DNA from: Thermoplasmata archaeon
GTDB taxonomy: Archaea; Thermoplasmatota; Thermoplasmata; Methanomassiliicoccales; Methanomethylophilaceae
Direction: 5' to 3'
DNA length: 64,000 nucleotides
Assembly (NCBI GenBank): GCA_015063285.1
Contig: SUST01000007.1
Span: 12,006-76,005, forward strand
The notes beneath the pieces were generated by a model. That model had not been told where the DNA came from. It saw nothing but the letters and a program-made list of their open reading frames with translations, and searched no databases. Below are positions 1-64,000 of the stretch, piece after piece (the stretch's first letter is position 1; each line of letters starts with the position of its first letter). A program made the position numbers and the translations under genes.

Positions 1-198
1 GCTTACTCCGCATCGCTCATAGCGGAGAACTGGAGCAGGAATTACCTCAAGAACATGGACTTCTCCGACCAGGCGCTCCTAGAGACGTTCCTCAGGGAGC
101 ACCCGGACGACCTTCCAGAGGTCCATCTGGTTACGGATAAAAATGTAGAGGAAATCTCCAAGAGGAGCGATGCTTACCGCAAGAGTATTATCGGCTGA
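1..198 (+). CDS. C-terminal fragment of an unidentified chromosomal protein
   Basis: An open frame enters from outside the window and stops at a TGA at 196-198, giving 66 residues (start AYSASLIAENW, end RKSIIG). It is acidic and hydrophilic with no motif I recognise. It lies left of the 16-bp attachment repeat at 277, so it is probably the chromosomal gene that stood downstream of tRNA-Glu before the element inserted. The function cannot be judged from this fragment. Confidence 0.55.
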   Translation, partial: AYSASLIAENWSRNYLKNMDFSDQALLETFLREHPDDLPEVHLVTDKNVEEISKRSDAYRKSIIG

Positions 199-276
199 AA
201 AGAGAAACTCTGGCTCGGATCATCTCCGTAGACTTGGCAGCCATACGCTTGTCCAGAATCAGTGTGTAAAATAATG

Positions 277-292
277 AGTGCTCCAGACGGGA
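277..292. repeat. Left attachment site (copy of tRNA-Glu 3' end)
   Basis: The bases agtgctccagacggga match 42063-42078 exactly. Beyond the 16 bases the similarity to the tRNA T-arm breaks up. This is the displaced tRNA 3' end expected at the far border of an element that integrated into the tRNA gene. Confidence 0.8.
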
Positions 293-454
293 GTCACAAC
301 CCCCCTAGCCAGCATTTCGGAAATATCCGTTCTAGGACGTGATTCTGAAAGGGTTTGCCTCTATTCAGGAGCAACCTTGAACATGCCGGATTGTAGTGCA
401 ACCGCACAATCGGAGATTATGAAATTAGTATTGCAGAACTGTTCAAACTACTTA

Positions 455-468
455 CCGCAATTTTGCGG
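455..468. promoter_or_regulatory. Palindrome upstream of the first element gene
   Basis: CCGCAA-TT-TTGCGG is an inverted repeat with 6-bp arms, 31 bases before the ATG at 499. It may be an operator for the long rightward gene cluster. It contains GCAATT, as does the motif shared by the promoters at 15.15 kb and 40.79 kb. The rest of 293-498 shows no gene I can support. Confidence 0.35.
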
Positions 469-498
469 GAAAACAACTCGAAAGGAGAGAAAAACGAC

Positions 499-885
499 AT
501 GGCTGATACAGTCAAGAACGAAGCAAAGAACAGTATTGCAAACGACCTCAAGACACAGTTCGGATCTGTGAACATGACGGACAACAAGGAGGAGATCAAG
601 ACCCCCGTGAGGTCCTTCAGTTCTGGATCGATCTACATCGGACTCAAGCTCTCGAGCAAGTTCGATGAGAGGACCGGTGCCCGCTCCCCCGCCGTACCCA
701 GGCTCACCGCTAAGTTCGGAAACGAGTTCCTCGACCTCCCTCTCAAGGGGAAGTGGTGGAAGGAGTTCGCGGATTTCGCCAACGACATGGCCGTAATCCT
801 CGAAGGCGTGGACATCGAATCCGTCACCAGCAGCGGTGATGCCGCTACAGGAAAGGAGCTTATGGCCCAGTTCAGGGGCGCATGA
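499..885 (+). CDS. Small protein opening the virus-like gene cluster, possibly nucleic-acid binding
   Basis: 128 residues starting MADTVKNEA at the ATG at 499, preceded by a good AAGGAGAG ribosome site; an upstream in-frame ATG at 463 lacks one. It is predicted soluble, with mixed charge, and has no signal peptide or membrane segment. Position, size and composition are compatible with a single-stranded-DNA-binding protein, but no OB-fold motif can be read with certainty. Its stop overlaps the next start (ATGA), so translation is probably coupled. Confidence 0.7.
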   Translation: MADTVKNEAKNSIANDLKTQFGSVNMTDNKEEIKTPVRSFSSGSIYIGLKLSSKFDERTGARSPAVPRLTAKFGNEFLDLPLKGKWWKEFADFANDMAVILEGVDIESVTSSGDAATGKELMAQFRGA

Positions 886-1100
886 CAGAGGTCAAGGAAT
901 ACGTCATCGTCCACACGTACTTCCTGAACCACTCGGAGATCAGAACGAAGAAGCTGCACTCCGAGGACAGGGATGAGGCCTACTCCAGGGCTGAGAAGCT
1001 CATGGAGCTGGACAACACATCCCTCGTCAAAGTGGTACAGGTGGACACACTCGGGAATCGGACCGTCCTCAAGGTCTGGAATTCCAAGGGTATGACGTGA
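882..1100 (+). CDS. Small hypothetical protein
   Basis: 72 residues (start MTEVKEYVIVHTYFLN), beginning in the ATGA overlap with the preceding gene and ending at the TGA that overlaps the next GTG. Alternating hydrophobic stretches at residues 5-15 and 48-66 suggest a small beta-rich fold. No family is recognised. It belongs to the same tightly packed operon. Confidence 0.7.
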   Translation: MTEVKEYVIVHTYFLNHSEIRTKKLHSEDRDEAYSRAEKLMELDNTSLVKVVQVDTLGNRTVLKVWNSKGMT

Positions 1101-2419
1101 GAGGAAAGGGGACGGTACATCGGCATGTAGACATTCAACCCCCTAAAAGTAACAGTTCGCCGTCCCCCGAGAACTTCCCCCGCCCGGAGGGAGCCAAATC
1201 CGGGCTACACACCGATCAGGTGAACGAAATGGTTTCAACAAACGATTTAGGAAGACCACAGGACCTCAGCCCTTCGGAGGTGACCCGCATATTCGGCGGG
1301 ATGTCGCCGCTGCAGGCCACGAGGTACTACAACAAGTGCATGACGAATCCGAACACCCCTGACGCGAACCTCAGCCTCCTAAGGCAGTTCAGGGCGCAGA
1401 ACCCCAACAGGTTCCTTTCGGACGAACAGATGAAGGCCACCAGGCGCAAGGGACAGAACGACAATCAGTTCAGGAGATCCCAGGGCTCCTGGGTGGCCGA
1501 GAGGGGATTCTCCGGCGGCTATCGCAACAGATCCAACGGACGCGTCTACTCTGACGGCTACAGCTACGACGCATACGGCAATTCGTACGATCCCTCCGGC
1601 AACCCCGTCGGCGAGTGGCATGACGGCGGAAGGCTGACGACGTTCAGGCCCAGACAGGACACCTACGCCAAGGGCAACGGACTTTTCAGAAGGAAGAAGC
1701 CGATATCCGAAGCTAGATCCATAGACGAACTCGGTGCGATCCTAAAGGGATTCGGCAACCCGATCCGCGGAAGGCTGTTCCTGGAGAAGATCGTCAACAA
1801 CTCCGAATCCAATCCGCAGACCGTGGAGAATGCGAAGTATTTCCTTAATTCCAACTCAGCGTTGGTGGCCAACGACGAACAGTTCGCTGCCTACATGATG
1901 CTCGGACCGAAGAAGTCCGGTGCTCAGAGGAATCAGAGGAGGAGGTTCTTCAACTTCCAGCACAAGCCCGTCGATCAGGCCCGTTCCCCCAACGAGATCG
2001 CGAACACGGTCACGCATCTGAGGGACAACATCTCCAGGACCAGGTACTTCGACAAGGTCGTGAACAACCCCAACTCCAACGTCGAGACGGTGGATAACCT
2101 CATCGCTTTCAAGGACCAGCACCCGGAGCTCTTCGCTTCGGCGGAGGAAGTGGCGAATGCTCCGCACAGGGATTCCCTGAGATCCAGGTTCTGGAAGCCC
2201 CAAGAGGAGTTCGATCAGATGTCCCCCGCGAAGAAGAAGTTCTTCGTCGGAGCGGTCAACAGGAATAACCGTGCGAAGAACACTGCGTTCTCACTCAGGG
2301 TCATCACCGATCCGGAGACGAACACCTCCGATAGAAAAGCCATGGTAGAGGTCGTGAGGGAGAACCCGTTGCTGTTCTTCAAGAACCCCAGACCCCTCAG
2401 GAGACAGCTCCCGGAGTGA
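1097..2419 (+). CDS. Unknown protein with four degenerate ~36-residue helical repeats
   Basis: 440 residues from a GTG at 1097 that overlaps the previous stop; an ATG at 1229 (MVSTNDLGRPQ) with AGGTGA before it is an alternative start. Four related segments lie near residues 77-111, 227-262, 316-350 and 395-430. They share the pattern [YF]xxKVxxNPxSNxxTVxN, then a helix ending in a P/N-x-LF step. Residues 130-190 are rich in Gly, Tyr, Asn and Ser and look disordered. No signal peptide or membrane segment is seen. One copy of the same repeat occurs in the ORF at 16076, so this is an element-specific module, perhaps structural or DNA-binding. Confidence 0.75.
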   Translation: MRGKGTVHRHVDIQPPKSNSSPSPENFPRPEGAKSGLHTDQVNEMVSTNDLGRPQDLSPSEVTRIFGGMSPLQATRYYNKCMTNPNTPDANLSLLRQFRAQNPNRFLSDEQMKATRRKGQNDNQFRRSQGSWVAERGFSGGYRNRSNGRVYSDGYSYDAYGNSYDPSGNPVGEWHDGGRLTTFRPRQDTYAKGNGLFRRKKPISEARSIDELGAILKGFGNPIRGRLFLEKIVNNSESNPQTVENAKYFLNSNSALVANDEQFAAYMMLGPKKSGAQRNQRRRFFNFQHKPVDQARSPNEIANTVTHLRDNISRTRYFDKVVNNPNSNVETVDNLIAFKDQHPELFASAEEVANAPHRDSLRSRFWKPQEEFDQMSPAKKKFFVGAVNRNNRAKNTAFSLRVITDPETNTSDRKAMVEVVRENPLLFFKNPRPLRRQLPE

Positions 2420-2423
2420 TGTC

Positions 2424-4697
2424 ATGAACGGGATCATACGCGTCTCAATGATAGCTATGGCCTTGCTCATGGTCATGGCCCCGGCCATCATCCCCGCGGA
2501 TGGTTCCGACGCCTACATCAACACCTACAATCTGGAATACGAGGTAGGCCAGCAGGTCGAGACCGACATCACGGAGATCACCGGACGGGAAGGACTGTTC
2601 TTATACAGCGGTTCCCTCCCGGACGGACTGCGGTTGGATATGGATCAGGTCGAGAAGACCTGGTACGGTTGGAAGTACAACACATACATCCGCGGAACCT
2701 TGGCGGCGCAGCAGGGGACATACTCCTTCATGCTTTCGGACGATTCCAACTTTTACAGGTTCACCGTGCTCGTCTACGCCGGCGAGTGCACCGTGACCTA
2801 TGACGCAGGAATCGGTCTCGTGAACGGCAATACGACATGGTCGGAGACCATTAGCAAAGGTTCATACGCATCGTTGCCTCAAGCCACCCACTCCTCCGGA
2901 GCATACACCTTCAAGGGGTGGGCGGTATCCGCCACCTCAGTTGACGCCCTCTCTTCGTACAAGGCTACCGAAAATGTGACCCTCTATGCCGTCTGGGAGA
3001 GGAACACCGTCCAGATCTCTGACTCCACAGCCACCGTCACCAGCGGTCAGACCGCATCCTTGCCGATGCATTCCGATCCAGCAGATGCGATGCTGTCGGT
3101 ATCCTCGTACGGAGGTCTTTCCCAGAAGAATGTGACGATAGACGGTCACGACATCGAACTGGACATGACCGATGTCCTCCCGGGGACATATCATGTTCTC
3201 ATAGAGGCATCCTACACCGGATACATCTCCGGCGAAGCGGAGATCACAATCAACGTCCCGATCACCATCGTCAAACCTATAGAATACGTCCTGAGTGAAG
3301 GGGATCTGTTCTCCTACACCCCTGTCACCAATCCCACCAATGCTTCCATTTCATTGGTCTCCGTCACCCTTGACGGCAACCAGGTCAGCGGATCCGCAGG
3401 TCTGAGGGTCGAGGACAGGACCATAACCGGAACGCTCTCCTCCGTCGGGACATACGCCGTGACCTATACCGCATCGATGGAAGGATACGTTGACGTGAGC
3501 AACACCGTATTCGTGAAAGTGAACGAAAGACAGGCATCGGCCCCCGCTCCCGTCATGGGAACCATAACGGCAACGCCAAGGGCAACCGAGCCTAGGGTCT
3601 ACGACTTCGTCCTTTCAGGATACGCCAACGCCGGCAACATCATCTGGTCCATCGACCAGAGGGTGTTCGCCACATCGTCGGCCACAGCATTGTACGAGTT
3701 CCCGACATCCGGAGCATTCACGGTCACCTGCACCATAGCCGGTCAGGACGGATCTTTCGTCTCATCCACGGTGGACATCATCTGTCTGGATAACTACTAC
3801 AGGGAAGCCGCATGGTCCGGTATCGAATATTCCTACGTGATCGACGGACGCATCGACGCTTCGGTTCAGAGCGGTTCTCCGTTCTCCGTGAGGAACGAGA
3901 CCGTGGGGGACAAGGAATACACCGTGATCTACGGCACCCCTGACCGCTACGATGTCGGCAGTTCATATCAGGTAACCGCGGGATCGGAATCCTGGACTAT
4001 CACCGTCTACCAGGCGGAGACATCGGCTCCCGTAGCGGATTTCGACGTCGAGGTCGGAGATGACGGTCATACCGTCGTGGCATTGTTCAAAGGACAGAAC
4101 GCATCGTTCTACACCTATGATTTCACAGGCGACGGTATACCGGAACAGGGCAACGGATTCACCTACGCGGCCGAAGGCAGGTACACAATAGTATGCAAGG
4201 CTGTGAACAACGTCTCAGAGACCTCATGCTCGAAGACCGTCTCCATCGACATCGCGCCCTCCGAGAGGACCGACGTCCTCCGGCTGACGGATTTCGAGAT
4301 GCTGCTGGGCGAGAAGCAGGACATCATCCTGTCGCTCAGATCCGGAGAGATAATCACAGTCTCCGGTTCGGCATCCGATTTCGTGACGGTGAAGGACAAC
4401 GTCCTGAGGGTTGAACCCAAGGAGAAGGGCATCTTCGAGCTTACGGTCAAAGTCCACCACGACAACGGTACGTCGGATTCCAAGACATTGAAGCTCACCA
4501 TCAGGGGTACCGACATCCAAGATCTGGAGGAGCAGAACCATGATTACTTGGTGGTCATGGCCGTGTTCTTCATCATCGCCGTGATCGCCATCTCTCTGTT
4601 CGTCCTCCGCGACATGCATCCTGTGACCGCAGGAAGTAACAAAACCTGTCTGAAAAGGCTGCTGAACAGGTTCCACAACAGGAGAGGATACCGATGA
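2424..4697 (+). CDS. Large membrane-anchored surface protein with InlB and PKD/Ig-like domains
   Basis: 757 residues. A signal peptide (MNGIIRVSMIAMALLMVM...) is followed by a Listeria-Bacteroides repeat around residues 123-190 (ending TLYAVWERN), several Ig-like or cadherin-like stretches rich in Thr, Ser and Val, and a PKD-like segment containing YDFTGDG. A single C-terminal membrane helix (residues ~705-730) precedes a short basic tail. The topology is a type I anchored ectodomain. In this cluster it is a candidate virion spike or host-surface adhesin. The next gene starts in an ATGA overlap. Confidence 0.8.
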   Translation: MNGIIRVSMIAMALLMVMAPAIIPADGSDAYINTYNLEYEVGQQVETDITEITGREGLFLYSGSLPDGLRLDMDQVEKTWYGWKYNTYIRGTLAAQQGTYSFMLSDDSNFYRFTVLVYAGECTVTYDAGIGLVNGNTTWSETISKGSYASLPQATHSSGAYTFKGWAVSATSVDALSSYKATENVTLYAVWERNTVQISDSTATVTSGQTASLPMHSDPADAMLSVSSYGGLSQKNVTIDGHDIELDMTDVLPGTYHVLIEASYTGYISGEAEITINVPITIVKPIEYVLSEGDLFSYTPVTNPTNASISLVSVTLDGNQVSGSAGLRVEDRTITGTLSSVGTYAVTYTASMEGYVDVSNTVFVKVNERQASAPAPVMGTITATPRATEPRVYDFVLSGYANAGNIIWSIDQRVFATSSATALYEFPTSGAFTVTCTIAGQDGSFVSSTVDIICLDNYYREAAWSGIEYSYVIDGRIDASVQSGSPFSVRNETVGDKEYTVIYGTPDRYDVGSSYQVTAGSESWTITVYQAETSAPVADFDVEVGDDGHTVVALFKGQNASFYTYDFTGDGIPEQGNGFTYAAEGRYTIVCKAVNNVSETSCSKTVSIDIAPSERTDVLRLTDFEMLLGEKQDIILSLRSGEIITVSGSASDFVTVKDNVLRVEPKEKGIFELTVKVHHDNGTSDSKTLKLTIRGTDIQDLEEQNHDYLVVMAVFFIIAVIAISLFVLRDMHPVTAGSNKTCLKRLLNRFHNRRGYR

Positions 4698-4858
4698 CGG
4701 AAATCGTCGTTCCCGTGACAACGGTATGGGACGTCATGGCCAATGCTCTTGATGACCCGGATTTCTGGTTGATCTCCGTCCTTGGACTTCTAACGATAGC
4801 GCTGATGATCAGACGCCGTATCGGAAGGAGGTGCTGCTCTTGCCCCTCCCTGCGATAA
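4694..4858 (+). CDS. Tiny single-span membrane protein
   Basis: 54 residues, ATG at 4694 overlapping the preceding TGA. One membrane helix (FWLISVLGLLTIALMI) is followed by a very basic segment (RRRIGRRCC). The size and the charge after the helix resemble small coat or membrane proteins of filamentous or membrane-vesicle viruses. That comparison is inference. Confidence 0.6.
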   Translation: MTEIVVPVTTVWDVMANALDDPDFWLISVLGLLTIALMIRRRIGRRCCSCPSLR

Positions 4859-5079
4859 TCCCCGCGATAGCCTCGATGCTCGCCTGGATCGGCATAGATC
4901 TGGGCATTTCCTGGCTTACACAGGACGATTCCGGCGTGGAGTACGTCTCCGGGCTGGATTTCCAGTCCTTCCTGGGGATCTACTGGCTGCCGGTTCTCCT
5001 GTATTCCCTGCTGATCCTCACTGCGGTCTACCTCGCCATTCCAAAGCAATCGAACAACGGTCGGGAGGTCCGTATCTAA
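4840..5079 (+). CDS. Small two-span membrane protein
   Basis: 79 residues from a TTG at 4840, about nine bases after GGAAGGAG; a GTG at 4831 is in frame but too close to that ribosome site. There are two hydrophobic segments (near residues 3-22 and 45-66) with a short acidic loop containing DDSGVEY between them. It overlaps the end of the previous tiny gene. No family is recognised. It belongs to the membrane-protein run of the virus-like cluster. Confidence 0.65.
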   Translation: MPLPAIIPAIASMLAWIGIDLGISWLTQDDSGVEYVSGLDFQSFLGIYWLPVLLYSLLILTAVYLAIPKQSNNGREVRI

Positions 5080-5105
5080 ACCTCCCAATCAAACGAGTTG
5101 AAAAC

Positions 5106-6566
5106 ATGTTAAACGACAAGAAACTCATCGCCGCCTTCGCGGTCCTCGCCATGCTCCTGGCGGGATCCTTCGTGTTCTCGGAGGAATCCGACGCCATCGG
5201 TGAAGACCTGAGCACTACATACGGTGAAGCGACGAACATCAACATCGCTCCCGGATACAGGTGGACCTACACACCCGAATTCCCGAGCGATCTCACACAG
5301 TATCTGACCGTATCACTTCAGGTCAACGACGGGAACATCGGTTCCGTCTCCAACAAGACGATCACCGTGAACATCCCCACCTCAGCAACAGTAGGCACCG
5401 TCTACAATATCGTGATCAAGGCCAGCATGACTTCCCCGATAGCCCAGACAGCCTATCAGTACGTCACGTTCACCGTGGTCAACGGATTGAACGTATCCGG
5501 AACCATCAACGACATCGTCAAGGGAAGCAACATCAGCTTCACGCCCACCGGAACTTCCGACATGGGAGCCGTCTCCTGGGCTGTCACACCCGGGAAAATA
5601 TTGCCTGCAGGACTCACATTCTCCAACGGTCAAGTCTCCGGTATCCCCACCGAGATCGGACTCCAGACTGTCTACCTGACAGCGACCGCCAACGGCCAGT
5701 CCAAGGATCTGGAAGTATCCTTCACGGTATACTCCAAGATCGTCGGAGGCGAAGTCCAGACAATCAGGTCCTACAACACAACGGTATCCTCCGATGTAAT
5801 CGCCAACGGATCGGATATCGGGGTCACCTGGGCGGTCACCAGCGGTACCCTCCCCGAGGGATTCTCTCTGAATTCCGATACGGGAGTCGTCTCCGGAAGA
5901 TCCGTTGCAGTCCAGTCCTCCACCATTACCATCACGGGAACATCTTCCCACGGACCTTCCCAGTCTGCGACCAAGCAGATCACCATCCAGTCGGAACCCG
6001 CTCTAACCCTGAGCTGCGACGACTCCATCCTAACCTACAAGAACAATGCTTCCGAAATATCCGTGTCCATAACATCCTCCGAATCCTCGGCCAAGACTTG
6101 GTCCGTATCCGAGTTCAACGGAGCTTCCGTTGACAACGGAACGCTCGTGGTAGTGAATCCCACTACCATAGGAATGGATCAGATCATCACTGTCACTTGC
6201 TCAACAGTATACGGACAGACCGCAACGGTCGATATCGAAGTGGATGTGGAGGATACTCTAGCCATCTCCGGGGACACGACACTCAACCTCCTGGCAGGTA
6301 CCGAAGGTTCAACCGTAGCATTCACGGTCACCGGAGGTTCCGGGAACGTCATGACGGCATCCACTGAAGCCGCAGGCCTTTCAGTAAGAATAGCTGACGG
6401 CAAGCTCTATGCCATCGACAACTCCGCCGAACAGGACCTCACCGCTATTGTAATGGTCACATCCGCAGCAGGTCAGACAGTCACCGTCGACGTGGACGTC
6501 AACGTCTTTAACCAGCTGGTGTTCAGCAGTGTACCGACAGCCGGTGCGATCATCTACGCCGTGTGA
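5106..6566 (+). CDS. Secreted protein with repeated Ig-like (He_PIG type) domains
   Basis: 486 residues with a clear signal peptide (hydrophobic core AAFAVLAMLLAGSFVF). The body is a chain of beta-rich modules with the He_PIG hallmark ILPAGLTFSNGQVSGIPTE, repeated in weaker form. There is no C-terminal membrane helix. The protein ends in FSSVPTAGAIIYAV, almost the same ending as the next protein. It is presumably exported and held at the surface by partners encoded nearby, as a candidate spike or fibre component. Confidence 0.75.
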   Translation: MLNDKKLIAAFAVLAMLLAGSFVFSEESDAIGEDLSTTYGEATNINIAPGYRWTYTPEFPSDLTQYLTVSLQVNDGNIGSVSNKTITVNIPTSATVGTVYNIVIKASMTSPIAQTAYQYVTFTVVNGLNVSGTINDIVKGSNISFTPTGTSDMGAVSWAVTPGKILPAGLTFSNGQVSGIPTEIGLQTVYLTATANGQSKDLEVSFTVYSKIVGGEVQTIRSYNTTVSSDVIANGSDIGVTWAVTSGTLPEGFSLNSDTGVVSGRSVAVQSSTITITGTSSHGPSQSATKQITIQSEPALTLSCDDSILTYKNNASEISVSITSSESSAKTWSVSEFNGASVDNGTLVVVNPTTIGMDQIITVTCSTVYGQTATVDIEVDVEDTLAISGDTTLNLLAGTEGSTVAFTVTGGSGNVMTASTEAAGLSVRIADGKLYAIDNSAEQDLTAIVMVTSAAGQTVTVDVDVNVFNQLVFSSVPTAGAIIYAV

Positions 6567-6570
6567 TAGC

Positions 6571-8352
6571 ATGGACTTCAAGCACAAGCTCATGATCGTC
6601 ATCGCCTCGGCCATCCTGCTGGCTGCCGTCACTCATATCGTCCTTGATTCGGATGATTCCAATGCAGTGGACATCGTGGAAGACGATCTCACCATAAACG
6701 TGGGCGAGACCAAGACCTTCTACTGGGTCGACGACCTCCATGAGGACTGGTGGGATCTGATCCAGGCGGCCGGTGGAAACTACTCATGCGGATTGGCTAC
6801 TAGTACCACATGGGGGACTTGGGTCCAGTCTTCAAAATACGATCTGGAACCGAATGCCAACGGTCTCGTACTTACTGCCAAATCCACATTGTCCCCGGGC
6901 AAATACTACATGCGTCTGGTCATCATGGACGAGGGAGGGGTAGATGAGCTCGAGGACCTCCTATATGGTGTCACCGTCAAGGCGGCATCCACCACCAAGT
7001 ACACCGTATCCTTCTCTGCGAGCCCATCTAGCTACGGTTCCGTCAGCAAGACCAGCGTATCCGTCGCTTCAGGCACCACATACACCGCCAACGGGAACAA
7101 GATCACGTTCAGCGACGGTCAGTCCGTGACGGCGACTCCTTCTTCCGCCACATCGTCCTACACATACTCGTTCTCCAAATGGTCCAGCACATCGGGAACG
7201 ATTACATCCGCGAAGTCGATAACCGCCAGTTTCACCAGATCGGCCCAGACCACGAACTATACCTGCTATCTATATTACGATGCGAATAACGGTTCGGGCG
7301 CACCCAGCACCCAATCCTACACCGGCACCAGTACTAGCAGTCACACCTTTACCGTATCGTCTACGCAACCATCCAGATCCGGATACACCTTCCTCGGATG
7401 GTCCACTTCGAGCTCTGCGACTTCAGCAACCTACACTGCAGGGGATTCCATATCCGTCTCATACAACGGATCCAAGACCCTGTATGCGGTATGGCAGCAG
7501 AACGTCACGAACTATCAGATCACCATCTACAAGGGTAATTGGGACAGCTTCAAGCTGCTCGGGGTTGACAACGACAAGGTCACCTCGAACAGCAAGACCT
7601 ACACCATCGCTTCCGGAACCTCCATCGACGTCGATTGGTACGGGAAGGCGACGGAGAACGGTTCCGGATCCAATTACACATACACTACCACCTACTCCTC
7701 AAGCAACTACAACATGGCCTCCTCCCTCTATGGATCGAGTCTCGGAGACTCCGTCACCGTGACCAAAAAGGCCTCCTACTATCCCGCGGTCCAGATGACA
7801 TCGGATACCGTGTACACGTACAGTTACACGGTCAAGTACAACGCCAACGGCGGTTCCGGAGCTCCCGGAAACCAAACTTATACCGATTCATCGGCAACGA
7901 AGACCATCCAGCTCTCGTCAACCACACCGACGAGATCGGGATATCAGTTCCTCGGATGGTCCAAGTCCAGTTCAGCCACCACCGCGACATACAGCGCAGG
8001 ATCCTCGTACTCCTTCGATTACGGGACCACCCAGCTGTACGCTGTTTGGAAACAGTTGACCATAATCGTATCCGGTACCCCCGACCAGTACGCCGTAGCT
8101 GGCAACTACTGGTCGTTCTCCCCGACGGTCAGCGTCAGCGGATGCTCCGTATCAATCAGCGGAGCATCATGGCTCTCGTCTACGGGAACCACGGTATCGG
8201 GAACACCCACCCAGACAGGGACCTACGACATCACCCTGACCTTCTCCAAGTCCGGATACACGTCTGCGACCAAGACCTTCACAGTCACTGTCATCTCGTC
8301 CCTCGAATTCACATCATCTCCCGCAGGAGGTGCGATCATCTATGCAATATGA
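6571..8352 (+). CDS. Secreted Ser/Thr-rich protein with two InlB-type repeats
   Basis: 593 residues from the ATG at 6571 ([17 protein letters not shown]), directly after the previous gene. A signal peptide or anchor is followed by Ser/Thr/Tyr-rich beta repeats. Two Listeria-Bacteroides repeats end in LYAVWQQN and LYAVWKQ, and an Ig-like C-terminal module ends in [14 protein letters not shown]. That tail matches the end of the upstream protein. The last bases contain the ATG of the next gene (8342), so the three spike-like genes are translationally linked. Confidence 0.75.
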
Positions 8353-9688
8353 TATCAGAACAACAGCAATCATAATCGCCGCCATCTTCATGGCGGTGCC
8401 TTTCGCGATCAGCGAAGCGAATGCCGACGAGGCATACGACAAGGACTACGGGGAGTTCTACTCATACACCCTGCAGTTCGTATTCGACGGATCCGACGCC
8501 CAGACCATCGACTGGGACTTCGGCGACGGTTCCGAGCACAGCACGGAATGGAACCCCAGGCACACATATGCCACAAAGGGAACATACTACATAACCCAAA
8601 CAACCAGCAACCCCAAGGGATCCACGGTCGAGGTTTACAAGGTGCAGATCATGGGATTCCCGGTCATCACCTTTGAATCCAACGGCGGTTCGGCGGTAGC
8701 TCAAATAGAGCAGACCGCCTACAACGTACCCGCAGCGAAACCAGCAGACCCTACCAAAGCGAACAACTCCTTCGACGGTTGGTTCTACGAACCTGAGTTC
8801 ACCAACCCCGTCAATTGGGATGCAGGCGTCAACAGGTCTATGACCCTCTATGCCAAATGGATCCCGGTCTCCGCTCCTGTAACCACATACACCGTGACGT
8901 TCGACAGCAACGGGGGATCCTCCGTCCCCTCCCAGACGGTCCAGTCCGGTTCCACCGCCACGGTCCCCGTCAAACCCACAAGATCGGGATTCGTCTTCAG
9001 CGAATGGAAGCTCAACGGTCAGGCCTACGACTTCGCTACACCGGTCACATCGAACATCACTCTCGTAGCTTCATGGACAGAGAACGTTCAGCCCGTCATC
9101 ACCCACCACATCACATTCGATGTCGATGGTGGTTCGTCAGCAGTAGCTGCAAGGACCGTCAACAACGGTTCTTTCCTCACATTACCGTCCTATGACGGCT
9201 CTAAGCAGGGATTCACCTTCGGCGGCTGGACCTACAGCAATCTGACCTACCAGCCCGGGAACACCGTCATCGTATCAAGCGACATGACCTTCAAGGCCTT
9301 GTGGATCTCTGATGCCCCCACACCCGTCAATCAGAACGTCACGATAACGTTCAATGTCGACGGTGGTTCGATATCGGTGTCAGCTCAGACAGTCAAATCC
9401 GGAACTTCCGTTACTCTGCCAAGTTACAACGGGGTGAAAGAAGGCCACAGGTTCGGAGGCTGGGCCATCGGTATGCTCACCTACCAGCCCGGTTCCTCTG
9501 TCACCCTTTCCGGTGACGTCACGGCGAAGGCAATCTGGATCCAGAATTCTGCTGACGAGCCCGAACAGAAGGATTTCGGTACATTCCTGAAGGATTTCGT
9601 CACCGAACCTTTCGGAGTGGCCGTTCTGATCATGCTGGTCCTTGGACTCATAGTGCTGGCGATGGCCATCCGTTCGAGGAGGTTCTGA
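8342..9688 (+). CDS. Membrane-anchored surface protein: PKD domain plus InlB-type repeats
   Basis: 448 residues from the ATG at 8342, which lies inside the end of the previous gene. Signal peptide ([17 protein letters not shown]), PKD domain with [15 protein letters not shown], then four Listeria-Bacteroides repeats with the FxxNGG/VDGG...GW...W spacing. A C-terminal membrane helix ([18 protein letters not shown]) ends in RSRRF. It has the anchored ectodomain topology of an archaeal virus spike or a cell-surface adhesin. Confidence 0.8.
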
Positions 9689-9690
9689 AC

Positions 9691-10095
9691 ATGCCTGCCT
9701 GGAGCAGTCTTACGAAGTTCCTGTCCAACCTCTTCAAAGGAGGAACAGCAGCTTCCACCACCAAGGTGGCATCCGAGGCTATCCAGGCCGGTACCAGGAC
9801 CGTACTGACCTGGGGCAACGCCTTCAAGGTAGCGATAGCCGGAGGGTTCACCTATCTGTTCCTCAACGGCGGAGCTTCAAACGTGGTTGCTTCCACCTTA
9901 GGGATAGGACAGGATGCCGCCCAGATCCTGATCATCTTCGGATTCGTGGTCCTAATGATCCTGATAACGAAGTTCGTCATCAACTACGTCAGGGGAAGAT
10001 TCAATCTCGACCAGGACTATTTCGAGACCCCGATCATCCAGAATGTAGGAAGACTGCATTACAACGAGGAGGCACGCAGATGGGAAAGAAGATGA
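9691..10095 (+). CDS. Two-span membrane protein, candidate structural protein
   Basis: 134 residues, starting two bases after the previous stop. An amphipathic Ala/Thr/Gly-rich N-terminal third is followed by two hydrophobic segments (near residues 48-62 and 74-100) and a basic C-terminus (ARRWERR). Size, Ala/Gly content and position between spike and ATPase genes make it a candidate major membrane or coat protein if the element forms particles. No homologue is recognised. Confidence 0.65.
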   Translation: MPAWSSLTKFLSNLFKGGTAASTTKVASEAIQAGTRTVLTWGNAFKVAIAGGFTYLFLNGGASNVVASTLGIGQDAAQILIIFGFVVLMILITKFVINYVRGRFNLDQDYFETPIIQNVGRLHYNEEARRWERR

Positions 10096-10418
10096 TCTTC
10101 TGGGTGCCGCTTCTGGCAGGACTACTGAACGCATCCTTCATCCTGGATCTGGTCGTGACCTTGGCTTCTGGGGACTCTCTTGGAAGTCTCCTGAGCGACG
10201 CCACCGGGAACACAGTAGCGAAGGCGATAGTGGACAACATCCCGACGGATCCCACGGTGTTCTGGATGCTATCCGGCTTCATCCTGTTCTTCGTATGCGC
10301 ACTGGAATGCCTGGTGATCTACATCGCATTCTACTCCGACGTTTCCGAATGCGAAAAGTGCAGGGAATCTAACTTGAATCTGGGAAAACCGTACGGTAAG
10401 CTCTGGGGAGGGAACTGA
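10080..10418 (+). CDS. Two-span membrane protein with a Cys-x2-Cys tail
   Basis: 112 residues; the ATG at 10080 overlaps the previous gene by 16 bases. Hydrophobic segments lie near residues 5-28 and 60-85, with the motif CEKC after the second. The 30-residue loop between them is polar. It is part of the run of small membrane proteins, and no family is recognised. Confidence 0.65.
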   Translation: MGKKMIFWVPLLAGLLNASFILDLVVTLASGDSLGSLLSDATGNTVAKAIVDNIPTDPTVFWMLSGFILFFVCALECLVIYIAFYSDVSECEKCRESNLNLGKPYGKLWGGN

Positions 10419-10419
10419 C

Positions 10420-10611
10420 ATGGATATCGTGAGAATGGTTGTCGGCATCGTCCTCTTCGCAGCCTCCTCGTGGCTGTCCCCGTTCATCTCTGAATCCCTC
10501 GGAATCCCGGAGACCCTGGCCTTCCTGACCGTCGGTGGGATACTGAGCTTCGCCGGAGGTATCATCTTCTACGCGGGAGTGAGATCATGCAGGTTCTCGT
10601 ACCAATACTGA
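10420..10611 (+). CDS. Small two-span membrane protein
   Basis: 63 residues starting MDIVRMVVGIVLFAAS, with two hydrophobic segments separated by a short polar turn (ESLGIPET). It starts two bases after the preceding stop, and its end overlaps the next small gene. Function unknown. Confidence 0.6.
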   Translation: MDIVRMVVGIVLFAASSWLSPFISESLGIPETLAFLTVGGILSFAGGIIFYAGVRSCRFSYQY

Positions 10612-10697
10612 TGCTCATCGTCGCTTTCCTGTTCTTCAGGAAGGCCTTCGTGAGGTACAAGATGCTCATGGATACAGAGGTGAAGGATGTCTTCTGA
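10587..10697 (+). CDS. 36-residue single-span membrane peptide
   Basis: ATG at 10587 after a GGGAG ribosome site. One membrane helix (VPILMLIVAFLFF) is followed by a basic face (RKAFVRYK) and an acidic end. It overlaps the genes on both sides, the pattern of this cluster. The hydrophobic-then-basic layout resembles very small phage coat or assembly proteins, but nothing more can be shown. Confidence 0.5.
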   Translation: MQVLVPILMLIVAFLFFRKAFVRYKMLMDTEVKDVF

Positions 10698-11505
10698 TCC
10701 ACTGGATGATCCGGATCAGCAGATCCCCGAGATGGATCCTTCGCAGAACCCCATCCTCGAACAGCAGAGGCTGCAGCAGGAGCTGGAGCTCCAGGAGTTC
10801 TACGCCCGTCAGCGCAGGAGGATGCTCGTCTGGATAGCGATCTCGATACTGCTTCTGGCCATTCTGGTCGTAGCTTGCTACCACATCTTCGGCCCGGAGG
10901 CCATCATCGGTTTCCTGGAGGAGTACTGGCCCGTCATGATAGCACCCGTGGCGGGCTGGATCCTCGGGAGATGGGCTGTGCGTATGTTATACCGTCCCTC
11001 CGGGAAGGTCGTGATCTGTCTGGACCCCGAGACACATGTGTTCAGGGCGGTATTCATCCCCGACCCCATGTTCAGGTTCTTCGACCAGGCCGGCAATAAT
11101 GTGCTGTACCACAGCCCCTTGGGCATGCCCGTGTATGTGGCCGAGAGGATCGACACCGAATCAGGCGACATCCAGTACAGCTGGATTCACGACCTCGACG
11201 CACTAACGGTCATGACAAGGGAGGAGTTCTTCGAGAACTTCTCCGGGATGACCGTCGAGCTCCTGAAGGAGAACCTCCAGATCAAGGGATACCCCTACGC
11301 CATAGCCCTCGGCTATACCAGGAAAACGATGCGCGAGCAGTTCGACCTCCTGGCCGATGCCCTCGGACTCACCAGCAGGGACTTCAGGCCCGACACGTCG
11401 TACTCCGATCCGTACCCCGACGATAATGGTGGCGAGCATGAGCGAGACCATCGATTACATCAAGGGTATGGAGCACGGCCTGATCATAGCCGTCGGCTCC
11501 GGTAA
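10687..11505 (+). CDS. Bitopic membrane protein before the ATPase
   Basis: 272 residues. Residues 1-45 are acidic then Gln/Glu-rich and probably coiled-coil (EQQRLQQELELQEF). Two hydrophobic segments follow near residues 48-70 and 78-95, then a soluble C-terminal domain of about 150 residues. The last ~25 residues (His/Arg-rich) overlap the ATPase gene and look out of frame, so the functional end may be earlier. The gene probably encodes a membrane partner of the ATPase, comparable in role to the membrane part of virus assembly motors. That role is inferred from position only. Confidence 0.7.
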   Translation: MSSDPLDDPDQQIPEMDPSQNPILEQQRLQQELELQEFYARQRRRMLVWIAISILLLAILVVACYHIFGPEAIIGFLEEYWPVMIAPVAGWILGRWAVRMLYRPSGKVVICLDPETHVFRAVFIPDPMFRFFDQAGNNVLYHSPLGMPVYVAERIDTESGDIQYSWIHDLDALTVMTREEFFENFSGMTVELLKENLQIKGYPYAIALGYTRKTMREQFDLLADALGLTSRDFRPDTSYSDPYPDDNGGEHERDHRLHQGYGARPDHSRRLR

Positions 11506-12052
11506 GCAGGGAAAGAGCTGCAGCGTCCATTCGCTGATAGCCTACTGCTGGCCCAAGCGCCCGGTGTACATGCTGGACCCGTTGGATTACGATGTCAGCA
11601 TGTTCCCCGGATATTACAAGGTCAAGAGGACCTGCGACATCCCTGTGGGAGCGGTAGCGGTCATCGAGGATGTGAACAGGATCTTCCAGTCCAGGGGTTC
11701 CTCCAAGAACACGAACATCCAGGGATGGCTGTCCATCATCAGCCATAAGAGTAACGTGGTCTGCATCACGACTCAGAACATGGCCGATACTGACATCGCA
11801 TTCGTCAGGTCGCAGGATGCCGTGCTTCTTCACAAGTACATGCATCAGGAGGACCTCCAGTTCGAGCGTCCAGAATACAGACTGGAACAGGCTGTGGCCA
11901 ACCGTTGGATCGACATCGCCAACGCCCACAATCCGGAGACGGACCGCAGGGCCTGGTGCTTCTTCCCCAGGTTCAACGAGTGCATCGCCATCCCCAAGGT
12001 TGGCTGGTGGACCTATCGCAACAGCCACATGCTCAGGGATGTGGTCATATGA
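11438..12052 (+). CDS. P-loop ATPase, packaging/assembly type (Zot- or A32-like)
   Basis: 204 residues from the ATG at 11438 (MSETIDYIKGMEHG); an in-frame ATG at 11426 is possible. Walker A is GSGKQGKS near residue 20, and Walker B is AVAVIEDV near residue 70. A conserved-looking CITTQN segment follows, as in the sensor region of FtsK/HerA-superfamily motors. It is short and lacks a membrane helix, unlike classical Zot proteins; the preceding gene may supply the membrane part. Likely role: DNA packaging or particle extrusion at the membrane. The P-loop assignment is solid; the subfamily is uncertain. Confidence 0.75.
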   Translation: MSETIDYIKGMEHGLIIAVGSGKQGKSCSVHSLIAYCWPKRPVYMLDPLDYDVSMFPGYYKVKRTCDIPVGAVAVIEDVNRIFQSRGSSKNTNIQGWLSIISHKSNVVCITTQNMADTDIAFVRSQDAVLLHKYMHQEDLQFERPEYRLEQAVANRWIDIANAHNPETDRRAWCFFPRFNECIAIPKVGWWTYRNSHMLRDVVI

Positions 12053-12435
12053 GCATCCGTGTCACGTCTGATCCGGAAACGGACAGACTCCTGAGCATGA
12101 GGGTATCGTCGCAGATCCCTCTGCCCCCGGAGATCGCCCTGGCCGATCCGAGGATGTCCCCGGACTTCTTCAGACTGGCCAAGTTCTACGAGGCCTATGG
12201 CATGGCGGACCATCCCCTGGTCCGTCTGCTTGAAGAAAGGATCATCGACACCATGATGTCGAGAGCTCTGGCCAGGTCCGACCACCTGGACAGGATATCG
12301 CACTACGGTGCCTGGTTGGGGAACGAGGCCGTGGTGATAGAGGACCTGACGCGCGACAGCGGTCGGGGGCGGGCCTCCGATGCCCGCAGGGCAGGGTCCC
12401 CTCAGGGCGGCAACGCCGCCCGTCCGTTCCACTGA
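12049..12435 (+). CDS. Small protein after the ATPase
   Basis: 128 residues, starting in the ATGA overlap with the ATPase stop (MSIRVTSDPETDRLLSM). Residues 1-100 look like a compact helical protein; the last 25 are Gly/Arg/Ala-rich because they run into the GC-rich repeat region. No family is recognised. Gene coupling suggests a partner of the ATPase. Confidence 0.6.
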   Translation: MSIRVTSDPETDRLLSMRVSSQIPLPPEIALADPRMSPDFFRLAKFYEAYGMADHPLVRLLEERIIDTMMSRALARSDHLDRISHYGAWLGNEAVVIEDLTRDSGRGRASDARRAGSPQGGNAARPFH

Positions 12436-12460
12436 CGGACCCCCACCCTGTCCACATCAT

Positions 12461-12611
12461 GTCGCCCGACGGACGCGTGAGCGGACGTCGCGCACCCGGA
12501 GCGAGCCTTAGCGAGCGAAGGGTGCGGGCGACAATACAGGCCGAGCGGGCGCCGACAAGGGCGACAGCCCGGGCGACCGCCGGCCGCCTTCCAACGGCGA
12601 CAACGTCGCCG
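12461..12611. other. Candidate replication origin: GC-rich iterons and hairpins upstream of Rep
   Basis: This non-coding stretch is far more GC-rich than its surroundings. It carries GGGCGAC at 12526-12532, 12559-12565 and 12571-12577, an inverted copy GTCGCCC at 12461-12467, and a related GGCGAC at 12596. One imperfect long hairpin pairs 12487-12497 with 12520-12532, with GCGAGC twice in its loop. A perfect hairpin CGGCGAC/GTCGCCG spans 12595-12611. Short iterons and hairpins immediately before an HUH Rep gene are typical of rolling-circle origins. The nick site cannot be placed from sequence alone. Confidence 0.6.
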
Positions 12612-12697
12612 CTTCCCGCCCCTGACGGTACGGATTCACGTTCAAACACATGAGGGTCCGAGGCACCCTCTCATCCAACGCCTCATAGATCATTACT

Positions 12698-14203
12698 ATG
12701 TCCACACTGGAGCAGTTCGATGCAGTACACGATGAGCACATGCTCATACAACTCCAGCGCCAGATGGAGAAGGAGATGATCATGGGCATGGCTGAACAGG
12801 CCGCCCTCAAGGCCCATCCTGTCGTCGATTATGTCAAACACTTACCAGTGGAGTCCGCTTTGTATCCTGCCATAGAGTACCTTAGACTTGCAAGCGCAAC
12901 AGGGGACTCGATTTCCGACATCTACGATCAAATTCAGGAGGGAACGACCTGTTTCATGGACAGGTCAGGAGACCCCGTCTTTTACAGACCCGAATACCAC
13001 AGGTTCATCGAATGGCAGATGCCCGCCCACGATATCGAACGTCCGAAGCGTTGCAGATGCGGTTTCATCCGCGGTAGCTCAGGAGGCATGGTCTACAGCA
13101 TGTGCCCCGATCATCCGGAGCATTTCTGCAAGGGTAAGCGCAACCACTGCTGGGATCTCGGCTGTCCTGATTGCATGAACGACACCGCTCTCGACCACGG
13201 TGTCGAGGTGGAAAAACAACTGATGAAGTACAAGACCCTCCTGCAAAAGCAGGACCTCCCGTGCTCCGACGTAGGGCATTGGGTCGTCTCCCCACCGCAG
13301 GAGATGGCGAAATCCCTGATGCAATCCTATGATGAATTCAACGAGCTGTACAGTTACGTGTGCGACTCGCTCCAGAAGTACGGTGCCCACGCAGGGGTCA
13401 CCATATTCCATCCCTGGAGACAGCAGCAGAAGGGATGGGTGGCATCGCCGCACTTCCATTCGCTGCTGTTCGGTCGTATAAACACCAAGCAGTTCCTGAA
13501 AGACAACCCGGATTGGATTATCAAGAAGGTCCATCCCAAACAGAAGATACGTTCCATCAGACACACCGCGGCCTATCTCTTCACCCACATGGGCCTCGGA
13601 CTCTACGAGAAGGATCCGGACGATATCGATTGGGACCTGGACATCATCGATTATCTGATTCCCGGGATTAAATCCAAGAAGGCGAAGTACTCGGAGCAGG
13701 ATTACGAGCTTCTGAGCGAAGGAAAGGGACGCATGGCAGGGGACCTCTCCCAGATCGACTGGGAGGAATGGACCATTCAGCGCCTCACCGGTACCATGAA
13801 GATCAGGTACTGGGGCGGTGTAGCACGCAACAAGTTCAGATTGGTCGGCTTCGACAGACAGTACAAGATCAGAGTCTGCAAGGAATGCGGCGAGATCCTC
13901 AGGGTCTACGACGGTCCGAACGACTCCATCGGCAGTTACGTGAGATACATCCAGGACAACTACGTCTACTGCTTCGCGCATCAGCTCTCATTGGTCAACT
14001 CCACGTATCTGAAGTACAAAGCGAAGCTCAAGGATGCCGACCTCTCCCTGTCGGACTTTGCGTCCATGATACCGTTCGCAGTCTCAACTCTGGAATTCAT
14101 GCCCCAGAACAAGGACCTGGTAATGAAGGATCCCTTCGAGGAACCCGACGAGTTCTTCCTCAGGAGACAGAAGGAGGATGACTTCGAGACGTACTCTCAG
14201 TGA
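12698..14203 (+). CDS. HUH-type rolling-circle replication initiator (Rep)
   Basis: 501 residues from the ATG at 12698. The HUH metal-binding motif is H252-F-H254 in SPHFHSLLFG, preceded by GVTIFHPW. A candidate nicking tyrosine is Y293 in HTAAYLFTHMGLG, resembling the YLL(S/T)H motif I associate with haloarchaeal plasmid and pleolipovirus Reps. Cys-rich segments (RCRCGF, CPDHPEHFC, CWDLGCPDC) around residues 113-165 and a late CKECGE suggest zinc binding. No helicase domain is seen. Likely role: nicking the origin just upstream to start replication of the element. The GC-rich repeats directly before the gene fit this. Confidence 0.85.
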   Translation: MSTLEQFDAVHDEHMLIQLQRQMEKEMIMGMAEQAALKAHPVVDYVKHLPVESALYPAIEYLRLASATGDSISDIYDQIQEGTTCFMDRSGDPVFYRPEYHRFIEWQMPAHDIERPKRCRCGFIRGSSGGMVYSMCPDHPEHFCKGKRNHCWDLGCPDCMNDTALDHGVEVEKQLMKYKTLLQKQDLPCSDVGHWVVSPPQEMAKSLMQSYDEFNELYSYVCDSLQKYGAHAGVTIFHPWRQQQKGWVASPHFHSLLFGRINTKQFLKDNPDWIIKKVHPKQKIRSIRHTAAYLFTHMGLGLYEKDPDDIDWDLDIIDYLIPGIKSKKAKYSEQDYELLSEGKGRMAGDLSQIDWEEWTIQRLTGTMKIRYWGGVARNKFRLVGFDRQYKIRVCKECGEILRVYDGPNDSIGSYVRYIQDNYVYCFAHQLSLVNSTYLKYKAKLKDADLSLSDFASMIPFAVSTLEFMPQNKDLVMKDPFEEPDEFFLRRQKEDDFETYSQ

Positions 14204-14266
14204 ACACTATCTTCCACATTCCGTCTCATCGTAACCGCTATACCTCTCATCGACAATTCACTACCC

Positions 14267-14986
14267 ATGAGGGCAGATCTCGACACGATCATTCACAGAG
14301 GCCTGAAACCCTGGCCCAACAGGTACGATCCCAAGAGATATTATGTCGAGTTCTGGAAGAAGAGTTTCGTCAACGACCTCGAGAAATACAACACGGATTT
14401 CTCAGTTTTCCGCAGACAGGACGAGGTCTCGGTCTATTTCGATACTGATGGGTTCCTCCACATAGTATGCAAGGATCCCGATCTGGCCGAGAGGATCGAC
14501 AGATATTTTCGGAAATGGTACGATTATGTTTGCCGGGAGACCTTCAGCGACACCGTCCAGTATTATCACATAGGTCTCATGATAGAACCCTACTGCACCG
14601 ACCTAGACAACGGTTTCGTCCAGCTCAGATACAAGGACAAGGTATGCAACCTATCTCCCGAACAGCTCAGGGATGTCCACGACATGAACGCCCAGCAGGG
14701 CATGTTCAAGGGCGAGCCCGTCTCTGGATCCGATACTGGTATTCCCCGTCTTGATGAGATAGTCTGCATGATGCTGGAGGACGGCGAGATCTGGCCCGTC
14801 AAAGGCAGCTTCTTCGATTCCAAACTCTCTGAATTTGGTCTGAACTCCTTCGACACCATGTTCCCTTTTTGGTGGAATCCTTATTACACTCCGGACCCGA
14901 GGTTCTGGAGTCCAATTGAATCGAAAAGCTTCGGCGAAGACGATGATGATCTTCCTTCGCTACTGTCCTATTTCAAGCGATCTTGA
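14267..14986 (+). CDS. Hypothetical protein downstream of Rep
   Basis: 239 residues from the ATG at 14267, 63 bases after rep and on the same strand. It is a soluble protein rich in aromatic residues (RYYVEFW, PFWWNPYY) with an acidic C-terminus (GEDDDDLPS). No motif was recognised. It is probably co-transcribed with rep, but no role can be inferred beyond that. Confidence 0.65.
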   Translation: MRADLDTIIHRGLKPWPNRYDPKRYYVEFWKKSFVNDLEKYNTDFSVFRRQDEVSVYFDTDGFLHIVCKDPDLAERIDRYFRKWYDYVCRETFSDTVQYYHIGLMIEPYCTDLDNGFVQLRYKDKVCNLSPEQLRDVHDMNAQQGMFKGEPVSGSDTGIPRLDEIVCMMLEDGEIWPVKGSFFDSKLSEFGLNSFDTMFPFWWNPYYTPDPRFWSPIESKSFGEDDDDLPSLLSYFKRS

Positions 14987-15143
14987 TCTTTATGAATCCC
15001 GGAAATCTATTCTTCGTTCTGATTATTTTTTTTCAATATTATACATCTATTTTGCATTTCTTACAATCAGCCATAATGATAAGTTTACTATCTGGACTGT
15101 TTCATTTAATCATTAATTGAGTTTTTTAGTTTTGTAAAAATAC

Positions 15144-15165
15144 ATATACTCTTTTTGCAATTCTA
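15144..15165 (+). promoter_or_regulatory. AT-rich promoter with motif shared with the integrase promoter
   Basis: Within the gene-free stretch 14987-15363, an AT-rich tract contains a TATA-like CATATAC, followed at 15154-15165 by TTTGCAATTCTA. The same 12 bases occur at 40789-40800, again just after a TATA-like element. It is likely the promoter, with a bound regulator, of the gene at 15364; the remaining ~200 bases would be a long leader. Confidence 0.4.
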
Positions 15166-15283
15166 CTTTGCCCATATATCACTTGGCACCAAACCTTTTC
15201 CCATCCGAAATCGAAGAGATCCGAAGAAAATGCATACGGGGGATCACCCGAGAGAGATCGGTATCCGCGATGACCGTATGAAC

Positions 15284-15319
15284 ATCCGGCCGACGGAACG
15301 CCACATGGTACGGCCGGAT
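15284..15319. repeat. Inverted repeat in the leader of the 15364 gene
   Basis: ATCCGGCCG (15284-15292) and CGGCCGGAT (15311-15319) are perfect 9-bp arms around an 18-base loop. It lies 45 bases before the ATG at 15364 and could be an operator or an RNA hairpin affecting translation. Confidence 0.4.
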
Positions 15320-15363
15320 AGACCAACCATTCACAGGGATCATCCCTGAAAAGAGGAAACACA

Positions 15364-16500
15364 ATGACTAACAACGATAATCAGAAAGACTTCCGTCGTG
15401 CGGTCCAGGGTGCGGAGCATCATCTCCGCGCCGAATACGCCTGGCGCGTAGGCCAGGCGGCCGCACTCACCTATGAACTCAACGACCGCTTCGGCGATGG
15501 GGATGTAATCACAGCGGATTCCCTCGCCCACGCCTTCCTTCTCAACTATTACGAACACAACGACGACGGCTCCCTGGAGGACTGCGTGGAGCAATTCACC
15601 AATCTCATCCGCGACAGCGCATACGGTCTCTTCGGGGACTATCCCGACACGACCGTCCAATGCATGCTGGAGAACCTGGAGACATATGAGGACGGCGGCC
15701 ATCACGATTACGAGCACGATCTCCTCCCGATAACCGACCACCCCATCTTCCAGGATGAGATCGAGATCATCGACGATCCGTACGATGCGATATACTCCCA
15801 CATGGAGACTCTCCATCCGGAGGAGCTCATGGAGAAACTGGAGCGTTGTCACGACATCCTCGAGAAGACCGGTCGTGACGACATCGATCCCGAGTCCGTC
15901 CCCGACGAGGACTCCATCGAGATTCTCAAGGCCCTCAGCGGCTATTCCTGCAGACCGGACTTCGACAGGCAGGTCTGCCGCCACATCGGACCGGAACTCC
16001 TGGAGAAGGATTGCTGCACAGGGTGCAAGGACGACTGCCCCAACAGGGTGGTGATCGACATCAAGGTGAGTCCCGATGACGGACAGATCCGAATCCATGG
16101 TCGTGTTCGCGCGTTCACCCAAGTATTCAAAGATTGTCATGACCGAGGGATACCTGAACACGCGCATGAACAGATTCAACACGATATCGTGCAACCAGAA
16201 CTACGTCAGGAAGGTGCTGGACAATCCCAGGACATCATACCGCAACAGGAGGGCGGTCATCGACTACGTCCTATCCCATCCGGAGAAGTTCATCCCCTTC
16301 TGCGAATGCACCGACAATCCCGACTTCAACGATTGGGCGAAGCACAGGAACGCAGGCGCGGAAGCAGGGTTCTTCGCACGGTTCAAGGCACTCCACTCCC
16401 GAGTGTCATTACCTGCTGCTCAAAGGACAGAAGCTCATCATACGAGAATCAGAGAAAAATCATGAAAGGACGGATAAGATGGTACAGATCAGTCAGATAA
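15364..16500 (+). CDS. Acidic protein of unknown function, 3' part probably frameshifted
   Basis: 378 residues as an open frame (MTNNDNQKDFRRAVQG). Residues 1-235 look like a genuine acidic, helical protein with a Cys cluster (CCTGCKDDC). From about residue 240 (near 16085) the composition changes to Arg/Gln/His/Pro-rich text typical of an out-of-frame read. The better coding frame there is the one starting at 16076. A single-base indel near 16.07 kb would let the gene end in an ATGA overlap with 16076, the arrangement used elsewhere in the element. The authentic product is probably ~240 residues. Confidence 0.5.
   Translation: MTNNDNQKDFRRAVQGAEHHLRAEYAWRVGQAAALTYELNDRFGDGDVITADSLAHAFLLNYYEHNDDGSLEDCVEQFTNLIRDSAYGLFGDYPDTTVQCMLENLETYEDGGHHDYEHDLLPITDHPIFQDEIEIIDDPYDAIYSHMETLHPEELMEKLERCHDILEKTGRDDIDPESVPDEDSIEILKALSGYSCRPDFDRQVCRHIGPELLEKDCCTGCKDDCPNRVVIDIKVSPDDGQIRIHGRVRAFTQVFKDCHDRGIPEHAHEQIQHDIVQPELRQEGAGQSQDIIPQQEGGHRLRPIPSGEVHPLLRMHRQSRLQRLGEAQERRRGSRVLRTVQGTPLPSVITCCSKDRSSSYENQRKIMKGRIRWYRSVR
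16076..16465 (+). pseudogene. Remnant with the element-specific 36-residue repeat, frameshifted into an AbrB-like tail
   Basis: An open frame of 129 residues starts at the ATG at 16076. Residues ~43-77 (YVRKVLDNPRTS...LSHPEKF) match the repeat of the large protein at 1097. Past about 16390 the sensible frame is +1 shifted and would read HYLLLKGQKLIIRESEK. That resembles the C-terminal strand of the AbrB-like proteins that follow (WAVEDGKIILRK, WVVEDGEIIIRK). It looks like a decayed or recombined gene. A sequencing indel is the alternative. Confidence 0.45.
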
Positions 16501-16922
16501 AGAAGGTCGATCATGCGGGCAGGGTCTCCGTTCCCCCGAAGATCCTCGAGCTCATGCAGATCGACAAGGGTTTCGATCGCGTCTATTGGGCCGTGGAGGA
16601 TGGGAAGATCATCCTCCGTAAGGTCACCAGGAGCTACTATGGTTACGATCCCGAAGCGGAGGATATAGAGTCCAACATCCGCATGTTCGAATCCGGGATC
16701 CTCAATAGCGATTCCGAATCCGTCAAAGGCATGTCCCCCGAGGAACTCAGGAAGTTGGCCTTCGACAGATATGTGGTCGATCGTGAACGGAGATCCAAGC
16801 TCAGGGCGGAGAAGGATGCGAAACGCTCCAATCACAGGACGATACGCATCGAGCCCGCACGTGACAATTATCAGAAGGCGAAGGATGTTCTCAAGAAGGC
16901 GATGTCCTGTGAGGATAGCTAA
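16479..16922 (+). CDS. AbrB/SpoVT-type DNA-binding regulator
   Basis: 147 residues from the ATG at 16479, with AAAGGACGG upstream. The N-terminal ~50 residues form a swapped-hairpin AbrB domain: IKKVDHAGRVSVPPKILE, then FDRVYWAVEDGKIILRKV. The rest is a charged helical tail ending in a basic/amphipathic helix. Likely role: dimeric transcription regulator of element genes. A second AbrB gene overlaps its end, suggesting joint expression and possibly heteromers. Confidence 0.8.
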   Translation: MVQISQIKKVDHAGRVSVPPKILELMQIDKGFDRVYWAVEDGKIILRKVTRSYYGYDPEAEDIESNIRMFESGILNSDSESVKGMSPEELRKLAFDRYVVDRERRSKLRAEKDAKRSNHRTIRIEPARDNYQKAKDVLKKAMSCEDS

Positions 16923-17181
16923 ATCCGTACTCTACGACAAATCCAGGAGGGTCCACGTCCCCAACGAGATCTCCGACGCACTCGGACTCGTCCCCGGCAA
17001 GGACCGTCTCTTCTGGGTTGTAGAGGACGGGGAGATAATCATAAGGAAGGTCAGCAAGCAGCTCTCGGGCCCCATCGAGGGCTGTGAAGACATAGAGCAG
17101 AGGCTCAGGGATTACGAGCAAGCAGATCCCATCACACCTCAATCCCGGCCTCTCAAGACCGAGGTGATAATCAGGGTCTGA
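16909..17181 (+). CDS. Second AbrB/SpoVT-type regulator
   Basis: 90 residues from a GTG at 16909, inside the end of the preceding AbrB gene. The core KSRRVHVPNEISDALGLV plus LFWVVEDGEIIIRKVS is clearly paralogous to the upstream protein. A ~40-residue acidic tail follows. A GC hairpin with a T-rich run follows the stop, consistent with the end of a transcription unit. Confidence 0.75.
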   Translation: MRIAKSVLYDKSRRVHVPNEISDALGLVPGKDRLFWVVEDGEIIIRKVSKQLSGPIEGCEDIEQRLRDYEQADPITPQSRPLKTEVIIRV

Positions 17182-17223
17182 TGTGTTCTATCCCCACATA
17201 CACATTTTACTCATCACCTCCGG

Positions 17224-17258
17224 GCGGGCAGTTCTCACCTCGCTGCCCGCTTTTATTT
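17224..17258 (+). terminator. Hairpin plus T-rich tract after the AbrB pair
   Basis: GCGGGCAG (17224-17231) pairs with CTGCCCGC (17243-17250), followed by TTTTATTT. It lies 43 bases after the stop at 17181. T-rich ends are effective in archaea, so the unit probably ends here. Confidence 0.55.
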
Positions 17259-17402
17259 CCATATCCTTGTGTAGACATGATCGTATCCATTTGTTCTCGA
17301 TCTAGATAGAACCGTATCCTGTCTTAAGTAATTACCAAATTATCTTTTATATTATCAGCGACCATCCATCAAGATATGGGTAAATAGGCTCCTGAAGATT
17401 GG

Positions 17403-18362
17403 TTGATTGATTCGTCTTTTTATCTAGATTTGAATATAATACCTTCTTTCGAATCCATTTCTAGTTCCTTTGTTAGGAGGAAAAGCCAAGATCGGATCGC
17501 ATTCCATCACACTACACTCAGCGCTTTAAGTCCTATCATCGAGGGCCGCATGTTCAGATTCACAAGGTACGACAGGATGCGCAACGATGAGACCGAGGGC
17601 AATTATGTCTATTCTCTGTTCGCAGATGTGTGTGAAGAGTTGAGATCCGAATTGGGTGACGACCTTTATGAAGCTTTGAAGACGGTCTCATCAGATGAAT
17701 CTTTCAGGGCAAGTTTCAATTATTTCCATGGTTCGGAAGATGCCATACCTTATGTTTCCTGTTTCACCCTCAAAGAATCCAGCGACATCCTCAGAGACAG
17801 ATATTCCAGTGATATCACTATCAAGATGGAGGATCTTCAGAGCTTTCCGGATATCGGCAAGCGCAACGAAATCATCGGGGATCATCTCGATGTTCATCTT
17901 GTCAGGGTCATCTACGGTACGGACCACGTAAAGGATTGCATCCGCTCCGCACTCAGATGTGCTCATGAGCACCAACCGGATATCGACAGGGTGGTACTCT
18001 ATATGAGACAGACCCTGGCCATCCATCGTCTGTTCATTAAGGATAGTTTCTTTGAAGATGAGGCGGAGGTCCGTGTCATAGTCTTCGTTCCCACTGACCT
18101 CCATGATCGTCCGGATCTTGAGTCTGTAATTCCCAAGAGTATCAAAACCAATCATAACGGGCGTCTCATCGATACCGCTTTTGACTTCCGTCCAGGCGAC
18201 GATTATCTTTTCCTACCGTTCGATCCTCCTTCGAATATCAATCTTATCAGATCCGACCGTGTAACGGATTTCATGATCTCATCAACTTTTGCGGGTGATG
18301 TCAAGTTCTCGTCTTTTCCTGATGAATATTATCGTTGCAGGGATTCTGAAGATGGTGATTGA
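17403..18362 (+). CDS. DUF2971-like protein
   Basis: 319 residues from a TTG at 17403; the first ATG, at 17550, would remove the family's N-terminal motif. The segment IAFHHTTLSALSPIIEGRMF, then RYDRMRNDETEG, matches the pattern of DUF2971 proteins (short Y/H-x-T start, then N-D-x-x-E). Later VIVFVP and DYLFLPFD are beta strands. The family is common in mobile elements and defence islands, with no established biochemical role I can cite. The gene is AT-richer than its neighbours and ends 51 bases from a convergent pair. Confidence 0.6.
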   Translation: MIDSSFYLDLNIIPSFESISSSFVRRKSQDRIAFHHTTLSALSPIIEGRMFRFTRYDRMRNDETEGNYVYSLFADVCEELRSELGDDLYEALKTVSSDESFRASFNYFHGSEDAIPYVSCFTLKESSDILRDRYSSDITIKMEDLQSFPDIGKRNEIIGDHLDVHLVRVIYGTDHVKDCIRSALRCAHEHQPDIDRVVLYMRQTLAIHRLFIKDSFFEDEAEVRVIVFVPTDLHDRPDLESVIPKSIKTNHNGRLIDTAFDFRPGDDYLFLPFDPPSNINLIRSDRVTDFMISSTFAGDVKFSSFPDEYYRCRDSEDGD

Positions 18363-18413
18363 TCACTCACAGATGTCTTATCTGATTGGTTTATTCCTAG
18401 CGTCCCCCATCGG

Positions 18414-18980
18414 TCAGAATTCCCTTCCTTGGTATTCCGGCCTCGTCTTAAGACAATATTTCAGGAACTCGGACAGGTTGGTATCCTCTCTTCCTTTCAC
18501 CATCTCGTAGATCTCGATCACATCGTATCCGTCCAGTATGTCGGAGTACGACGATGGTTTATCGGACGTCACCTTACCTATTCCGGCTTCATGAAAGACT
18601 GTATCGAGGTCGGGTATGTTGTATATCGGTACCACCCGGTCGTTGAAACAGCTTTTGGCGAACATGTTCCCGGTCATATATGATCTGTCCGAGTGGGCCA
18701 GGTCCCTTTCGGTATCCATGATCGTGAATATCTTCAGTTTCGGCATCCTCAGTCTCTCTTTCGCCGAATATTCAAGATCCGGGTATTTGCGATGCAGTTC
18801 AGGTTCGCTGCTCAGCCATCTGCTCCTGAACAGAGAGGGCAGATTCTCTATACGGATCGCTTCGCGCCCTTTGTTTTTGGAATAGGATTCGATACCCATA
18901 TTCAGCCTTACCCTCACCCATCCTACCAATATGTCCTCGCAACGGCCATGGTCTATCGTCAGTATGCGGGGTTCGCTCAT
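18414..18980 (-). CDS. TOPRIM-like (RloB/AriB-type) partner of the AAA ATPase
   Basis: 188 residues, starting in the ATGA overlap with the upstream ATPase. An N-terminal HGRCEDILVGW and a hydrophobic strand leading to KIFTIMDTERD give the Glu ... D-x-E/D layout of TOPRIM-like nucleases such as RloB and the AriB effector. The rest is helical. Two-gene AAA15-ATPase plus TOPRIM-type pairs (PARIS, RloAB-like) are known phage-defence systems. The pairing suggests such a role; the exact subfamily is uncertain. Confidence 0.6.
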   Translation of the reverse strand: MSEPRILTIDHGRCEDILVGWVRVRLNMGIESYSKNKGREAIRIENLPSLFRSRWLSSEPELHRKYPDLEYSAKERLRMPKLKIFTIMDTERDLAHSDRSYMTGNMFAKSCFNDRVVPIYNIPDLDTVFHEAGIGKVTSDKPSSYSDILDGYDVIEIYEMVKGREDTNLSEFLKYCLKTRPEYQGREF

Positions 18981-20272
18981 GCGTCCTCCAGCTCATCTAT
19001 GAGTTCCTCGGCTATCGATCTGAAATCCACCTCTCCGATGTACGGGACCCCTCCGACGGCATTGTTAAGATAGCGGATCTGATTGTTGTTGTTGGAAGAT
19101 GTCTTGATCTTGTCGCTGAAGTTCTCTATGTGCTTATATCCCAGCGAATCCACATCTATGATGTATACATTCTTGGGCGAGACCTTCTTCAGCAGTCCTG
19201 TGTTGTGCGTCGTTATGACCAGTTGCCCGTTTATCTCCGGCAGCAGCTGAAGGAGCAGATCGTACACCATCTTATCGTGTATTCCGCTGTCCATCTCATC
19301 GATGAACGCAACTTGGCCCGAGGCACTTGCGACGAGCGTCTGGAACAGATTGACCAGTTTGCGGGTACCGTTGGACTCCCGGATTGACGGGATGTCTATC
19401 TGTTCCCCATCCAGTTTGCGTCTGAACATCAGTTCGTATCTGATACCTTTATCGACTGGTCTCTTATCGTAGAAGACATCATCAACATTGTGATATATGC
19501 GACGGAAGAATCTCTTGAGGGCCTTCTCGTATGCGTTCAGTGCCTTTTCTTCGTCCTCTCTCATGACACCGTATTCCGTGCTCGTCAGGAATGAATAGCG
19601 GTTCACGGTGAGTTGCCCGTATATCGGTTGGACATGTATACGGATCGACTCGATGTAATCTATGACTTCCTCCACCTTGTGCAGGTTTTTTCTCATGAAA
19701 TCACGGTTGTTGTGAGTGCGTATGAGATTGATGATTGCCAGAAGGCTGTTCATACCCCAGTAGCGATCCATATTGCTGTTGATATCTTTCTTCAGATTCT
19801 CATCGGTTACGAACCCGTCCCACATGTATCTGCGGATACCGTTCTCTCCCTGGGTCATCTCGAACAGGGTCCCGGATTTCTTATCGAGTTTGAGCGATAG
19901 TTTCTCGCGCACGAGTCTGTCCTTGGAGAATTCCATCTCGTATACTGCCTTGCTGCCCGATATCATCATCGTGTAACAGGTCAGCATATTGTCCTCGCTC
20001 CCTTTGGTCCTGGCCATCTTACATAACCCCGATAGGTCCGGTATGTCTATCGGTCTTATTCTTTCATCGGGATTGTTATGTAAGATATCGTTTGCCTTTA
20101 ATGTGAAGATGCTTTCCCTAAGGAATGATACGGATTGGATCAGGTTTGTCTTTCCTGCTCCGTTCTCTCCGTAGAACAATGCGTAATTCAAAGGGTGGCC
20201 GTTCGGATGTCCGAACGAGACATCGATATCTTTGAACGAAAGGAAGTTCTTCAATCTTATATTTCTGAACAT
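18977..20272 (-). CDS. AAA15/21-family ABC-type ATPase, candidate defence sensor
   Basis: 431 residues. It opens MFRNIRLKNFLSFKDIDVSF as RecF/OLD-like ATPases do, with Walker A GENGAGKT near residue 35. A helical insertion fills the middle, followed by the signature-like RESNGTRKLVNLF, Walker B VAFIDEMDSGIH and a switch LVITTHNTG. This is the RloA/AriA-like architecture. It is coupled by a 4-base overlap to a TOPRIM-like protein, implying a joint complex. Likely role: protection of the element-bearing cell against competing elements (inference). Confidence 0.75.
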   Translation of the reverse strand: MFRNIRLKNFLSFKDIDVSFGHPNGHPLNYALFYGENGAGKTNLIQSVSFLRESIFTLKANDILHNNPDERIRPIDIPDLSGLCKMARTKGSEDNMLTCYTMMISGSKAVYEMEFSKDRLVREKLSLKLDKKSGTLFEMTQGENGIRRYMWDGFVTDENLKKDINSNMDRYWGMNSLLAIINLIRTHNNRDFMRKNLHKVEEVIDYIESIRIHVQPIYGQLTVNRYSFLTSTEYGVMREDEEKALNAYEKALKRFFRRIYHNVDDVFYDKRPVDKGIRYELMFRRKLDGEQIDIPSIRESNGTRKLVNLFQTLVASASGQVAFIDEMDSGIHDKMVYDLLLQLLPEINGQLVITTHNTGLLKKVSPKNVYIIDVDSLGYKHIENFSDKIKTSSNNNNQIRYLNNAVGGVPYIGEVDFRSIAEELIDELEDA

Positions 20273-20509
20273 TTTCTCTAATCCTCTATTTTCTTTTAAA
20301 TATAAAATTATTTTTGATACATTTTGTATCTATTTCTTTTTATTTTTCTGATTATGTTCCTTAGAGTACACATCAGAAGTCTCTTTGATGTCATCATTTT
20401 AATGCATCAAGGATTGATTTCATGTAAGGATTGATCCTGTTCCCGGACACCATCGTTTCCATTTGCTTCGAGGCTTCGCTGATGGTAAAGGGCCTTCCGG
20501 CCCTTGGTT

Positions 20510-21187
20510 TCAGAATTCGATGCCGTGGTCCTTGAACCACTCCAGGATCTCCTCGCTGTTCGGGAATGCAAGGATCCTCCTGTCCATTTCCTCTGTGTCA
20601 ATCATCGGTACCTTCCCGAAATCGGAGGTCACGTGGATCAGTTGTTTCAGCAGACAGAGGTCAAGGGCAGCATCGGGCACCTCTTCCGAATCCAGAATCT
20701 CATTGATGACGATGACCCTCATCAGCAGGGATGATCTCGCGGCCTCACGATCCTCTCCAGGGCATGACCAGAGGATCCTCAGGCCTTCTGGCACTTTATC
20801 CACCAAGCCCATTCCCTGCAGCCTCCTGACGGATTCCCAGAGATCCTTGGCCTCGCCTTCCTCGCGTCTGATCCTCTTGTCCCTTTTCAGGTATTCGGGC
20901 TGCGCCTTCTCGTAGAAATCGGATGACGTGAGCCATCCGATGGTCCCATCGGTATATCCGCGGTCCTCTCCCATGATCTTGCTGAATATGGTCTCGGCGA
21001 TGTCCTCGACGACCTCCGTGGGTGCCCGTCTCAGGTAGTCGCTGACATGGAAGTCAGCGTGTTCGAATGTCCTGGCCCAGCGGATCTTCAGATCCCTGTA
21101 GGGTTCGAAGGCTGCTGTCGCTGTTCTGTAGTTAAAGTGTTTGGATACTCTTTCGAATATCTCGTTCAGTTCCGTATCGGTTGTCAT
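20510..21187 (-). CDS. Hypothetical protein, possibly a degenerate metallopeptidase-like fold
   Basis: 225 residues, soluble, starting MTTDTELNEIFERV. The segment KIRWARTFEHADFHVSDYL followed by a helix and, later, LLKQLIHVTSDFGK is faintly like SprT/M48-type peptidase scaffolds, but the HExxH zinc motif is absent. I do not assign a function. Its promoter region abuts that of the divergent gene at 21455. A GC hairpin lies just after the stop (20488-20503). Confidence 0.6.
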   Translation of the reverse strand: MTTDTELNEIFERVSKHFNYRTATAAFEPYRDLKIRWARTFEHADFHVSDYLRRAPTEVVEDIAETIFSKIMGEDRGYTDGTIGWLTSSDFYEKAQPEYLKRDKRIRREEGEAKDLWESVRRLQGMGLVDKVPEGLRILWSCPGEDREAARSSLLMRVIVINEILDSEEVPDAALDLCLLKQLIHVTSDFGKVPMIDTEEMDRRILAFPNSEEILEWFKDHGIEF

Positions 21188-21387
21188 TTCTTACAACTCC
21201 TTTTCCGGGTCTCACGGCCCGGTAATGGAGGACTTGAGGAACGGCCTTACGCGGCTTCGCATGCAGCGATGCAGAAAGAACAAGGAGCGGAATGGAAGAC
21301 ACGATATGCGCCGTGACGGTACGGAATGAAGGGCTGTGGGACCGGTAGGAGTATTCACCGTCGTTTCATCCTTTCTACCGCCTCTAT

Positions 21388-21405
21388 ATATTATTAAAAT
21401 AATAT
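21388..21405. promoter_or_regulatory. AT inverted repeat in the divergent promoter region
   Basis: ATATTATT-AA-AATAATAT has perfect 8-bp arms, between the divergent genes at 21187 (minus) and 21455 (plus), within a long A/T tract that also holds TATA-like sequences (21409-21440). It is a plausible operator for the AbrB-domain product of the plus-strand gene. Confidence 0.4.
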
Positions 21406-21454
21406 TTTTTTATAAAATATAATATTTATATAATATAAGTCGGATGCATAATCC

Positions 21455-22561
21455 ATGAAGAATGTGACCGTCAGGAAGACCGTCAAATCTTCGGGCGATT
21501 CGCTCACCATCAACGCCACCAGAGAGCTCAGGCAGCTCGGCCTGGACAAGGGGGATGAAGTCATGGTGACCTTCGGCCCGTCAGGGCCGGATGACGAGCA
21601 CATCCGCCATCTCGCCATACTGGTGGCCGATCCCAGGAATTTCTACAGGAACAGCAGATGGCTCCAGGCAGGCGACCTCAACGAGAACGGCGACCCCATA
21701 TCGGACAAGACCGACTATCTTAATCCGGCGGATATGGCGGAGACCATGGACCGCCTCGATGCCTGGCGCTTTCTCATAGAAGGGGGTTTCATAATGACCC
21801 GCGCATTGCTTCCCAGGGACTGCGCATATTACTCGGATAAGCTCGGCAGTTTCGTCCTGTATTTCGATCCTGAAAGCATAGAGAGGGATATCGTTGGCGA
21901 GCATCACAGGAAGAGGTACGTCATGGATTACATCTCCCGCATGCTCGAGGATCCTTCCTTCTCGGAACTCGGACTGTCGTCCCTTTCCGATCTGAAACTG
22001 GCCGTCAAGGATGTCCAGAACGATCTCAGGTTTATGGAGGACGACAGACTCGTCGGTCCCCTCTCCGAGGAGACCGTCGATCCCAAAGTCGAAGAGCTCA
22101 ACTGCGAAAGGGCCGCCATGCTGGCCGAACGCCATTCTCCGAAGGCATGGTACTTCACCATCGATTGCGCAAGGGATGAGAACGGCGCATACTGTCAGAC
22201 CCCCGTTTTCAGGCTGTTCAGCGATTCGGCCTTCATAGCCGATGCCCGTTCGAATCTCCAAAGTCACATCTCGGATCAGACCGACGGTCTTGCCCACGAT
22301 CCGATCCTTTTCGGCCCCTTCAGGGAAGAATCCGAGGCAATGGAGCTCATCGGCTTCTTCAAGACCGCTTCTAAACTCGGATCCTTCATCATCGACGATC
22401 GTTCCATAAGGAAGCTGAGGCGCATTTCGGAGAGCCTATGCATAACCGGATTTCTCGAACGTCTCGACGGCAGCATCATCGACTACTGCGAGGTGGACCG
22501 ACGATGTCATCGGACACTTCCTTATCGAAGGATCAGAAGATCGAGGCGGTCGAGGCCCTGA
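21455..22561 (+). CDS. AbrB-domain protein with a large C-terminal extension
   Basis: 368 residues from the ATG at 21455. Residues 1-45 (MKNVTVRKTVKSSGDSLTIN, then LDKGDEVMVTF) are an AbrB/SpoVT hairpin domain. It is followed by ~300 residues of unknown, mixed alpha/beta sequence rich in acidic residues. The last ~20 residues (Arg-rich) overlap the next gene and look out of frame. It is probably a regulator with a sensing or partner domain and may control its own promoter through the AT palindrome. Confidence 0.65.
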   Translation: MKNVTVRKTVKSSGDSLTINATRELRQLGLDKGDEVMVTFGPSGPDDEHIRHLAILVADPRNFYRNSRWLQAGDLNENGDPISDKTDYLNPADMAETMDRLDAWRFLIEGGFIMTRALLPRDCAYYSDKLGSFVLYFDPESIERDIVGEHHRKRYVMDYISRMLEDPSFSELGLSSLSDLKLAVKDVQNDLRFMEDDRLVGPLSEETVDPKVEELNCERAAMLAERHSPKAWYFTIDCARDENGAYCQTPVFRLFSDSAFIADARSNLQSHISDQTDGLAHDPILFGPFREESEAMELIGFFKTASKLGSFIIDDRSIRKLRRISESLCITGFLERLDGSIIDYCEVDRRCHRTLPYRRIRRSRRSRP

Positions 22562-22755
22562 TAAGGGCATTGGCTTCTGATACCGATGAAGCGGCGGAGA
22601 TCTCACACCGTCTCGCAGTGATCTTCCAACTGGAATCCCGCGGACTCAGACCGTTCAGCGAATGGCAAGGCGAGTTCGTCATCGAGACCGGAAGGATATC
22701 CGAGCAGGAATCCGACCTCCTCAGGATCTTCAGTGGCAAAGGACGCTGTCGATGA
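22504..22755 (+). CDS. Small helical protein
   Basis: 83 residues from the ATG at 22504, overlapping the end of the AbrB-fusion gene. Predicted helical (KDQKIEAVEALIRALAS) with acidic patches and no known domain. It may be a partner of the upstream regulator. The 257 bases that follow (to 23012) hold only a weak AT-rich frame. Confidence 0.5.
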   Translation: MSSDTSLSKDQKIEAVEALIRALASDTDEAAEISHRLAVIFQLESRGLRPFSEWQGEFVIETGRISEQESDLLRIFSGKGRCR

Positions 22756-23012
22756 GATTTCTATTGGTCGGTATCCCTGTCGGATATCGGTTGTTCAGCC
22801 AATATGGATATGTTCATCCTCTGTTGCGTTTCTTATTGGAACCTTTCCTCTGGAGATTGAAATAGATAGTGTATCTTCTGTTAACGCTAGGTGCGTTGAT
22901 ACTCCATTCGATCTAGCAGTTGTTGCTTATCTTAGGTTTCTGTCTTATCGTTCTCATCAGATGATCGTCGGTCGCACCGTTGACATTCGTGATCAGATAA
23001 GGGTTGCCGGCT

Positions 23013-23345
23013 TCATTTTTCTTTTTTGAGGACATACCTCTTACATAATTCCTCATCCAGGCGAACCGTCATGCTCATCATCCTGGTCTGATCTCTGATG
23101 TTCATGGTGAGGCTCTCTTTCTCCATGATGTCTTTGAATTCATACGTTTCATATTCGACAGTAAGGATAGGTTCTTCGGCTCCGGTGAATTCGATCGGGA
23201 CACGGTATGTGTAATCGTACATCCTCCTTCCCTTGCGGGTTATTCTCTCACGACTCACCTTGATATTCGTAAGGGGGATTTCCTTGTCGTCGAGCTTAAT
23301 TCTCATGGCCGCAAGTCCGGTATCGTTGAAATCTTCTACTATCAC
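23013..23345 (-). CDS. Small beta-rich hypothetical protein
   Basis: 110 residues (MIVEDFNDTGLAAMRI), overlapping the stop of the upstream membrane gene by four bases. Alternating strands (RVPIEFTGAEEPILTVEYE) and a basic end (KRYVLKKEK) are seen, with no signal peptide. Coupled translation with the membrane protein suggests a shared role. Family unknown. Confidence 0.55.
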   Translation of the reverse strand: MIVEDFNDTGLAAMRIKLDDKEIPLTNIKVSRERITRKGRRMYDYTYRVPIEFTGAEEPILTVEYETYEFKDIMEKESLTMNIRDQTRMMSMTVRLDEELCKRYVLKKEK

Positions 23346-23752
23346 GTGGAAGGGAATTCCGTGTTCTTCTTTGGGTTGCCTTTGATCCTGTATTCGTTAT
23401 GTATATGGCCGTACACTTCCGATCTGCCTTTCTCCGTAAGAGTAAGTTCCTGGGATTTGCTTTCGATGATTATCCCTTCAGGCCTCTTGCTGTACCACCA
23501 GCTGTATATGGGGCCGGTTAAACGGGGTATCAAGAACGTGATCAGAATAGCTATGACAAGGACCGTTACTCTTATTTTCAGATCATCGTTGATTATTGCA
23601 ATCGCTGTCAATACCAGATCGAAACTGAAAGAATCTCTTATTTGCTTGTAACTATCGTTCTTCCAATCCTTAATAATGTCAGATATGAATCTGATTAATC
23701 TGCTCAGTACGCTTTTCTTCTGTCTGTCCTTCTTTATCTTTCTGTTAGACAT
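23342..23752 (-). CDS. Basic membrane protein
   Basis: 136 residues from the ATG at 23752 (MSNRKIKKDRQKK); a TTG at 23782 would add ten residues. A very basic N-terminus is followed by one or two membrane segments (near IRVTVLVIAILITFLIPRL) and a cytosolic or external tail. It is coupled to the next gene. Function unknown. Confidence 0.55.
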   Translation of the reverse strand: MSNRKIKKDRQKKSVLSRLIRFISDIIKDWKNDSYKQIRDSFSFDLVLTAIAIINDDLKIRVTVLVIAILITFLIPRLTGPIYSWWYSKRPEGIIIESKSQELTLTEKGRSEVYGHIHNEYRIKGNPKKNTEFPST

Positions 23753-23899
23753 GACCTTCGTACCTCTGCCGGTCAGGATCAACGGGCTCCTTATTCGGGA
23801 GATTGGATAAGTCGTTTGGATATCTGTTACTGATTTTTATGAACCGTTTTTCTCGTTGTCATTCATGATACGCTTAATCGACATCCTGGGATACAATGT

Positions 23900-24556
23900 T
23901 CAACTTATGCTGCTATTGGATTCCGTCCGCATCTTCAAACTCGTATCATCGTTCCGGCTACCCTTCTTTAGGAGTTCTTGCACTTCTATACTGAGTTTTG
24001 AAGGCTTATCCTCTGCATCATTGTTGCATCTCTTCTCAAGGAATATGATGGATTCTTCATCGGGATCGAAGTATCCTGCATCCTGTAAAGATAACGCGAT
24101 TATCTTGATGAACAAGCCCTCCAGATCATTGATCAGTTCGAATACATCATGCGATCCGGGAATCACATCCAGTCCGTCATCAGCATAGACGGCTATGAGG
24201 TCGCCCTCTGGAATCGCAACTGTCCCCGTAAATAATCCTATCAATTCGAGGGACTCCTGATCTACAGAAGCAACATAGACCGTTCTCTCGCAGATGCTCC
24301 CATCCTGATCGATGGATGGCACGGTTCCGCGCTCGGCCATTCTGTGCAGGGATTGCTCTATGAGTTCCGGTGACGGACCGTCGCCGATACCATCGCGTAC
24401 ATAGCTGCGATGGGTATCGGCCTGGTCATAGATGTTTGAGTGCATTGCTCTTCTGACAGGCAATCTGGCGGATATCGATTCCAAGGATTCGAATGTAATC
24501 TCCCGAGGAAGGTCGTCTTTCTTGTTGTTCCCATAGATTTTGCTGTCATCGGTCAT
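23900..24556 (-). CDS. Acidic hypothetical protein following the surface-protein operon
   Basis: 218 residues from the ATG at 24556 (MTDDSKIYGNNKKDD), five bases after the stop of the 824-residue surface protein. Soluble, acidic, mixed alpha/beta, with no motif recognised. As the last gene of the leftward DGR/surface operon it could be a cytosolic partner of the surface proteins, but this is only positional. Confidence 0.55.
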   Translation of the reverse strand: MTDDSKIYGNNKKDDLPREITFESLESISARLPVRRAMHSNIYDQADTHRSYVRDGIGDGPSPELIEQSLHRMAERGTVPSIDQDGSICERTVYVASVDQESLELIGLFTGTVAIPEGDLIAVYADDGLDVIPGSHDVFELINDLEGLFIKIIALSLQDAGYFDPDEESIIFLEKRCNNDAEDKPSKLSIEVQELLKKGSRNDDTSLKMRTESNSSIS

Positions 24557-24561
24557 GCTGA

Positions 24562-27036
24562 TCACTCCTGGTCTGACTGCGGGCCTATCATTTCCACCGG
24601 TCCGTCGGACCAAACCGCACGCAGTTCCATAGAGTGTGTTATCTTCTCAGGAGGACTTGGATTCCATCCGATGATCCTCATCCCATGGGAACCTTCGGGA
24701 GATTCCGCCTCGATCTCAGGAATCACGATCTCCTGCTTCCTACGCATCCTGATCGATATCGACGAATCGGATTCGCGCTTCCAGCCCTCCGGGACGGAAA
24801 CGATCCTGCCGCCCTCGTTGGTCAACGTCAGCTTGAATCTCTTCCATAGGAAGAACCAAATCAGGAACAGAATCAGAACTATGACCGCGATAATCAGGAT
24901 CCAGCACCAGACACAGCAATCGTCTGCAGGAGTCTTTCCCTCATCGTAGCTCACGGCGTAATGACTGAAGTGCATCACACCGAAAACAACGCCTTCTCCT
25001 TCGACGTATTCGAACTGCACCGATACCCTGGGCTCTACATCGAGATACCATACAGACAGCCTGTCTGGGGTCCAGCCTTCCTTCATCTGATAGTCTATCG
25101 TGACGGTGACCGCCGTGGGGAAGGTCATCGCGACCTTGACACCGTTCTTCAGAATGTATATGTCATAAACTTTGACGTTGTCGAGACCGCTTACATCGAT
25201 GTCCGTACTCTCGGATTCCTTCACCTCTACCGGTAGGATTACGAACTCTAGATCGTCATCGCATCCGATGGCATCCAATACCTCCCAAGGGAAGTACAGC
25301 GTGACATCCCCTTCTATGATGGTCAGCGATCCGTTGCCGTCAACGATAGCGGCAAGCAGTTCGGACGGTACCGACACAGGCGAGTCTGTAGGGATGACGA
25401 CATGCGGATCCCTTCCAGTCTGCAGCAACGCATCGATGAACGGCAGGACCACATCCAATTGGTCCTCGGTCACCATGTGTGAAGTTCCTGGAACGATGGT
25501 CACGGGGTTGGACGGGATCATCTCTCCCGCATCGTCCAAATCATAAACGAGGATTACCGAGCCTCCGTCCGAGGTGTATATCGTCTCAATCACCTCTTTC
25601 TCGGATGACGACGCGACATGTATAGAGACGGAACCAAGCTTGTTACCGTGACTGTCGTATGCGGTGATCACCGCATTCCCCGTCCCCACGGCGGTGACGA
25701 TGCCGTCCTCGACGATGGCAACTGTCTCGTCCGAGGACGTCCAGACTATACCTGGTGCGGCCTCCGGCGGATCCACCGTATACGGTATCGTCACCGAGGA
25801 CCCTTCAGGTATGGAGATCACGTCTACATCCATGCTGAAATCCTTCACATCAGGTATCGCAGTTTCCTTCCACACCGCGAACAAGGTCTTGGAGGGGAAG
25901 GATGATGTCAATGTTATCTTTGAACCGGGTTGATATACAGGTAAAGATCCTGTATCACCCCATCCCTGGAAATCGTATCCCGCACGGGTCGGGATCCCTG
26001 ATGGTATCGTGAATGTATACGATGATGATGAGGATGTCTTTGTAATGGTGTCGGGAACTCCTTCGCCCCCGTTCGCATCGAATTTGAGTGTGTAAGTGTA
26101 ATAGGACGGCTCGGGTCCCGGCCCGGGGTTCGTTTCCCAGACGGCATATATCGTTTTTGAGGGCGATGATGCTTGCAGCGTGATGCTGCCTCCGGGCAAG
26201 TGTGCCACGGCACCTGTCGCTGTATCGGACCATCCTTTGAAAATATATCCCGAGCGCACAGGTTTGCTCCCAGAAATCGTGAACATATGTGAGCTCTCCG
26301 TCCCGGTGTACGTCTGTGTATCGGGTTCGCCGGTACCACCATTGGCATCGTACGCAAGGGTGTACGTCACCGAAGAGGACGACCATCTGACCTCGACCTC
26401 GGTATCGACAATGATCGTTTTCGACGATATCTTCGAACCTTCGGAGTACCATCCGTCCAAGACCTTTCCTTCGGGAGGCTCCGCTGTGAATGTATATAGA
26501 ACAGTATCATCGAATGTCACGTAAAGGATATCGTCATCTGCCGTGAGGACACTTCCTGAGGGTATGTAGAATATACCCGTTCCGGGACTTATCGAGCCTT
26601 CCGAAGGTTCATCCACCGTAAAGGAGACGATACCTACGGCCAGTTTGGATTGCACGATGAGTTCCATCGAGGTGTTCAAGACCTTGACCAGGTATATCCC
26701 GTCCGAGAGTGTCGTGCCTGCGATGTCCAGATATGACAGCGACTCGTCGAGACTGATGACGGAAGATTGACCGATCAATGAGTCCTCGTCCGTGTACAAT
26801 TGGATGAACACGGAGCGATGCATCTCGGATTGTTCCGGTTCTCCGGAATATGACGTCTGCAGCGAGATGATATCGTCGTCGTAATACTGCAGGGTCAGTG
26901 TGTAATCGCCGGAAGGGCTCTCCGAATCATATCCTATGCCTATCATTTGTGATGCAGAGGCCTGTCCTAACGGTGCGCAGCATACGATAAGCACATAGGC
27001 CAGCAGCAAGGTACAGAGGGTTGATCTCATCATCAT
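24562..27036 (-). CDS. Anchored surface protein: InlB repeats, Big2 domain, late membrane helix
   Basis: 824 residues. Signal peptide (TLCTLLLAYVLIVC), a beta-rich N-domain, two clear Listeria-Bacteroides repeats (YDANGGTGEPDTQTYTG and FDANGGEGVPDTI), and a Big2-like Ig domain (PEGSSVTIPYTVDPPE ... VTAVGTGNAVITAYD). A large uncharacterised domain follows, then a Cys/Trp-rich membrane helix near residues 705-728. The ~95 residues after the helix again resemble a Flg_new fragment (LRAVWSDG), unexpected on the inner side. It is likely cell-surface or virion-surface exposed, and forms one leftward operon with the DGR. Confidence 0.75.
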   Translation of the reverse strand: MMMRSTLCTLLLAYVLIVCCAPLGQASASQMIGIGYDSESPSGDYTLTLQYYDDDIISLQTSYSGEPEQSEMHRSVFIQLYTDEDSLIGQSSVISLDESLSYLDIAGTTLSDGIYLVKVLNTSMELIVQSKLAVGIVSFTVDEPSEGSISPGTGIFYIPSGSVLTADDDILYVTFDDTVLYTFTAEPPEGKVLDGWYSEGSKISSKTIIVDTEVEVRWSSSSVTYTLAYDANGGTGEPDTQTYTGTESSHMFTISGSKPVRSGYIFKGWSDTATGAVAHLPGGSITLQASSPSKTIYAVWETNPGPGPEPSYYTYTLKFDANGGEGVPDTITKTSSSSSYTFTIPSGIPTRAGYDFQGWGDTGSLPVYQPGSKITLTSSFPSKTLFAVWKETAIPDVKDFSMDVDVISIPEGSSVTIPYTVDPPEAAPGIVWTSSDETVAIVEDGIVTAVGTGNAVITAYDSHGNKLGSVSIHVASSSEKEVIETIYTSDGGSVILVYDLDDAGEMIPSNPVTIVPGTSHMVTEDQLDVVLPFIDALLQTGRDPHVVIPTDSPVSVPSELLAAIVDGNGSLTIIEGDVTLYFPWEVLDAIGCDDDLEFVILPVEVKESESTDIDVSGLDNVKVYDIYILKNGVKVAMTFPTAVTVTIDYQMKEGWTPDRLSVWYLDVEPRVSVQFEYVEGEGVVFGVMHFSHYAVSYDEGKTPADDCCVWCWILIIAVIVLILFLIWFFLWKRFKLTLTNEGGRIVSVPEGWKRESDSSISIRMRRKQEIVIPEIEAESPEGSHGMRIIGWNPSPPEKITHSMELRAVWSDGPVEMIGPQSDQE

Positions 27037-27067
27037 ATCACGTCAAGGAAGACAGCGGTCCTGTGTC

Positions 27068-27958
27068 TCAGTGCCTTCTCCTGAAGATCAGAACGATCGC
27101 CAAGATGACTACGATCAGCACTGCGATTATGACTGCGATCAGTGTCATCGGTAACGGATCGGACCATTCTGCCGTGAAAGCAACATCCCTCGTGACCTTG
27201 TACTCATCTCCGGAGCCGAATGATTCATCTCCCAGCTTCCAACCGGAGAACTCCTTGCCGTCGGGTGCGGTGAAGGTACAATCCGGGAGCTTCACTGTGT
27301 CCCCATAGAATGCCTTGACCGATTGCATGGTCCCGGAACCCTCTCCAGGGAGGAAGTTCAGCGTGTACTCTGACGCCTGCCATAGGGCCGTGACGGTCAT
27401 GTTGTCCCATACGGTAAGCTCGTCGCCAGGGCTGAAAGTATGCTCCGGATCCGAACTCGCGGACCATCCGATGAAGTATTTCCCTGCTGGAGCCGTATAT
27501 GTGCATCTGGGCACGATCAGGGTCCCGCCGGGTTCCACGCCCATAGGGGACATGAATCCGGTACCGTCCCCGGCGGAGAAGGTCACGGTGAGGCACGACC
27601 CCACGGTCAGCTCGCACTCCGCAATCTTTTCCTTTGTCTCCGCCAGCGTCACCATGACTAGATATGTCTCGGACACCAGAGGGGAAACGGTTATGTTGAA
27701 GTTCTCCGAAGGCGGAAAATGCTCGACATCCTGATGGTCGCTGACTGACATCAGATATACGGAGATGTCTTTGGAGGGCACCTTGGTCAGATGGACATAC
27801 AGGATGCCCATACCGGCCTCGATGCCCTCCGAGGAATAGATCACATCGATCCCATCCCCGTGTCCCTCGCCCCCGACAGCCCCGTCAGAGACGGGCGCGG
27901 CCAAAGGCACCGCCAGAAGCGTTGCCAGGAGCAGGAGCGGTATGATCTTTCCTCTCAC
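27068..27958 (-). CDS. Anchored surface protein with InlB-type repeats
   Basis: 296 residues. Signal peptide (IIPLLLLATLLAVPLAAP), an N-terminal beta domain related in layout to the neighbouring 824-residue protein, two Listeria-Bacteroides repeats (FSAGDGTGFMSPMGV ... VTALWQAS and FLPGEGSGTMQSVKA ... FTAEWSDP), a C-terminal membrane helix and the basic end FRRRH. Type I anchored topology. It lies between two other secreted proteins of the DGR operon. Confidence 0.75.
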   Translation of the reverse strand: MRGKIIPLLLLATLLAVPLAAPVSDGAVGGEGHGDGIDVIYSSEGIEAGMGILYVHLTKVPSKDISVYLMSVSDHQDVEHFPPSENFNITVSPLVSETYLVMVTLAETKEKIAECELTVGSCLTVTFSAGDGTGFMSPMGVEPGGTLIVPRCTYTAPAGKYFIGWSASSDPEHTFSPGDELTVWDNMTVTALWQASEYTLNFLPGEGSGTMQSVKAFYGDTVKLPDCTFTAPDGKEFSGWKLGDESFGSGDEYKVTRDVAFTAEWSDPLPMTLIAVIIAVLIVVILAIVLIFRRRH

Positions 27959-27967
27959 CCTATCACC

Positions 27968-29536
27968 TCAGGCGATGAGTCCCCAGGGGGTCTCGATAAC
28001 TGTACCGTCTGCCGTGGAGAATCCGTTGGAATCCCAAATACCCTGTGCGGCGTAGATGTAGTAGTTGTCAGGCATGACGAGCATCAGGTCGAACATCTGG
28101 TTCGCCGCAGTCAGAGTCATGATACCTTTGGTGTAGCTGGTGTTGTATGTATCGAGCTTGTTGTTGTCGAGAGCACCATCCACATATGCGTTGTAGTTGG
28201 TCGCCTTGGCAAATGTGTTGTATGTCGATATGGACCCGTATGTGCGAACACTGTCATTAGCATTGATCAGATAGTATGTACCGTCGATCTTGATCTGCGA
28301 TGAAGCGGTGGTCTTGTAGTCGAACAGGTCCAGGGACAGCGAAGCCTTTCCATAGGTATTGTTCTTCACATAGTCGAGGGCGAAATCGTATCCGGAGGAA
28401 TCGATCGTCGTGGATACAGCTGCGGTCACCACGAGCCAGGTGTCCTGCCTCAGACCGGAAATCTTGTATATACCGTTGGCAAGGGTGGTCAGCGTGTATT
28501 CCGTTCCATTGGTCAGAGGGCTGGACTTCGCTGTTGCATTGGCTTCTGTAGCATATGCTACGATTGTGTAAGTGTATGCATTGTTGGAATCGTCAGAGAA
28601 CTGCTGTATCCTGAGCACTCCGAAGGAATCACAAGATATAGTGTCGGTAACTGATGCGGAAGCAACCTGCGTTGCCTGCAGAGTTCCATTAAGAGCAAGG
28701 TATGCGTTGGATGCAGTATATGATGCAGACGCTGCACCTTGGCTTTGGATCAGCACATCGTAGGAGGCGATGTCATAGACTGCCCACAAGACTATTCCAT
28801 CGGCCTGTGTAAATCCGCTGGCATCGTCGAGAGCATAGATGATCTCCTCAATAGTGTATGTGTTGACAGGGTCGAGGATAACATCGCTGCTGCTGGGCTC
28901 TGCCCATCCGGCAAGAGTATAGAGGTATTTGTTGTCATCAACAAGATTGGTTGCGTCGATGCTGGATCTGAGATCCTGAGCGGTGTTTCTGTCCGATAGG
29001 GTCTGAGCAGCGATAGAAGCTCCCTCAATAGATGTTGTAGCCCCCCTGAGGTTGACGGCGGTGGCGAAATCGCCTGTCTGTCCTGACTTGAGGGTCAGGG
29101 CAAGTGCCGAAGTGGAGCACACCATGGTGGCCTGTGCCAACTGGGTAACACCAGTGACCTCGAGCAAGGTGATCGTAAGGTTGGCCCCATTGGTGACGAG
29201 AGCGGTACCGCCCATGTCAGTACCGGAGACGTCCAGATAGATCTTGCCGTTGACGGCAGCAACCTCGTTGACGATTGCGGGTGTGGTACTCGATGCTGGA
29301 GCCAACTTGACCTGATAGAGATTGTACTGAGCTACGGTCGTCATATCGTTGAGGTCCAACATCAGGACCTTATCCTCGTAGAGAACGGCTCTCATTCCTT
29401 TGGTCGTGTCTTTGATGTATGCGACGGGCTGATAATCTCCTGTTGCAGCGTCCGACTGGTCGGACGGCATGAGGAACGCCAGCCCCGCGAAGGCCATGGC
29501 CAGTACGGCCATGACCACTATTGCTTTTGTCTTCAT
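27968..29536 (-). CDS. Secreted protein sharing a C-terminal motif with the DGR target
   Basis: 522 residues with a signal peptide (VVMAVLAMAFAGLAFLMP). The body is Ala/Thr/Asn-rich and beta-predicted, with no InlB repeats and no C-terminal anchor. A segment near the end, GTYYLINANDSVRTYGSIS, parallels GVYYTTAGDGIRTYGSIG of the upstream DGR target protein, so the two share a terminal domain. It is likely a partner or scaffold at the same surface. The ribosome site AGAGAGG lies before the ATG. Confidence 0.7.
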   Translation of the reverse strand: MKTKAIVVMAVLAMAFAGLAFLMPSDQSDAATGDYQPVAYIKDTTKGMRAVLYEDKVLMLDLNDMTTVAQYNLYQVKLAPASSTTPAIVNEVAAVNGKIYLDVSGTDMGGTALVTNGANLTITLLEVTGVTQLAQATMVCSTSALALTLKSGQTGDFATAVNLRGATTSIEGASIAAQTLSDRNTAQDLRSSIDATNLVDDNKYLYTLAGWAEPSSSDVILDPVNTYTIEEIIYALDDASGFTQADGIVLWAVYDIASYDVLIQSQGAASASYTASNAYLALNGTLQATQVASASVTDTISCDSFGVLRIQQFSDDSNNAYTYTIVAYATEANATAKSSPLTNGTEYTLTTLANGIYKISGLRQDTWLVVTAAVSTTIDSSGYDFALDYVKNNTYGKASLSLDLFDYKTTASSQIKIDGTYYLINANDSVRTYGSISTYNTFAKATNYNAYVDGALDNNKLDTYNTSYTKGIMTLTAANQMFDLMLVMPDNYYIYAAQGIWDSNGFSTADGTVIETPWGLIA

Positions 29537-29613
29537 ATTCTAACCTCTCTTTCTTTCTGTTCAATATGTTTGGGAAATGGCCCGAAGGCCGTTTGTCTCA
29601 TTGCTGGTGAACG

Positions 29614-32235
29614 TCATAACGCGGGAAGTCCGTTCAGCCTGTCGCAGGTCACGGTGTTCTCTCCATTCAGGGTGTACGTGTATGTGGCGTACACGCAGTA
29701 GATCGACTTTGTGGAGATGTTCGGATTCCAGCTGACCTTGGCGGTACCTGCGGTAACCGACTGGGTAAGCGACAGCGTACCGATGGAACCGTACGTACGG
29801 ATGCCGTCACCTGCCGTGGTATAGTACACACCCTGGAGGGCGAGGGTCCCGGACAGAAGACCACTGGAGTTAGCAGCTTCCAGAACCACGAGGGCACCTG
29901 AGTTCCCGTTTGTCAGGGCTGCGATCCTGAAGCTACCTATTCCAGCGTCGGCCGATTCTTCGAATTTGGCGTACAGCGTTATGGCTAAGGTGGATCCCGT
30001 GGGTGTGTAGTACGAGTTGGCGGGACCTACGTAGGATGTGGTCTCGGCATCTGAATACCATCCTTGGAATTCCATGCCAGAGACTGGCATCACATCAGGC
30101 AGCATGACGCTGTAACCCTTGTCCACGGCCACTGATGTGCTCCGCGAGGCCGATTCGTAGAATATCACCGAATACTGGCTTCCGCCCACGATGAAATATG
30201 CCGTAATGCTGGTGACAGAACTCAGGGATCCGGTGGACATCTCGTATGATAATTGGTCCTTGAAGACGTCGTAGCTGAACCCTGATTCCGGTATGGCGAC
30301 TATGCATGTGTATGCCGTTGACCCCAGGATCGTATCCGATATCGTCATGGCCCGTCCCACGACAGTGTATGTGGCCGATGTGGTCACATAGATAGGCGTC
30401 GAGGTATACGCTCCCGAGATGGATACGGAACCTTTGCTAGCATTTTCCGATGCCACTGCGATGGAATATACCGATTCGAATGCAGGGGTTATCGTCACAT
30501 CCCCGGAGGGCATGGAGAAGGTGCTGGTGGTTAGGGTCTTGGTAAGGAATGTCAATGATTCGGACGATGTACCATAGACGCCGGTGAGGGAGCTGAGCCT
30601 GTAGCTGGTGCTGGTCGGGGTCGCGGTTATCGTGATCGTTTGACCAGCGACGGACTCGGAACTGCTCGATGAAGCGCTCCCGCCTTCGGCGGAATTCACC
30701 GTTACGGTGTACTCGGGGACGGCCGCATCGGCCGTCATTACATAGGCCAGGCGGGCACCACGACGGTCGGGCGAAGAGCTCACAGCGTAGGAGTACCAGG
30801 CGGACAGCCCGCCCCTGGAGCTGTCGGCGTAGGAGCCACCGACGATGAGGCAACCTACCTGTGCATCCGAAGTCCAAGCATCGTCATTCACCCCCGAACC
30901 GTCCGAAGCGGGTGTGACGCTCGTACCACTACTGGCAGAAGGCATGCCCCAGACTTCCGGATCTGTATACAGTCCTGTGATCTTCGTTTGCGAATAACTT
31001 CCAGTCTTGCCGATTACGGTCTTTCCCGTCGTTGTCTGAGCAGACGTAGAGAGAGCGGTCGGGGACAGATAGTTGTTGGTGTACACTTCATTGTTAGTAT
31101 TTACCACAACATCATCGACATTCTCCCACAGCGAACCCCACGCATTCTCGAGAAGAAGTGATACCGAATCTGTTGTCGCTGACGTCGATGTGGTGACCAG
31201 CCATTGTTGTTTGGAATCATTCAGTGCCGTTCCGGTGGCATTGGGCGCTGATCCGGAGGACTTACCGGCTCCTATCGCGTATTGAGAATCCATTTGATCC
31301 ATTATCGTTATGGACATAAGCTTGTACAGCGTCCATCCATAGTAGTTCCATAGACCGTATATCCCGACCTTGTAGGAAGATGTGGGGTCTTGAACCACGC
31401 TCGAGTTGTTCCCCTGTGCGGCAGTCCTGAAGGCCGCGATGGTGGTGTTGTTCGTCGGGGTCTTGCCGGTCTGCGAGAGCAGGGATGTCGATGTATCCTT
31501 GTACGCCTCGTAGTATCCCAATGCGATATATGGGTATGTGGTGGTGTTCCCTTCCGAGTTGTCCCAGTCCTTGCCACCGGAAGATGCGAACATATGCGCG
31601 TATGCCACCATCTCCGAGGATGTCACAGAAGATATGTATTCACCGTCCGTGAATGCGTGACCGCTCTTGGAGGAATCGAAGAAGTCAGGATTGTTGCTCA
31701 TGAACGTATAGTTGTATGTCGTCGTTCCGTTGCTTGCGGTTATGGAATACCAATACACCGTAGGAATGACCAGCATGATATTGTAAATGCTCGATGTGTA
31801 GGTCGTACCGCCTATGGTCTTCTGGAGATCGTATGGATCCAGCACGTAGGCGATCTTCCCGATATCATTGGATATCCTCCTCTCTTTGGCATCATCTGTC
31901 GTGTTACTGGTGGTGTTTATCGCTGCATAGAAACAATTGAATGGGCCCAAACCGTCTGTGAAGGTCCAGAATGAATTGACGCCGGGCCTATCACCGGAGT
32001 AAACCTTCGACTCATATACCGAACCCGTCCACACCTCAACATCCGCTACAGTCATACCTGTGGAGGATACCTTCAGGACATAGCCGTAATCGCTTCCTGC
32101 AGGAACCGTGTGCATGGCCTCTGTCGCATCCGATTCCGATACCGGTATGATCGCTACAGAGGAGGCCATCATCAGCACGACCGCAAAGGTCGCGAAGAGG
32201 ACTGTTCTCTTCTTTTCATCTCTTCTCATTCTCAT
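29614..32235 (-). CDS. DGR target protein: secreted, C-type-lectin-like variable domain, internal VR
   Basis: 873 residues. The ATG at 32235 overlaps the RT stop (ATGA). Signal peptide (TVLFATFAVVLMMASSVAI). Residues ~130-500 are a Ser/Thr/Asn/Tyr-rich domain with LLLENAWGSLWENVDD, recalling the C-type-lectin/formylglycine-enzyme fold of known DGR targets. It ends in the variable repeat (residues 461-498, GCLIVGG...RRGARLAY). After VR come InlB-like modules (FQGWYSDAET, LYAKFEES) and a terminal domain shared with the next protein. No membrane anchor is seen. VR sits mid-protein, whereas most DGR targets carry it at the C-terminus. Likely role: a hypervariable ligand-binding surface protein. 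Confidence 0.88.
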   Translation of the reverse strand: MRMRRDEKKRTVLFATFAVVLMMASSVAIIPVSESDATEAMHTVPAGSDYGYVLKVSSTGMTVADVEVWTGSVYESKVYSGDRPGVNSFWTFTDGLGPFNCFYAAINTTSNTTDDAKERRISNDIGKIAYVLDPYDLQKTIGGTTYTSSIYNIMLVIPTVYWYSITASNGTTTYNYTFMSNNPDFFDSSKSGHAFTDGEYISSVTSSEMVAYAHMFASSGGKDWDNSEGNTTTYPYIALGYYEAYKDTSTSLLSQTGKTPTNNTTIAAFRTAAQGNNSSVVQDPTSSYKVGIYGLWNYYGWTLYKLMSITIMDQMDSQYAIGAGKSSGSAPNATGTALNDSKQQWLVTTSTSATTDSVSLLLENAWGSLWENVDDVVVNTNNEVYTNNYLSPTALSTSAQTTTGKTVIGKTGSYSQTKITGLYTDPEVWGMPSASSGTSVTPASDGSGVNDDAWTSDAQVGCLIVGGSYADSSRGGLSAWYSYAVSSSPDRRGARLAYVMTADAAVPEYTVTVNSAEGGSASSSSSESVAGQTITITATPTSTSYRLSSLTGVYGTSSESLTFLTKTLTTSTFSMPSGDVTITPAFESVYSIAVASENASKGSVSISGAYTSTPIYVTTSATYTVVGRAMTISDTILGSTAYTCIVAIPESGFSYDVFKDQLSYEMSTGSLSSVTSITAYFIVGGSQYSVIFYESASRSTSVAVDKGYSVMLPDVMPVSGMEFQGWYSDAETTSYVGPANSYYTPTGSTLAITLYAKFEESADAGIGSFRIAALTNGNSGALVVLEAANSSGLLSGTLALQGVYYTTAGDGIRTYGSIGTLSLTQSVTAGTAKVSWNPNISTKSIYCVYATYTYTLNGENTVTCDRLNGLPAL
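30742..30855 (-). repeat. DGR variable repeat (VR)
   Basis: 114 bases aligned to TR at 33443-33559. On the coding strand 16 positions differ and each is A in TR: for example AAC to TCC, GCC, GAC or TAC, AAT to TCT or CGT, AAC to CCC, AGA to AGG, GAC to GGC. One AAC codon is missing in VR. The only other change is the G/C at the third base of the Ala codon next to the final Tyr. The A-free 3' end (CGTGGTGCCCGCCTGGC) is shared and is a fit for the initiation-of-homing site. Confidence 0.93.
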
Positions 32236-33278
32236 TGTGTCACTCCCTTCTTCTCTCTTCTTCTGTCCTCTATGAGGACGGGTACGATTGTAACGGATCT
32301 CAGATGTTTACCATCGCAATGTTTCAATACACCGCTATAAGAATTCAGGACCCCAAGGTCTCTATCATCCAAGCGGTAATCCGGATCCTTCGATTGTCTA
32401 TTGGATATCCTTTTGACGGATCCTTTCATCCTTTTCTTAGTCGGCTTTTTAAGCAGTATGTGATCGGAGAATATCCTGTATCCCAGGAAAGGAATCCCTC
32501 TGGAATCTATAGGGAAAATCTGATAATTCCCTTTGAGTTCAAGACCAATGGCCGATAATTCGTCCTTTATGATCCCTAGTATCCTTCTCAACCATTTCTT
32601 GGTATAACCAAGGATGCATCTGTCATCCATGAAGCTCACAAGATAGTGCACATGATGCCTTTCCTTCAGCTTGTGGTCCATGTCCGACAGATACAAGTTC
32701 GCCAGCATCGGCGAATACCTGTTCCCTATGGGGATCCCCGGATACGAGTATTCGTCAATCAGCTTGAACATAAGGTCTAGGAATCTCCTGTCCTTGAACA
32801 CACGGAGCATCTTCTTCTTGAGAATCTCCTTGTCGATGGATGCGAAGAACTTCTTCACATCAACAATCAGCGCGTATCTTATCTTCGCGTCTTTCTGAAT
32901 ATACGAATGGACTTTCTTCACAGCATCATGGTATCCCATCCCCGGACGGGAGCCATAGGACTGATCGATGAGCTTGTTGTTCAAAGGCTCTTCTGCTACC
33001 AGACAGATGGCCCAATGCAGGATACGGTCTGGATTCAGCGGCAGATCGGCCACGAAACGCTGTTTACCTCTTTCAAGGATGTTGAACATCCTGTATTCCG
33101 ATGACTTGTAAGTACCGTCGATCAAAGAGTCCCTGAGTTTCTTCAGATTGTTCTCGGAATCCTCTAAGAATTCCTGGACCTCCGTTCTGTTCTTTCTCGT
33201 CGAACAGGCTTTCTTAGCCGCTTCGCGGAGATTGTCCATCGAGACGATCCTGTCAAAAAGATCCCCGATACGAATCAA
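32232..33278 (-). CDS. DGR reverse transcriptase
   Basis: 348 residues from a TTG at 33278 (overlapping the preceding ORF stop); MDNLREAAKK 13 residues later is an alternative start. RT motifs in order: palm strand ALIVDVKKFFASID, GIPIGNRYSPMLANLYL in place of the QG motif, catalytic FMDD at 216-219 in LVSFMDDRCILGY, then GIPFLGYRIF. No maturase, endonuclease or retron msr/msd features are seen. It copies the adjacent TR with adenine-specific errors into VR of the downstream gene. No Avd-like accessory gene is evident nearby. Confidence 0.92.
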   Translation of the reverse strand: MIRIGDLFDRIVSMDNLREAAKKACSTRKNRTEVQEFLEDSENNLKKLRDSLIDGTYKSSEYRMFNILERGKQRFVADLPLNPDRILHWAICLVAEEPLNNKLIDQSYGSRPGMGYHDAVKKVHSYIQKDAKIRYALIVDVKKFFASIDKEILKKKMLRVFKDRRFLDLMFKLIDEYSYPGIPIGNRYSPMLANLYLSDMDHKLKERHHVHYLVSFMDDRCILGYTKKWLRRILGIIKDELSAIGLELKGNYQIFPIDSRGIPFLGYRIFSDHILLKKPTKKRMKGSVKRISNRQSKDPDYRLDDRDLGVLNSYSGVLKHCDGKHLRSVTIVPVLIEDRRREKKGVTQ

Positions 33279-33781
33279 AGGCGTACCCCCCTAACAGACC
33301 TATGAACCTCGAACCTGTTCTTCGGCTGCGGACCGTTTCCCCACCTACCAAACAAGCGACTATGGTTTTTCTTTATCTTTTGCCAAGTGGCAAGGTCCAA
33401 TCCGATAGGGATGTCATGTTCATTGTATTGAGTCTTCGAGGGATACGCCAGGCGGGCACCACGATTGTCGTTCGAATTGCTCACAGCGTTGTTGGAGTTC
33501 CAGGCGGACAGCCCGTCTCTGGAGCTGTTGTTGTAGTTGCCACCGACGATGAGGCAATCCGGACCCAAACCCGTGGGCACGGATTCGGAAGGACCTGAGC
33601 CGTCACTGCCAGTGTTACGATAAAACCCTATCGGAGTCTTTAAGGATGCTCCGCCCCCCCCCCCCTCATACAAGTTCGGGGAGATCTTTGCGAATCTACC
33701 GTCGGCTGTCAGAGCGACATCACTGCAAGGAGGGCAGTCCCCCCCCCCCATAAAGGGTACGGCAAACTCGCGAACATCCAT
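33275..33781 (-). CDS. ORF containing the template repeat and two poly-G tracts
   Basis: An open frame of 168 residues; residues ~75-113 are the TR translation (DCLIVGGNYNNSSRDG ... RGARLAY) in the same frame as VR. Upstream in the ORF are two G runs (coding strand) of 12 and 11, read as Gly stretches. It overlaps the RT start by four bases. It may be a decayed target-gene copy serving as the template, or an expressed leader. Slippage at the G runs would change the frame, so its coding status is doubtful. Confidence 0.4.
   Translation of the reverse strand: MDVREFAVPFMGGGDCPPCSDVALTADGRFAKISPNLYEGGGGGASLKTPIGFYRNTGSDGSGPSESVPTGLGPDCLIVGGNYNNSSRDGLSAWNSNNAVSNSNDNRGARLAYPSKTQYNEHDIPIGLDLATWQKIKKNHSRLFGRWGNGPQPKNRFEVHRSVRGVRL
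33443..33559 (-). repeat. DGR template repeat (TR)
   Basis: 117 bases, 165 bases upstream of the RT start on the same strand. It is rich in AAC/AAT codons (13 Asn/Asp-type codons in 39), the codon type that gives most amino-acid options when A is randomised. It aligns with VR at 30742-30855 with A-only substitutions. Confidence 0.93.
33654..33665. repeat. Homopolymer of 12 C (G on coding strand)
   Basis: An uninterrupted run upstream of TR within the TR-containing ORF. Such a run is prone to slipped-strand length change, so it may toggle the frame leading into TR and RT. Confidence 0.85.
33739..33749. repeat. Homopolymer of 11 C (G on coding strand)
   Basis: A second mononucleotide run 74 bases from the first, in the same ORF. 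Two long poly-G tracts so close together are exceptional in this window. Confidence 0.85.
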
Positions 33782-34046
33782 TCCTATCCCTTCGGACTTC
33801 CGTCCCCCCGTTCGGCATAAAATATACTGAGGGAAGGTACTTGGGCCTTACCAACCGTTAAGTCATCTTCATATTTAATTGTTCTTAGAATCATTTAACG
33901 GAAGTACATCCTCTCCCACCAACTCCTTTCCGTCCTCGCTGATTAGACGGTCGATGACGTAGCCATGTTTTCCGAGAGTTGTCATTCACATTCTACCACC
34001 CTCCGATATCGCCCGATCACCGGGGCCTTTCGGCCCCTTTTCCATG

Positions 34047-34343
34047 TCAGTAGTCCTCGGGACGGAGGATGGTCGTCACGGATCTGTCGTACTCGGTTAT
34101 GATGTATATCTTCCCGAAATCGGTGTCGTATGAACTGAACAGCCTGTCGGAGACGCCTTCCTATCTCTCCGTCTCCAGAGCATCGTCGTTCATCTGCTTG
34201 TCCTCGTCGCAGAGATCTCCCCAATTTCCACTCATATGCTTTTCCAGACAATTCCGGACGGTATCGGCCGCCGTTTGATCCAGGCATATCAATTCCCTGA
34301 TGCCTTCGGTCATCATTATCGGTCCGGTCTCGAAGAGGCTCAC
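34047..34343 (-). CDS. Small plasmid-type protein with an in-frame TAG
   Basis: Starts at a GTG at 34343 (overlapping the previous stop) and reads VSLFETGPIMMTEGIREL ... HMSGNWGDLCDEDKQMND to a TAG at 34161-34163. It then continues in the same frame (RLFSSYDTDFGKIYIITEYD ... TTILRPEDY) to a TGA at 34047. Both halves match one conserved family that I recall from gut Firmicute plasmids and conjugative elements, with GDWG-x-L-x-x-x-D-K then W-I-I-T-E-x-D-R-S-x-T-T-I-L-x-P-E-x-Y. So TAG interrupts a single protein of 98 codons. In Methanomassiliicoccales TAG can encode pyrrolysine. Alternatives are a nonsense mutation or two expressed halves. Function of the family unknown. Confidence 0.7.
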
Positions 34344-35047
34344 GAGCTCACCTCCTCCGTTGAAACGATCGTTCTTCCGTTCTCGGGCAGAATTATCGAT
34401 TCCGACCCGTCCTTCCAAGTGAATCTCGGTACGGTGATCTCCTCGCAATCCCTCTCGATGATTGCCTCCATGTACGGTTTGTCCACGATCTTAACGATGT
34501 TGTAAGGTCTGTTCTTGCAATCGGTGTAGAACTTCCCTATCTCGAAAGGCCTTGCAGCAATGCCATTCTCCTTCCTCTTCGATATCTCGTAATGGTAGTT
34601 CCATGAGATGTCGGTGATCCTCTTCCCATGGAATCTGAGAGCTTCCATCATATCCGTTCCCAGCTGCTGTGCCTCCGGCTGGCAGGCATCAAGTTCTTTC
34701 AGGAATTCCCATCTGTCATAGCAGTTCTGTTCCTGTCCTTTGAAGTACTTCCTGGCGACGACCTTCCAACCGTTAAGGATGTACATCCCGTTATCCCAAT
34801 TGTCGCAGTCCAGTTCTTCCAGCTTCCCGATCCCCAGGGAGTTCCCGTCCGCTCCCATGAAGTTCCCGATCACCTGGCAGAGTCTGGAGTACCCGTAGTC
34901 GCTCCTGTCCGGAGCTGCGAATCCTCTCAGATCGCAGTATTCGAGGAACGCCCCTACTGAATCCGCTCCTCCGCTCCAGTGGAGATAGATCCCGAGGCCT
35001 TCCCTGGCCATGTCCTTCTCGGTGGTGATCACTGCGCGGTTCCCCAT
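34340..35047 (-). CDS. Mobile-element protein of gut-bacterial type
   Basis: 235 residues from the ATG at 35047 (MGNRAVITTEKD), in ATGA overlap with the upstream gene. The N-terminal block with GIYLHWSGGADSVGAFLEYC and RLCQVIGNFMG is one I recall from conserved hypothetical proteins in mobile elements of gut Clostridia. The C-terminal part (residues ~150-235) is less familiar. No catalytic motif is evident. It lies in a tightly overlapping operon with three or four other small genes, suggesting co-transfer as a block. Confidence 0.65.
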   Translation of the reverse strand: MGNRAVITTEKDMAREGLGIYLHWSGGADSVGAFLEYCDLRGFAAPDRSDYGYSRLCQVIGNFMGADGNSLGIGKLEELDCDNWDNGMYILNGWKVVARKYFKGQEQNCYDRWEFLKELDACQPEAQQLGTDMMEALRFHGKRITDISWNYHYEISKRKENGIAARPFEIGKFYTDCKNRPYNIVKIVDKPYMEAIIERDCEEITVPRFTWKDGSESIILPENGRTIVSTEEVSS

Positions 35048-35343
35048 CAGATCACCCCCGACATCTTGGCTTCGGCCATCCACACCGTGTACTCTTCATA
35101 CTCAGAAGTGCTCATCAGTATGTCCAGCACTTCTCTTCTGTCTGCGAACATCCCTCTGAAGGGCTCGTCCGGACACATGATCACAGGCTTCCTCTTGGAA
35201 TGCCTTATGGTGGCGACGATCTCAGGCACGGACATCCTGTTCTTTCCATCGGTCTTCCTGATGACCAGCCTGTATCCGGTGTACTGGTCCTGATCGACCC
35301 TGATGTTCTCGCTGTTCAGGACAGCGATCTGCCAATCCTGCAT
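35047..35343 (-). CDS. Hypothetical protein (MQDWQIAVLNSEN type)
   Basis: 98 residues, with the start in overlap with the wHTH gene and the stop in overlap with the next. Its first 13 residues and the underlying DNA recur at 38.4 kb in a truncated copy. Basic central part (TIRHSKRKPVIM), no known domain. It belongs to the same operon as the plasmid-type proteins. Confidence 0.6.
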   Translation of the reverse strand: MQDWQIAVLNSENIRVDQDQYTGYRLVIRKTDGKNRMSVPEIVATIRHSKRKPVIMCPDEPFRGMFADRREVLDILMSTSEYEEYTVWMAEAKMSGVI

Positions 35344-35640
35344 TCAGGCCGCCTCCTTCATTTTGATGAGTTCCTGGGCCTTCCTGATCCCCGCAGGCTC
35401 CAGGAAGTAGCATCTCCTGAGCTGCCTGATCGGATGGTCCTCCCTGTACGAGTGCTTCCTCTCATAGTAGATCAGGTTCTTCCTCTCCAGCTTCTGCAGC
35501 TCGATCGCCACTTGGGCCCTCCTGATCCCTATCGCTTCGGCGATCCCGTCCTGATTGGTCCCAAAGGGCATCTGGTATACGTTCCCGGTCCCGAGGTACC
35601 CGTACAGATGTACGAGGATCTGTTCCTGTCTGGTCGTCAT
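35344..35640 (-). CDS. Winged-helix DNA-binding protein
   Basis: 98 residues from the ATG at 35640 (MTTRQEQILVHLYGYL). Helix-turn-helix segment DGIAEAIGIRRAQVAIELQ, then the wing with LERKNLIYYERKH, the MarR-like order. It is likely a small transcription regulator controlling the operon 34047-35963. It overlaps both neighbours by four bases or less. Confidence 0.7.
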   Translation of the reverse strand: MTTRQEQILVHLYGYLGTGNVYQMPFGTNQDGIAEAIGIRRAQVAIELQKLERKNLIYYERKHSYREDHPIRQLRRCYFLEPAGIRKAQELIKMKEAA

Positions 35641-35963
35641 CAGCAGCACCTCCCGAATGCTCCTGCCCTGTAGTTCCCGTCCTCGTCGAGGGGATACCAG
35701 TACGGATCATCCTCGACCATCATCCCGTGTGCGGAGTTGCCGCACTCCCTGATCCATGCCGCAAGGTACCCGATGCCACCGTAATCCTGGGCATCGAGCA
35801 TCCTCTGAAGATCGTTCCTGTCCCATCCGTACTCCACGATCTCCAGGATGTCCTCGAGCAGGAGCCTCTCTATGTTCGCCTCCCCTTTGAGGACCTTCAA
35901 ATCGTTTCCGAAGCCGTTTCCTAAGGAGTTTATCTTGTTTCCGGGCATGTTCTCTCTGAACAT
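35640..35963 (-). CDS. Small acidic protein, first gene of the plasmid-type operon
   Basis: 107 residues (MFRENMPGNKINSLG). Central LEDILEIVEYGWDRNDLQRM and an aromatic/acidic C-terminus (DDPYWYPLDEDGNY) are seen, with no known family. Its stop overlaps the start of the wHTH gene. It probably opens the leftward operon. Confidence 0.6.
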   Translation of the reverse strand: MFRENMPGNKINSLGNGFGNDLKVLKGEANIERLLLEDILEIVEYGWDRNDLQRMLDAQDYGGIGYLAAWIRECGNSAHGMMVEDDPYWYPLDEDGNYRAGAFGRCC

Positions 35964-36283
35964 CTTCTATTCAACCCTGGGCTTTTCTTCGAAACCCAAG
36001 GCAGAGTGACCGAAGACCTGCGGAGATGTGATTTCAGCTCAAACAGGAAGAAGGGAGCGAAAGAACAATCCCGCAGGGCAAGATGGACGAAGGGTGGAGA
36101 AGAAAAAGCACGGGGTCATCTTCTTTTACAGTCATTATCAGTCCTCTCATATTCCCTTATCACTTTATCACATCAAGGAAAAGTCAATGGTTTTCCAAAC
36201 AAACAGTTCCAAACCCTTTCAGATTCACCTGGACGGATCGGTTTCATTTACTACGATTCCGATCATCTTGGCTATCGAGCGGT

Positions 36284-36295
36284 CGTTATTATATA
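36284..36295 (+). promoter_or_regulatory. TATA-like promoter of the RCC1-repeat gene
   Basis: The sequence gttattatatac lies ~150 bases before the likely ATG at 36443, in the gene-free stretch 35964-36442. It is a reasonable archaeal TATA box; the leader would be ~130 bases. Upstream of it the stretch holds only low-quality frames. Confidence 0.4.
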
Positions 36296-36442
36296 CCTTC
36301 AAATTTTAGATGGAACGTAAAGCTGACCGTTTCATATCTCCGTACGAGCCTCGCACCATCTGAGGAGTATCGGAAATCCAATCGGACAAGCATCCTGCAT
36401 GTGAAACGGTATGTACAGATAGGATCGGAGAAGTGTACTCAT

Positions 36443-38053
36443 ATGCGCTCGAGGGAATATGTGAAGGGTCACAAGGTCAAGAACATCACGATAGCGATAG
36501 CTGTGCTGATGTTGATGACCATGGCCGTATCGATAGTCGATACCGAAGAGACCGAAGGGGCCAGCGTTCCTCTTCCCATACAATCCGGCGTATATTCCAG
36601 CAGTGAGACCACATGGTTACTGACCAAGGACGGTAGACTGTACGGGTGCGGCCACAACCAATATGGGCAGCAGGGTAGCGGTGACACATCCGATGTGAAT
36701 GTGTTCACCCAGCGCATGCCCGGGCTCACCATCGCAAGCGTTTATTGTTCCAATAAAACAACGTGGTTCATCACCACCGAAGGGAAACTGTACGGATGCG
36801 GATATGGAAATGATGGACAGCAGGGTAGCGGTGACACATCCGATGTGAATGTGTTCACCCAGCGCATGCCCGGGCTCACCATCGCAAGCGTTTATTGTTC
36901 CAATAAAACAACGTGGTTCATCACCACCGAAGGGAAACTGTACGGATGCGGATCCGATGATGCTGGGCAGCAGGGTAATGGTAAGAACGATGTCAAGGAG
37001 TCAACGTTCACCCAGAAATTCTATGATCCCGATGCGAAGAACAATCCGATATCCGGGATAGTAAGCTTCTCGTGTTCCTCAGACACGACATGGTTCGTCA
37101 CGACCGATGGGTATCTGTACGGATGCGGATCAAACGGGTTTGGACAGCAGGGAGACAACGATGATCTTGGACGGTGGGTAGAGATGTTCACCAGAAAATC
37201 CTATAATCCCTATAGCGGCGTGTTTAATACGATCAAGAATGCAAAGAGTGTTGCTTGTTCCTCTTACACGACATGGTGCGTGACGACCGACGGGGTATTG
37301 TACGGTTGCGGTGACAATCAGGGTACCGCGACTAGTTCGAGCAAGAATAGGTTCGCGCAATGGTATTATGATTCAGAAGGCAAAAATCCGATAGAGAATG
37401 TTGAAAGTGTCTATTGCTCCAAGTCTACGACATGGATCATCACGACAGACGGGAAGCTGTACGGGTGCGGAGATGGAACTTATGGACAGCAGGGTAACGG
37501 AAATACGGGCCCTGTGAAGAGATTCACCCCGCGCATGCCTGATCTCACCGTTAAGAGCGTTTACTGCTCCAACCGTGCTACCTGGTTCGTCACAACGGAT
37601 GGGAAGCTGTACGGGTGCGGATATGGAATATGTGGACAGCAGGGTAGCGGTGGCACATCCGATGTGAATGTGTTCACTCAGCGCATGCCCGATCTCACCA
37701 TCGCAAGTGTCGCCAGTTCTAATTATACTACATGGTTCGTCACATCTGACGGGGAACTGTACGGGTGCGGATCCGGATACTATGGACAGCAAGGCAACGG
37801 TGGAACAGACAATGTCAACGTCTTCACCAGCAAGGAGCGTGTGTCCCCCACTCCGTCCAATTCAACACCAGAACCCACCCCTGGACCTATTCCTGAACCG
37901 AACCTTGTTGAGAATGGGGACACGACGATCTCGGATGACGGGTCCGAAGTAAGCGGAAGTGACATCGACAGCATGATCCCGATCGCAGCGGGAATCGCGA
38001 TAGCAGCAATCGTCATAATAGGGGCAGCAGCCGTTTACCTCAGGAGACATTGA
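36443..38053 (+). CDS. Secreted, membrane-anchored RCC1-repeat (beta-propeller) protein
   Basis: 536 residues from the ATG at 36443 (MRSREYVKGHKVKNITIAIA); the longer open frame starting at 36083 has no ribosome site and non-coding composition. A signal segment (ITIAIAVLMLMTMAVSIV) is followed by eight or so RCC1-like repeats with the hallmark LYGCGxNxxGQQGxG and TTWFVTxDG, a Pro/Thr stalk (PEPTPGPIPEPN) and a C-terminal membrane helix (AAGIAIAAIVIIGAAAVYL). RCC1 repeats usually form a seven-bladed propeller; here it would be displayed outside the cell. Two adjacent repeats are nearly identical in DNA, so copy number is changing. Confidence 0.8.
   Translation: MRSREYVKGHKVKNITIAIAVLMLMTMAVSIVDTEETEGASVPLPIQSGVYSSSETTWLLTKDGRLYGCGHNQYGQQGSGDTSDVNVFTQRMPGLTIASVYCSNKTTWFITTEGKLYGCGYGNDGQQGSGDTSDVNVFTQRMPGLTIASVYCSNKTTWFITTEGKLYGCGSDDAGQQGNGKNDVKESTFTQKFYDPDAKNNPISGIVSFSCSSDTTWFVTTDGYLYGCGSNGFGQQGDNDDLGRWVEMFTRKSYNPYSGVFNTIKNAKSVACSSYTTWCVTTDGVLYGCGDNQGTATSSSKNRFAQWYYDSEGKNPIENVESVYCSKSTTWIITTDGKLYGCGDGTYGQQGNGNTGPVKRFTPRMPDLTVKSVYCSNRATWFVTTDGKLYGCGYGICGQQGSGGTSDVNVFTQRMPDLTIASVASSNYTTWFVTSDGELYGCGSGYYGQQGNGGTDNVNVFTSKERVSPTPSNSTPEPTPGPIPEPNLVENGDTTISDDGSEVSGSDIDSMIPIAAGIAIAAIVIIGAAAVYLRRH
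36668..36803 (+). repeat. Tandem RCC1 repeat unit, copy 1
   Basis: 136 bases identical to 36818-36953, with a 150-base period (50 codons, one propeller blade). The identity points to a very recent in-frame duplication or ongoing gene conversion. Confidence 0.9.
36818..36953 (+). repeat. Tandem RCC1 repeat unit, copy 2
   Basis: Exact second copy of 36668-36803. The other blades of the protein are clearly diverged from this pair. Confidence 0.9.
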
Positions 38054-38061
38054 AACATTTT

Positions 38062-38083
38062 GCCCGTGTTGGAAAGCACGGGC
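38062..38083 (+). terminator. Hairpin after the RCC1-repeat gene
   Basis: GCCCGTG (38062-38068) pairs with CACGGGC (38077-38083), followed by TCTTTCA. It begins 9 bases after the stop codon. Confidence 0.5.
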
Positions 38084-38234
38084 TCTTTCATCACCCCTTT
38101 TCTCATCGGATCTATGATTATCTTCTTTCCCGGGTCATGAATCCAAATGATTGCAGGTAGCAGCTTACACACCGAAGAGTGTGGAATCCGATCAAACGGT
38201 CCGCTATCTCAACGATTCTTAGAGGCGAGTTGGC

Positions 38235-38435
38235 TCAGACGGCAGCCTCTCCACCATCTTCTGTTGACCACCTTCTGCTCTCAGTGAAACCAGTCTCCCT
38301 CATCCTGTATTGATATATTATATTGTAAAAGGACAGCTGCGACAGCTTCCTGTCCAGCTTCAGGAACCTGCTCCTGGTCATCCTCCTCGTATGCAAATTC
38401 TCGCTGTTCAGTACAGCGATCTGCCAATCCTGCAT
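38235..38435 (-). pseudogene. Truncated copy of the MQDWQIAVLNSEN gene
   Basis: A 66-codon frame beginning MQDWQIAVLNSEN, exactly as the gene at 35047-35343. It then diverges into a basic sequence (LHTRRMTRSRFLKLDRKLSQ) with no counterpart there. A 40-base DNA block is shared with one mismatch (38398-38437 and 35306-35345). It looks like the remnant of a recombination or duplication event. The surrounding gene-free DNA (38054-38606) holds nothing else I can support except two hairpins. Confidence 0.5.
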
Positions 38436-38437
38436 TC
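38398..38437. repeat. 40-bp direct repeat, partner of 35306-35345
   Basis: 39 of 40 bases are identical to 35306-35345, covering the 5' end of the MQDWQ-type gene. Same orientation in both places; possible recombination junction about 3.1 kb apart. Confidence 0.75.
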
Positions 38438-38578
38438 GCGCTTGCAGGATGATATCAAAAAAGCGGGTGAAGCGCAAGACCGATAGGCCCCTGCAAGTTC
38501 AAGCGAAGGGTCGTACAGCCCAGGTGGAGTGCGTCTTTTTCGAGACAAAACTTGTGATTCCTCATCTGTCACCCATAC

Positions 38579-38596
38579 GAGGGCCGTATGGCCCTC
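38579..38596 (-). terminator. Hairpin after the GNAT gene
   Basis: GAGGGCC (38579-38585) pairs with GGCCCTC (38590-38596) across a 4-base loop, ten bases past the GNAT stop codon. Similar GC hairpins follow several genes in the window. Confidence 0.4.
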
Positions 38597-38606
38597 TTTG
38601 GGTTCA

Positions 38607-39161
38607 TCAGATGAACGTGACCATCTGGTTCAGGGTTCCATCGGCGTTCTTCCGGATGTACTTGAATCCCAACCTCTCATAATACGGGATGAGTTCGTCA
38701 TGGCAGTCCAGACGGACCATCCTGCATCCGACTATCCTCTTGGACTCAAGCAACTCCCTTATCGCCATCCCTACCAATGTCTCGCCGAATCCCTTCGGTG
38801 CGTCCGGGGATCTTGACAGTTGTCCCAAAAGATACGACTGCGCGACATCGTTCTTCATGTCGATGTTCATCCTGTGCCGTATCTTCTCGCTTATCTCTTT
38901 GGTGCTATCGTCATCGCTGTCGGACATGGCACATTTGATCCCGATCGTGACATAACCGAGTATGTTCATGTCCGTATCCACTGCGATGTACGTTCTGGAG
39001 ATGTCCCTTTTCTCCATCTCGATCGCTTTGTTGTGCAGATACGATTCGGTGGCCGAATCGAACACGCCCTTGTATCTTTTCAGACTCTGGGCGACCTTCT
39101 CCTCTCCGAATCTTATGATAAGTTCTGTCAGCGGGATGATCTCGTAGTCGACTCCGTCCAA
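38607..39161 (-). CDS. GNAT-family acetyltransferase, likely toxin
   Basis: 184 residues from the ATG at 39161 (MDGVDYEIIPLTELI). GNAT features: strand TYIAVDTDMNILGYVTIGI, the acetyl-CoA loop region around PDAPKGFGETLVGMAIREL, then CRMVRLDCHDELIPYYERL and GFKYIRKN. Proteins of this kind paired with a tiny upstream gene act as acetylating toxins (TacT/AtaT-like) on aminoacyl-tRNA. The gene upstream by four bases fits an antitoxin. Substrate not determined. Confidence 0.75.
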   Translation of the reverse strand: MDGVDYEIIPLTELIIRFGEEKVAQSLKRYKGVFDSATESYLHNKAIEMEKRDISRTYIAVDTDMNILGYVTIGIKCAMSDSDDDSTKEISEKIRHRMNIDMKNDVAQSYLLGQLSRSPDAPKGFGETLVGMAIRELLESKRIVGCRMVRLDCHDELIPYYERLGFKYIRKNADGTLNQMVTFI

Positions 39162-39165
39162 AATA

Positions 39166-39342
39166 TCAGTCCCTCTTCGAGTGCTTCTCCACGAATCTCT
39201 TCATGGATTCCTCGTCGGCGTATACGAACTTCACATTGTGATCGATCTTCGCATGCGGTTCCTCTTCCAGGAACGCCAAGAAATTCTCCAACGCCTCGGG
39301 CGTATCGATGATCATATCCTCGTAGAATGATTCCGTTGCCAT
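39166..39342 (-). CDS. Antitoxin-like small protein paired with the GNAT gene
   Basis: 58 residues (MATESFYEDMIIDTPEAL), ending four bases before the GNAT start. The N-terminal pattern MATxSFxxDxxIDTPE is one I know from small proteins encoded just before GNAT-type toxins in Firmicutes. The C-terminal part is helical and charged (ESMKRFVEKHSKRD). Likely role: binds and blocks the GNAT protein. The DNA from 39343 to 39594 shows no gene. Confidence 0.65.
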   Translation of the reverse strand: MATESFYEDMIIDTPEALENFLAFLEEEPHAKIDHNVKFVYADEESMKRFVEKHSKRD

Positions 39343-39594
39343 CTCAGGACCTCCTTGAAGGTATCAAGCACCCGTTCGGTTTTAAAGTTTCTCTTTTCAT
39401 TTTCATTTTATCCATATCTCCTTTCATGAGGATCATAGGGCCTCTCCGAGACCCAAGCATGCGATTAAAAAGACCGGATGCACGAAGCTTCCTATGACAG
39501 TGGGAAGCCCGATGATACGGTCTGATGCACGCAAGGGGCGAGGAGGGCCCGTTCCGACCATGATCACTGCTAGCTGTTATCCTTCGCCCTGGGT

Positions 39595-40161
39595 TCAATC
39601 GGCCGCCATCGATGCCCCCGGATATTTCCAGCCGTTGCTGAACATGTCCGTTCCCGATCCCATATACATGTAGACCAGCCCTTCCAATCCCATTCTCTCC
39701 AGGTCGGACTCCATCCTCGCGAACCTCCTCAGAGGTATCCTGTTTCCGAGGATGGTCTTCTTCGGCACGAATATCATATGCTCCGGATCGTATGGCGTAC
39801 CGCCTATAGCATACGCCTCGAAGATCTCCCCTCTCACGTTCTCGAAGCATCTCTCCTTGAATCTGTAGACCCCCGGATTGTCCAGTTCCAATGCTGTCCC
39901 CGTGATGCGTTGCCTGTAATGGCAGTCCACATGGAACACCCTTCCATCGTATCTGAAAGTAAGATCGGGTTTGACGCATTGGTTCCCGTACTCCCATCTC
40001 CTCTCCTCGCGGGTCCTGACTCCATGCAGAGGAACGCAGAATCTGCTTAGTTCCTCAAACATGCATATCTCGAAATCGATCCCCAATCCTGCAGTGTAAT
40101 CACACATATCTCTCATTCTCCTTGTGTTTCGTTCTTGGGATGCGTCCGTCACTACGGTCAC
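39595..40161 (-). CDS. Nuclease-like hypothetical protein
   Basis: 188 residues if it starts at the GTG at 40161; an ATG at 40116 (MRDMCDYTAG) is an alternative. KPDLTFRYDG followed by FHVDCHYRQR resembles the PD-x(n)-(D/E)xK core of restriction-like nucleases, though the final Lys is replaced by His/Arg. It could be a degenerate or variant nuclease fold. A defence or mobility role fits its place between the toxin pair and the integrase, but this is weak. Confidence 0.5.
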   Translation of the reverse strand: MTVVTDASQERNTRRMRDMCDYTAGLGIDFEICMFEELSRFCVPLHGVRTREERRWEYGNQCVKPDLTFRYDGRVFHVDCHYRQRITGTALELDNPGVYRFKERCFENVRGEIFEAYAIGGTPYDPEHMIFVPKKTILGNRIPLRRFARMESDLERMGLEGLVYMYMGSGTDMFSNGWKYPGASMAAD

Positions 40162-40306
40162 AGAGCAGCAAGGTCTCCGGAAATCTGTAGCAACGTTCGC
40201 GGGAGAATGATCCTCACGTTGAGTATTAAAAAACTGGATGTTGCAGTCAATATGTGCAGCGATGCGGCATATCGCATCGTTCCATGATAAAAATAGGATA
40301 AGGTTT

Positions 40307-40624
40307 TCAAAGATCCTTTTCCGGATCCGAAGGATTCTCGGGCGGCTGCACCTCGGCCAGCTCGCCGACCGCCTTCTCCAACAGCACAGCGATGGACTGC
40401 CCCTCCATCGTCAGGTACAGGTGCATGGTGTTGTGACGGGACGGTTTCACACCGATCAGCCCGACGGCTATCAGCTCCTGTATACGGTTGAACCTGGTGC
40501 GGTTCCCCCTGGTCCTCAGATTGAGGAGCTCGCTCTTGGAGATACCGGGATTCCTGAGAACATCGATTAATATCGCCACCGTATAGGGCGAATCCAGTAA
40601 CTCCAAGGCCGTGTCCCTGTCCAT
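40307..40624 (-). CDS. Winged-helix transcription regulator next to the integrase
   Basis: 105 residues (MDRDTALELLDSPYTVAIL). Helix-turn-helix NPGISKSELLNLRTRGNRTRFNR in the archaeal ArsR/MarR style, then a wing (GLIGVKPSRHNTMHLYLT), and an acidic tail. It is divergent from the integrase gene. A perfect 14-bp palindrome lies 33 bases before its start, so it probably represses itself and perhaps the integrase. Confidence 0.7.
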   Translation of the reverse strand: MDRDTALELLDSPYTVAILIDVLRNPGISKSELLNLRTRGNRTRFNRIQELIAVGLIGVKPSRHNTMHLYLTMEGQSIAVLLEKAVGELAEVQPPENPSDPEKDL

Positions 40625-40656
40625 CTAGATCACTCGTTCTATGGAAAACAGTTTGT

Positions 40657-40670
40657 GATTATGCATAATC
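40657..40670. promoter_or_regulatory. Perfect palindrome GATTATGCATAATC, likely operator
   Basis: A 14-bp perfect palindrome between the divergent wHTH and integrase genes. TATA-like sequence follows on both sides. It is a natural binding site for a dimeric winged-helix regulator. Confidence 0.6.
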
Positions 40671-40849
40671 TGTATCTTTATTTAACCTTGATTGGTAAGT
40701 ATTCCAGCATTTTAAAGAGCTCATACATCCCCGATATCGGCGATTTGCACTTTTGCTAATCTATTTATACTCTCATAGTTTTATGTTGTTTGCAATTCTA
40801 TGAGGCGAAGTCCTTTAGGATTGGAACGAAAGAAAAAGGAGAGAAAGAT

Positions 40850-41788
40850 ATGAGCGTTTATCCGTTCAGGGACAAGATAGGAGAATACCTCCTGACCAGG
40901 AAAGGCGTGATCTCGGATGTGACCTGGGCCAACCAGGACCGCAGACTGAGACGGATGGACCGCGAGTTGATCGCCTTGAAGGAGCAGGGTATGATAAGTA
41001 CCATGGCTCCTTCGAAGATGACTCCGGAGGACGTCAAGACCTTCATCCTCTTCCGCAAGGCGAAGAAGGTGGGGGCCTCGGACCTAAGCCACGACATCAC
41101 ACTCCTGGAGCAGTTCCTCACCTATTCGGGGAACTACGCGGTGCAGGTATGCCTCCAGAAGAACACGGGCCTCAAGCCGAAGGACAACTCCCATCAGCGT
41201 CTGGACCCGCTTCCGATGGAGATCTACCGCACCATCCTGGCCAGGTCCAAGGAGATAGACTACGGGGACTTCCCGACCGTCCGCGCCTATGCGATGGTTC
41301 TGCTGTACATAGGCACCGGGGCCAGGAACAAGGAGATCCGCTTCTGCAGGAGGGACGAGCTCAACGACAAGTCGTGGCTGATCCATTTCACCCACGTCAA
41401 GGGCGAGGACACCTACGGGAGACCGAGGAACGTCCCCATCCCCGAGGAGATCCGTCCCATGATGTCCGAGTACCTGTACCACAGGGACGTATGGCTCGCG
41501 GCACACGACAAGACCTCCGAGATGCTGTTCTTCCAGCTCGGCGGCGAGTGCTCGACGCTGTCGTCGAACTCCATCAGGAAGATCAAACAGAAGGTGGAGG
41601 ATCAGATCGGACACAAGTTCGAGCTCCGCGACTGCCGCAGGGCATTCGGTCAGACATACAAGGACCGCGGTCTAGAGATGGAGAAGATCTCCAGGCTCAT
41701 GGGTCACAGCTCCACACGCGTCACCGAGCTGTACTACTGCGGCGTATCGGAGAACGACGCGATAGACGGTGCAAGGAAGCTCTGGTGA
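40850..41788 (+). CDS. int: Tyrosine recombinase (integrase)
   Basis: 312 residues from the ATG at 40850, after AAAGGAGAG; an upstream TTG at 40790 is in frame but lies in the presumed promoter. N-terminal SAM-like domain, then the catalytic domain: Arg in YIGTGARNKEIRFCRRDEL, Lys in VKGEDTYGRPRNVPI, RDCRRAFGQ at the HxxR position, LMGHSSTRVTELYYCG with the nucleophilic Tyr. The usual His of HxxR appears to be Arg. It ends 277 bases from tRNA-Glu, which carries the attachment site. It catalyses insertion and excision of the element. Confidence 0.88.
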   Translation: MSVYPFRDKIGEYLLTRKGVISDVTWANQDRRLRRMDRELIALKEQGMISTMAPSKMTPEDVKTFILFRKAKKVGASDLSHDITLLEQFLTYSGNYAVQVCLQKNTGLKPKDNSHQRLDPLPMEIYRTILARSKEIDYGDFPTVRAYAMVLLYIGTGARNKEIRFCRRDELNDKSWLIHFTHVKGEDTYGRPRNVPIPEEIRPMMSEYLYHRDVWLAAHDKTSEMLFFQLGGECSTLSSNSIRKIKQKVEDQIGHKFELRDCRRAFGQTYKDRGLEMEKISRLMGHSSTRVTELYYCGVSENDAIDGARKLW

Positions 41789-42062
41789 TTAAGATGTCCG
41801 AGGGAACCGTTGCAAAGCTTGCCATTACGGCAATAAGCTACCCCATTCCAGCTGCGGCTCTCTCCGATCCGAAGTCACCTCAGGTCGACCTTTCCGGACC
41901 CGTTCCGGACACACTCATACCTAAAATACAGTTTTGCAATAATGCTATTTCTATCTCTTCGATTTCGGATAAAAAGGGGCACTTCATCCCTTCCGAAACT
42001 ATGGTCAATAGTTTTGCTCCTGAGCAGGAGCACTACTTTTTTGATCTGGGTGAGGAAAATTT

Positions 42063-42078
42063 AGTGCTCCAGACGGGA
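42063..42078. repeat. Right attachment site (within tRNA-Glu)
   Basis: Exact copy of 277-292. It covers the last 14 bases of the tRNA-Glu gene (acceptor strand and discriminator) and two bases beyond. Recombination here leaves the tRNA intact. Confidence 0.85.
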
Positions 42079-42137
42079 TTCGAACCCGTGTGTCAGCCTC
42101 GAAAGGGCTGAATGATTGGCCGCTACACTACTGGAGC
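42065..42137 (-). tRNA. tRNA-Glu (anticodon UUC)
   Basis: Read on the minus strand it begins GCTCCAG and ends CTGGAGC plus A, a 7-bp acceptor stem. The anticodon stem/loop is CAGCC-CTTTCGA-GGCTG, giving anticodon TTC, and the T-loop is GTTCGAATC. No CCA is encoded. A TATA box lies just upstream. Its 3' end is the integration site of the element to the left. Confidence 0.95.
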
Positions 42138-42160
42138 TTAAGGAAGACCATCGCAAACTC

Positions 42161-42168
42161 CTTTATAA
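42161..42168 (-). promoter_or_regulatory. TATA box for tRNA-Glu
   Basis: TTATAAAG on the minus strand, about 25-30 bases before the tRNA 5' end, at normal archaeal promoter spacing. Confidence 0.6.
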
Positions 42169-42217
42169 CGATTATCCTGATAAATTTGGATTCGGAACGG
42201 TAAAAATCGACCATACC

Positions 42218-42227
42218 CTTTTATAAA
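42218..42227 (+). promoter_or_regulatory. TATA box for the aIF1A operon
   Basis: CTTTTATAAA lies 32 bases before the aIF1A ATG, giving a short leader. It probably drives the long translation and ribosome-assembly gene run to 47189. Confidence 0.6.
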
Positions 42228-42258
42228 GCCCTCTTATAAGGAGTTATTAGAGGATAAT

Positions 42259-42588
42259 ATGAGCGACAATGAACCGCTTGAAATGCCTGATGAGGACGTA
42301 ACCCGTGTACGTCTGCCAAACATCAAGGAAGCAGAGATGTTCGGGATAGCGGATCAGCTGCTCGGCGCATCCAAGATCAAAGTCATGTGCGAGGACGGAG
42401 TATCCCGCGTAGGACGCATCCCTGGAAAGATTAAGAAAAGGATGTGGATCAGGGAAGGCGACCTGCTGATCATATCCGTATGGGATTTCCAGCCTGACAA
42501 ATGCGACGTCAGGTTCAGGTACACAAAGACACAGGCCGTCAACCTCAGCAAGAGGGGCAAGATCCCCAAAAACTTGGATATTTTCTGA
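42259..42588 (+). CDS. eif1a: Translation initiation factor aIF1A
   Basis: 109 residues. S1/OB-fold core: VRLPNIKEAEMFGIADQLLG, KVMCEDGVSRVGRIPGKIKK, RMWIREGDLLIISVWDF. This is the usual length and sequence pattern for archaeal IF1A. It binds the A-site region of the small subunit during initiation. First gene of a conserved cluster with RIO1 and the KH protein, as in many euryarchaea. Confidence 0.95.
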   Translation: MSDNEPLEMPDEDVTRVRLPNIKEAEMFGIADQLLGASKIKVMCEDGVSRVGRIPGKIKKRMWIREGDLLIISVWDFQPDKCDVRFRYTKTQAVNLSKRGKIPKNLDIF

Positions 42589-42603
42589 TCGGGAGATCTT
42601 TAA

Positions 42604-43392
42604 ATGCCCTCATACGAGGAGGCATACGCGTACCTCGAGCGTCGCGTAGATGCCCTGAAGACCAACAAGACCGGCGACGAGAAGGAGACCGAGGCCGAGG
42701 TCTTCGACAAGAAGACCCTAATGACCATCTACGAGTTCATGAAGGACGGTTACATCGACTCCGTCCACTACCCCATATCCACCGGCAAGGAGGGCAACGT
42801 CTTCTACGCCACCGATGATGAGGAAGAACCCATGGCCCTGAAGATCTTCAGGACCTCCACATCAACCTTCAAAAGAGTGGCCAAATACGTAGAAGGTGAT
42901 CCAAGATTCAGAGGAGTGACCGGTAACCGCTGGAAGCTCATCTACGCATGGGTCAACAAGGAATTCAAGAACCTGGACAGATACATGGAGGCAGGAATAC
43001 CGGTTCCCGAACCCATAACGTTCGCACAGAACTGCCTGCTGATGGAGTACATCGGCGACGAGACCGGACCCGCACCGCAACTCAAGGATGTTGTCCTAGA
43101 TGATCCGGACGAAACCTACGAGCAGGTCCTTTCGTTCATAATCGACGGATGGCAGGAGGCCCATCTGGTCCACGGGGACCTCAGCGAATACAACATACTG
43201 ATGATGGACGGCGAACCGATCATGATCGATGTAGGCCAGGCCATGACCAGGGACCATTACAATGCAAAGGAGCTCCTGGAGAGGGACATCCATAACATAA
43301 ACAGCTTCTTCAAGAGAAGGGACGCGGACGTCTGGACTGACGCCGAGGTCCTGGAAGAGACACTCAACGATAACGGAGATGAAGAGGAATGA
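42604..43392 (+). CDS. rio1: RIO1-type serine kinase/ATPase
   Basis: 262 residues. P-loop STGKEGNVFYAT, lysine in MALKIFRTSTSTFKRV, hinge LLMEYIGDETGPAPQL, catalytic LVHGDLSEYNILM, metal-binding IMIDVGQAM. This is the RIO1 pattern; the family acts late in small-subunit maturation. It lies between aIF1A and the KH protein, and the stop overlaps the next start. Confidence 0.93.
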   Translation: MPSYEEAYAYLERRVDALKTNKTGDEKETEAEVFDKKTLMTIYEFMKDGYIDSVHYPISTGKEGNVFYATDDEEEPMALKIFRTSTSTFKRVAKYVEGDPRFRGVTGNRWKLIYAWVNKEFKNLDRYMEAGIPVPEPITFAQNCLLMEYIGDETGPAPQLKDVVLDDPDETYEQVLSFIIDGWQEAHLVHGDLSEYNILMMDGEPIMIDVGQAMTRDHYNAKELLERDIHNINSFFKRRDADVWTDAEVLEETLNDNGDEEE

Positions 43393-43937
43393 GATCCATC
43401 AGGATACCCCAGGACAGGGTAGGAACGCTCATCGGTAAGAACGGGGAGACCAAGAAGGTGCTCCAAGATATATCCGGCATCAAGATCGACATCGATACGG
43501 AGGAAGGAGAGGTCATCATCCACGATGACGGGGAATTGGAAGACCCCCTCATGCCGCTCAAGCTCATGGATATCGTGAAAGCCGTGGGCAGGGGATTCAA
43601 TCCCGACAAGGCCATGAGGCTCTTCGACGATGATGAGTACTTCGAGCTCATAGATGTGAAGGAAGCTATCGGAGACCGCTCCAGCCAGATGCCCCGTGTC
43701 AGGGGACGCCTCATCGGTAAGAACGGAAAGACCCGCAAGCTTATCGAGGAGCTCACAGGATGCGACATGGTCATCTACGGCAACACAGTGGGACTCATCG
43801 GAAACTCCGTCAGTCTCCCGGTGGCAAAGCATGCCTGCGAACTGCTTATCAACGGCAGCGAGCACGCGACAGTTTACCACTATCTGGAAAGCCAACGCCC
43901 CATGCTCAGGATCACCGAGATGGGATTCGACCTCTGA
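43389..43937 (+). CDS. KH-domain ribosome-assembly protein (Pno1/Dim2-like)
   Basis: 182 residues with two KH domains: RIPQDRVGTLIGKNGETKK near the start and RVRGRLIGKNGKTRKLIEE near residue 100, each with the GxxG loop (IGKNG). Archaeal Dim2/Pno1 homologues bind the 3' end of 16S rRNA and work with RIO kinases. Overlaps rio1 by four bases. Confidence 0.9.
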   Translation: MRSIRIPQDRVGTLIGKNGETKKVLQDISGIKIDIDTEEGEVIIHDDGELEDPLMPLKLMDIVKAVGRGFNPDKAMRLFDDDEYFELIDVKEAIGDRSSQMPRVRGRLIGKNGKTRKLIEELTGCDMVIYGNTVGLIGNSVSLPVAKHACELLINGSEHATVYHYLESQRPMLRITEMGFDL

Positions 43938-43946
43938 AGTGATACC

Positions 43947-45173
43947 ATGGAAGATTGGATCGCCGACAACATCGATACAGCCAAGGCACTGGCCGAATCA
44001 GGCCTGTGCGACCATTGCCTGGGACGCATGTTCGGAAAGCTCGGGACCGGAATGACCAACGATCTCCGCGGAAGGATGATCCGTGATGCTCTGAAAGAAC
44101 AGGGCATCGACGCTCCGGCAGAGGATTTCTGTCCGCTGTGCGAGAATGTCTTCGACATGCTCGGAAGATTCGCGGAGGCGGCAGCAGAGAAGATCAACGA
44201 AGTGGATTCCGACAACTTCCTCATAGGATCGAGGATCGAACCCGAGATCACACAGAGGGAGAAGGAGATCAAAGAGAAGTATGCCCTCGAGAACTCCGAG
44301 ACAATAAAAGCGGAACTCAACCGCGAGATCGGAAAGCTGGCACTTCCCATGATACACCGTCCCGTGGAGTTCAAGAACCCTCAGGTCGTAGCACTCGTCG
44401 ACACCCGTTTCGCAGATGTGACTTTGGATATCGCACCAGTCTTCATAGCCGGACGTTACAACAAGTACAGTAGAGAGATCCCGCAGACCATCTGGCCCTG
44501 CAGGGTATGCCACGGAAAGGGCTGCGACCACTGCCACGGGGCCGGAAAGATGTACCCTACATCGGTCCAGGAGATCATAGGCGACATCGCACTCGAGATG
44601 GCTGACGGACAGGAGCACTTCTTCCACGGTATGGGCAGGGAGGACATCGACGCCTGCATGCTCGGCGACGGAAGGCCGTTCGTCCTGGAGATAAGTCAGC
44701 CCAAACACAGGTACATCGACCTGGATGAATTGGAGCGCAGAGCGAACCAGACGGACATGGCAGCATTCAACAGCCTCAAGTTCGTACAGCGCGAAGCGGT
44801 GGAACGCTACAAGGCCGCCGCATCTGATAAAGTATATCACGTGCACGTTAAGGCAGAGGGCAAAGTTAATAAAGAGGAGTTAGTTAAGGTTGCCCTATCG
44901 TTCAAGGACGTCAATATAGACCAGAGGACTCCACGCAGGGTCGAGCACAGACGTGCGGACCTTGTGAGGAAGAGAAAGATCCACTGGTGCCAGGCGGAAT
45001 GGGCTTCCGACGATTCCTTCGATCTCGAACTCGAGACCGATTCGGGGACGTACGTGAAGGAATTCGTGTCCGGCGACGAGGGCAGAAGCGTACCGAGCTT
45101 CTCTGAGAGGCTCGGGATACAATGCAAAGTCGAGACCCTCGATGTATTGGCGATCAAATTCGAAGAACACTGA
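43947..45173 (+). CDS. pus10: tRNA pseudouridine synthase Pus10
   Basis: 408 residues. N-terminal zinc-binding Cys pairs (CDHCLGRMFGKLG, CPLCENVF) and a THUMP-like part, with a further Cys cluster CRVCHGKGCDHCHG. The catalytic Asp lies in ACMLGDGRPFVLEI. It forms pseudouridine at positions 54 and 55 of archaeal tRNAs. Length and motifs are typical. It lies directly upstream of the L21e gene, a common archaeal order. Confidence 0.92.
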   Translation: MEDWIADNIDTAKALAESGLCDHCLGRMFGKLGTGMTNDLRGRMIRDALKEQGIDAPAEDFCPLCENVFDMLGRFAEAAAEKINEVDSDNFLIGSRIEPEITQREKEIKEKYALENSETIKAELNREIGKLALPMIHRPVEFKNPQVVALVDTRFADVTLDIAPVFIAGRYNKYSREIPQTIWPCRVCHGKGCDHCHGAGKMYPTSVQEIIGDIALEMADGQEHFFHGMGREDIDACMLGDGRPFVLEISQPKHRYIDLDELERRANQTDMAAFNSLKFVQREAVERYKAAASDKVYHVHVKAEGKVNKEELVKVALSFKDVNIDQRTPRRVEHRRADLVRKRKIHWCQAEWASDDSFDLELETDSGTYVKEFVSGDEGRSVPSFSERLGIQCKVETLDVLAIKFEEH

Positions 45174-45184
45174 AGGGATAAGCA

Positions 45185-45481
45185 ATGCAGGCATCCAGCG
45201 GAACAAGGACAAAGACCCGCAACAAGCTCAAGAAGTCAGTAAGGGCACGCGGGCTCTCACCCATCACGAAAGGTTTCCAGATCTTCGAGACCGGAGAGAA
45301 AGTCAACATCGTAATCGACCCCAGCGTACACAAGGGAATGCCCTTCTCCAGATTCCACGGACTCACCGGAGTCGTCGTCGGAGAGAGGGGAGCAGCGTAC
45401 GAAGTCTCCGTCAAGGACGGAAACAAGACCAAGATGGTCGTCGCACGCCCCGAGCACCTGGTAAGGAACATCGACAACTGA
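45185..45481 (+). CDS. rpl21e: Ribosomal protein L21e
   Basis: 98 residues, basic N-terminus (SSGTRTKTRNKLKKSVRARG), SH3-like barrel with KVNIVIDPSVHKGMPFSRFH and GLTGVVVGERG. Typical length and sequence for archaeal L21e of the large subunit. Ten bases separate it from rpoF. Confidence 0.95.
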   Translation: MQASSGTRTKTRNKLKKSVRARGLSPITKGFQIFETGEKVNIVIDPSVHKGMPFSRFHGLTGVVVGERGAAYEVSVKDGNKTKMVVARPEHLVRNIDN

Positions 45482-45491
45482 AGGTATAGAA

Positions 45492-45842
45492 ATGACTGAG
45501 CGCTACGTCACACTGGCAGAAGTAAGGGACCTCCTCGAAGAGGTCGCAGAGAGCAGGAAAGGCACAGCCGGAGAGCTCGAGGACGAGGACGTTCTCCTCG
45601 CATCACAGAAATCAGCATTGGACCATGCGCAGAAAGTCTCAAACATATCCCTCGAGGACGCTAACAAGATCATCGAAGAAGTTAGCCAAATCGAGGATGT
45701 TACGGATGCCATTGCTGTGAAAATCGCGGACATCCTCCCCAAGTACCCGGAGGACGTCCGTGCAATCTTCTCCAAGGAGAGGGTCACACTCAGCAATGAC
45801 CAGATAAACCAGATCATCGAGATCGTTGGTAAGTACATCTGA
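45492..45842 (+). CDS. rpoF: RNA polymerase subunit Rpo4 (RpoF)
   Basis: 116 residues. Pattern RYVTLAEVRDLLEEVAESR, then a helical HRDC-like domain with KVSNISLEDANKIIEEV and LSNDQINQIIEIVGKYI, as in the archaeal Rpb4 homologue. With Rpo7 it forms the polymerase stalk. The gene order L21e-rpoF-DUF655-ksgA is conserved in euryarchaea. Confidence 0.92.
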   Translation: MTERYVTLAEVRDLLEEVAESRKGTAGELEDEDVLLASQKSALDHAQKVSNISLEDANKIIEEVSQIEDVTDAIAVKIADILPKYPEDVRAIFSKERVTLSNDQINQIIEIVGKYI

Positions 45843-45858
45843 TTGGGGTGGTTTTCCC

Positions 45859-46410
45859 ATGGAAGAATACGCTTACATTCTTGATTATCTGCCTCAGGGT
45901 GCGCCGAATTCTGGTTTCGGTAAGAAGGAGCCTATCTGCTACGCACTCGGTTCCGAGGAGTTCAAGCTCTTCGAACTGATCGCGAAGCCCAACGCCCAGA
46001 TCACCGTCGGACAGAAGACGTTCATCGGAAAGGATTCCGAGACCCAAAAGCGTGATGTGATCGATCACGTCAAGAGGAGGATCACATACAACGACCTCAC
46101 CAGCAATGCAATCTCGGAGCTCGATTTCGCAGTCAACGACATAGTCATGTCCAACCAGGCGAAGTTCATCGATTTCATCAACAAGGCCGAAGCCATCAGC
46201 ATGCGCAAGCACTCGCTGGAGGAGCTCCCCGGTCTGGGAAAGAAGTCCATGAACATCATCTTGGAAGAGAGGAAGAAGGGCCTCTTCAAGGACTTCGGAG
46301 ACCTTGCTGCCAGGACCGGCATCAAGTCCCCCGAGAAGCTCGTCGTGGCACGCATCGTACTGGAGATCGAGGATTCCGAAAGGAAGCACTACCTCTTCGT
46401 GCAGAGATGA
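45859..46410 (+). CDS. DUF655 RNA-binding-type protein
   Basis: 183 residues from the ATG at 45859 (MEEYAYILDYLPQG). S1/OB-like N-terminus with KEPICYALGSEEFKLFEL, and a helix-hairpin-helix element LEELPGLGKKSMNIILEE. Conserved archaeal DUF655 family, always near L21e/rpoF/ksgA. Presumably a nucleic-acid-binding protein of translation or rRNA processing. Its end overlaps ksgA. Confidence 0.9.
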   Translation: MEEYAYILDYLPQGAPNSGFGKKEPICYALGSEEFKLFELIAKPNAQITVGQKTFIGKDSETQKRDVIDHVKRRITYNDLTSNAISELDFAVNDIVMSNQAKFIDFINKAEAISMRKHSLEELPGLGKKSMNIILEERKKGLFKDFGDLAARTGIKSPEKLVVARIVLEIEDSERKHYLFVQR

Positions 46411-47189
46411 ACGATACCGGCAGACTCATAGCCGATACGGGCATCGTTCCCAAAAAGAGCAAGGGACAGAATTTCCTCATAGACGACCGTGTGGCCGACA
46501 GGCACATCGGATACGCCGGGATCAAAAGCACGGATAGGATCCTAGAAGTCGGCCCAGGCCTGGGCATCCTTACGAAAAGGCTCATCCAAGCCTCGGACAA
46601 TGTCACGTGCATCGAGATCGATGATATCCTTGCAGATTACATATCGGATACGTACGGGAGTTCGCTTAGGCTCATCCACGCGGATGCGGTGAAGGAACCG
46701 TTCCCGGACTTCGACGTGTTCGTCAGCAATCTCCCGTACAGCGTGTCCACGCCCATAATATTCAAGCTCCTGGAGTATAATTTCAGAACGGCTGTCGTGA
46801 TGGTGCAGAAGGAATTCGCGGACCGCATGGTCGCCATGGTCGGGAGCCCGGAATATTCAAGGCTGACCGTCAATCTTTCATACAGGGCCGACTGCGAGAT
46901 CCTGGAGACCGTGCCGGCATCGAGATTCAATCCCCGCCCCAAGGTGGATTCCGCACTCGTCAGGATTACCCCCAGGGCGCCCCTCTTCAAAGTCCTTGAC
47001 GAGAGGACGTTCTTCAAAGTGGTAGAGGTCACGTTCAATCATCGCAGGAAGAAGATAGGCACATCGCTGAAATCGGCCCGCATGATGGAGCCGGGTGACG
47101 ATGTGCCTTATATAGACGACAGAGTGGAGAGGCTCAGGCCTGAACAGATCGGCGAGATAGCCGATGCCGTATTCAGGCTGAAGCACTGA
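46407..47189 (+). CDS. ksgA: 16S rRNA dimethyladenosine transferase
   Basis: 260 residues. KKSKGQNFLIDDRVADRHI, SAM-binding ILEVGPGLGILTKRL, acidic CIEIDDILADY, catalytic VSNLPYSVSTPIIFKLL, and the C-terminal domain with FNHRRKKIGTSL. Full-length KsgA/Dim1. It dimethylates two adjacent adenines in helix 45 of 16S rRNA. Last gene of the rightward cluster. Confidence 0.95.
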   Translation: MNDTGRLIADTGIVPKKSKGQNFLIDDRVADRHIGYAGIKSTDRILEVGPGLGILTKRLIQASDNVTCIEIDDILADYISDTYGSSLRLIHADAVKEPFPDFDVFVSNLPYSVSTPIIFKLLEYNFRTAVVMVQKEFADRMVAMVGSPEYSRLTVNLSYRADCEILETVPASRFNPRPKVDSALVRITPRAPLFKVLDERTFFKVVEVTFNHRRKKIGTSLKSARMMEPGDDVPYIDDRVERLRPEQIGEIADAVFRLKH

Positions 47190-47193
47190 GCCC

Positions 47194-48261
47194 TCACTTC
47201 TTCTTGACCCCGTCGCCGTATATGGTGGTCCAATCGTTCTTCATAGAGATGGGCACCCAATCGTTCTCCTCGCACAGCTTGTACATCTTGTTCGCCGCAT
47301 CCATGTTGCCGTACTCCCTCTCGAGGTCGTCGCAGCACAGCATGAACGCCATAGCCTTGTACTTGTTGTCAAAGAGGGCATAGTTGGCCATACTGGAATC
47401 CGAAGAGGAGTTGCCGAATGCGAGCACGGGCTGCTTGCCGATCTCCTGCACTATGGAAACGATCTTGTTGAAATTCAGAGTCTTAATGACATGCTCTCCG
47501 CCGTATATGATCTCGTCATCTTCCTGATAGACGTATTTCGAACCGTCCTTGTCCTGACCGGTCGCCACCAGCAACTTGTCCGATCCCTTGATCTGGTCGT
47601 TAGGCAGCTGAATGGGAGAATCGTCCAGCAGTGCACGTACTGTGAGCCTATCCGTACCGCTGATGACGTATACCGTGAAATCATTCTCCTGGAGTGCATC
47701 CACCATCTGGAGCATCGGTTTGAAGAAGGCGTCGCCGCGGAGCATTCCGATGTATCCGGGTGACGGATTCTTTGCATAGTCTTTAACATACTTGTCCATC
47801 TCTTCCAGGGTCAGGCCTTTGAAAGCCATCGCCCTTGCTGTCTCCAACCTGTCGTCAAGGACTCCGGGTGACGGTGCGGCCTGCTGGTCCAAGGCCACCT
47901 GCCTTTCGAATTCCGATGCTTTGTCCTTATAATCAGGATCCTCCAGGATACGGTAGATCATCATGCTGAGGTCAAAATAATGCGTATCCCTCTCGCAGAT
48001 CAGCGTCCCATCCATATCGAAGACGGCTATACGATCCTCCACCGGGATGAAGTCCTTGCTCTTCTCATCGGTCACCGCTTTCAGATAAGAGACGAAGGCC
48101 TCCTTCGATTCGGAACCGTCCACCCACAGGGACATATCCGGATCCACATAGCCATGCCCCTTATCATCAGACATCGCATTGAACGCATACAATCCGCTAA
48201 CAATCAACAACAGGCATACCGCAACTGCGGATACCGCCTTCCATCTTCCAACTTCATCCAT
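47194..48261 (-). CDS. HAD-family phosphatase with an N-terminal membrane anchor
   Basis: 355 residues from the ATG at 48261 (MDEVGRWKAVSAVAVCLLLI); an upstream in-frame start exists at 48321. A membrane segment covers residues ~8-26. HAD motif I is IAVFDMDGTLICE, motif II VYVISGTDRL, motif III/IV AFGNSSSDSSM. It resembles exported or anchored haloacid dehalogenase phosphatases of the phosphoserine-phosphatase type. Substrate unknown. Convergent with ksgA, only four bases apart. Confidence 0.8.
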   Translation of the reverse strand: MDEVGRWKAVSAVAVCLLLIVSGLYAFNAMSDDKGHGYVDPDMSLWVDGSESKEAFVSYLKAVTDEKSKDFIPVEDRIAVFDMDGTLICERDTHYFDLSMMIYRILEDPDYKDKASEFERQVALDQQAAPSPGVLDDRLETARAMAFKGLTLEEMDKYVKDYAKNPSPGYIGMLRGDAFFKPMLQMVDALQENDFTVYVISGTDRLTVRALLDDSPIQLPNDQIKGSDKLLVATGQDKDGSKYVYQEDDEIIYGGEHVIKTLNFNKIVSIVQEIGKQPVLAFGNSSSDSSMANYALFDNKYKAMAFMLCCDDLEREYGNMDAANKMYKLCEENDWVPISMKNDWTTIYGDGVKKK

Positions 48262-48352
48262 GGAACTCGTCTCGACATACAGATGATAATATTTTAGGGG
48301 GGCTGTCCACCCAAAGCACATTTATCCGTAAAGTCATTCTCTGGCCGATAGC

Positions 48353-49540
48353 ATGCAGATAGGAATTGTAGGGAAACCGAACGTTGGTAAATCGACATTT
48401 TTCGGAGCGGCCACCATGGCGCCCGTCGAGATCGCTAACTATCCCTTCACTACCATCGAACCCAACAAGGGAGTCGCTCATGTGCGCACACCCTGTCCCT
48501 GCAAGGAGCTGGGGGTCACATGTACGCCCCATAACTCATTGTGCATAAACGGGACCAGAATGGTTCCCGTAGAGCTCCTGGATGTAGCGGGGCTGGTCCC
48601 CGACGCATGGCAGGGCAAAGGACTGGGGAACCAATTCCTGGACGACCTCAGACAGGCGGACGCCCTGATCAATGTGATCGATGTGAGCGGATCCACCGAT
48701 ATCGAGGGAGTGCCCGGCGATGTGGGATCCCACGACCCGACAGAGGACATAACCTTCCTTAGAAAGGAGATCGAATACTGGATGAGGGAGATCCTAAAGA
48801 ACGGATTCAACAAGATGGCAAGGGCTGCCAGGATGACCGGTCAGAAGCCGGAGCAGATCATCCAGGACAGGCTCGCAGGACTGAACGTCACAGAAGCTCA
48901 GATAAAAAAGGCCTTACTCTCGGTCGAGATGCCACCGGACATAGTGAACTGGACCGATGACGATCTTCTGAAGCTGTGTGTCAACATCAGAGAGCAGTCC
49001 AAACCGATGATCGCGGCCATGAACAAGGCGGACATCGCACCAGCAGGGAACATCGAGAAGGTCGAAGCGATAAACGACATCTGCGTCGTCACCATGGCTG
49101 AGACAGAACTGGCCCTGAAGAAGGCGGCTGCGGCGGGACTTATCGAATACACCGCAGGGGACCCGACATTCACGATTAAAGAGGGAGTGACCCTCAATGA
49201 AGGCCAGAGGAAAGCCCTTGACTACATGAAGGCCAACATGGAGAAGTACGGCGGTACCGGTGTGCAGAAGTGCATCGAGGATGCCGCTTTCAAGATGCTG
49301 GACCTCATCACCGTCTACCCCGTGGAAGACGAGAACAAGTTCACGGACCACTTCGGACGCGTATTGCCGGATGCATTCCTACTACCTCGCGGTTCCACGG
49401 CCAAGGACCTTGCGTACAAGGTCCACTCCGACCTGGGAGACAAGTTCATCAGAGCAGTCAATGCGAAGACCAAGCGCACCGTGGGTGCGGATTACATCCT
49501 TGAGGACGGGGACGTCATAAGGATTGTAGCCAACAAGTGA
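48353..49540 (+). CDS. ychF: YchF/Obg-family GTP/ATP-binding protein
   Basis: 395 residues. G1 GIVGKPNVGKSTFF, G3 ELLDVAGLVPDAWQGKG, G4 MNKADIAP, and a C-terminal TGS-like domain (VYPVEDENKFTDHFGRVL ... ILEDGDVIRI). Archaeal members of the YchF family; role in translation or ribosome-associated stress control. Four bases upstream of polB. Confidence 0.9.
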   Translation: MQIGIVGKPNVGKSTFFGAATMAPVEIANYPFTTIEPNKGVAHVRTPCPCKELGVTCTPHNSLCINGTRMVPVELLDVAGLVPDAWQGKGLGNQFLDDLRQADALINVIDVSGSTDIEGVPGDVGSHDPTEDITFLRKEIEYWMREILKNGFNKMARAARMTGQKPEQIIQDRLAGLNVTEAQIKKALLSVEMPPDIVNWTDDDLLKLCVNIREQSKPMIAAMNKADIAPAGNIEKVEAINDICVVTMAETELALKKAAAAGLIEYTAGDPTFTIKEGVTLNEGQRKALDYMKANMEKYGGTGVQKCIEDAAFKMLDLITVYPVEDENKFTDHFGRVLPDAFLLPRGSTAKDLAYKVHSDLGDKFIRAVNAKTKRTVGADYILEDGDVIRIVANK

Positions 49541-49544
49541 TACG

Positions 49545-51947
49545 ATGGGGACTTGGGACGTCAGGATAATCAGCGCATCCTCGTCGCAGGACGGGGATGA
49601 GCCTGTGATCGAACTGTTCGGGAAGACCCGCGACAGGAAATCGATCACCATCCTGGCCTACGGTTTCAGACCGTATCTCTTCGCCGTAGATCCCAAACCG
49701 GATCTCGACCAGCAGATGAAGGACGATCCCGAGGTCATCTCGGCCGAGCACGATACCCTGCTGTACAAATCCGAGATGCATGACGTCCTGAAGGTCACCA
49801 TCAAGAGCCCCTGGAAGATATCCGAATTCAAGAACAGATTCCAGAGGAAAGGCTACAAGGTCCTCTCAGCGGACATATCCTTCCAGCACCGTTTCTTCTA
49901 TGACAAGGATATGGGCGCATGCATAAGGGTAACCGGAGAGCCCATCGACAGACCGTACTACACCGACCTTGTGATCAAGATGGACTCGTTCGAGAACATC
50001 GACCCGTTCGACCCTGGCCTCAAGATCCTCTCGTTCGATATCGAGAACTCGGTCGAACATGAGTTCATCTACGTCATCTGCTCGACCATCAAGGACGGGG
50101 ACGAGATGCGTAACGGTCCCGCCATATCAGGGAACGAAACAGAAATCATCGACGGTTTCGCCAAACTTATCAGGGAAGAGGACCCCGACGTGATCACAGG
50201 GTACAACATAGACAACTATGATATCCGCAAGATAATGGAAAGGTCCAAGGCCAGACGCATGAAGGATGCGCTGCCCTGGGGAAGGGACGGCAGCCAGCCC
50301 AAGCTCATCAGCGACCGTTTCTGGAGGGTAAAGGGACGTCTTGTCTGCGACGCGTGGTGGGCGGTGAAGAAGCAGCTCCGCCCCAAGCAGGAGACACTCA
50401 ATGCCGTCTCCATGATGCTCCTTGGAGAACAGAAATTGGACGTGGACCCGAAGTACATGGACTCCGAATGGGCCAACAACAGGGAGAAGGTCATAGAATA
50501 CTGCTTCAAGGATTCCGAACTCGCTCTCCGCATACTCCTGGAAGTCGACACAGTCCGTAAGGATATGGATCTGGCAGCGGTGTCCAAACTGACTATCGAG
50601 GACGTCATGACATCGGGTTCCTCCCAGCTGTCGGACTCATTGCTCATCCGTGCCGCTGACAGGAACAAGGTCGCCGTCCCGATGATGGGCGCCAGGGTAG
50701 CCGGCGCCGACCAGATTGAAGGAGGATATGTTCACAGCATGACGCCCGGACTCTACCATTGGGTCTGCGTGGAGGACTTCAAATCCATGTATCCTTCGCT
50801 GATCATTGCGAAGAACATCTGTTTCACAACGCTCTGCGAGGATGGGGAGATTATCAGCCCTTCCGGGGCACGCTTCATGTCCAAGGAACGGAGGGAAGGA
50901 CTCCTCCCCAGGATCCTCGAGGACCTCATGGCCGAGAGGGACAGGATCAAGAAGCAGATGAAACAGACCACGGACCCCCACGAGCACAACTATCTGGACG
51001 GTCTTCAGGCTGCGGTCAAGGTCCTGATGAACACCTTCTACGGGGTGTTCGCATCCACATTCTACAGATTCACCGACAAGAGCATCGGTGCTGCCATCAC
51101 AGCGTTCGCGAGGGCTAACACCATAGGCATCATCAATCAGGTCGAATCCGAAGGTATCCATGTGATCTATTCAGATACTGATTCAATATTCATGCAGTCT
51201 CCGGAGAACAATCTGGAGGGATCGGTTGCATTCGGAGAGAAGATGGCCGAGAGATTCTCCGTGGACGGAGGAACACTGGAGTTCGAGAAGCTTCTTGAGC
51301 CGATGTTCACACACGGGATGAAGAAAAGATACGTCGGCAAGATAGTCTGGCCGCAGGCAACGGATGAACTGCTCGTTAGAGGTTATGAGATCAGGCGTTC
51401 CGATTCATTCGACCTACAGAGCAAGATGCTGACCGAACTGTTCGAGATGATACTCGAAGAGAAGAACGACGAAGCCCTGACGATGGTGAAGACCACCATA
51501 CAGGATGTCAAGAACGGAAACGTGGACATCTCCGAACTTGTGATCTCCAAATCATGCAAAGGGCTGGACGCCTACGAGAATCCCGACAGGATGGCCAATG
51601 TGCAGGCTGCGAAGAAGCTCATAGATATGGGGTACGATTTCATTCCCGGAATGAAGGTATCATGGATAGTCACCGATTCCAAATCATCTCCTCAGACCGT
51701 CGAACCCTACGTGAGCGGTGTGGAATTCAAGGGCAAACCAGACTACAAGTACTACGCGGAACGTCTCTCCCAGACCGCATCAAGGATCACTGAGGTTTTC
51801 GGATGGGAGGAAAAGGACCTGCTGATGGGCAACCAGCAGGCCACATTGTTCGGCGGAAGGTTCGATTCCGGCGACGCTCCCAAGAAGAAGAAACCCGCCG
51901 ACGAGAAGCCTAAGGCCAAAATGAAGAGCCTTGACGACTTCTTCTGA
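49545..51947 (+). CDS. polB: Family B DNA polymerase
   Basis: 800 residues. The N-terminal domain is followed by exonuclease motifs KILSFDIENSVEHEF, DVITGYNIDNYDIRKI and FKDSELALRI. Polymerase motif A is EDFKSMYPSLIIAKN, motif B NTFYGVFASTFYRF, and motif C IYSDTDSIF with Asp 544 and 546. It ends KSLDDFF, a PCNA-binding (PIP-like) tail. All catalytic residues are present. Replicative or repair polymerase of the host. Confidence 0.95.
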   Translation: MGTWDVRIISASSSQDGDEPVIELFGKTRDRKSITILAYGFRPYLFAVDPKPDLDQQMKDDPEVISAEHDTLLYKSEMHDVLKVTIKSPWKISEFKNRFQRKGYKVLSADISFQHRFFYDKDMGACIRVTGEPIDRPYYTDLVIKMDSFENIDPFDPGLKILSFDIENSVEHEFIYVICSTIKDGDEMRNGPAISGNETEIIDGFAKLIREEDPDVITGYNIDNYDIRKIMERSKARRMKDALPWGRDGSQPKLISDRFWRVKGRLVCDAWWAVKKQLRPKQETLNAVSMMLLGEQKLDVDPKYMDSEWANNREKVIEYCFKDSELALRILLEVDTVRKDMDLAAVSKLTIEDVMTSGSSQLSDSLLIRAADRNKVAVPMMGARVAGADQIEGGYVHSMTPGLYHWVCVEDFKSMYPSLIIAKNICFTTLCEDGEIISPSGARFMSKERREGLLPRILEDLMAERDRIKKQMKQTTDPHEHNYLDGLQAAVKVLMNTFYGVFASTFYRFTDKSIGAAITAFARANTIGIINQVESEGIHVIYSDTDSIFMQSPENNLEGSVAFGEKMAERFSVDGGTLEFEKLLEPMFTHGMKKRYVGKIVWPQATDELLVRGYEIRRSDSFDLQSKMLTELFEMILEEKNDEALTMVKTTIQDVKNGNVDISELVISKSCKGLDAYENPDRMANVQAAKKLIDMGYDFIPGMKVSWIVTDSKSSPQTVEPYVSGVEFKGKPDYKYYAERLSQTASRITEVFGWEEKDLLMGNQQATLFGGRFDSGDAPKKKKPADEKPKAKMKSLDDFF

Positions 51948-52733
51948 TCAGCAGCAATGCTCGCACTTTGGTTTTGTCGATTCCCTCCAAGCATTGTCCT
52001 TGAGGAATGAGAATCCGCTGTCCTCATCGAGCTGCTTGTACAGTTTATATGGCATGGACAATGCCATTCTCCCGGGATCGATGAAACGCCTGGTGAAGAA
52101 CTCCGTCAGTCCGAGGACCATGCGAGGTACCTCTCTTTCACCTTCCTGCCTAGGCATCGCATACAGCTGTTCACATCCAAGTCCGAAAGCTGAACGTATT
52201 ACGGAATCTTCGACCTTACGGGAGAAACTGGCCAATGTGATCATGGCTGAATACTCGACTGCATCCACCATCAATACGACAGTCTCGATCGGTGCCCTGA
52301 TACCCTCAGCTTCGTCGATAGGCTGGAATACAACGCAATCATTCCCTTTACCATAAACGGGCACCTTACTCAGATAATTATTCTCAGCCATCTCCGGACA
52401 GCAAAAATAGTGTCTTCCCTCCTTACCGTCCATCCCCGAAGAGTATCTGTTGGCCATTGCCTTCCTACATTCCGAATCCTCACCACCCATTCCGAGTCCG
52501 TCCCATGCGCCCTTGCATCCGATGCGCTCCTTCTTGGCAGCGACAGTTTTTCCTTCCATGGCCGGAAGGAGTAGACTTCTGACGATGCATCCCCCTTCTC
52601 CGGGTTCTCCAGCGTAGTCCGGGATCTCATCGAGATGGTAGATGGCAATCGGATTGTACTTCAGTTTCAGCAATTTGACTAGGTCGCCCATAACATCACA
52701 ATTATCGAACATCATTTTGGACATATAATCCAT
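51948..52733 (-). CDS. DUF169 family protein
   Basis: 261 residues (MDYMSKMMFDNCDVMGDL). The start LLKLKYNPIAIYHLDEIPD, CKGAWDGLGMGG and the Cys-rich middle (HYFCCPEM) fit the DUF169 (COG2043) family widespread in methanogens. The C-terminus ends CEHCC. The Cys content suggests metal or redox chemistry, not established. Convergent with polB with no spacer. Confidence 0.75.
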   Translation of the reverse strand: MDYMSKMMFDNCDVMGDLVKLLKLKYNPIAIYHLDEIPDYAGEPGEGGCIVRSLLLPAMEGKTVAAKKERIGCKGAWDGLGMGGEDSECRKAMANRYSSGMDGKEGRHYFCCPEMAENNYLSKVPVYGKGNDCVVFQPIDEAEGIRAPIETVVLMVDAVEYSAMITLASFSRKVEDSVIRSAFGLGCEQLYAMPRQEGEREVPRMVLGLTEFFTRRFIDPGRMALSMPYKLYKQLDEDSGFSFLKDNAWRESTKPKCEHCC

Positions 52734-52793
52734 TCATATTTGCATCGACATTGTTTATATCATGAATGAGGTTCAATCCTCAGAGGAATAAGA

Positions 52794-53219
52794 ATGGGAG
52801 AATTGAAGCAAATCAACATGCCCAATGGCGATACCTATGCGGGAGAGGTCGCATACGGTAACTTCGAAGGACATGGGATCTACACATTCGCGTCCGGAGC
52901 CAGATACGAAGGCCAATTCAGGAACGGTATGTTCAACGGCAAAGGGGTCTACGTCTGTGCGGACGGTGACCGTTACACCGGTGAGTTCGTGAACAACATG
53001 TTCGAAGGATACGGGATCTACATCAAAGCAACTGGCGACAAGTACGAGGGACAGTTCAGAGAGAACATGTATCACGGGAAGGGCGTCATCACATACGCCA
53101 ACGGCGAGAAGGACGAGGCAGATTTCAAGTACGGAAAGGCACAGGGCGTAGGATACCACACTTGGCCTGACGGCGTGAGGGCCGAAGTCGAATTCGTCGA
53201 CGGAAAGTTCAGATACTGA
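52794..53219 (+). CDS. MORN-repeat protein
   Basis: 141 residues composed of about five MORN repeats, each ~23 residues with YxGxFxxxxxxGxGxY (for example YEGQFRNGMFNGKGVY and YTGEFVNNMFEGYGIY). No signal peptide, so presumably cytosolic. MORN repeats mediate protein or lipid contacts. Stands alone between convergent units. Confidence 0.9.
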   Translation: MGELKQINMPNGDTYAGEVAYGNFEGHGIYTFASGARYEGQFRNGMFNGKGVYVCADGDRYTGEFVNNMFEGYGIYIKATGDKYEGQFRENMYHGKGVITYANGEKDEADFKYGKAQGVGYHTWPDGVRAEVEFVDGKFRY

Positions 53220-53231
53220 TCTGTTTTCTGA

Positions 53232-53255
53232 CCGACTGCCCAAAAGGGCGGTCGG
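53232..53255. terminator. Bidirectional hairpin between MORN and larC genes
   Basis: CCGACTGCCC (53232-53241) pairs with GGGCGGTCGG (53246-53255), with one wobble, then TTCATTCTTTT on the plus strand. It sits between two convergent genes. Confidence 0.55.
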
Positions 53256-53256
53256 T

Positions 53257-54441
53257 TCATTCTTTTGATTTGGGTTCGAAGCGTATCGATTCCCTGACTT
53301 TTCTGATTGAAACACCGTGTTTCTCTGATGCCTTCACAAGGTCATCATGCTCGGGTTTCCATTTCGTGATGCCGTATCCTTCCGAGACCTTAATACGGAC
53401 GTCACCGTATTCAGTGTGACAATTCTCGATACGAGAGGACATCTCGAACCTTTCCGCCTTCCAGATCCTAAGACCGATGGTAGAGGTGTTCGCAAGTATG
53501 AGCTTCGCCAGCTTCTCCTTGTCCGCCTGACGGCACAGGCAGGTGAGCCTGTAACCCGGTCTGCCCTTCTTCATAATCATAGGCGTAAGGGTGGCATCGC
53601 GCGCGCCCTCTTCAAGAAGCCGGTCGATCATGGGGCCAAGGTCTTCGGGCGTCATATCGTCGATGTTACAATTAATCTCATAGATCTCGAATAGCCCTTC
53701 GCTAGAATCACCGATGAATGCCCTGACCATGTTCGGTATGGAGAATTCACGGTCACCCATACCCATGCCTATCCTCTGAATGGTCATGCGGGGACGCTGC
53801 CCGAAATCCTCCGCAAAATGTCCGATGATGGCAGCACCTGTGGGGGTGGTGAACTCTCCCTCTAGATCGCCAGCATAATTGGGAACATTCCTGAGCAGCA
53901 ATGCGGTGGCGGGAGCAGGTATTGGAAGCTTTCCGTGGGCACAGTCCACGTAACCGTATCCAGTACGCAACGGTGAAGACACTATCGTATCCGGAGCCAA
54001 TTCATGAATAAGCAAACAAGCCCCTACGATATCCGCAATAGCGTCTAACATGCCCACCTCATGAAAATGGACCTCTCCTACAGATGTTCCGTGCACCTCT
54101 GATTCGGCCTTTGCGATATCCTCGTAGATCTTCATCGCATGATGCTTGACTGGATCAGGGATCTTCAGCCCGTTGATTATGTCAAGTACTTCCACCAGAG
54201 TCCTATGGGGATGAGAATGGTCGTGGTGATGGCCTTCAGGCTGACCATGGACCAGGACCTCTACCTTGTTACCTTGGATATGGTTTATCTCCTTGGGGTG
54301 CACCATGATCTCGACATCTGGTATGCCCGCCGATTCGAGCATGATCTTGATCTTCGAAGGATCGTCCAAGAGACCCGATAATGCTCCGAGTAGCATATCG
54401 CCGGAGACCCCTGCGTTGCATTCCAAATAAAGCGTCCTCAT
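53257..54441 (-). CDS. larC: LarC, nickel-insertion protein of pincer-cofactor synthesis
   Basis: 394 residues in one uninterrupted frame (some species need a frameshift for the full protein). Starts MRTLYLECNAGVSGDMLLGA; His-rich segment GHHHDHSHPHR near residue 70; SEVHGTSVGEVHFHEVGMLD and the late MIMKKGRPGYRLTCL are family hallmarks. LarC is a CTP-dependent cyclometallase that inserts Ni into the P2TMN ligand. Last gene of larE-larB-larC; start overlaps the larB stop. Confidence 0.93.
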   Translation of the reverse strand: MRTLYLECNAGVSGDMLLGALSGLLDDPSKIKIMLESAGIPDVEIMVHPKEINHIQGNKVEVLVHGQPEGHHHDHSHPHRTLVEVLDIINGLKIPDPVKHHAMKIYEDIAKAESEVHGTSVGEVHFHEVGMLDAIADIVGACLLIHELAPDTIVSSPLRTGYGYVDCAHGKLPIPAPATALLLRNVPNYAGDLEGEFTTPTGAAIIGHFAEDFGQRPRMTIQRIGMGMGDREFSIPNMVRAFIGDSSEGLFEIYEINCNIDDMTPEDLGPMIDRLLEEGARDATLTPMIMKKGRPGYRLTCLCRQADKEKLAKLILANTSTIGLRIWKAERFEMSSRIENCHTEYGDVRIKVSEGYGITKWKPEHDDLVKASEKHGVSIRKVRESIRFEPKSKE

Positions 54442-55190
54442 TAGATCTCTCCTCTCTTATCGATGAGCGATGCGATATAACCTGCGCCGAAGCCGTTGTC
54501 AATGTTTACAACACTAACTGTGGACGCACATGAATTCATCATGGCCAGCAATGCCGTCAATCCTTCGAATGATGCCCCATAACCGACTGATGTCGGGACC
54601 GCTATGACTGGTACGCTGACCAATCCGCCAACGACACTGGGCAGAGCGCCTTCCATTCCTGCGGCAACGACGACTGCGGTCGCACCCATGATTGTATCGG
54701 CATCTGAAAGCAGACGATGTATACCTGCCACTCCAGCATCATACGACCGCTTCACGTTGCAACCCAGCACCTCTGCCGTGACCGCAGCCTCCTCAGCGAC
54801 CGGGATGTCGCTCGTTCCTGCACACACCACACAGATATAACTGGCCCTCTTCTTTTCGGGAATATCTCCTACGATGCATATCCTGGCATCCTGCCTGTAT
54901 TCGGCCTTCAGACCTTTGGATACGGCAAGATCGCAGGTCTCCTTACCGCATCTCGTCACCATGACGCATTCGGAACCGTTCTCCAATAGCGTCTCCGCAA
55001 TTTTGATCGACTGCTCAGGAGTCTTGCTGGCGCCGTATATGACCTCTGAAGCACCCTGCCTCGACTTCCTCTGAGTATCCACTTTGGCGAAACCGAGATC
55101 CACGAAAGGTCTGGAGCGAAGCATACGCTCTGCATCCTCCACCGACATCTTGCCGTCCCTGACAGCCTCCAGGATCTCCCTTCCGGTCAT
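54441..55190 (-). CDS. larB: LarB, pyridinium-3,5-biscarboxylic acid mononucleotide synthase
   Basis: 249 residues. N-terminal helical part (GREILEAVRDGKMSVEDAE), then a PurE-like domain with CVVCAGTSDIPVAEEAAVTAEV and AAGMEGALPSVVGGL. LarB carboxylates nicotinic acid adenine dinucleotide in the first step of the nickel-pincer cofactor pathway. Overlaps both neighbours, so a tight operon. Confidence 0.93.
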   Translation of the reverse strand: MTGREILEAVRDGKMSVEDAERMLRSRPFVDLGFAKVDTQRKSRQGASEVIYGASKTPEQSIKIAETLLENGSECVMVTRCGKETCDLAVSKGLKAEYRQDARICIVGDIPEKKRASYICVVCAGTSDIPVAEEAAVTAEVLGCNVKRSYDAGVAGIHRLLSDADTIMGATAVVVAAGMEGALPSVVGGLVSVPVIAVPTSVGYGASFEGLTALLAMMNSCASTVSVVNIDNGFGAGYIASLIDKRGEI

Positions 55191-55948
55191 TGCGGCTTCC
55201 TCTCTCCGTATGTAACTGACTTGTACTGCTTGAGAAGGACTTCCTCGATTTCGGGTTTCATCTCCTCCAGAAGGTCCTTCTGTGAAGGCAGCGTTTCCAA
55301 ATGGGCACAGCCGTCTATGTCGCGGACCCTAATGTCCTTGAAGCCCATGACCCTGATCTCCTTCTCGACATAGTTCACACGCTGTGTGTTCTCCCTTGTG
55401 ACCGGAGTTCCTGTAGGGATACGGGTGGCCAAACATGAATCCGAAGGCAGATCCCAGGTTGGGAGTCCAGCCTCTTTAGACAGCCTGCGGATGTCTTCCT
55501 TCGTCAGACCGCATTCCCTGAGGGGAGAACGTATACCTAGTTCGTCCAGAACCTTCATGCCGGGTCTGGTGGCGGGATCGTCCGATGCATTGGTCCCGTC
55601 CATCATGTACTTGGATCCGAACTTCTTCACCCTCTTCCACATGATGGTAGCCATCCTCTTCTTGCAGAGATAGCATCTATCTGGCCCATTCGCAGCGATA
55701 TCCTTGCATTCGAATATGTCGTCCTCAATGAACTCAGGATTGAAATTGAAGCGCTGGCAGAGATTCTCGACATTGACCAGCTGGGCGACGGTCTGGAATC
55801 CTCCAGTGTAGAATACGGGGATCATGTCCACGTCCAGCCTCCTGCAGACGTACATCAGGTAAGTCGAATCCACCCCGCCGGAGAATGCCAAGGCTGGCTT
55901 GGGGTTGTCCTCGAAGAATTTCACCAAATTGTCAGGTATCGTTTCCAT
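55187..55948 (-). CDS. larE: LarE, sacrificial sulfur transferase
   Basis: 253 residues. PP-loop LAFSGGVDSTYLMYV, DDIFECKDIAANGPDRCYLC with the conserved Cys, and LPSDSCLATRIP. LarE adenylates the substrate and donates or shuttles sulfur in nickel-pincer cofactor synthesis; extra cysteines may hold an Fe-S cluster in some members. First gene of larEBC. No larA or other racemase is in the window. Confidence 0.93.
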   Translation of the reverse strand: METIPDNLVKFFEDNPKPALAFSGGVDSTYLMYVCRRLDVDMIPVFYTGGFQTVAQLVNVENLCQRFNFNPEFIEDDIFECKDIAANGPDRCYLCKKRMATIMWKRVKKFGSKYMMDGTNASDDPATRPGMKVLDELGIRSPLRECGLTKEDIRRLSKEAGLPTWDLPSDSCLATRIPTGTPVTRENTQRVNYVEKEIRVMGFKDIRVRDIDGCAHLETLPSQKDLLEEMKPEIEEVLLKQYKSVTYGERKPQ

Positions 55949-56082
55949 TCTAGCACTCTCACTTGTATCGCTACCTCTCTTATTTTAGACATCGCGTGCG
56001 AAACTAGACTGACCGCAGATTGATAGAATCGCAATCCTATTGCTGCTCTTAGGGTGCGGATATCATAATCAAGGAACAAGGT

Positions 56083-56105
56083 GGAAGAGGGGTGGCCCCT
56101 CTTCC
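56083..56105. terminator. Hairpin between larE region and BspA-like gene
   Basis: GGAAGAGGGG (56083-56092) pairs perfectly with CCCCTCTTCC (56096-56105), followed by GTTTTA on the plus strand. It lies 14 bases downstream of the BspA-like gene's stop on the minus strand. Confidence 0.45.
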
Positions 56106-56118
56106 GTTTTATCTGAAA

Positions 56119-57108
56119 TCAGACAGAGCTTTGCTGTTTCTTATGGAGGTAGTAAGCTATGGCCGCGATGGCTATGACGGCGCAAACCCCTATCGCGACA
56201 TAAAGCAGGAGATTATCGTTTGATTGATCCCCGGCACTGTTCTGGAGATACAGGTAATAATCCCCGTTGCCCGTCCATACAGTCCCTCTCAATTGGTCAA
56301 TATCAAGGTCGTTGAAGTCGTGTTCTTGTCCGTCGACGACGAATATGCATGTGAATGCATTTTCACCGATTTTTTTCACATTGCTGCTGATCTCCAAATA
56401 CTCGGGACCGACCATCGCGAAGGCTTCTCCGCCCACCTCTTTGCATGAAATAGTCAGTTTCTTCAATGATCCAATGCCTCCGAATGACTCCCACCCCACG
56501 TATTCCAAAGTCTCGGGGAGAACTAGATCGTGCAAAGCCCCGCTCAAAAAGAATCCATTGTCCCCTATTTCCTTCAAAGAGGCAGGTAAGGTGAGGGAAG
56601 CTGGAGAGCAATAGCCGAATGCGGTAGGACCGATTTCTTCCAGACCCTCCGAGAAATTGATTGTTTGAATGTACTGGTTGATAAATGCGCACTCCTTGAT
56701 CTTCTTGACGGAACCATCGAAGGTCACCGTTTCAAGTTTTGCTCCTTCCTCATCATCGACCCAAGCAAATGCCCTCTTACCGACACAGGTTACTCCGTCC
56801 TTGATCTCGAGATTCTTCACGTTGGGCCATCCTGCAGCCTTCCTCCAATTCGGTTCCTCGCCGGCGTCATCGTAGTCATCCATATCCGCTTTGTCTTTGC
56901 CTTCCTTCGGAGTGATCGTCATTGTGTCGCCTGAGATCACCCAATGGACGTCACCATCATTGCCCTCTTCGACCGTCTCCTCAGCAATAAGGCCGTCTGC
57001 AAAAAGAGGTACCAACGCAACCACCATCATGACAGCTGCACAAACTACCGCGATCCTGATTGGACGATGGTTCTTCTCAACATTTTCATTCTCAGTTGTG
57101 GTGTACAT
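56119..57108 (-). CDS. BspA-type leucine-rich-repeat surface protein
   Basis: 329 residues. N-terminal signal/anchor (IAVVCAAVMMVVALVPLF), then LRR_5 repeats with the pattern SLKEIGDNGFFLSGALHDLV and NVKKIGENAFTC, and a C-terminal membrane helix (LLLYVAIGVCAVIAIAAIAYY) with a basic end. This is the Treponema/Bacteroides BspA-like fold common in gut archaea and bacteria, linked to adhesion. Role here inferred. Confidence 0.85.
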   Translation of the reverse strand: MYTTTENENVEKNHRPIRIAVVCAAVMMVVALVPLFADGLIAEETVEEGNDGDVHWVISGDTMTITPKEGKDKADMDDYDDAGEEPNWRKAAGWPNVKNLEIKDGVTCVGKRAFAWVDDEEGAKLETVTFDGSVKKIKECAFINQYIQTINFSEGLEEIGPTAFGYCSPASLTLPASLKEIGDNGFFLSGALHDLVLPETLEYVGWESFGGIGSLKKLTISCKEVGGEAFAMVGPEYLEISSNVKKIGENAFTCIFVVDGQEHDFNDLDIDQLRGTVWTGNGDYYLYLQNSAGDQSNDNLLLYVAIGVCAVIAIAAIAYYLHKKQQSSV

Positions 57109-57244
57109 ATTAGCACCTAGTGTGATTTAGATACCGAATTGAATTATTTATGATGACCGTATGATTGTCGGCATATGTACCATTATGCGCTCTCTTAGGC
57201 CCCTGGACAGTCTTTTGAGGCGCGCATGCGCATCTATGTAGCCC

Positions 57245-57253
57245 TTTTATATA
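57245..57253 (+). promoter_or_regulatory. TATA box of the L15e gene
   Basis: TTTTATATA, about 85 bases before the L15e ATG, leaving a leader of roughly 60 bases. The upstream flank is purine-poor and contains a GCGCGCATGCGC palindrome at 57220-57231 (approximate). Confidence 0.5.
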
Positions 57254-57337
57254 CGTTATAAACATCCCCGACTACAGTGAGACGCTTAGCCTCACGAACG
57301 GAAATGTGCCGTAAGGTGAATCCGTAAAGGTGATAAA

Positions 57338-57961
57338 ATGAGCGAAGAGACTCAAGAGACACGCCCGGTCAACGGGAAGAGCATGTACAGCTACATCGCT
57401 GATGCATGGGACGTACCCGAGAAATCCTACGTCAAGGCATTGAACTACGAGCGCCGTATCAAGTGGAGGAAGGAAGAGAACTTCGTCCGCGTCGACAAGC
57501 CCACCCGTCTAGACAGGGCCAGAGCACTCGGATACAAGGCAAAGCAGGGATACGTCATCGTAAGGGCGAGGGTTAGGAAGGGATCCTTCCGTAAGAGAGC
57601 CATCGTCACAGGTAGGAGAGCCAAGAGAAAGGGAATCAACCAGATCATCACCGGCAAGAGCATCCAGAGGATGGCCGAGGAGAGGACTGCGAAGAGATAC
57701 CCCAACCTTGAGGTACTGAACTCCTACTGGGTAGGAGCAGACGGACAGCAGGAGTGGTATGAGGTCATCCTCGTCGACCCCGCACACCCCGTCATCAAGG
57801 CCGACCCCAAGATCAACTGGATCTGCGAGAAGACACACACCAACCGTGTCTACCGCGGAAAGACTTCTGCCGGACAGAAGGGACGTGGAATGAGGCACAC
57901 CGGAAAGGGTGCTGAGAAGGCCAGGCCCTCAGTCAAGGCCAACCAGAGAAGAATCAAGTGA
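57338..57961 (+). CDS. rpl15e: Ribosomal protein L15e
   Basis: 207 residues, slightly longer than the usual ~190. Core MYSYIADAWDVPEKSYV, RIKWRKEENFVRVDKPTRLD, the very basic middle RRAKRKGINQ, and the end GKTSAGQKGRGMRHTGKGAE. Clear L15e of the large ribosomal subunit. Monocistronic, with its own TATA box and a hairpin after the stop. Confidence 0.95.
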   Translation: MSEETQETRPVNGKSMYSYIADAWDVPEKSYVKALNYERRIKWRKEENFVRVDKPTRLDRARALGYKAKQGYVIVRARVRKGSFRKRAIVTGRRAKRKGINQIITGKSIQRMAEERTAKRYPNLEVLNSYWVGADGQQEWYEVILVDPAHPVIKADPKINWICEKTHTNRVYRGKTSAGQKGRGMRHTGKGAEKARPSVKANQRRIK

Positions 57962-57993
57962 TCTTAAGATTACGGTAATCTCAAACCTCTTAA

Positions 57994-58010
57994 CCGCCCG
58001 CAAGGGCGGG
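57994..58010. terminator. Hairpin after L15e
   Basis: CCGCCC (57994-57999) pairs with GGGCGG (58004-58009), then TTCATTCTAT, between the convergent L15e and THUMP genes. Confidence 0.5.
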
Positions 58011-58041
58011 TTCATTCTATAATAATATCAATATAGCAGAC

Positions 58042-58908
58042 TCAAAGGCCCTGCTCTATCGTTCTGTAGATCTCCGACACCTCATCATCGGTCATTCCGA
58101 TGGTAGGGAAGAATACAGGATATAGATACTGACTGACATCCACTCCGGACAGCTCATCATAATCGGTACCCATAACGATACCGAGCAGCCTTTTCTCATC
58201 GTCCTTGTCGGGATTGAACTGCCTGAGATAAGAATCGTATTGCTTCAGCACAGAGAAGTCCGCATCTCCTTCGATCATGACCCTGCATCCGCGCTTCATC
58301 ATCAGCCAAGCAGAAACTACGCTTCTCTCTGAACCGTCCAATTGGGCGAGGACCTTACCCTGTGTCCCTACCGGAAGCCCAGCATGGCATTTGATGTAAT
58401 CCTGGAAGATGAATGCACGGTTGTCACGTGCCTCGACATAGAACGTGACATCGGGATCGGTGAGGTCGACCTTCACACCCTTTTCCTCATTGGCAAGGAA
58501 TATGGCTGAACCTATCTCCTTTCCCATATCGAGGCTAGTGTAACCCTGATTCCCTTCCCTGCGGGCCTTCACAGCGAAGGACTGACCCTCGGAAAGCCTT
58601 GAGAGAGAGTATTCCGCTGCGACTCTGCACATATCCTCCATCTTGGAAGTGCTCTCTTCGGCGATAGACATGGATGCGACACCGAAGACCTTCCTAAGAG
58701 ACCTGACAGCAGAATCGATGTCAGTGGCCTCGACATAGAACCTGGCACCTCTGCTGGTAACCAATGCCTCCACCCCATCCTGCATGAGCATGTCGAGCAT
58801 GTTGTTCTTCATCGTGCTCTCGAATCTCTTGCGGACAGGCGTGCTCTTCAGCCCGATTTCGGCATATCTGATCAGTATTATGGCCACACTTCCGCATCGG
58901 CCCGACAT
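58042..58908 (-). CDS. ThiI-like THUMP protein with a degenerate PP-loop
   Basis: 288 residues. Starts with the ferredoxin-like domain of ThiI (ILIRYAEIGLKSTPVRKRFE), then a THUMP domain (ESTSKMEDMCRVAAEYSL ... FAVKARREGNQG). The position of the ThiI PP-loop (normally SGGxDS) reads QLDGSERSVVSAWLMMKRG, so the ATP-pyrophosphatase motif is altered, and the C-terminal domain is shorter than in true ThiI. It probably binds tRNA without normal 4-thiouridine synthase activity, or uses different chemistry. Confidence 0.75.
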   Translation of the reverse strand: MSGRCGSVAIILIRYAEIGLKSTPVRKRFESTMKNNMLDMLMQDGVEALVTSRGARFYVEATDIDSAVRSLRKVFGVASMSIAEESTSKMEDMCRVAAEYSLSRLSEGQSFAVKARREGNQGYTSLDMGKEIGSAIFLANEEKGVKVDLTDPDVTFYVEARDNRAFIFQDYIKCHAGLPVGTQGKVLAQLDGSERSVVSAWLMMKRGCRVMIEGDADFSVLKQYDSYLRQFNPDKDDEKRLLGIVMGTDYDELSGVDVSQYLYPVFFPTIGMTDDEVSEIYRTIEQGL

Positions 58909-58938
58909 TTAATAAGATGTCCTACAGATACGGGCGGC

Positions 58939-59760
58939 ATGGAACTCCTCATCCTACTGAGTCTGATAGCCCTTGGAGCGGGCGCCGGAATCATGGGTGC
59001 CCTATTCGGATTAGGGGGAGGAGTCATTTTCGTCCCTGTCCTGATGCTCTGTTTTGGAATGGCTCCGGCAGAGGCCGCTGCTGTGAGCTTGGTCGGAATC
59101 GTCGCAGGTTCCGTTGGGGCTTCAAGCGTCTTCGTTGAAAAGGGATTGGCAAACGTCCGTTTGGGCCTGCTCCTCGAGGTGACGACCACCATAGGAGCTA
59201 TCGCTGGAGCGCTCATAGCAGGATTCCTCGAGGAATGGATCCTGAGCCTCGTATTCTGTGCCGTGATGATCTACAGCGCAATCAGAATGATCATGAGCCC
59301 GGAGAAGGTCATAGAACCCAACAGAAACGGCGGCAGAATGAGCTTCGAGTACAAGGACGAGGAAAACGGCGAGAACATCTCCTATGAGGTTCAGAATGTG
59401 AAGGAAGGCAGCATCGCGTGCGTGTTCGCGGGTATGCTCTCTTCCATGACCGGTGTAGGCGGAGGAGCGATCAAAGTTCCCGTCATGAACCTCATCATGC
59501 ATGTCCCCATGAAGGCAGCAAGCTCTACCAGCAGCTACATGATTGGGATCACCGCATTCTCCGGAGCGATAACGTACTTCTTCAGCGGTCAGCTGGACCT
59601 CGCCTTCGCTGGCGCCGTATCTATTGGAGCATTCCTTGGGGCCATCTCGGGAACCTATCTGGCCAGAAAGCTCAGCACCAAGCATCTCAGAAAGTATTTC
59701 TCAGTCGTCCTGATCTTGATGGCGATCCTGGTGCTCCTCCGCGTGGGAGGGATACTGTGA
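58939..59760 (+). CDS. TauE/SafE-family membrane permease
   Basis: 273 residues, about eight membrane segments. The two half-repeats carry GIMGALFGLGGGVIFVPVLM and FAGMLSSMTGVGGGAIKVPV, the family signature. A polar loop of ~50 residues separates them. The family exports or imports organosulfur or small anions such as sulfite. Followed two bases on by a DUF1634 gene, a common pairing. Confidence 0.88.
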   Translation: MELLILLSLIALGAGAGIMGALFGLGGGVIFVPVLMLCFGMAPAEAAAVSLVGIVAGSVGASSVFVEKGLANVRLGLLLEVTTTIGAIAGALIAGFLEEWILSLVFCAVMIYSAIRMIMSPEKVIEPNRNGGRMSFEYKDEENGENISYEVQNVKEGSIACVFAGMLSSMTGVGGGAIKVPVMNLIMHVPMKAASSTSSYMIGITAFSGAITYFFSGQLDLAFAGAVSIGAFLGAISGTYLARKLSTKHLRKYFSVVLILMAILVLLRVGGIL

Positions 59761-59762
59761 AC

Positions 59763-60014
59763 ATGAACAAGTCCATCGCATGGACCCTTCGCATTGGAAT
59801 CGTTCTAGGATTGATCCTCATCATCATCGGAGAGTTCCTGGAGGAAGGCAATCCGTTCCTCTACTACGGTCTGCTGGTGCTCATCGCATCCCCCATGTTC
59901 GCCGTCATAGCGGCACTGATAGGCCTGGTCAGAGAGAAGGACTGGTTCTGGGCACTAATCGCGCTCATAGTCCTGGCCATAGTCGTTTCCGGAGCGGTAC
60001 TGGCGGCGCTGTGA
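59763..60014 (+). CDS. DUF1634-like membrane protein
   Basis: 83 residues with three membrane segments (IGIVLGLILIIIGEFL, YYGLLVLIASPMFAVIAAL, LIALIVLAIVVSGAVLAAL). Starts two bases after the TauE/SafE gene. Small DUF1634 proteins accompany such permeases and probably form one transport unit. Confidence 0.75.
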   Translation: MNKSIAWTLRIGIVLGLILIIIGEFLEEGNPFLYYGLLVLIASPMFAVIAALIGLVREKDWFWALIALIVLAIVVSGAVLAAL

Positions 60015-60081
60015 TAATCGATTCAGCCTAAATCGGAAATAAAATGAAGGGCGAGGCCTTCCGGCCCCACCCTAAAAGGTT

Positions 60082-61311
60082 TCACTCTGCCAGTTTGAAG
60101 ATGTTCTTGAAGATCATGTAGGTGCCGTCGGCATTGTCCGCTGTTCCGACAAGAGTGATCTTCTTGAGGTCCTTGGATATCGTTCCGATGTAGTATCCCC
60201 AGAACGTTTCCCCACTGTTATCATAGACTGATTCCATATAGAAACTGTAACCAGATCCGTTGGGGAACAACATCGCACCCATGTAGGAATCTCCCTCGAG
60301 CGTATACAGGGTGACCTCCATGACATTGGTACTGGAATCAACGTGGTCGAACGATATGGCCACTTCGCCATCCATAGACCTCAGAACTTCTCCACCCTCC
60401 TCGACATATGCGTTGAAAGTTCCCTCGTAACGCTTGCCCAAAAGGTTGCTGGGAACCTTCACGGCTTTACTCTTGTCACCGTAACATACCTGCCAAAGCT
60501 CGATGTCGCCGTTGGTATTGTCATAGGATGCTGTATAGACGACCCCGTCCTCGATATGCACCATGTCGATAAGCCAAGTACCGTAATCGTAATCGGAGAT
60601 CGCCATCCAGTCATTGGGTGATATCCTGACCGCGACGAAATCGAGATCGGTTTGGTCACCGTGAGAGTTATAGAACAAGATTCCAGGCTCGACCCTGTTG
60701 ATTGTCAGGGAGCGGTTCTCGGAAAGATGGTCGACGATACCGTCCTTGGTGTATTGATTCGCAATGAAAGCCTCATACACACCGCCTTCATTGAGTCCAT
60801 AGGATTCTTCCGCTAATGCATCCCTCGATTCCGCCTGGAGCCTGTCCTCAGAATCCTGACGCTCGAGAATCGTGCTGGCTACACCTGCTTCATCGGAAAG
60901 GAATGATGAGACTACTATCGCTTCCCCGATCTTGGTCAGTACCGATGTGCTCGTGAACTCGTCAACGCCTCCTGTCATCATTGTGTTGTTGTTGGCCACA
61001 CAGATGTATTCTTTGTCATCCAGATGCATGGAGTATATTCCGTCTCCGATCGTCTCGAAGGTCGCGACCTTATCCGGCAGATCCTTCGGGCCATACTCCT
61101 CGTACACGATGTTGCCATCCCCATAGTATCCTTCAGCATACGCTATTAGATGCCAATCGCCATCCAAATCCATCTCTTGCTGTCCACCGTTGCCGTTGTA
61201 AACAACAAATGAAGCGAATAGCACCAGCACAACTGCCGCCACGGCCACCACAAAAGGCGATGCCTTGCGCAGTTTACCAGCGCCATCAATATGTCCTGTC
61301 ATGAAACCCAT
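60082..61311 (-). CDS. Membrane-anchored extracytoplasmic protein of unknown function
   Basis: 409 residues. One N-terminal membrane helix (FVVAVAAVVLVLFASFVVY) is followed by a large beta-rich soluble domain; repeated short segments such as GDWHLIAYAEGYYGDGN suggest lipocalin- or propeller-like strands. Alternative start nine bases in (MTGHIDGAG). No family is recognised. Single gene between DUF1634 and tRNA-Leu. Confidence 0.7.
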   Translation of the reverse strand: MGFMTGHIDGAGKLRKASPFVVAVAAVVLVLFASFVVYNGNGGQQEMDLDGDWHLIAYAEGYYGDGNIVYEEYGPKDLPDKVATFETIGDGIYSMHLDDKEYICVANNNTMMTGGVDEFTSTSVLTKIGEAIVVSSFLSDEAGVASTILERQDSEDRLQAESRDALAEESYGLNEGGVYEAFIANQYTKDGIVDHLSENRSLTINRVEPGILFYNSHGDQTDLDFVAVRISPNDWMAISDYDYGTWLIDMVHIEDGVVYTASYDNTNGDIELWQVCYGDKSKAVKVPSNLLGKRYEGTFNAYVEEGGEVLRSMDGEVAISFDHVDSSTNVMEVTLYTLEGDSYMGAMLFPNGSGYSFYMESVYDNSGETFWGYYIGTISKDLKKITLVGTADNADGTYMIFKNIFKLAE

Positions 61312-61362
61312 GTTAGCTTTATTCGGTTAAATAATATGTTCGAGCAGATTGTAATCAAAAAG

Positions 61363-61450
61363 TGGTGCAAGGGAAGGGATTTGAACCCTCGAACTCCTAC
61401 GAGAATAGGCCCTGAACCTATCTCCTTTGGCCAGGCTCGGATACCCTTGC
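61363..61450 (-). tRNA. tRNA-Leu (anticodon CAG)
   Basis: Minus strand begins GCAAGGG and ends CCCTTGC-A-CCA, with CCA encoded. Anticodon stem/loop ATAGG-TTCAGGG-CCTAT gives CAG. A long class II variable arm (TCTCGTAGGAGTTC) and T-loop TTCAAAT confirm a leucine tRNA. 88 bases including CCA. No attachment-site repeat is seen here. Confidence 0.95.
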
Positions 61451-61480
61451 ACGTCAGGCCGAATCATGTGATTACGTCAT

Positions 61481-61490
61481 TATATAAAAA
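61481..61490 (-). promoter_or_regulatory. TATA box for tRNA-Leu
   Basis: TTTTTATATA on the minus strand, ~31-40 bases before the tRNA 5' end. Confidence 0.55.
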
Positions 61491-61563
61491 TTAAAGTGGG
61501 AAAGGCCCGCTCCGATGAGGGAGCGAAGGTTTTTCTTGTTTCAGGGAAGACTTTCTGAAGGCT

Positions 61564-61782
61564 TCAGGCCTTCATGATCTTCATCCAGCCACCAGACTCG
61601 TAGATTGCGAGCTTCCTCTCTTTGAGGATCTTCTCGAACTCTGCCCACTCGATGACATCGAGTCTGTTGTTCTTTCCCTTGGTGAACTGAATTCCAGATG
61701 TTCCCTTAACCTTTCCAGGTTTCAATCCCTTGTTCTTTGCAATTGTCTTTGCTTTTTCCAGGTCAATGCGTTCCATAACCAA
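61564..61782 (-). CDS. Small basic protein of unknown function
   Basis: 72 residues; the start may be the second Met (MERIDLEKAKTIAKNKGL) at 61776. Lys-rich first half (GLKPGKVKGTSGIQFTKGKN), then an amphipathic helix and GGWMKIMKA. No known family, possibly nucleic-acid binding by charge. It has its own TATA box at 61816-61826. Confidence 0.65.
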   Translation of the reverse strand: MVMERIDLEKAKTIAKNKGLKPGKVKGTSGIQFTKGKNNRLDVIEWAEFEKILKERKLAIYESGGWMKIMKA

Positions 61783-61815
61783 TAGAATGCCCCCGAGTTA
61801 GTATCCTAATCTACA

Positions 61816-61826
61816 CTATATAAAGA
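61816..61826 (-). promoter_or_regulatory. TATA box for the small basic protein
   Basis: TCTTTATATAG on the minus strand, about 35-45 bases before the start codon, a strong archaeal consensus. Confidence 0.55.
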
Positions 61827-61949
61827 TTATTTGAAAAATCGGATGTCTGGCTCGATTTTTTTATCCCAAAATCCATCCAAATGGATGAAAATAGCCTTAT
61901 TTCACGCCGTTAATAACAGCCCTAAGGGTGTGCCACACTCCGCTAAAAA

Positions 61950-63659
61950 TCAACTGGCGTTAACATCCAATAAATGGTTCTTAACAGCACCGTCTTCGAA
62001 ATGTACGACCTCGTCTGCCTGTTCTATCAATGCTTGATTATGACTAATAATAATGGTAGTACGGCCGCTCTTGCTAGCCAACAGCTTGTCCAGAATACCC
62101 TGTCCCCTCATTGGATCCAATCCTGCGACAGCTTCGTCAAGAATCAGAATCTTGGGATCGCCGATAAGCGCACGTGAAAGTGCCAGCAACCTACGTTGAG
62201 GCAATGGGATGTAGGTAGATTCCTCACCTATAACCGTATCATAACCGTCCGGCAGCTCGTTAACATAGCTATCAAGACCGGTCAGGCTCGCGACTTCCTT
62301 CAGATCCTCCTCTCCCAGGTAAGGACGGTTGTAGATTATGTTCTCTCTTATCGTACCACTGAACATCCACGGATTCTGAAGAACGGCCGTAAGATTGGTT
62401 CCCAGCTCTTTACGAGAGATCTTTGTTATGTCCCTACCATCGATGGTTATGGAGCCTGAATCGGGCCTATAGAAGCCCATCAAAAGATTGGCCAGTGTAG
62501 TCTTTCCTGAACCTGTCGGACCGGTGACTGCATAGACCTTTCCGGGAGTGAATTCTGCAGACACCCCCTTCAGCACTTTGCGCTCCCCGTTGTAAGAGAA
62601 TGAGACGTCCTCGACCCTGATGATTCCGTTGGTGATCTTGAAAGCCTCGTCTGTACCCTCTCCCTCTTCCTCAGGCGCGTTGAGAACCTCCATTATCCTG
62701 TTCAGCGACACCGTCTCCTCGCGTATACTGTCGAAAAGCGTCACGGTCAGCAGTAACGGGGTACTCATAACCCTCACATAGATCATGAAGGTCAAGAACA
62801 TCCCAACAGGCATGTCGTGGAAATAAAGCAAAACCGCACCGATTATGACCGTAAGCAGATAGCCTACATTCATCATCGTTGAAACCAAGGGATTCAGCAT
62901 CCCTGAGCGGGTATGCGATTTGACATATGCGGATGTGAAGTCCCTGTTGGTCCTCTCGAACTGATCGACGACCTCGGACTCCAGCCCCTCTACCTTCATC
63001 GTCTTGTGCGTGGTGATGATATCGTTCATCTGAGAGTTGAGTTCGGCAACCTTTACGCTCATCTCAGAGAAATCCCTCTCGGACCTGGTCGTGATCCTCC
63101 ACCCGATGAAGATAACCACGGGGACCATCAGCAGGAATATCAGGCCCAGGATCGGCGATGAAATCAGCATCATCAGCAGTATGGAGACGATCATCGTCAG
63201 ATGGGATATGAATCCAGTATAGTCCGAAGATACCAATTTGGAGACTGCCGGGATGTCGTTGGTGAAACGAGATGACATATCCCCGGCCAGAGTCTTATCA
63301 ATGTAAGTGACGGGGACGCGCATCAGTTTGCGATTGAGACTCTCCCTCATATGTCTGGTCATCGACAGCGCTATCAGGGACATCCTGCGCTTTGCTTCGT
63401 TGGAGGCCACATACCAGAGGACAACCATGAGCAGGATGACGGTACAGATATCCAAGAGGTGGTCTATGTTCAGTGACGCTTCTTCAGAGATGGAGGTTAC
63501 CATCCAATCCAATAGGAAACCGCAGATGAAGGGGATCGTGTAAAGGACGGCGGTGGAGACCAAGGTCAGGATGGCGCAGTAACGCATCTCCTTGTACTTC
63601 GATTTGTCATAGGACTCCAGCATCTTGAGGGATTCCCATGCCGATCTGATCATGCCCAT
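61950..63659 (-). CDS. Half-size ABC exporter with altered signature motif
   Basis: 569 residues. Six membrane helices (residues ~25-320) of an ABC_membrane domain, then the nucleotide-binding domain: Walker A AVTGPTGSGKTTLANL near 380, Walker B ILILDEAVAGLD with the catalytic Glu, and switch IIISHNQAL. The signature, normally LSGGQ, reads PLPQRR, so one ATP site is degenerate. It overlaps the upstream half-transporter gene; together they form a heterodimeric exporter. Substrate unknown. Confidence 0.88.
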   Translation of the reverse strand: MGMIRSAWESLKMLESYDKSKYKEMRYCAILTLVSTAVLYTIPFICGFLLDWMVTSISEEASLNIDHLLDICTVILLMVVLWYVASNEAKRRMSLIALSMTRHMRESLNRKLMRVPVTYIDKTLAGDMSSRFTNDIPAVSKLVSSDYTGFISHLTMIVSILLMMLISSPILGLIFLLMVPVVIFIGWRITTRSERDFSEMSVKVAELNSQMNDIITTHKTMKVEGLESEVVDQFERTNRDFTSAYVKSHTRSGMLNPLVSTMMNVGYLLTVIIGAVLLYFHDMPVGMFLTFMIYVRVMSTPLLLTVTLFDSIREETVSLNRIMEVLNAPEEEGEGTDEAFKITNGIIRVEDVSFSYNGERKVLKGVSAEFTPGKVYAVTGPTGSGKTTLANLLMGFYRPDSGSITIDGRDITKISRKELGTNLTAVLQNPWMFSGTIRENIIYNRPYLGEEDLKEVASLTGLDSYVNELPDGYDTVIGEESTYIPLPQRRLLALSRALIGDPKILILDEAVAGLDPMRGQGILDKLLASKSGRTTIIISHNQALIEQADEVVHFEDGAVKNHLLDVNAS

Positions 63660-64000
63660 GTTCCGTTCCTCCCCTGTCCGGTTCTGTACATGTTATCATA
63701 CAGAACCGATGATTCAAGCAATTCCGAGTGAGTTCCCTGTCCGACCACCTTGCCCTGCTGCATCAGGATAATGCTGTCCGAAACCTCACAGGTGGAAGTA
63801 TCATGCATTATGAACACTACCGTCTTTCCGGCACACATCTCCGATATGGTGGACATGGCCAATCCCTTCGTCCTTTTGTCCAGTGAAAAGAAGCAATCGT
63901 CAAAGATGTAGAGGTCCGAATCCCTGAGGAGACCGCGGACCATAAGGATCAAAAGCCTTTGTCCCCCTGAGGTATGGGAGACATTGTCGTATAGCATTGA
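63650..64000 (-). CDS. C-terminal part of the partner half-ABC exporter (runs off window)
   Basis: The open frame extends past the right edge; only the end of the nucleotide-binding domain is visible. Signature SHTSGGQRLLI is normal. Walker B is DLYIFDDCFFSLD, with Asp in place of the catalytic Glu, followed by VFIMHDTSTC. This complements the altered signature of the downstream partner. The stop overlaps that gene's start. Confidence 0.88.
   Translation of the reverse strand, partial: SMLYDNVSHTSGGQRLLILMVRGLLRDSDLYIFDDCFFSLDKRTKGLAMSTISEMCAGKTVVFIMHDTSTCEVSDSIILMQQGKVVGQGTHSELLESSVLYDNMYRTGQGRNGTWA

Follow-up and report, generated by a model that had tools for sequence, protein, structure and literature searches.

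The window, the whole 64,000-nucleotide stretch of DNA analysed here, very probably carries a diversity-generating retroelement (DGR) as cargo on a tRNA-Glu-integrated element of about 41.8 kb in a methanogenic archaeon. The DGR would diversify a secreted, C-type-lectin-like target protein, with an IMH and an in-frame hairpin directing retrohoming. The locus had been read as a DGR in the preliminary description, and this reading is now borne out by the adenine bias between the template repeat (TR) and the variable repeat (VR), the phylogeny of the reverse transcriptase (RT), the homology of the target domain and the turnover of the VR between two species. The DGR comprises the following features.

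29614–32235, minus strand: target gene, 873 aa, with an N-terminal signal segment, a predicted C-type-lectin-like VR domain, and Flg_new_2 and Flg_new repeats
30718–30736, minus strand: in-frame hairpin GACGGCCG-ATG-CGGCCGTC, 5 nt past the VR, the proposed retrohoming target hairpin
30742–30855, minus strand: VR, 114 nt, internal, target codons 461–498
30742–30762, minus strand: candidate IMH at the VR 3' end, CTGGCC versus the IMH* CTGGCG in the TR (limits approximate, drawn from BPP-1)
32232–33278, minus strand: DGR-clade RT, 348 aa, TTG start, motif 4 PIGNRYSP, catalytic FMDD
33275–33781, minus strand: 168-aa open frame holding the TR, with a 4-nt overlap with the RT start and G tracts in its 5' part
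33279–33442, minus strand: TR-to-RT spacer, 164 nt
33300–33397, minus strand: structured part of the TR RNA spacer, a candidate RT-17 RNA (Rfam RF03020)
33443–33559, minus strand: TR, 117 nt, with 28 adenines and 18 variable codons

Adenine-specific differences between the template and variable repeats

Realignment confirmed the coordinates previously given for the two repeats. The TR (33559..33443) and the VR (30855..30742), read on the minus strand, align over 114 columns, and the VR lacks one AAC codon, as already described. The alignment contains 17 substitutions, 16 of which are located at TR adenines, with C, G and T all occurring as products (hypergeometric P about 6e-12). The earlier count of 16 adenine substitutions therefore stands, while the statement that all substitutions fall on TR adenines does not, as it overlooked a silent G>C change (GCG>GCC) at 33446/30745, four bases from the 3' end of the repeat. 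Ten of the 18 variable codons in the TR are AAC or AAT, which are unable to become stops, and one AGA codon could become a stop. A search of the whole source genome revealed no third TR/VR copy beyond these two. The VR 3' end, CTGGCC, is constant throughout the clade of loci with an internal VR (described below), and the TR differs there, as is the case for IMH and IMH*.

G tracts of about 11 nucleotides are present at 33652–33665 and 33740–33750, within the TR-holding frame. At these tracts, a 1-nt length difference from the copy in a second species (L007) shifts the frame of this ORF, possibly reflecting phase variation or assembly noise.

Rewriting of the VR between two species

The same element is carried by a contig of 'Thermoplasmata archaeon isolate SIG4', another species of the same genus (L007, taken as the same locus as G009:C27). 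The two copies show no differences in the TR (0/117) or in the TR–RT spacer (0/164), and their RT genes differ at 10 of 1047 positions (99% identity). The VR differs at 17 sites, every one of which is a TR adenine (P about 4e-14). The second copy thus displays the pattern that the preliminary description had proposed to look for, a VR variable at A sites beside a constant TR. The target gene around the VR is a mosaic between the species, in which some 50-bp stretches contain up to 22 differences and others none, and the stretch 30851–30900, at the 5' edge of the VR, contains a single difference; therefore, the VR pattern does not reflect general divergence. Since the TR is identical and the VR differs at 17 TR-adenine sites, this comparison, although a small population sample of two genomes, shows that the VR was rewritten after the two copies parted; the hypermutation cassette is apparently active. 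The two species are 97% identical from the tRNA inward and 84% identical in the chromosome adjoining the element, indicating that the element probably moved recently between them.

Reverse transcriptase and TR RNA spacer

The ORF at 32232–33278 lies between the TR and the VR, where a DGR-type RT with FMDD had been reported. In the RT tree, a split with 100/100 support separates the DGR RTs, including that of the window, from RTs of group II-like and other kinds, and the phylogenetic check proposed earlier thereby places the window RT within the DGR clade. The RT matches phrog_1423 (1.6e-94). Among the structures in the PDB, 8ub7 (3.9e-30), the BPP-1 enzyme (bRT), gave the best match, and the best group II RT reached 7e-18. 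Motif 4 of 8ub7, GIPIGSLTSQLFANVYGG, is identical to that of the Bordetella phage BMP-1 locus L061. At the positions equivalent to R74 and I181 of BPP-1, which are fidelity determinants, the window RT keeps R and I, and the Q187 equivalent is P. Its motif 4 (IGNRYSP) retains the IG part and reads SP in place of the canonical SQ. The RT gene has kept an uninterrupted, conserved frame. A phmmer search with two Avd query proteins, which a distant Avd could escape, detected no Avd in 17 loci.

The structured part of the spacer gave a full-length match to the RT-17 RNA with 38.9 bits versus a gathering score of 40.4 (E 9.9e-6). Three relatives (L002, L005 and L052) score above the gathering threshold, and five other internal-VR loci gave no match. 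The spacer of BPP-1 adopts a fold, brings in the RT–Avd complex and primes cDNA synthesis (PMC12875486). By analogy, the window spacer may play the same role. A YCTT-loop hairpin in the spacer was considered as a novelty and dropped, as it sits in the region matched by the RT-17 RNA.

Two DGR layouts in one methanogen family

Of the 147 genomes available for the order, 11 contain strong matches to the RT, and all 11 belong to a single family. DGRs in hosts of this kind are thus less rare than the preliminary description had implied. An adenine-biased TR/VR pair is present in all 15 surveyed loci, including the window. One layout, found in seven genome loci and the virus vir215, has the order target–TR–RT, a C-terminal VR and the SQ motif (SH in L051); 3–7 residues follow the VR where the gene end is readable, L049 being cut by the contig end. 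The other, found in eight loci including the window, has the order TR–RT–target, a VR inside the gene and SP in RT motif 4, with 276–376 residues after the VR in the complete genes. These eight internal-VR loci form one RT clade with a support of 100/99. Pooled over the clade, the TR and VR differ at 158 of 255 A sites versus 17 of 813 non-A sites.

In three loci of this clade, L048, L050 and L054, the RT reads YADN at the YxDD motif, and its frame of about 500 aa includes the TR in frame. Where the TRs of two species in this branch agree, their VRs show 14 differences, 13 of them at adenines. This bias suggests that the second catalytic aspartate may be dispensable. In a previous survey, all of the 155 DGR RTs keep both aspartates and the SQ varies in 15 (PMC3521204). 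Help from a canonical DGR RT for the YADN RT in G028 is not evident, because the other DGR-type RT there (L051, 7294–8313) reads YLDN; this RT has SH in motif 4, and its TR/VR differences are 15/15 at A. The RT of L047 contains an in-frame stop near its end. Two C-terminal-VR loci, L052 (G004) and L053 (G006), are located in single-contig genomes of the genus, with 18/18 and 21/21 mismatches at TR A, respectively.

A VR at the target C-terminus is near-universal in DGRs, and not defining (PMC8144416). The proposal that an internal VR is unique to the archaeal clade was dropped, as the viral contigs L075–L077 also have internal VRs. The TR–RT–target order was likewise dropped as a new feature, since the order varies and a TR overlapping the RT frame is known (PMC3521204). 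Scans of viral contigs gave no matches to the VR core pattern or to the target protein. A limited search of the open literature (PubMed Central) found no description of DGRs of cellular Methanomassiliicoccales, and one may exist. DGRs, internal VRs and archaeal-virus DGRs are already known, and their combination here looks new.

The target protein

The VR domains of the internal-VR and C-terminal-VR targets align with each other, and the sole PDB match to their family profile is 5VF4 (6.9e-6). This structure is TaqVP, the DGR variable protein of T. aquaticus, with an FGE-type C-type-lectin fold (PMC6328139). The profile match suggests that the VR domain of the window target is C-type-lectin-like and holds the variable face. 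AlphaFold predictions of the target with 2 and 7 sequences yielded a mean pLDDT of 27–28, too low for use. In the window, 375 residues are located downstream of the VR. The internal-VR targets share a hydrophobic N-terminus followed by the VR domain and then a stalk of Flg_new and PKD repeats, and those of L050, L054, L056 and L057 contain a hydrophobic C-terminal segment followed by arginines. The 873-aa window target has no such C-terminal membrane segment and is thus probably secreted or held by another protein. The C-terminal-VR targets mostly begin with Ig-like repeats and possess neither a signal nor an anchor. Because the sister targets carry a C-terminal membrane segment, the protein varied by this system is most likely a binding protein of the cell surface and not a virion tail fibre. 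We infer that a diversifier originally of the tail-fibre type came to act on cell-surface proteins.

A predicted coding hairpin downstream of the VR

The hairpin that corresponds to that of the window is GGCCGCCG-ATG-CGGCGGCC in L047 and CGACGCCG-ATC-CGGCGTCG in L048, L050 and L054. Across the internal-VR loci, one and the same position thus holds an 8-bp GC stem, in three versions that differ in sequence and all pair perfectly. Among four distinct sequences, both sides have changed in 4 of the 8 pairs, and 96.9% of the hairpin cells pair, versus 21–85% in slid versions. Given the amino-acid sequence, a perfect stem would arise by chance with P 0.014–0.026 per locus. The exceptions are L056, with one mismatch, and L057, with a weaker stem. 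At the sequence level, the coding hairpin therefore appears well supported in six of the eight loci, of which the window and L045 are near-copies, so that few sequences are independent. The amino-acid motif at this site (ADA, ADP) may be held by the hairpin itself. The hairpin is absent from the window TR, and in several C-terminal-VR loci a hairpin is located after the stop codon.

In BPP-1, efficient retrohoming needs an 8-bp GC-rich hairpin just after the VR, the stem sequence of which is free (PMC3240598). The window has both an IMH/IMH* difference and a hairpin 3' of the VR, as judged from its letters. The C-terminal position of VRs has been explained by the recognition elements being intergenic and without coding constraint (PMC8144416). 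An internal VR with a coding hairpin makes this explanation directly testable.

The integrated element and its host

The element spans about 277–42088 of the window, between a tRNA-Glu gene and a repeat of the tRNA 3' end.

277–292, plus strand: 16-bp exact repeat of the tRNA-Glu 3' end, the other limit of the element
12698–14203, plus strand: putative rolling-circle (HUH-type) replication protein, 501 aa, with the HFHSLLFG motif as its sole signature
40790–41788, plus strand: tyrosine integrase (Phage_integrase), beside the tRNA-Glu
42064–42137, minus strand: tRNA-Glu, the integration site, its 3' end repeated at 277

These features agree with the tRNA-integrated element described previously. 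The archaeal, probably Methanomassiliicoccales host proposed at that time is likewise supported: the source genome encodes McrA, a near-identical locus exists in isolate SIG4, and a virus that has been recorded from Methanomassiliicoccales encodes a related RT. Life in the gut is suggested by where the family is known to occur and by records of relatives, namely a virus from a gut metagenome, rather than by the host's own metadata.

The 501-aa Rep-like protein has no match in Pfam, PHROG or the PDB. Its homologues occur in 30 of 102 family genomes, and the DGR thus seems to travel as cargo on a single member of a broader family of elements. Relatives of this protein are located at six places in the source genome (12698–14203 of the window; C2, C3, C4 and C6 of G000). 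Near the DGR, an RCC1-repeat protein (36083–38053, plus strand) has a signal and C-terminal hydrophobic segments, and secreted proteins with Flg_new, PKD and Ig-like repeats occur in runs on the element at 2424–9688 and 24562–29536.

Discussion

In the proposed mechanism, the RT would reverse-transcribe the TR RNA with its structured spacer, making errors at the adenines, and the resulting cDNA would replace the VR inside the target gene. These steps are a model, and the rewriting itself is shown by the two-species comparison. The IMH at the VR 3' end and the in-frame hairpin would direct retrohoming. The window falls in the archaeal RT clade with the VR inside the gene, where the recognition hairpin would have become coding.

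The locus might instead be an ordinary archaeal-virus DGR, with the element a provirus and the target a tail-fibre-like attachment protein. The nearest C-terminal-VR archaeal DGRs include a Methanomassiliicoccales Caudoviricetes genome in which the VR gene is annotated as a tail protein, and the target domains are homologous between the two layouts. However, the window target has an N-terminal signal, the C-terminal membrane segments of its sister targets are absent from the C-terminal-VR targets, and virion genes were not recognised among the element proteins scanned, making a provirus origin of the locus unlikely. A formerly active and now dead DGR would be consistent with SP in place of SQ, with the Avd search described above and with the in-frame stop in the RT of the L047 relative. 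Considering that 17 VR sites, all TR adenines, differ between species that share an identical TR and a 99% identical RT, and that the RT frame is open and conserved, we regard such a fossil as very unlikely. It is scarcely conceivable that the locus is a group II, retron-like or defence RT beside a drifted duplicated gene segment: drift would not restrict the changes to one base of one copy, and the RT tree, the BPP-1 match and the adenine bias all argue against it, even though the best NCBIfam model is a group II RT model, far under its cut-off (119.6 versus 300 bits), and general RT models of PADLOC match the window RT.

Beyond the apparently active DGR on an integrated element that we favour for the window, we suggest, tentatively and with nearly as much conviction as doubt, that a DGR lineage in one methanogen family changed from a viral-type attachment-protein diversifier to a cell-surface diversifier, in which the VR and hairpin are in frame and the SP and YADN RTs are still adenine-specific. 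DGRs generate protein diversity at defined targets. In the literature covered here, those of archaea come mostly from DPANN, ANME and viruses. A DGR family in methanogens, with two members in single-contig genomes (G004 and G006), offers a tractable system for determining what a methanogen varies on its surface. Possible counterparts of the varied surface are host mucosa, protozoa, bacteria or viruses. In addition, the SP and YADN RTs represent natural variants for probing the roles of the SQ motif and the second aspartate.

Comparison with known systems

The window resembles BPP-1 in the adenine-specific TR-to-VR change and in an RT whose homology extends along most of the protein and which retains R74 and I181. 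The two also share an IMH-type 3' end, an 8-bp GC hairpin just after the VR and a structured TR–RT spacer. Unlike BPP-1 (bRT, Avd, TR and mtd VR), the window has the order TR–RT–target, an internal VR, a coding hairpin, SP for SQ, no Avd found, a secreted target in place of a tail fibre, and a spacer resembling the RT-17 rather than the Phage_DGR type.

Among the archaeal relatives, vir215 (Methanomassiliicoccales), vir525 (Methanosarcinales), L046, L052 and L053 share the RT family phrog_1423 and the adenine bias with the window, and the target domains of L046, L052 and L053 are homologous to that of the window. These five differ in their target–TR–RT order, C-terminal VR and SQ motif, and their hairpin, where found, lies past the stop codon and has a TCCT loop. 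The IMG/VR contigs L075–L077 resemble the window in the TR–RT–target order and the internal VR, which is followed by 118–319 residues. They differ in that their SQ RTs form a separate clade (98/96), their target proteins are other ones, and their hairpins are weak or different. For TaqVP (5VF4), the profile match to the window target is located in the domain before the VR, and the FGE-type C-type-lectin fold would be common to both. TaqVP is a single domain with the VR at its very C-terminus, whereas the window target has repeats after the VR.
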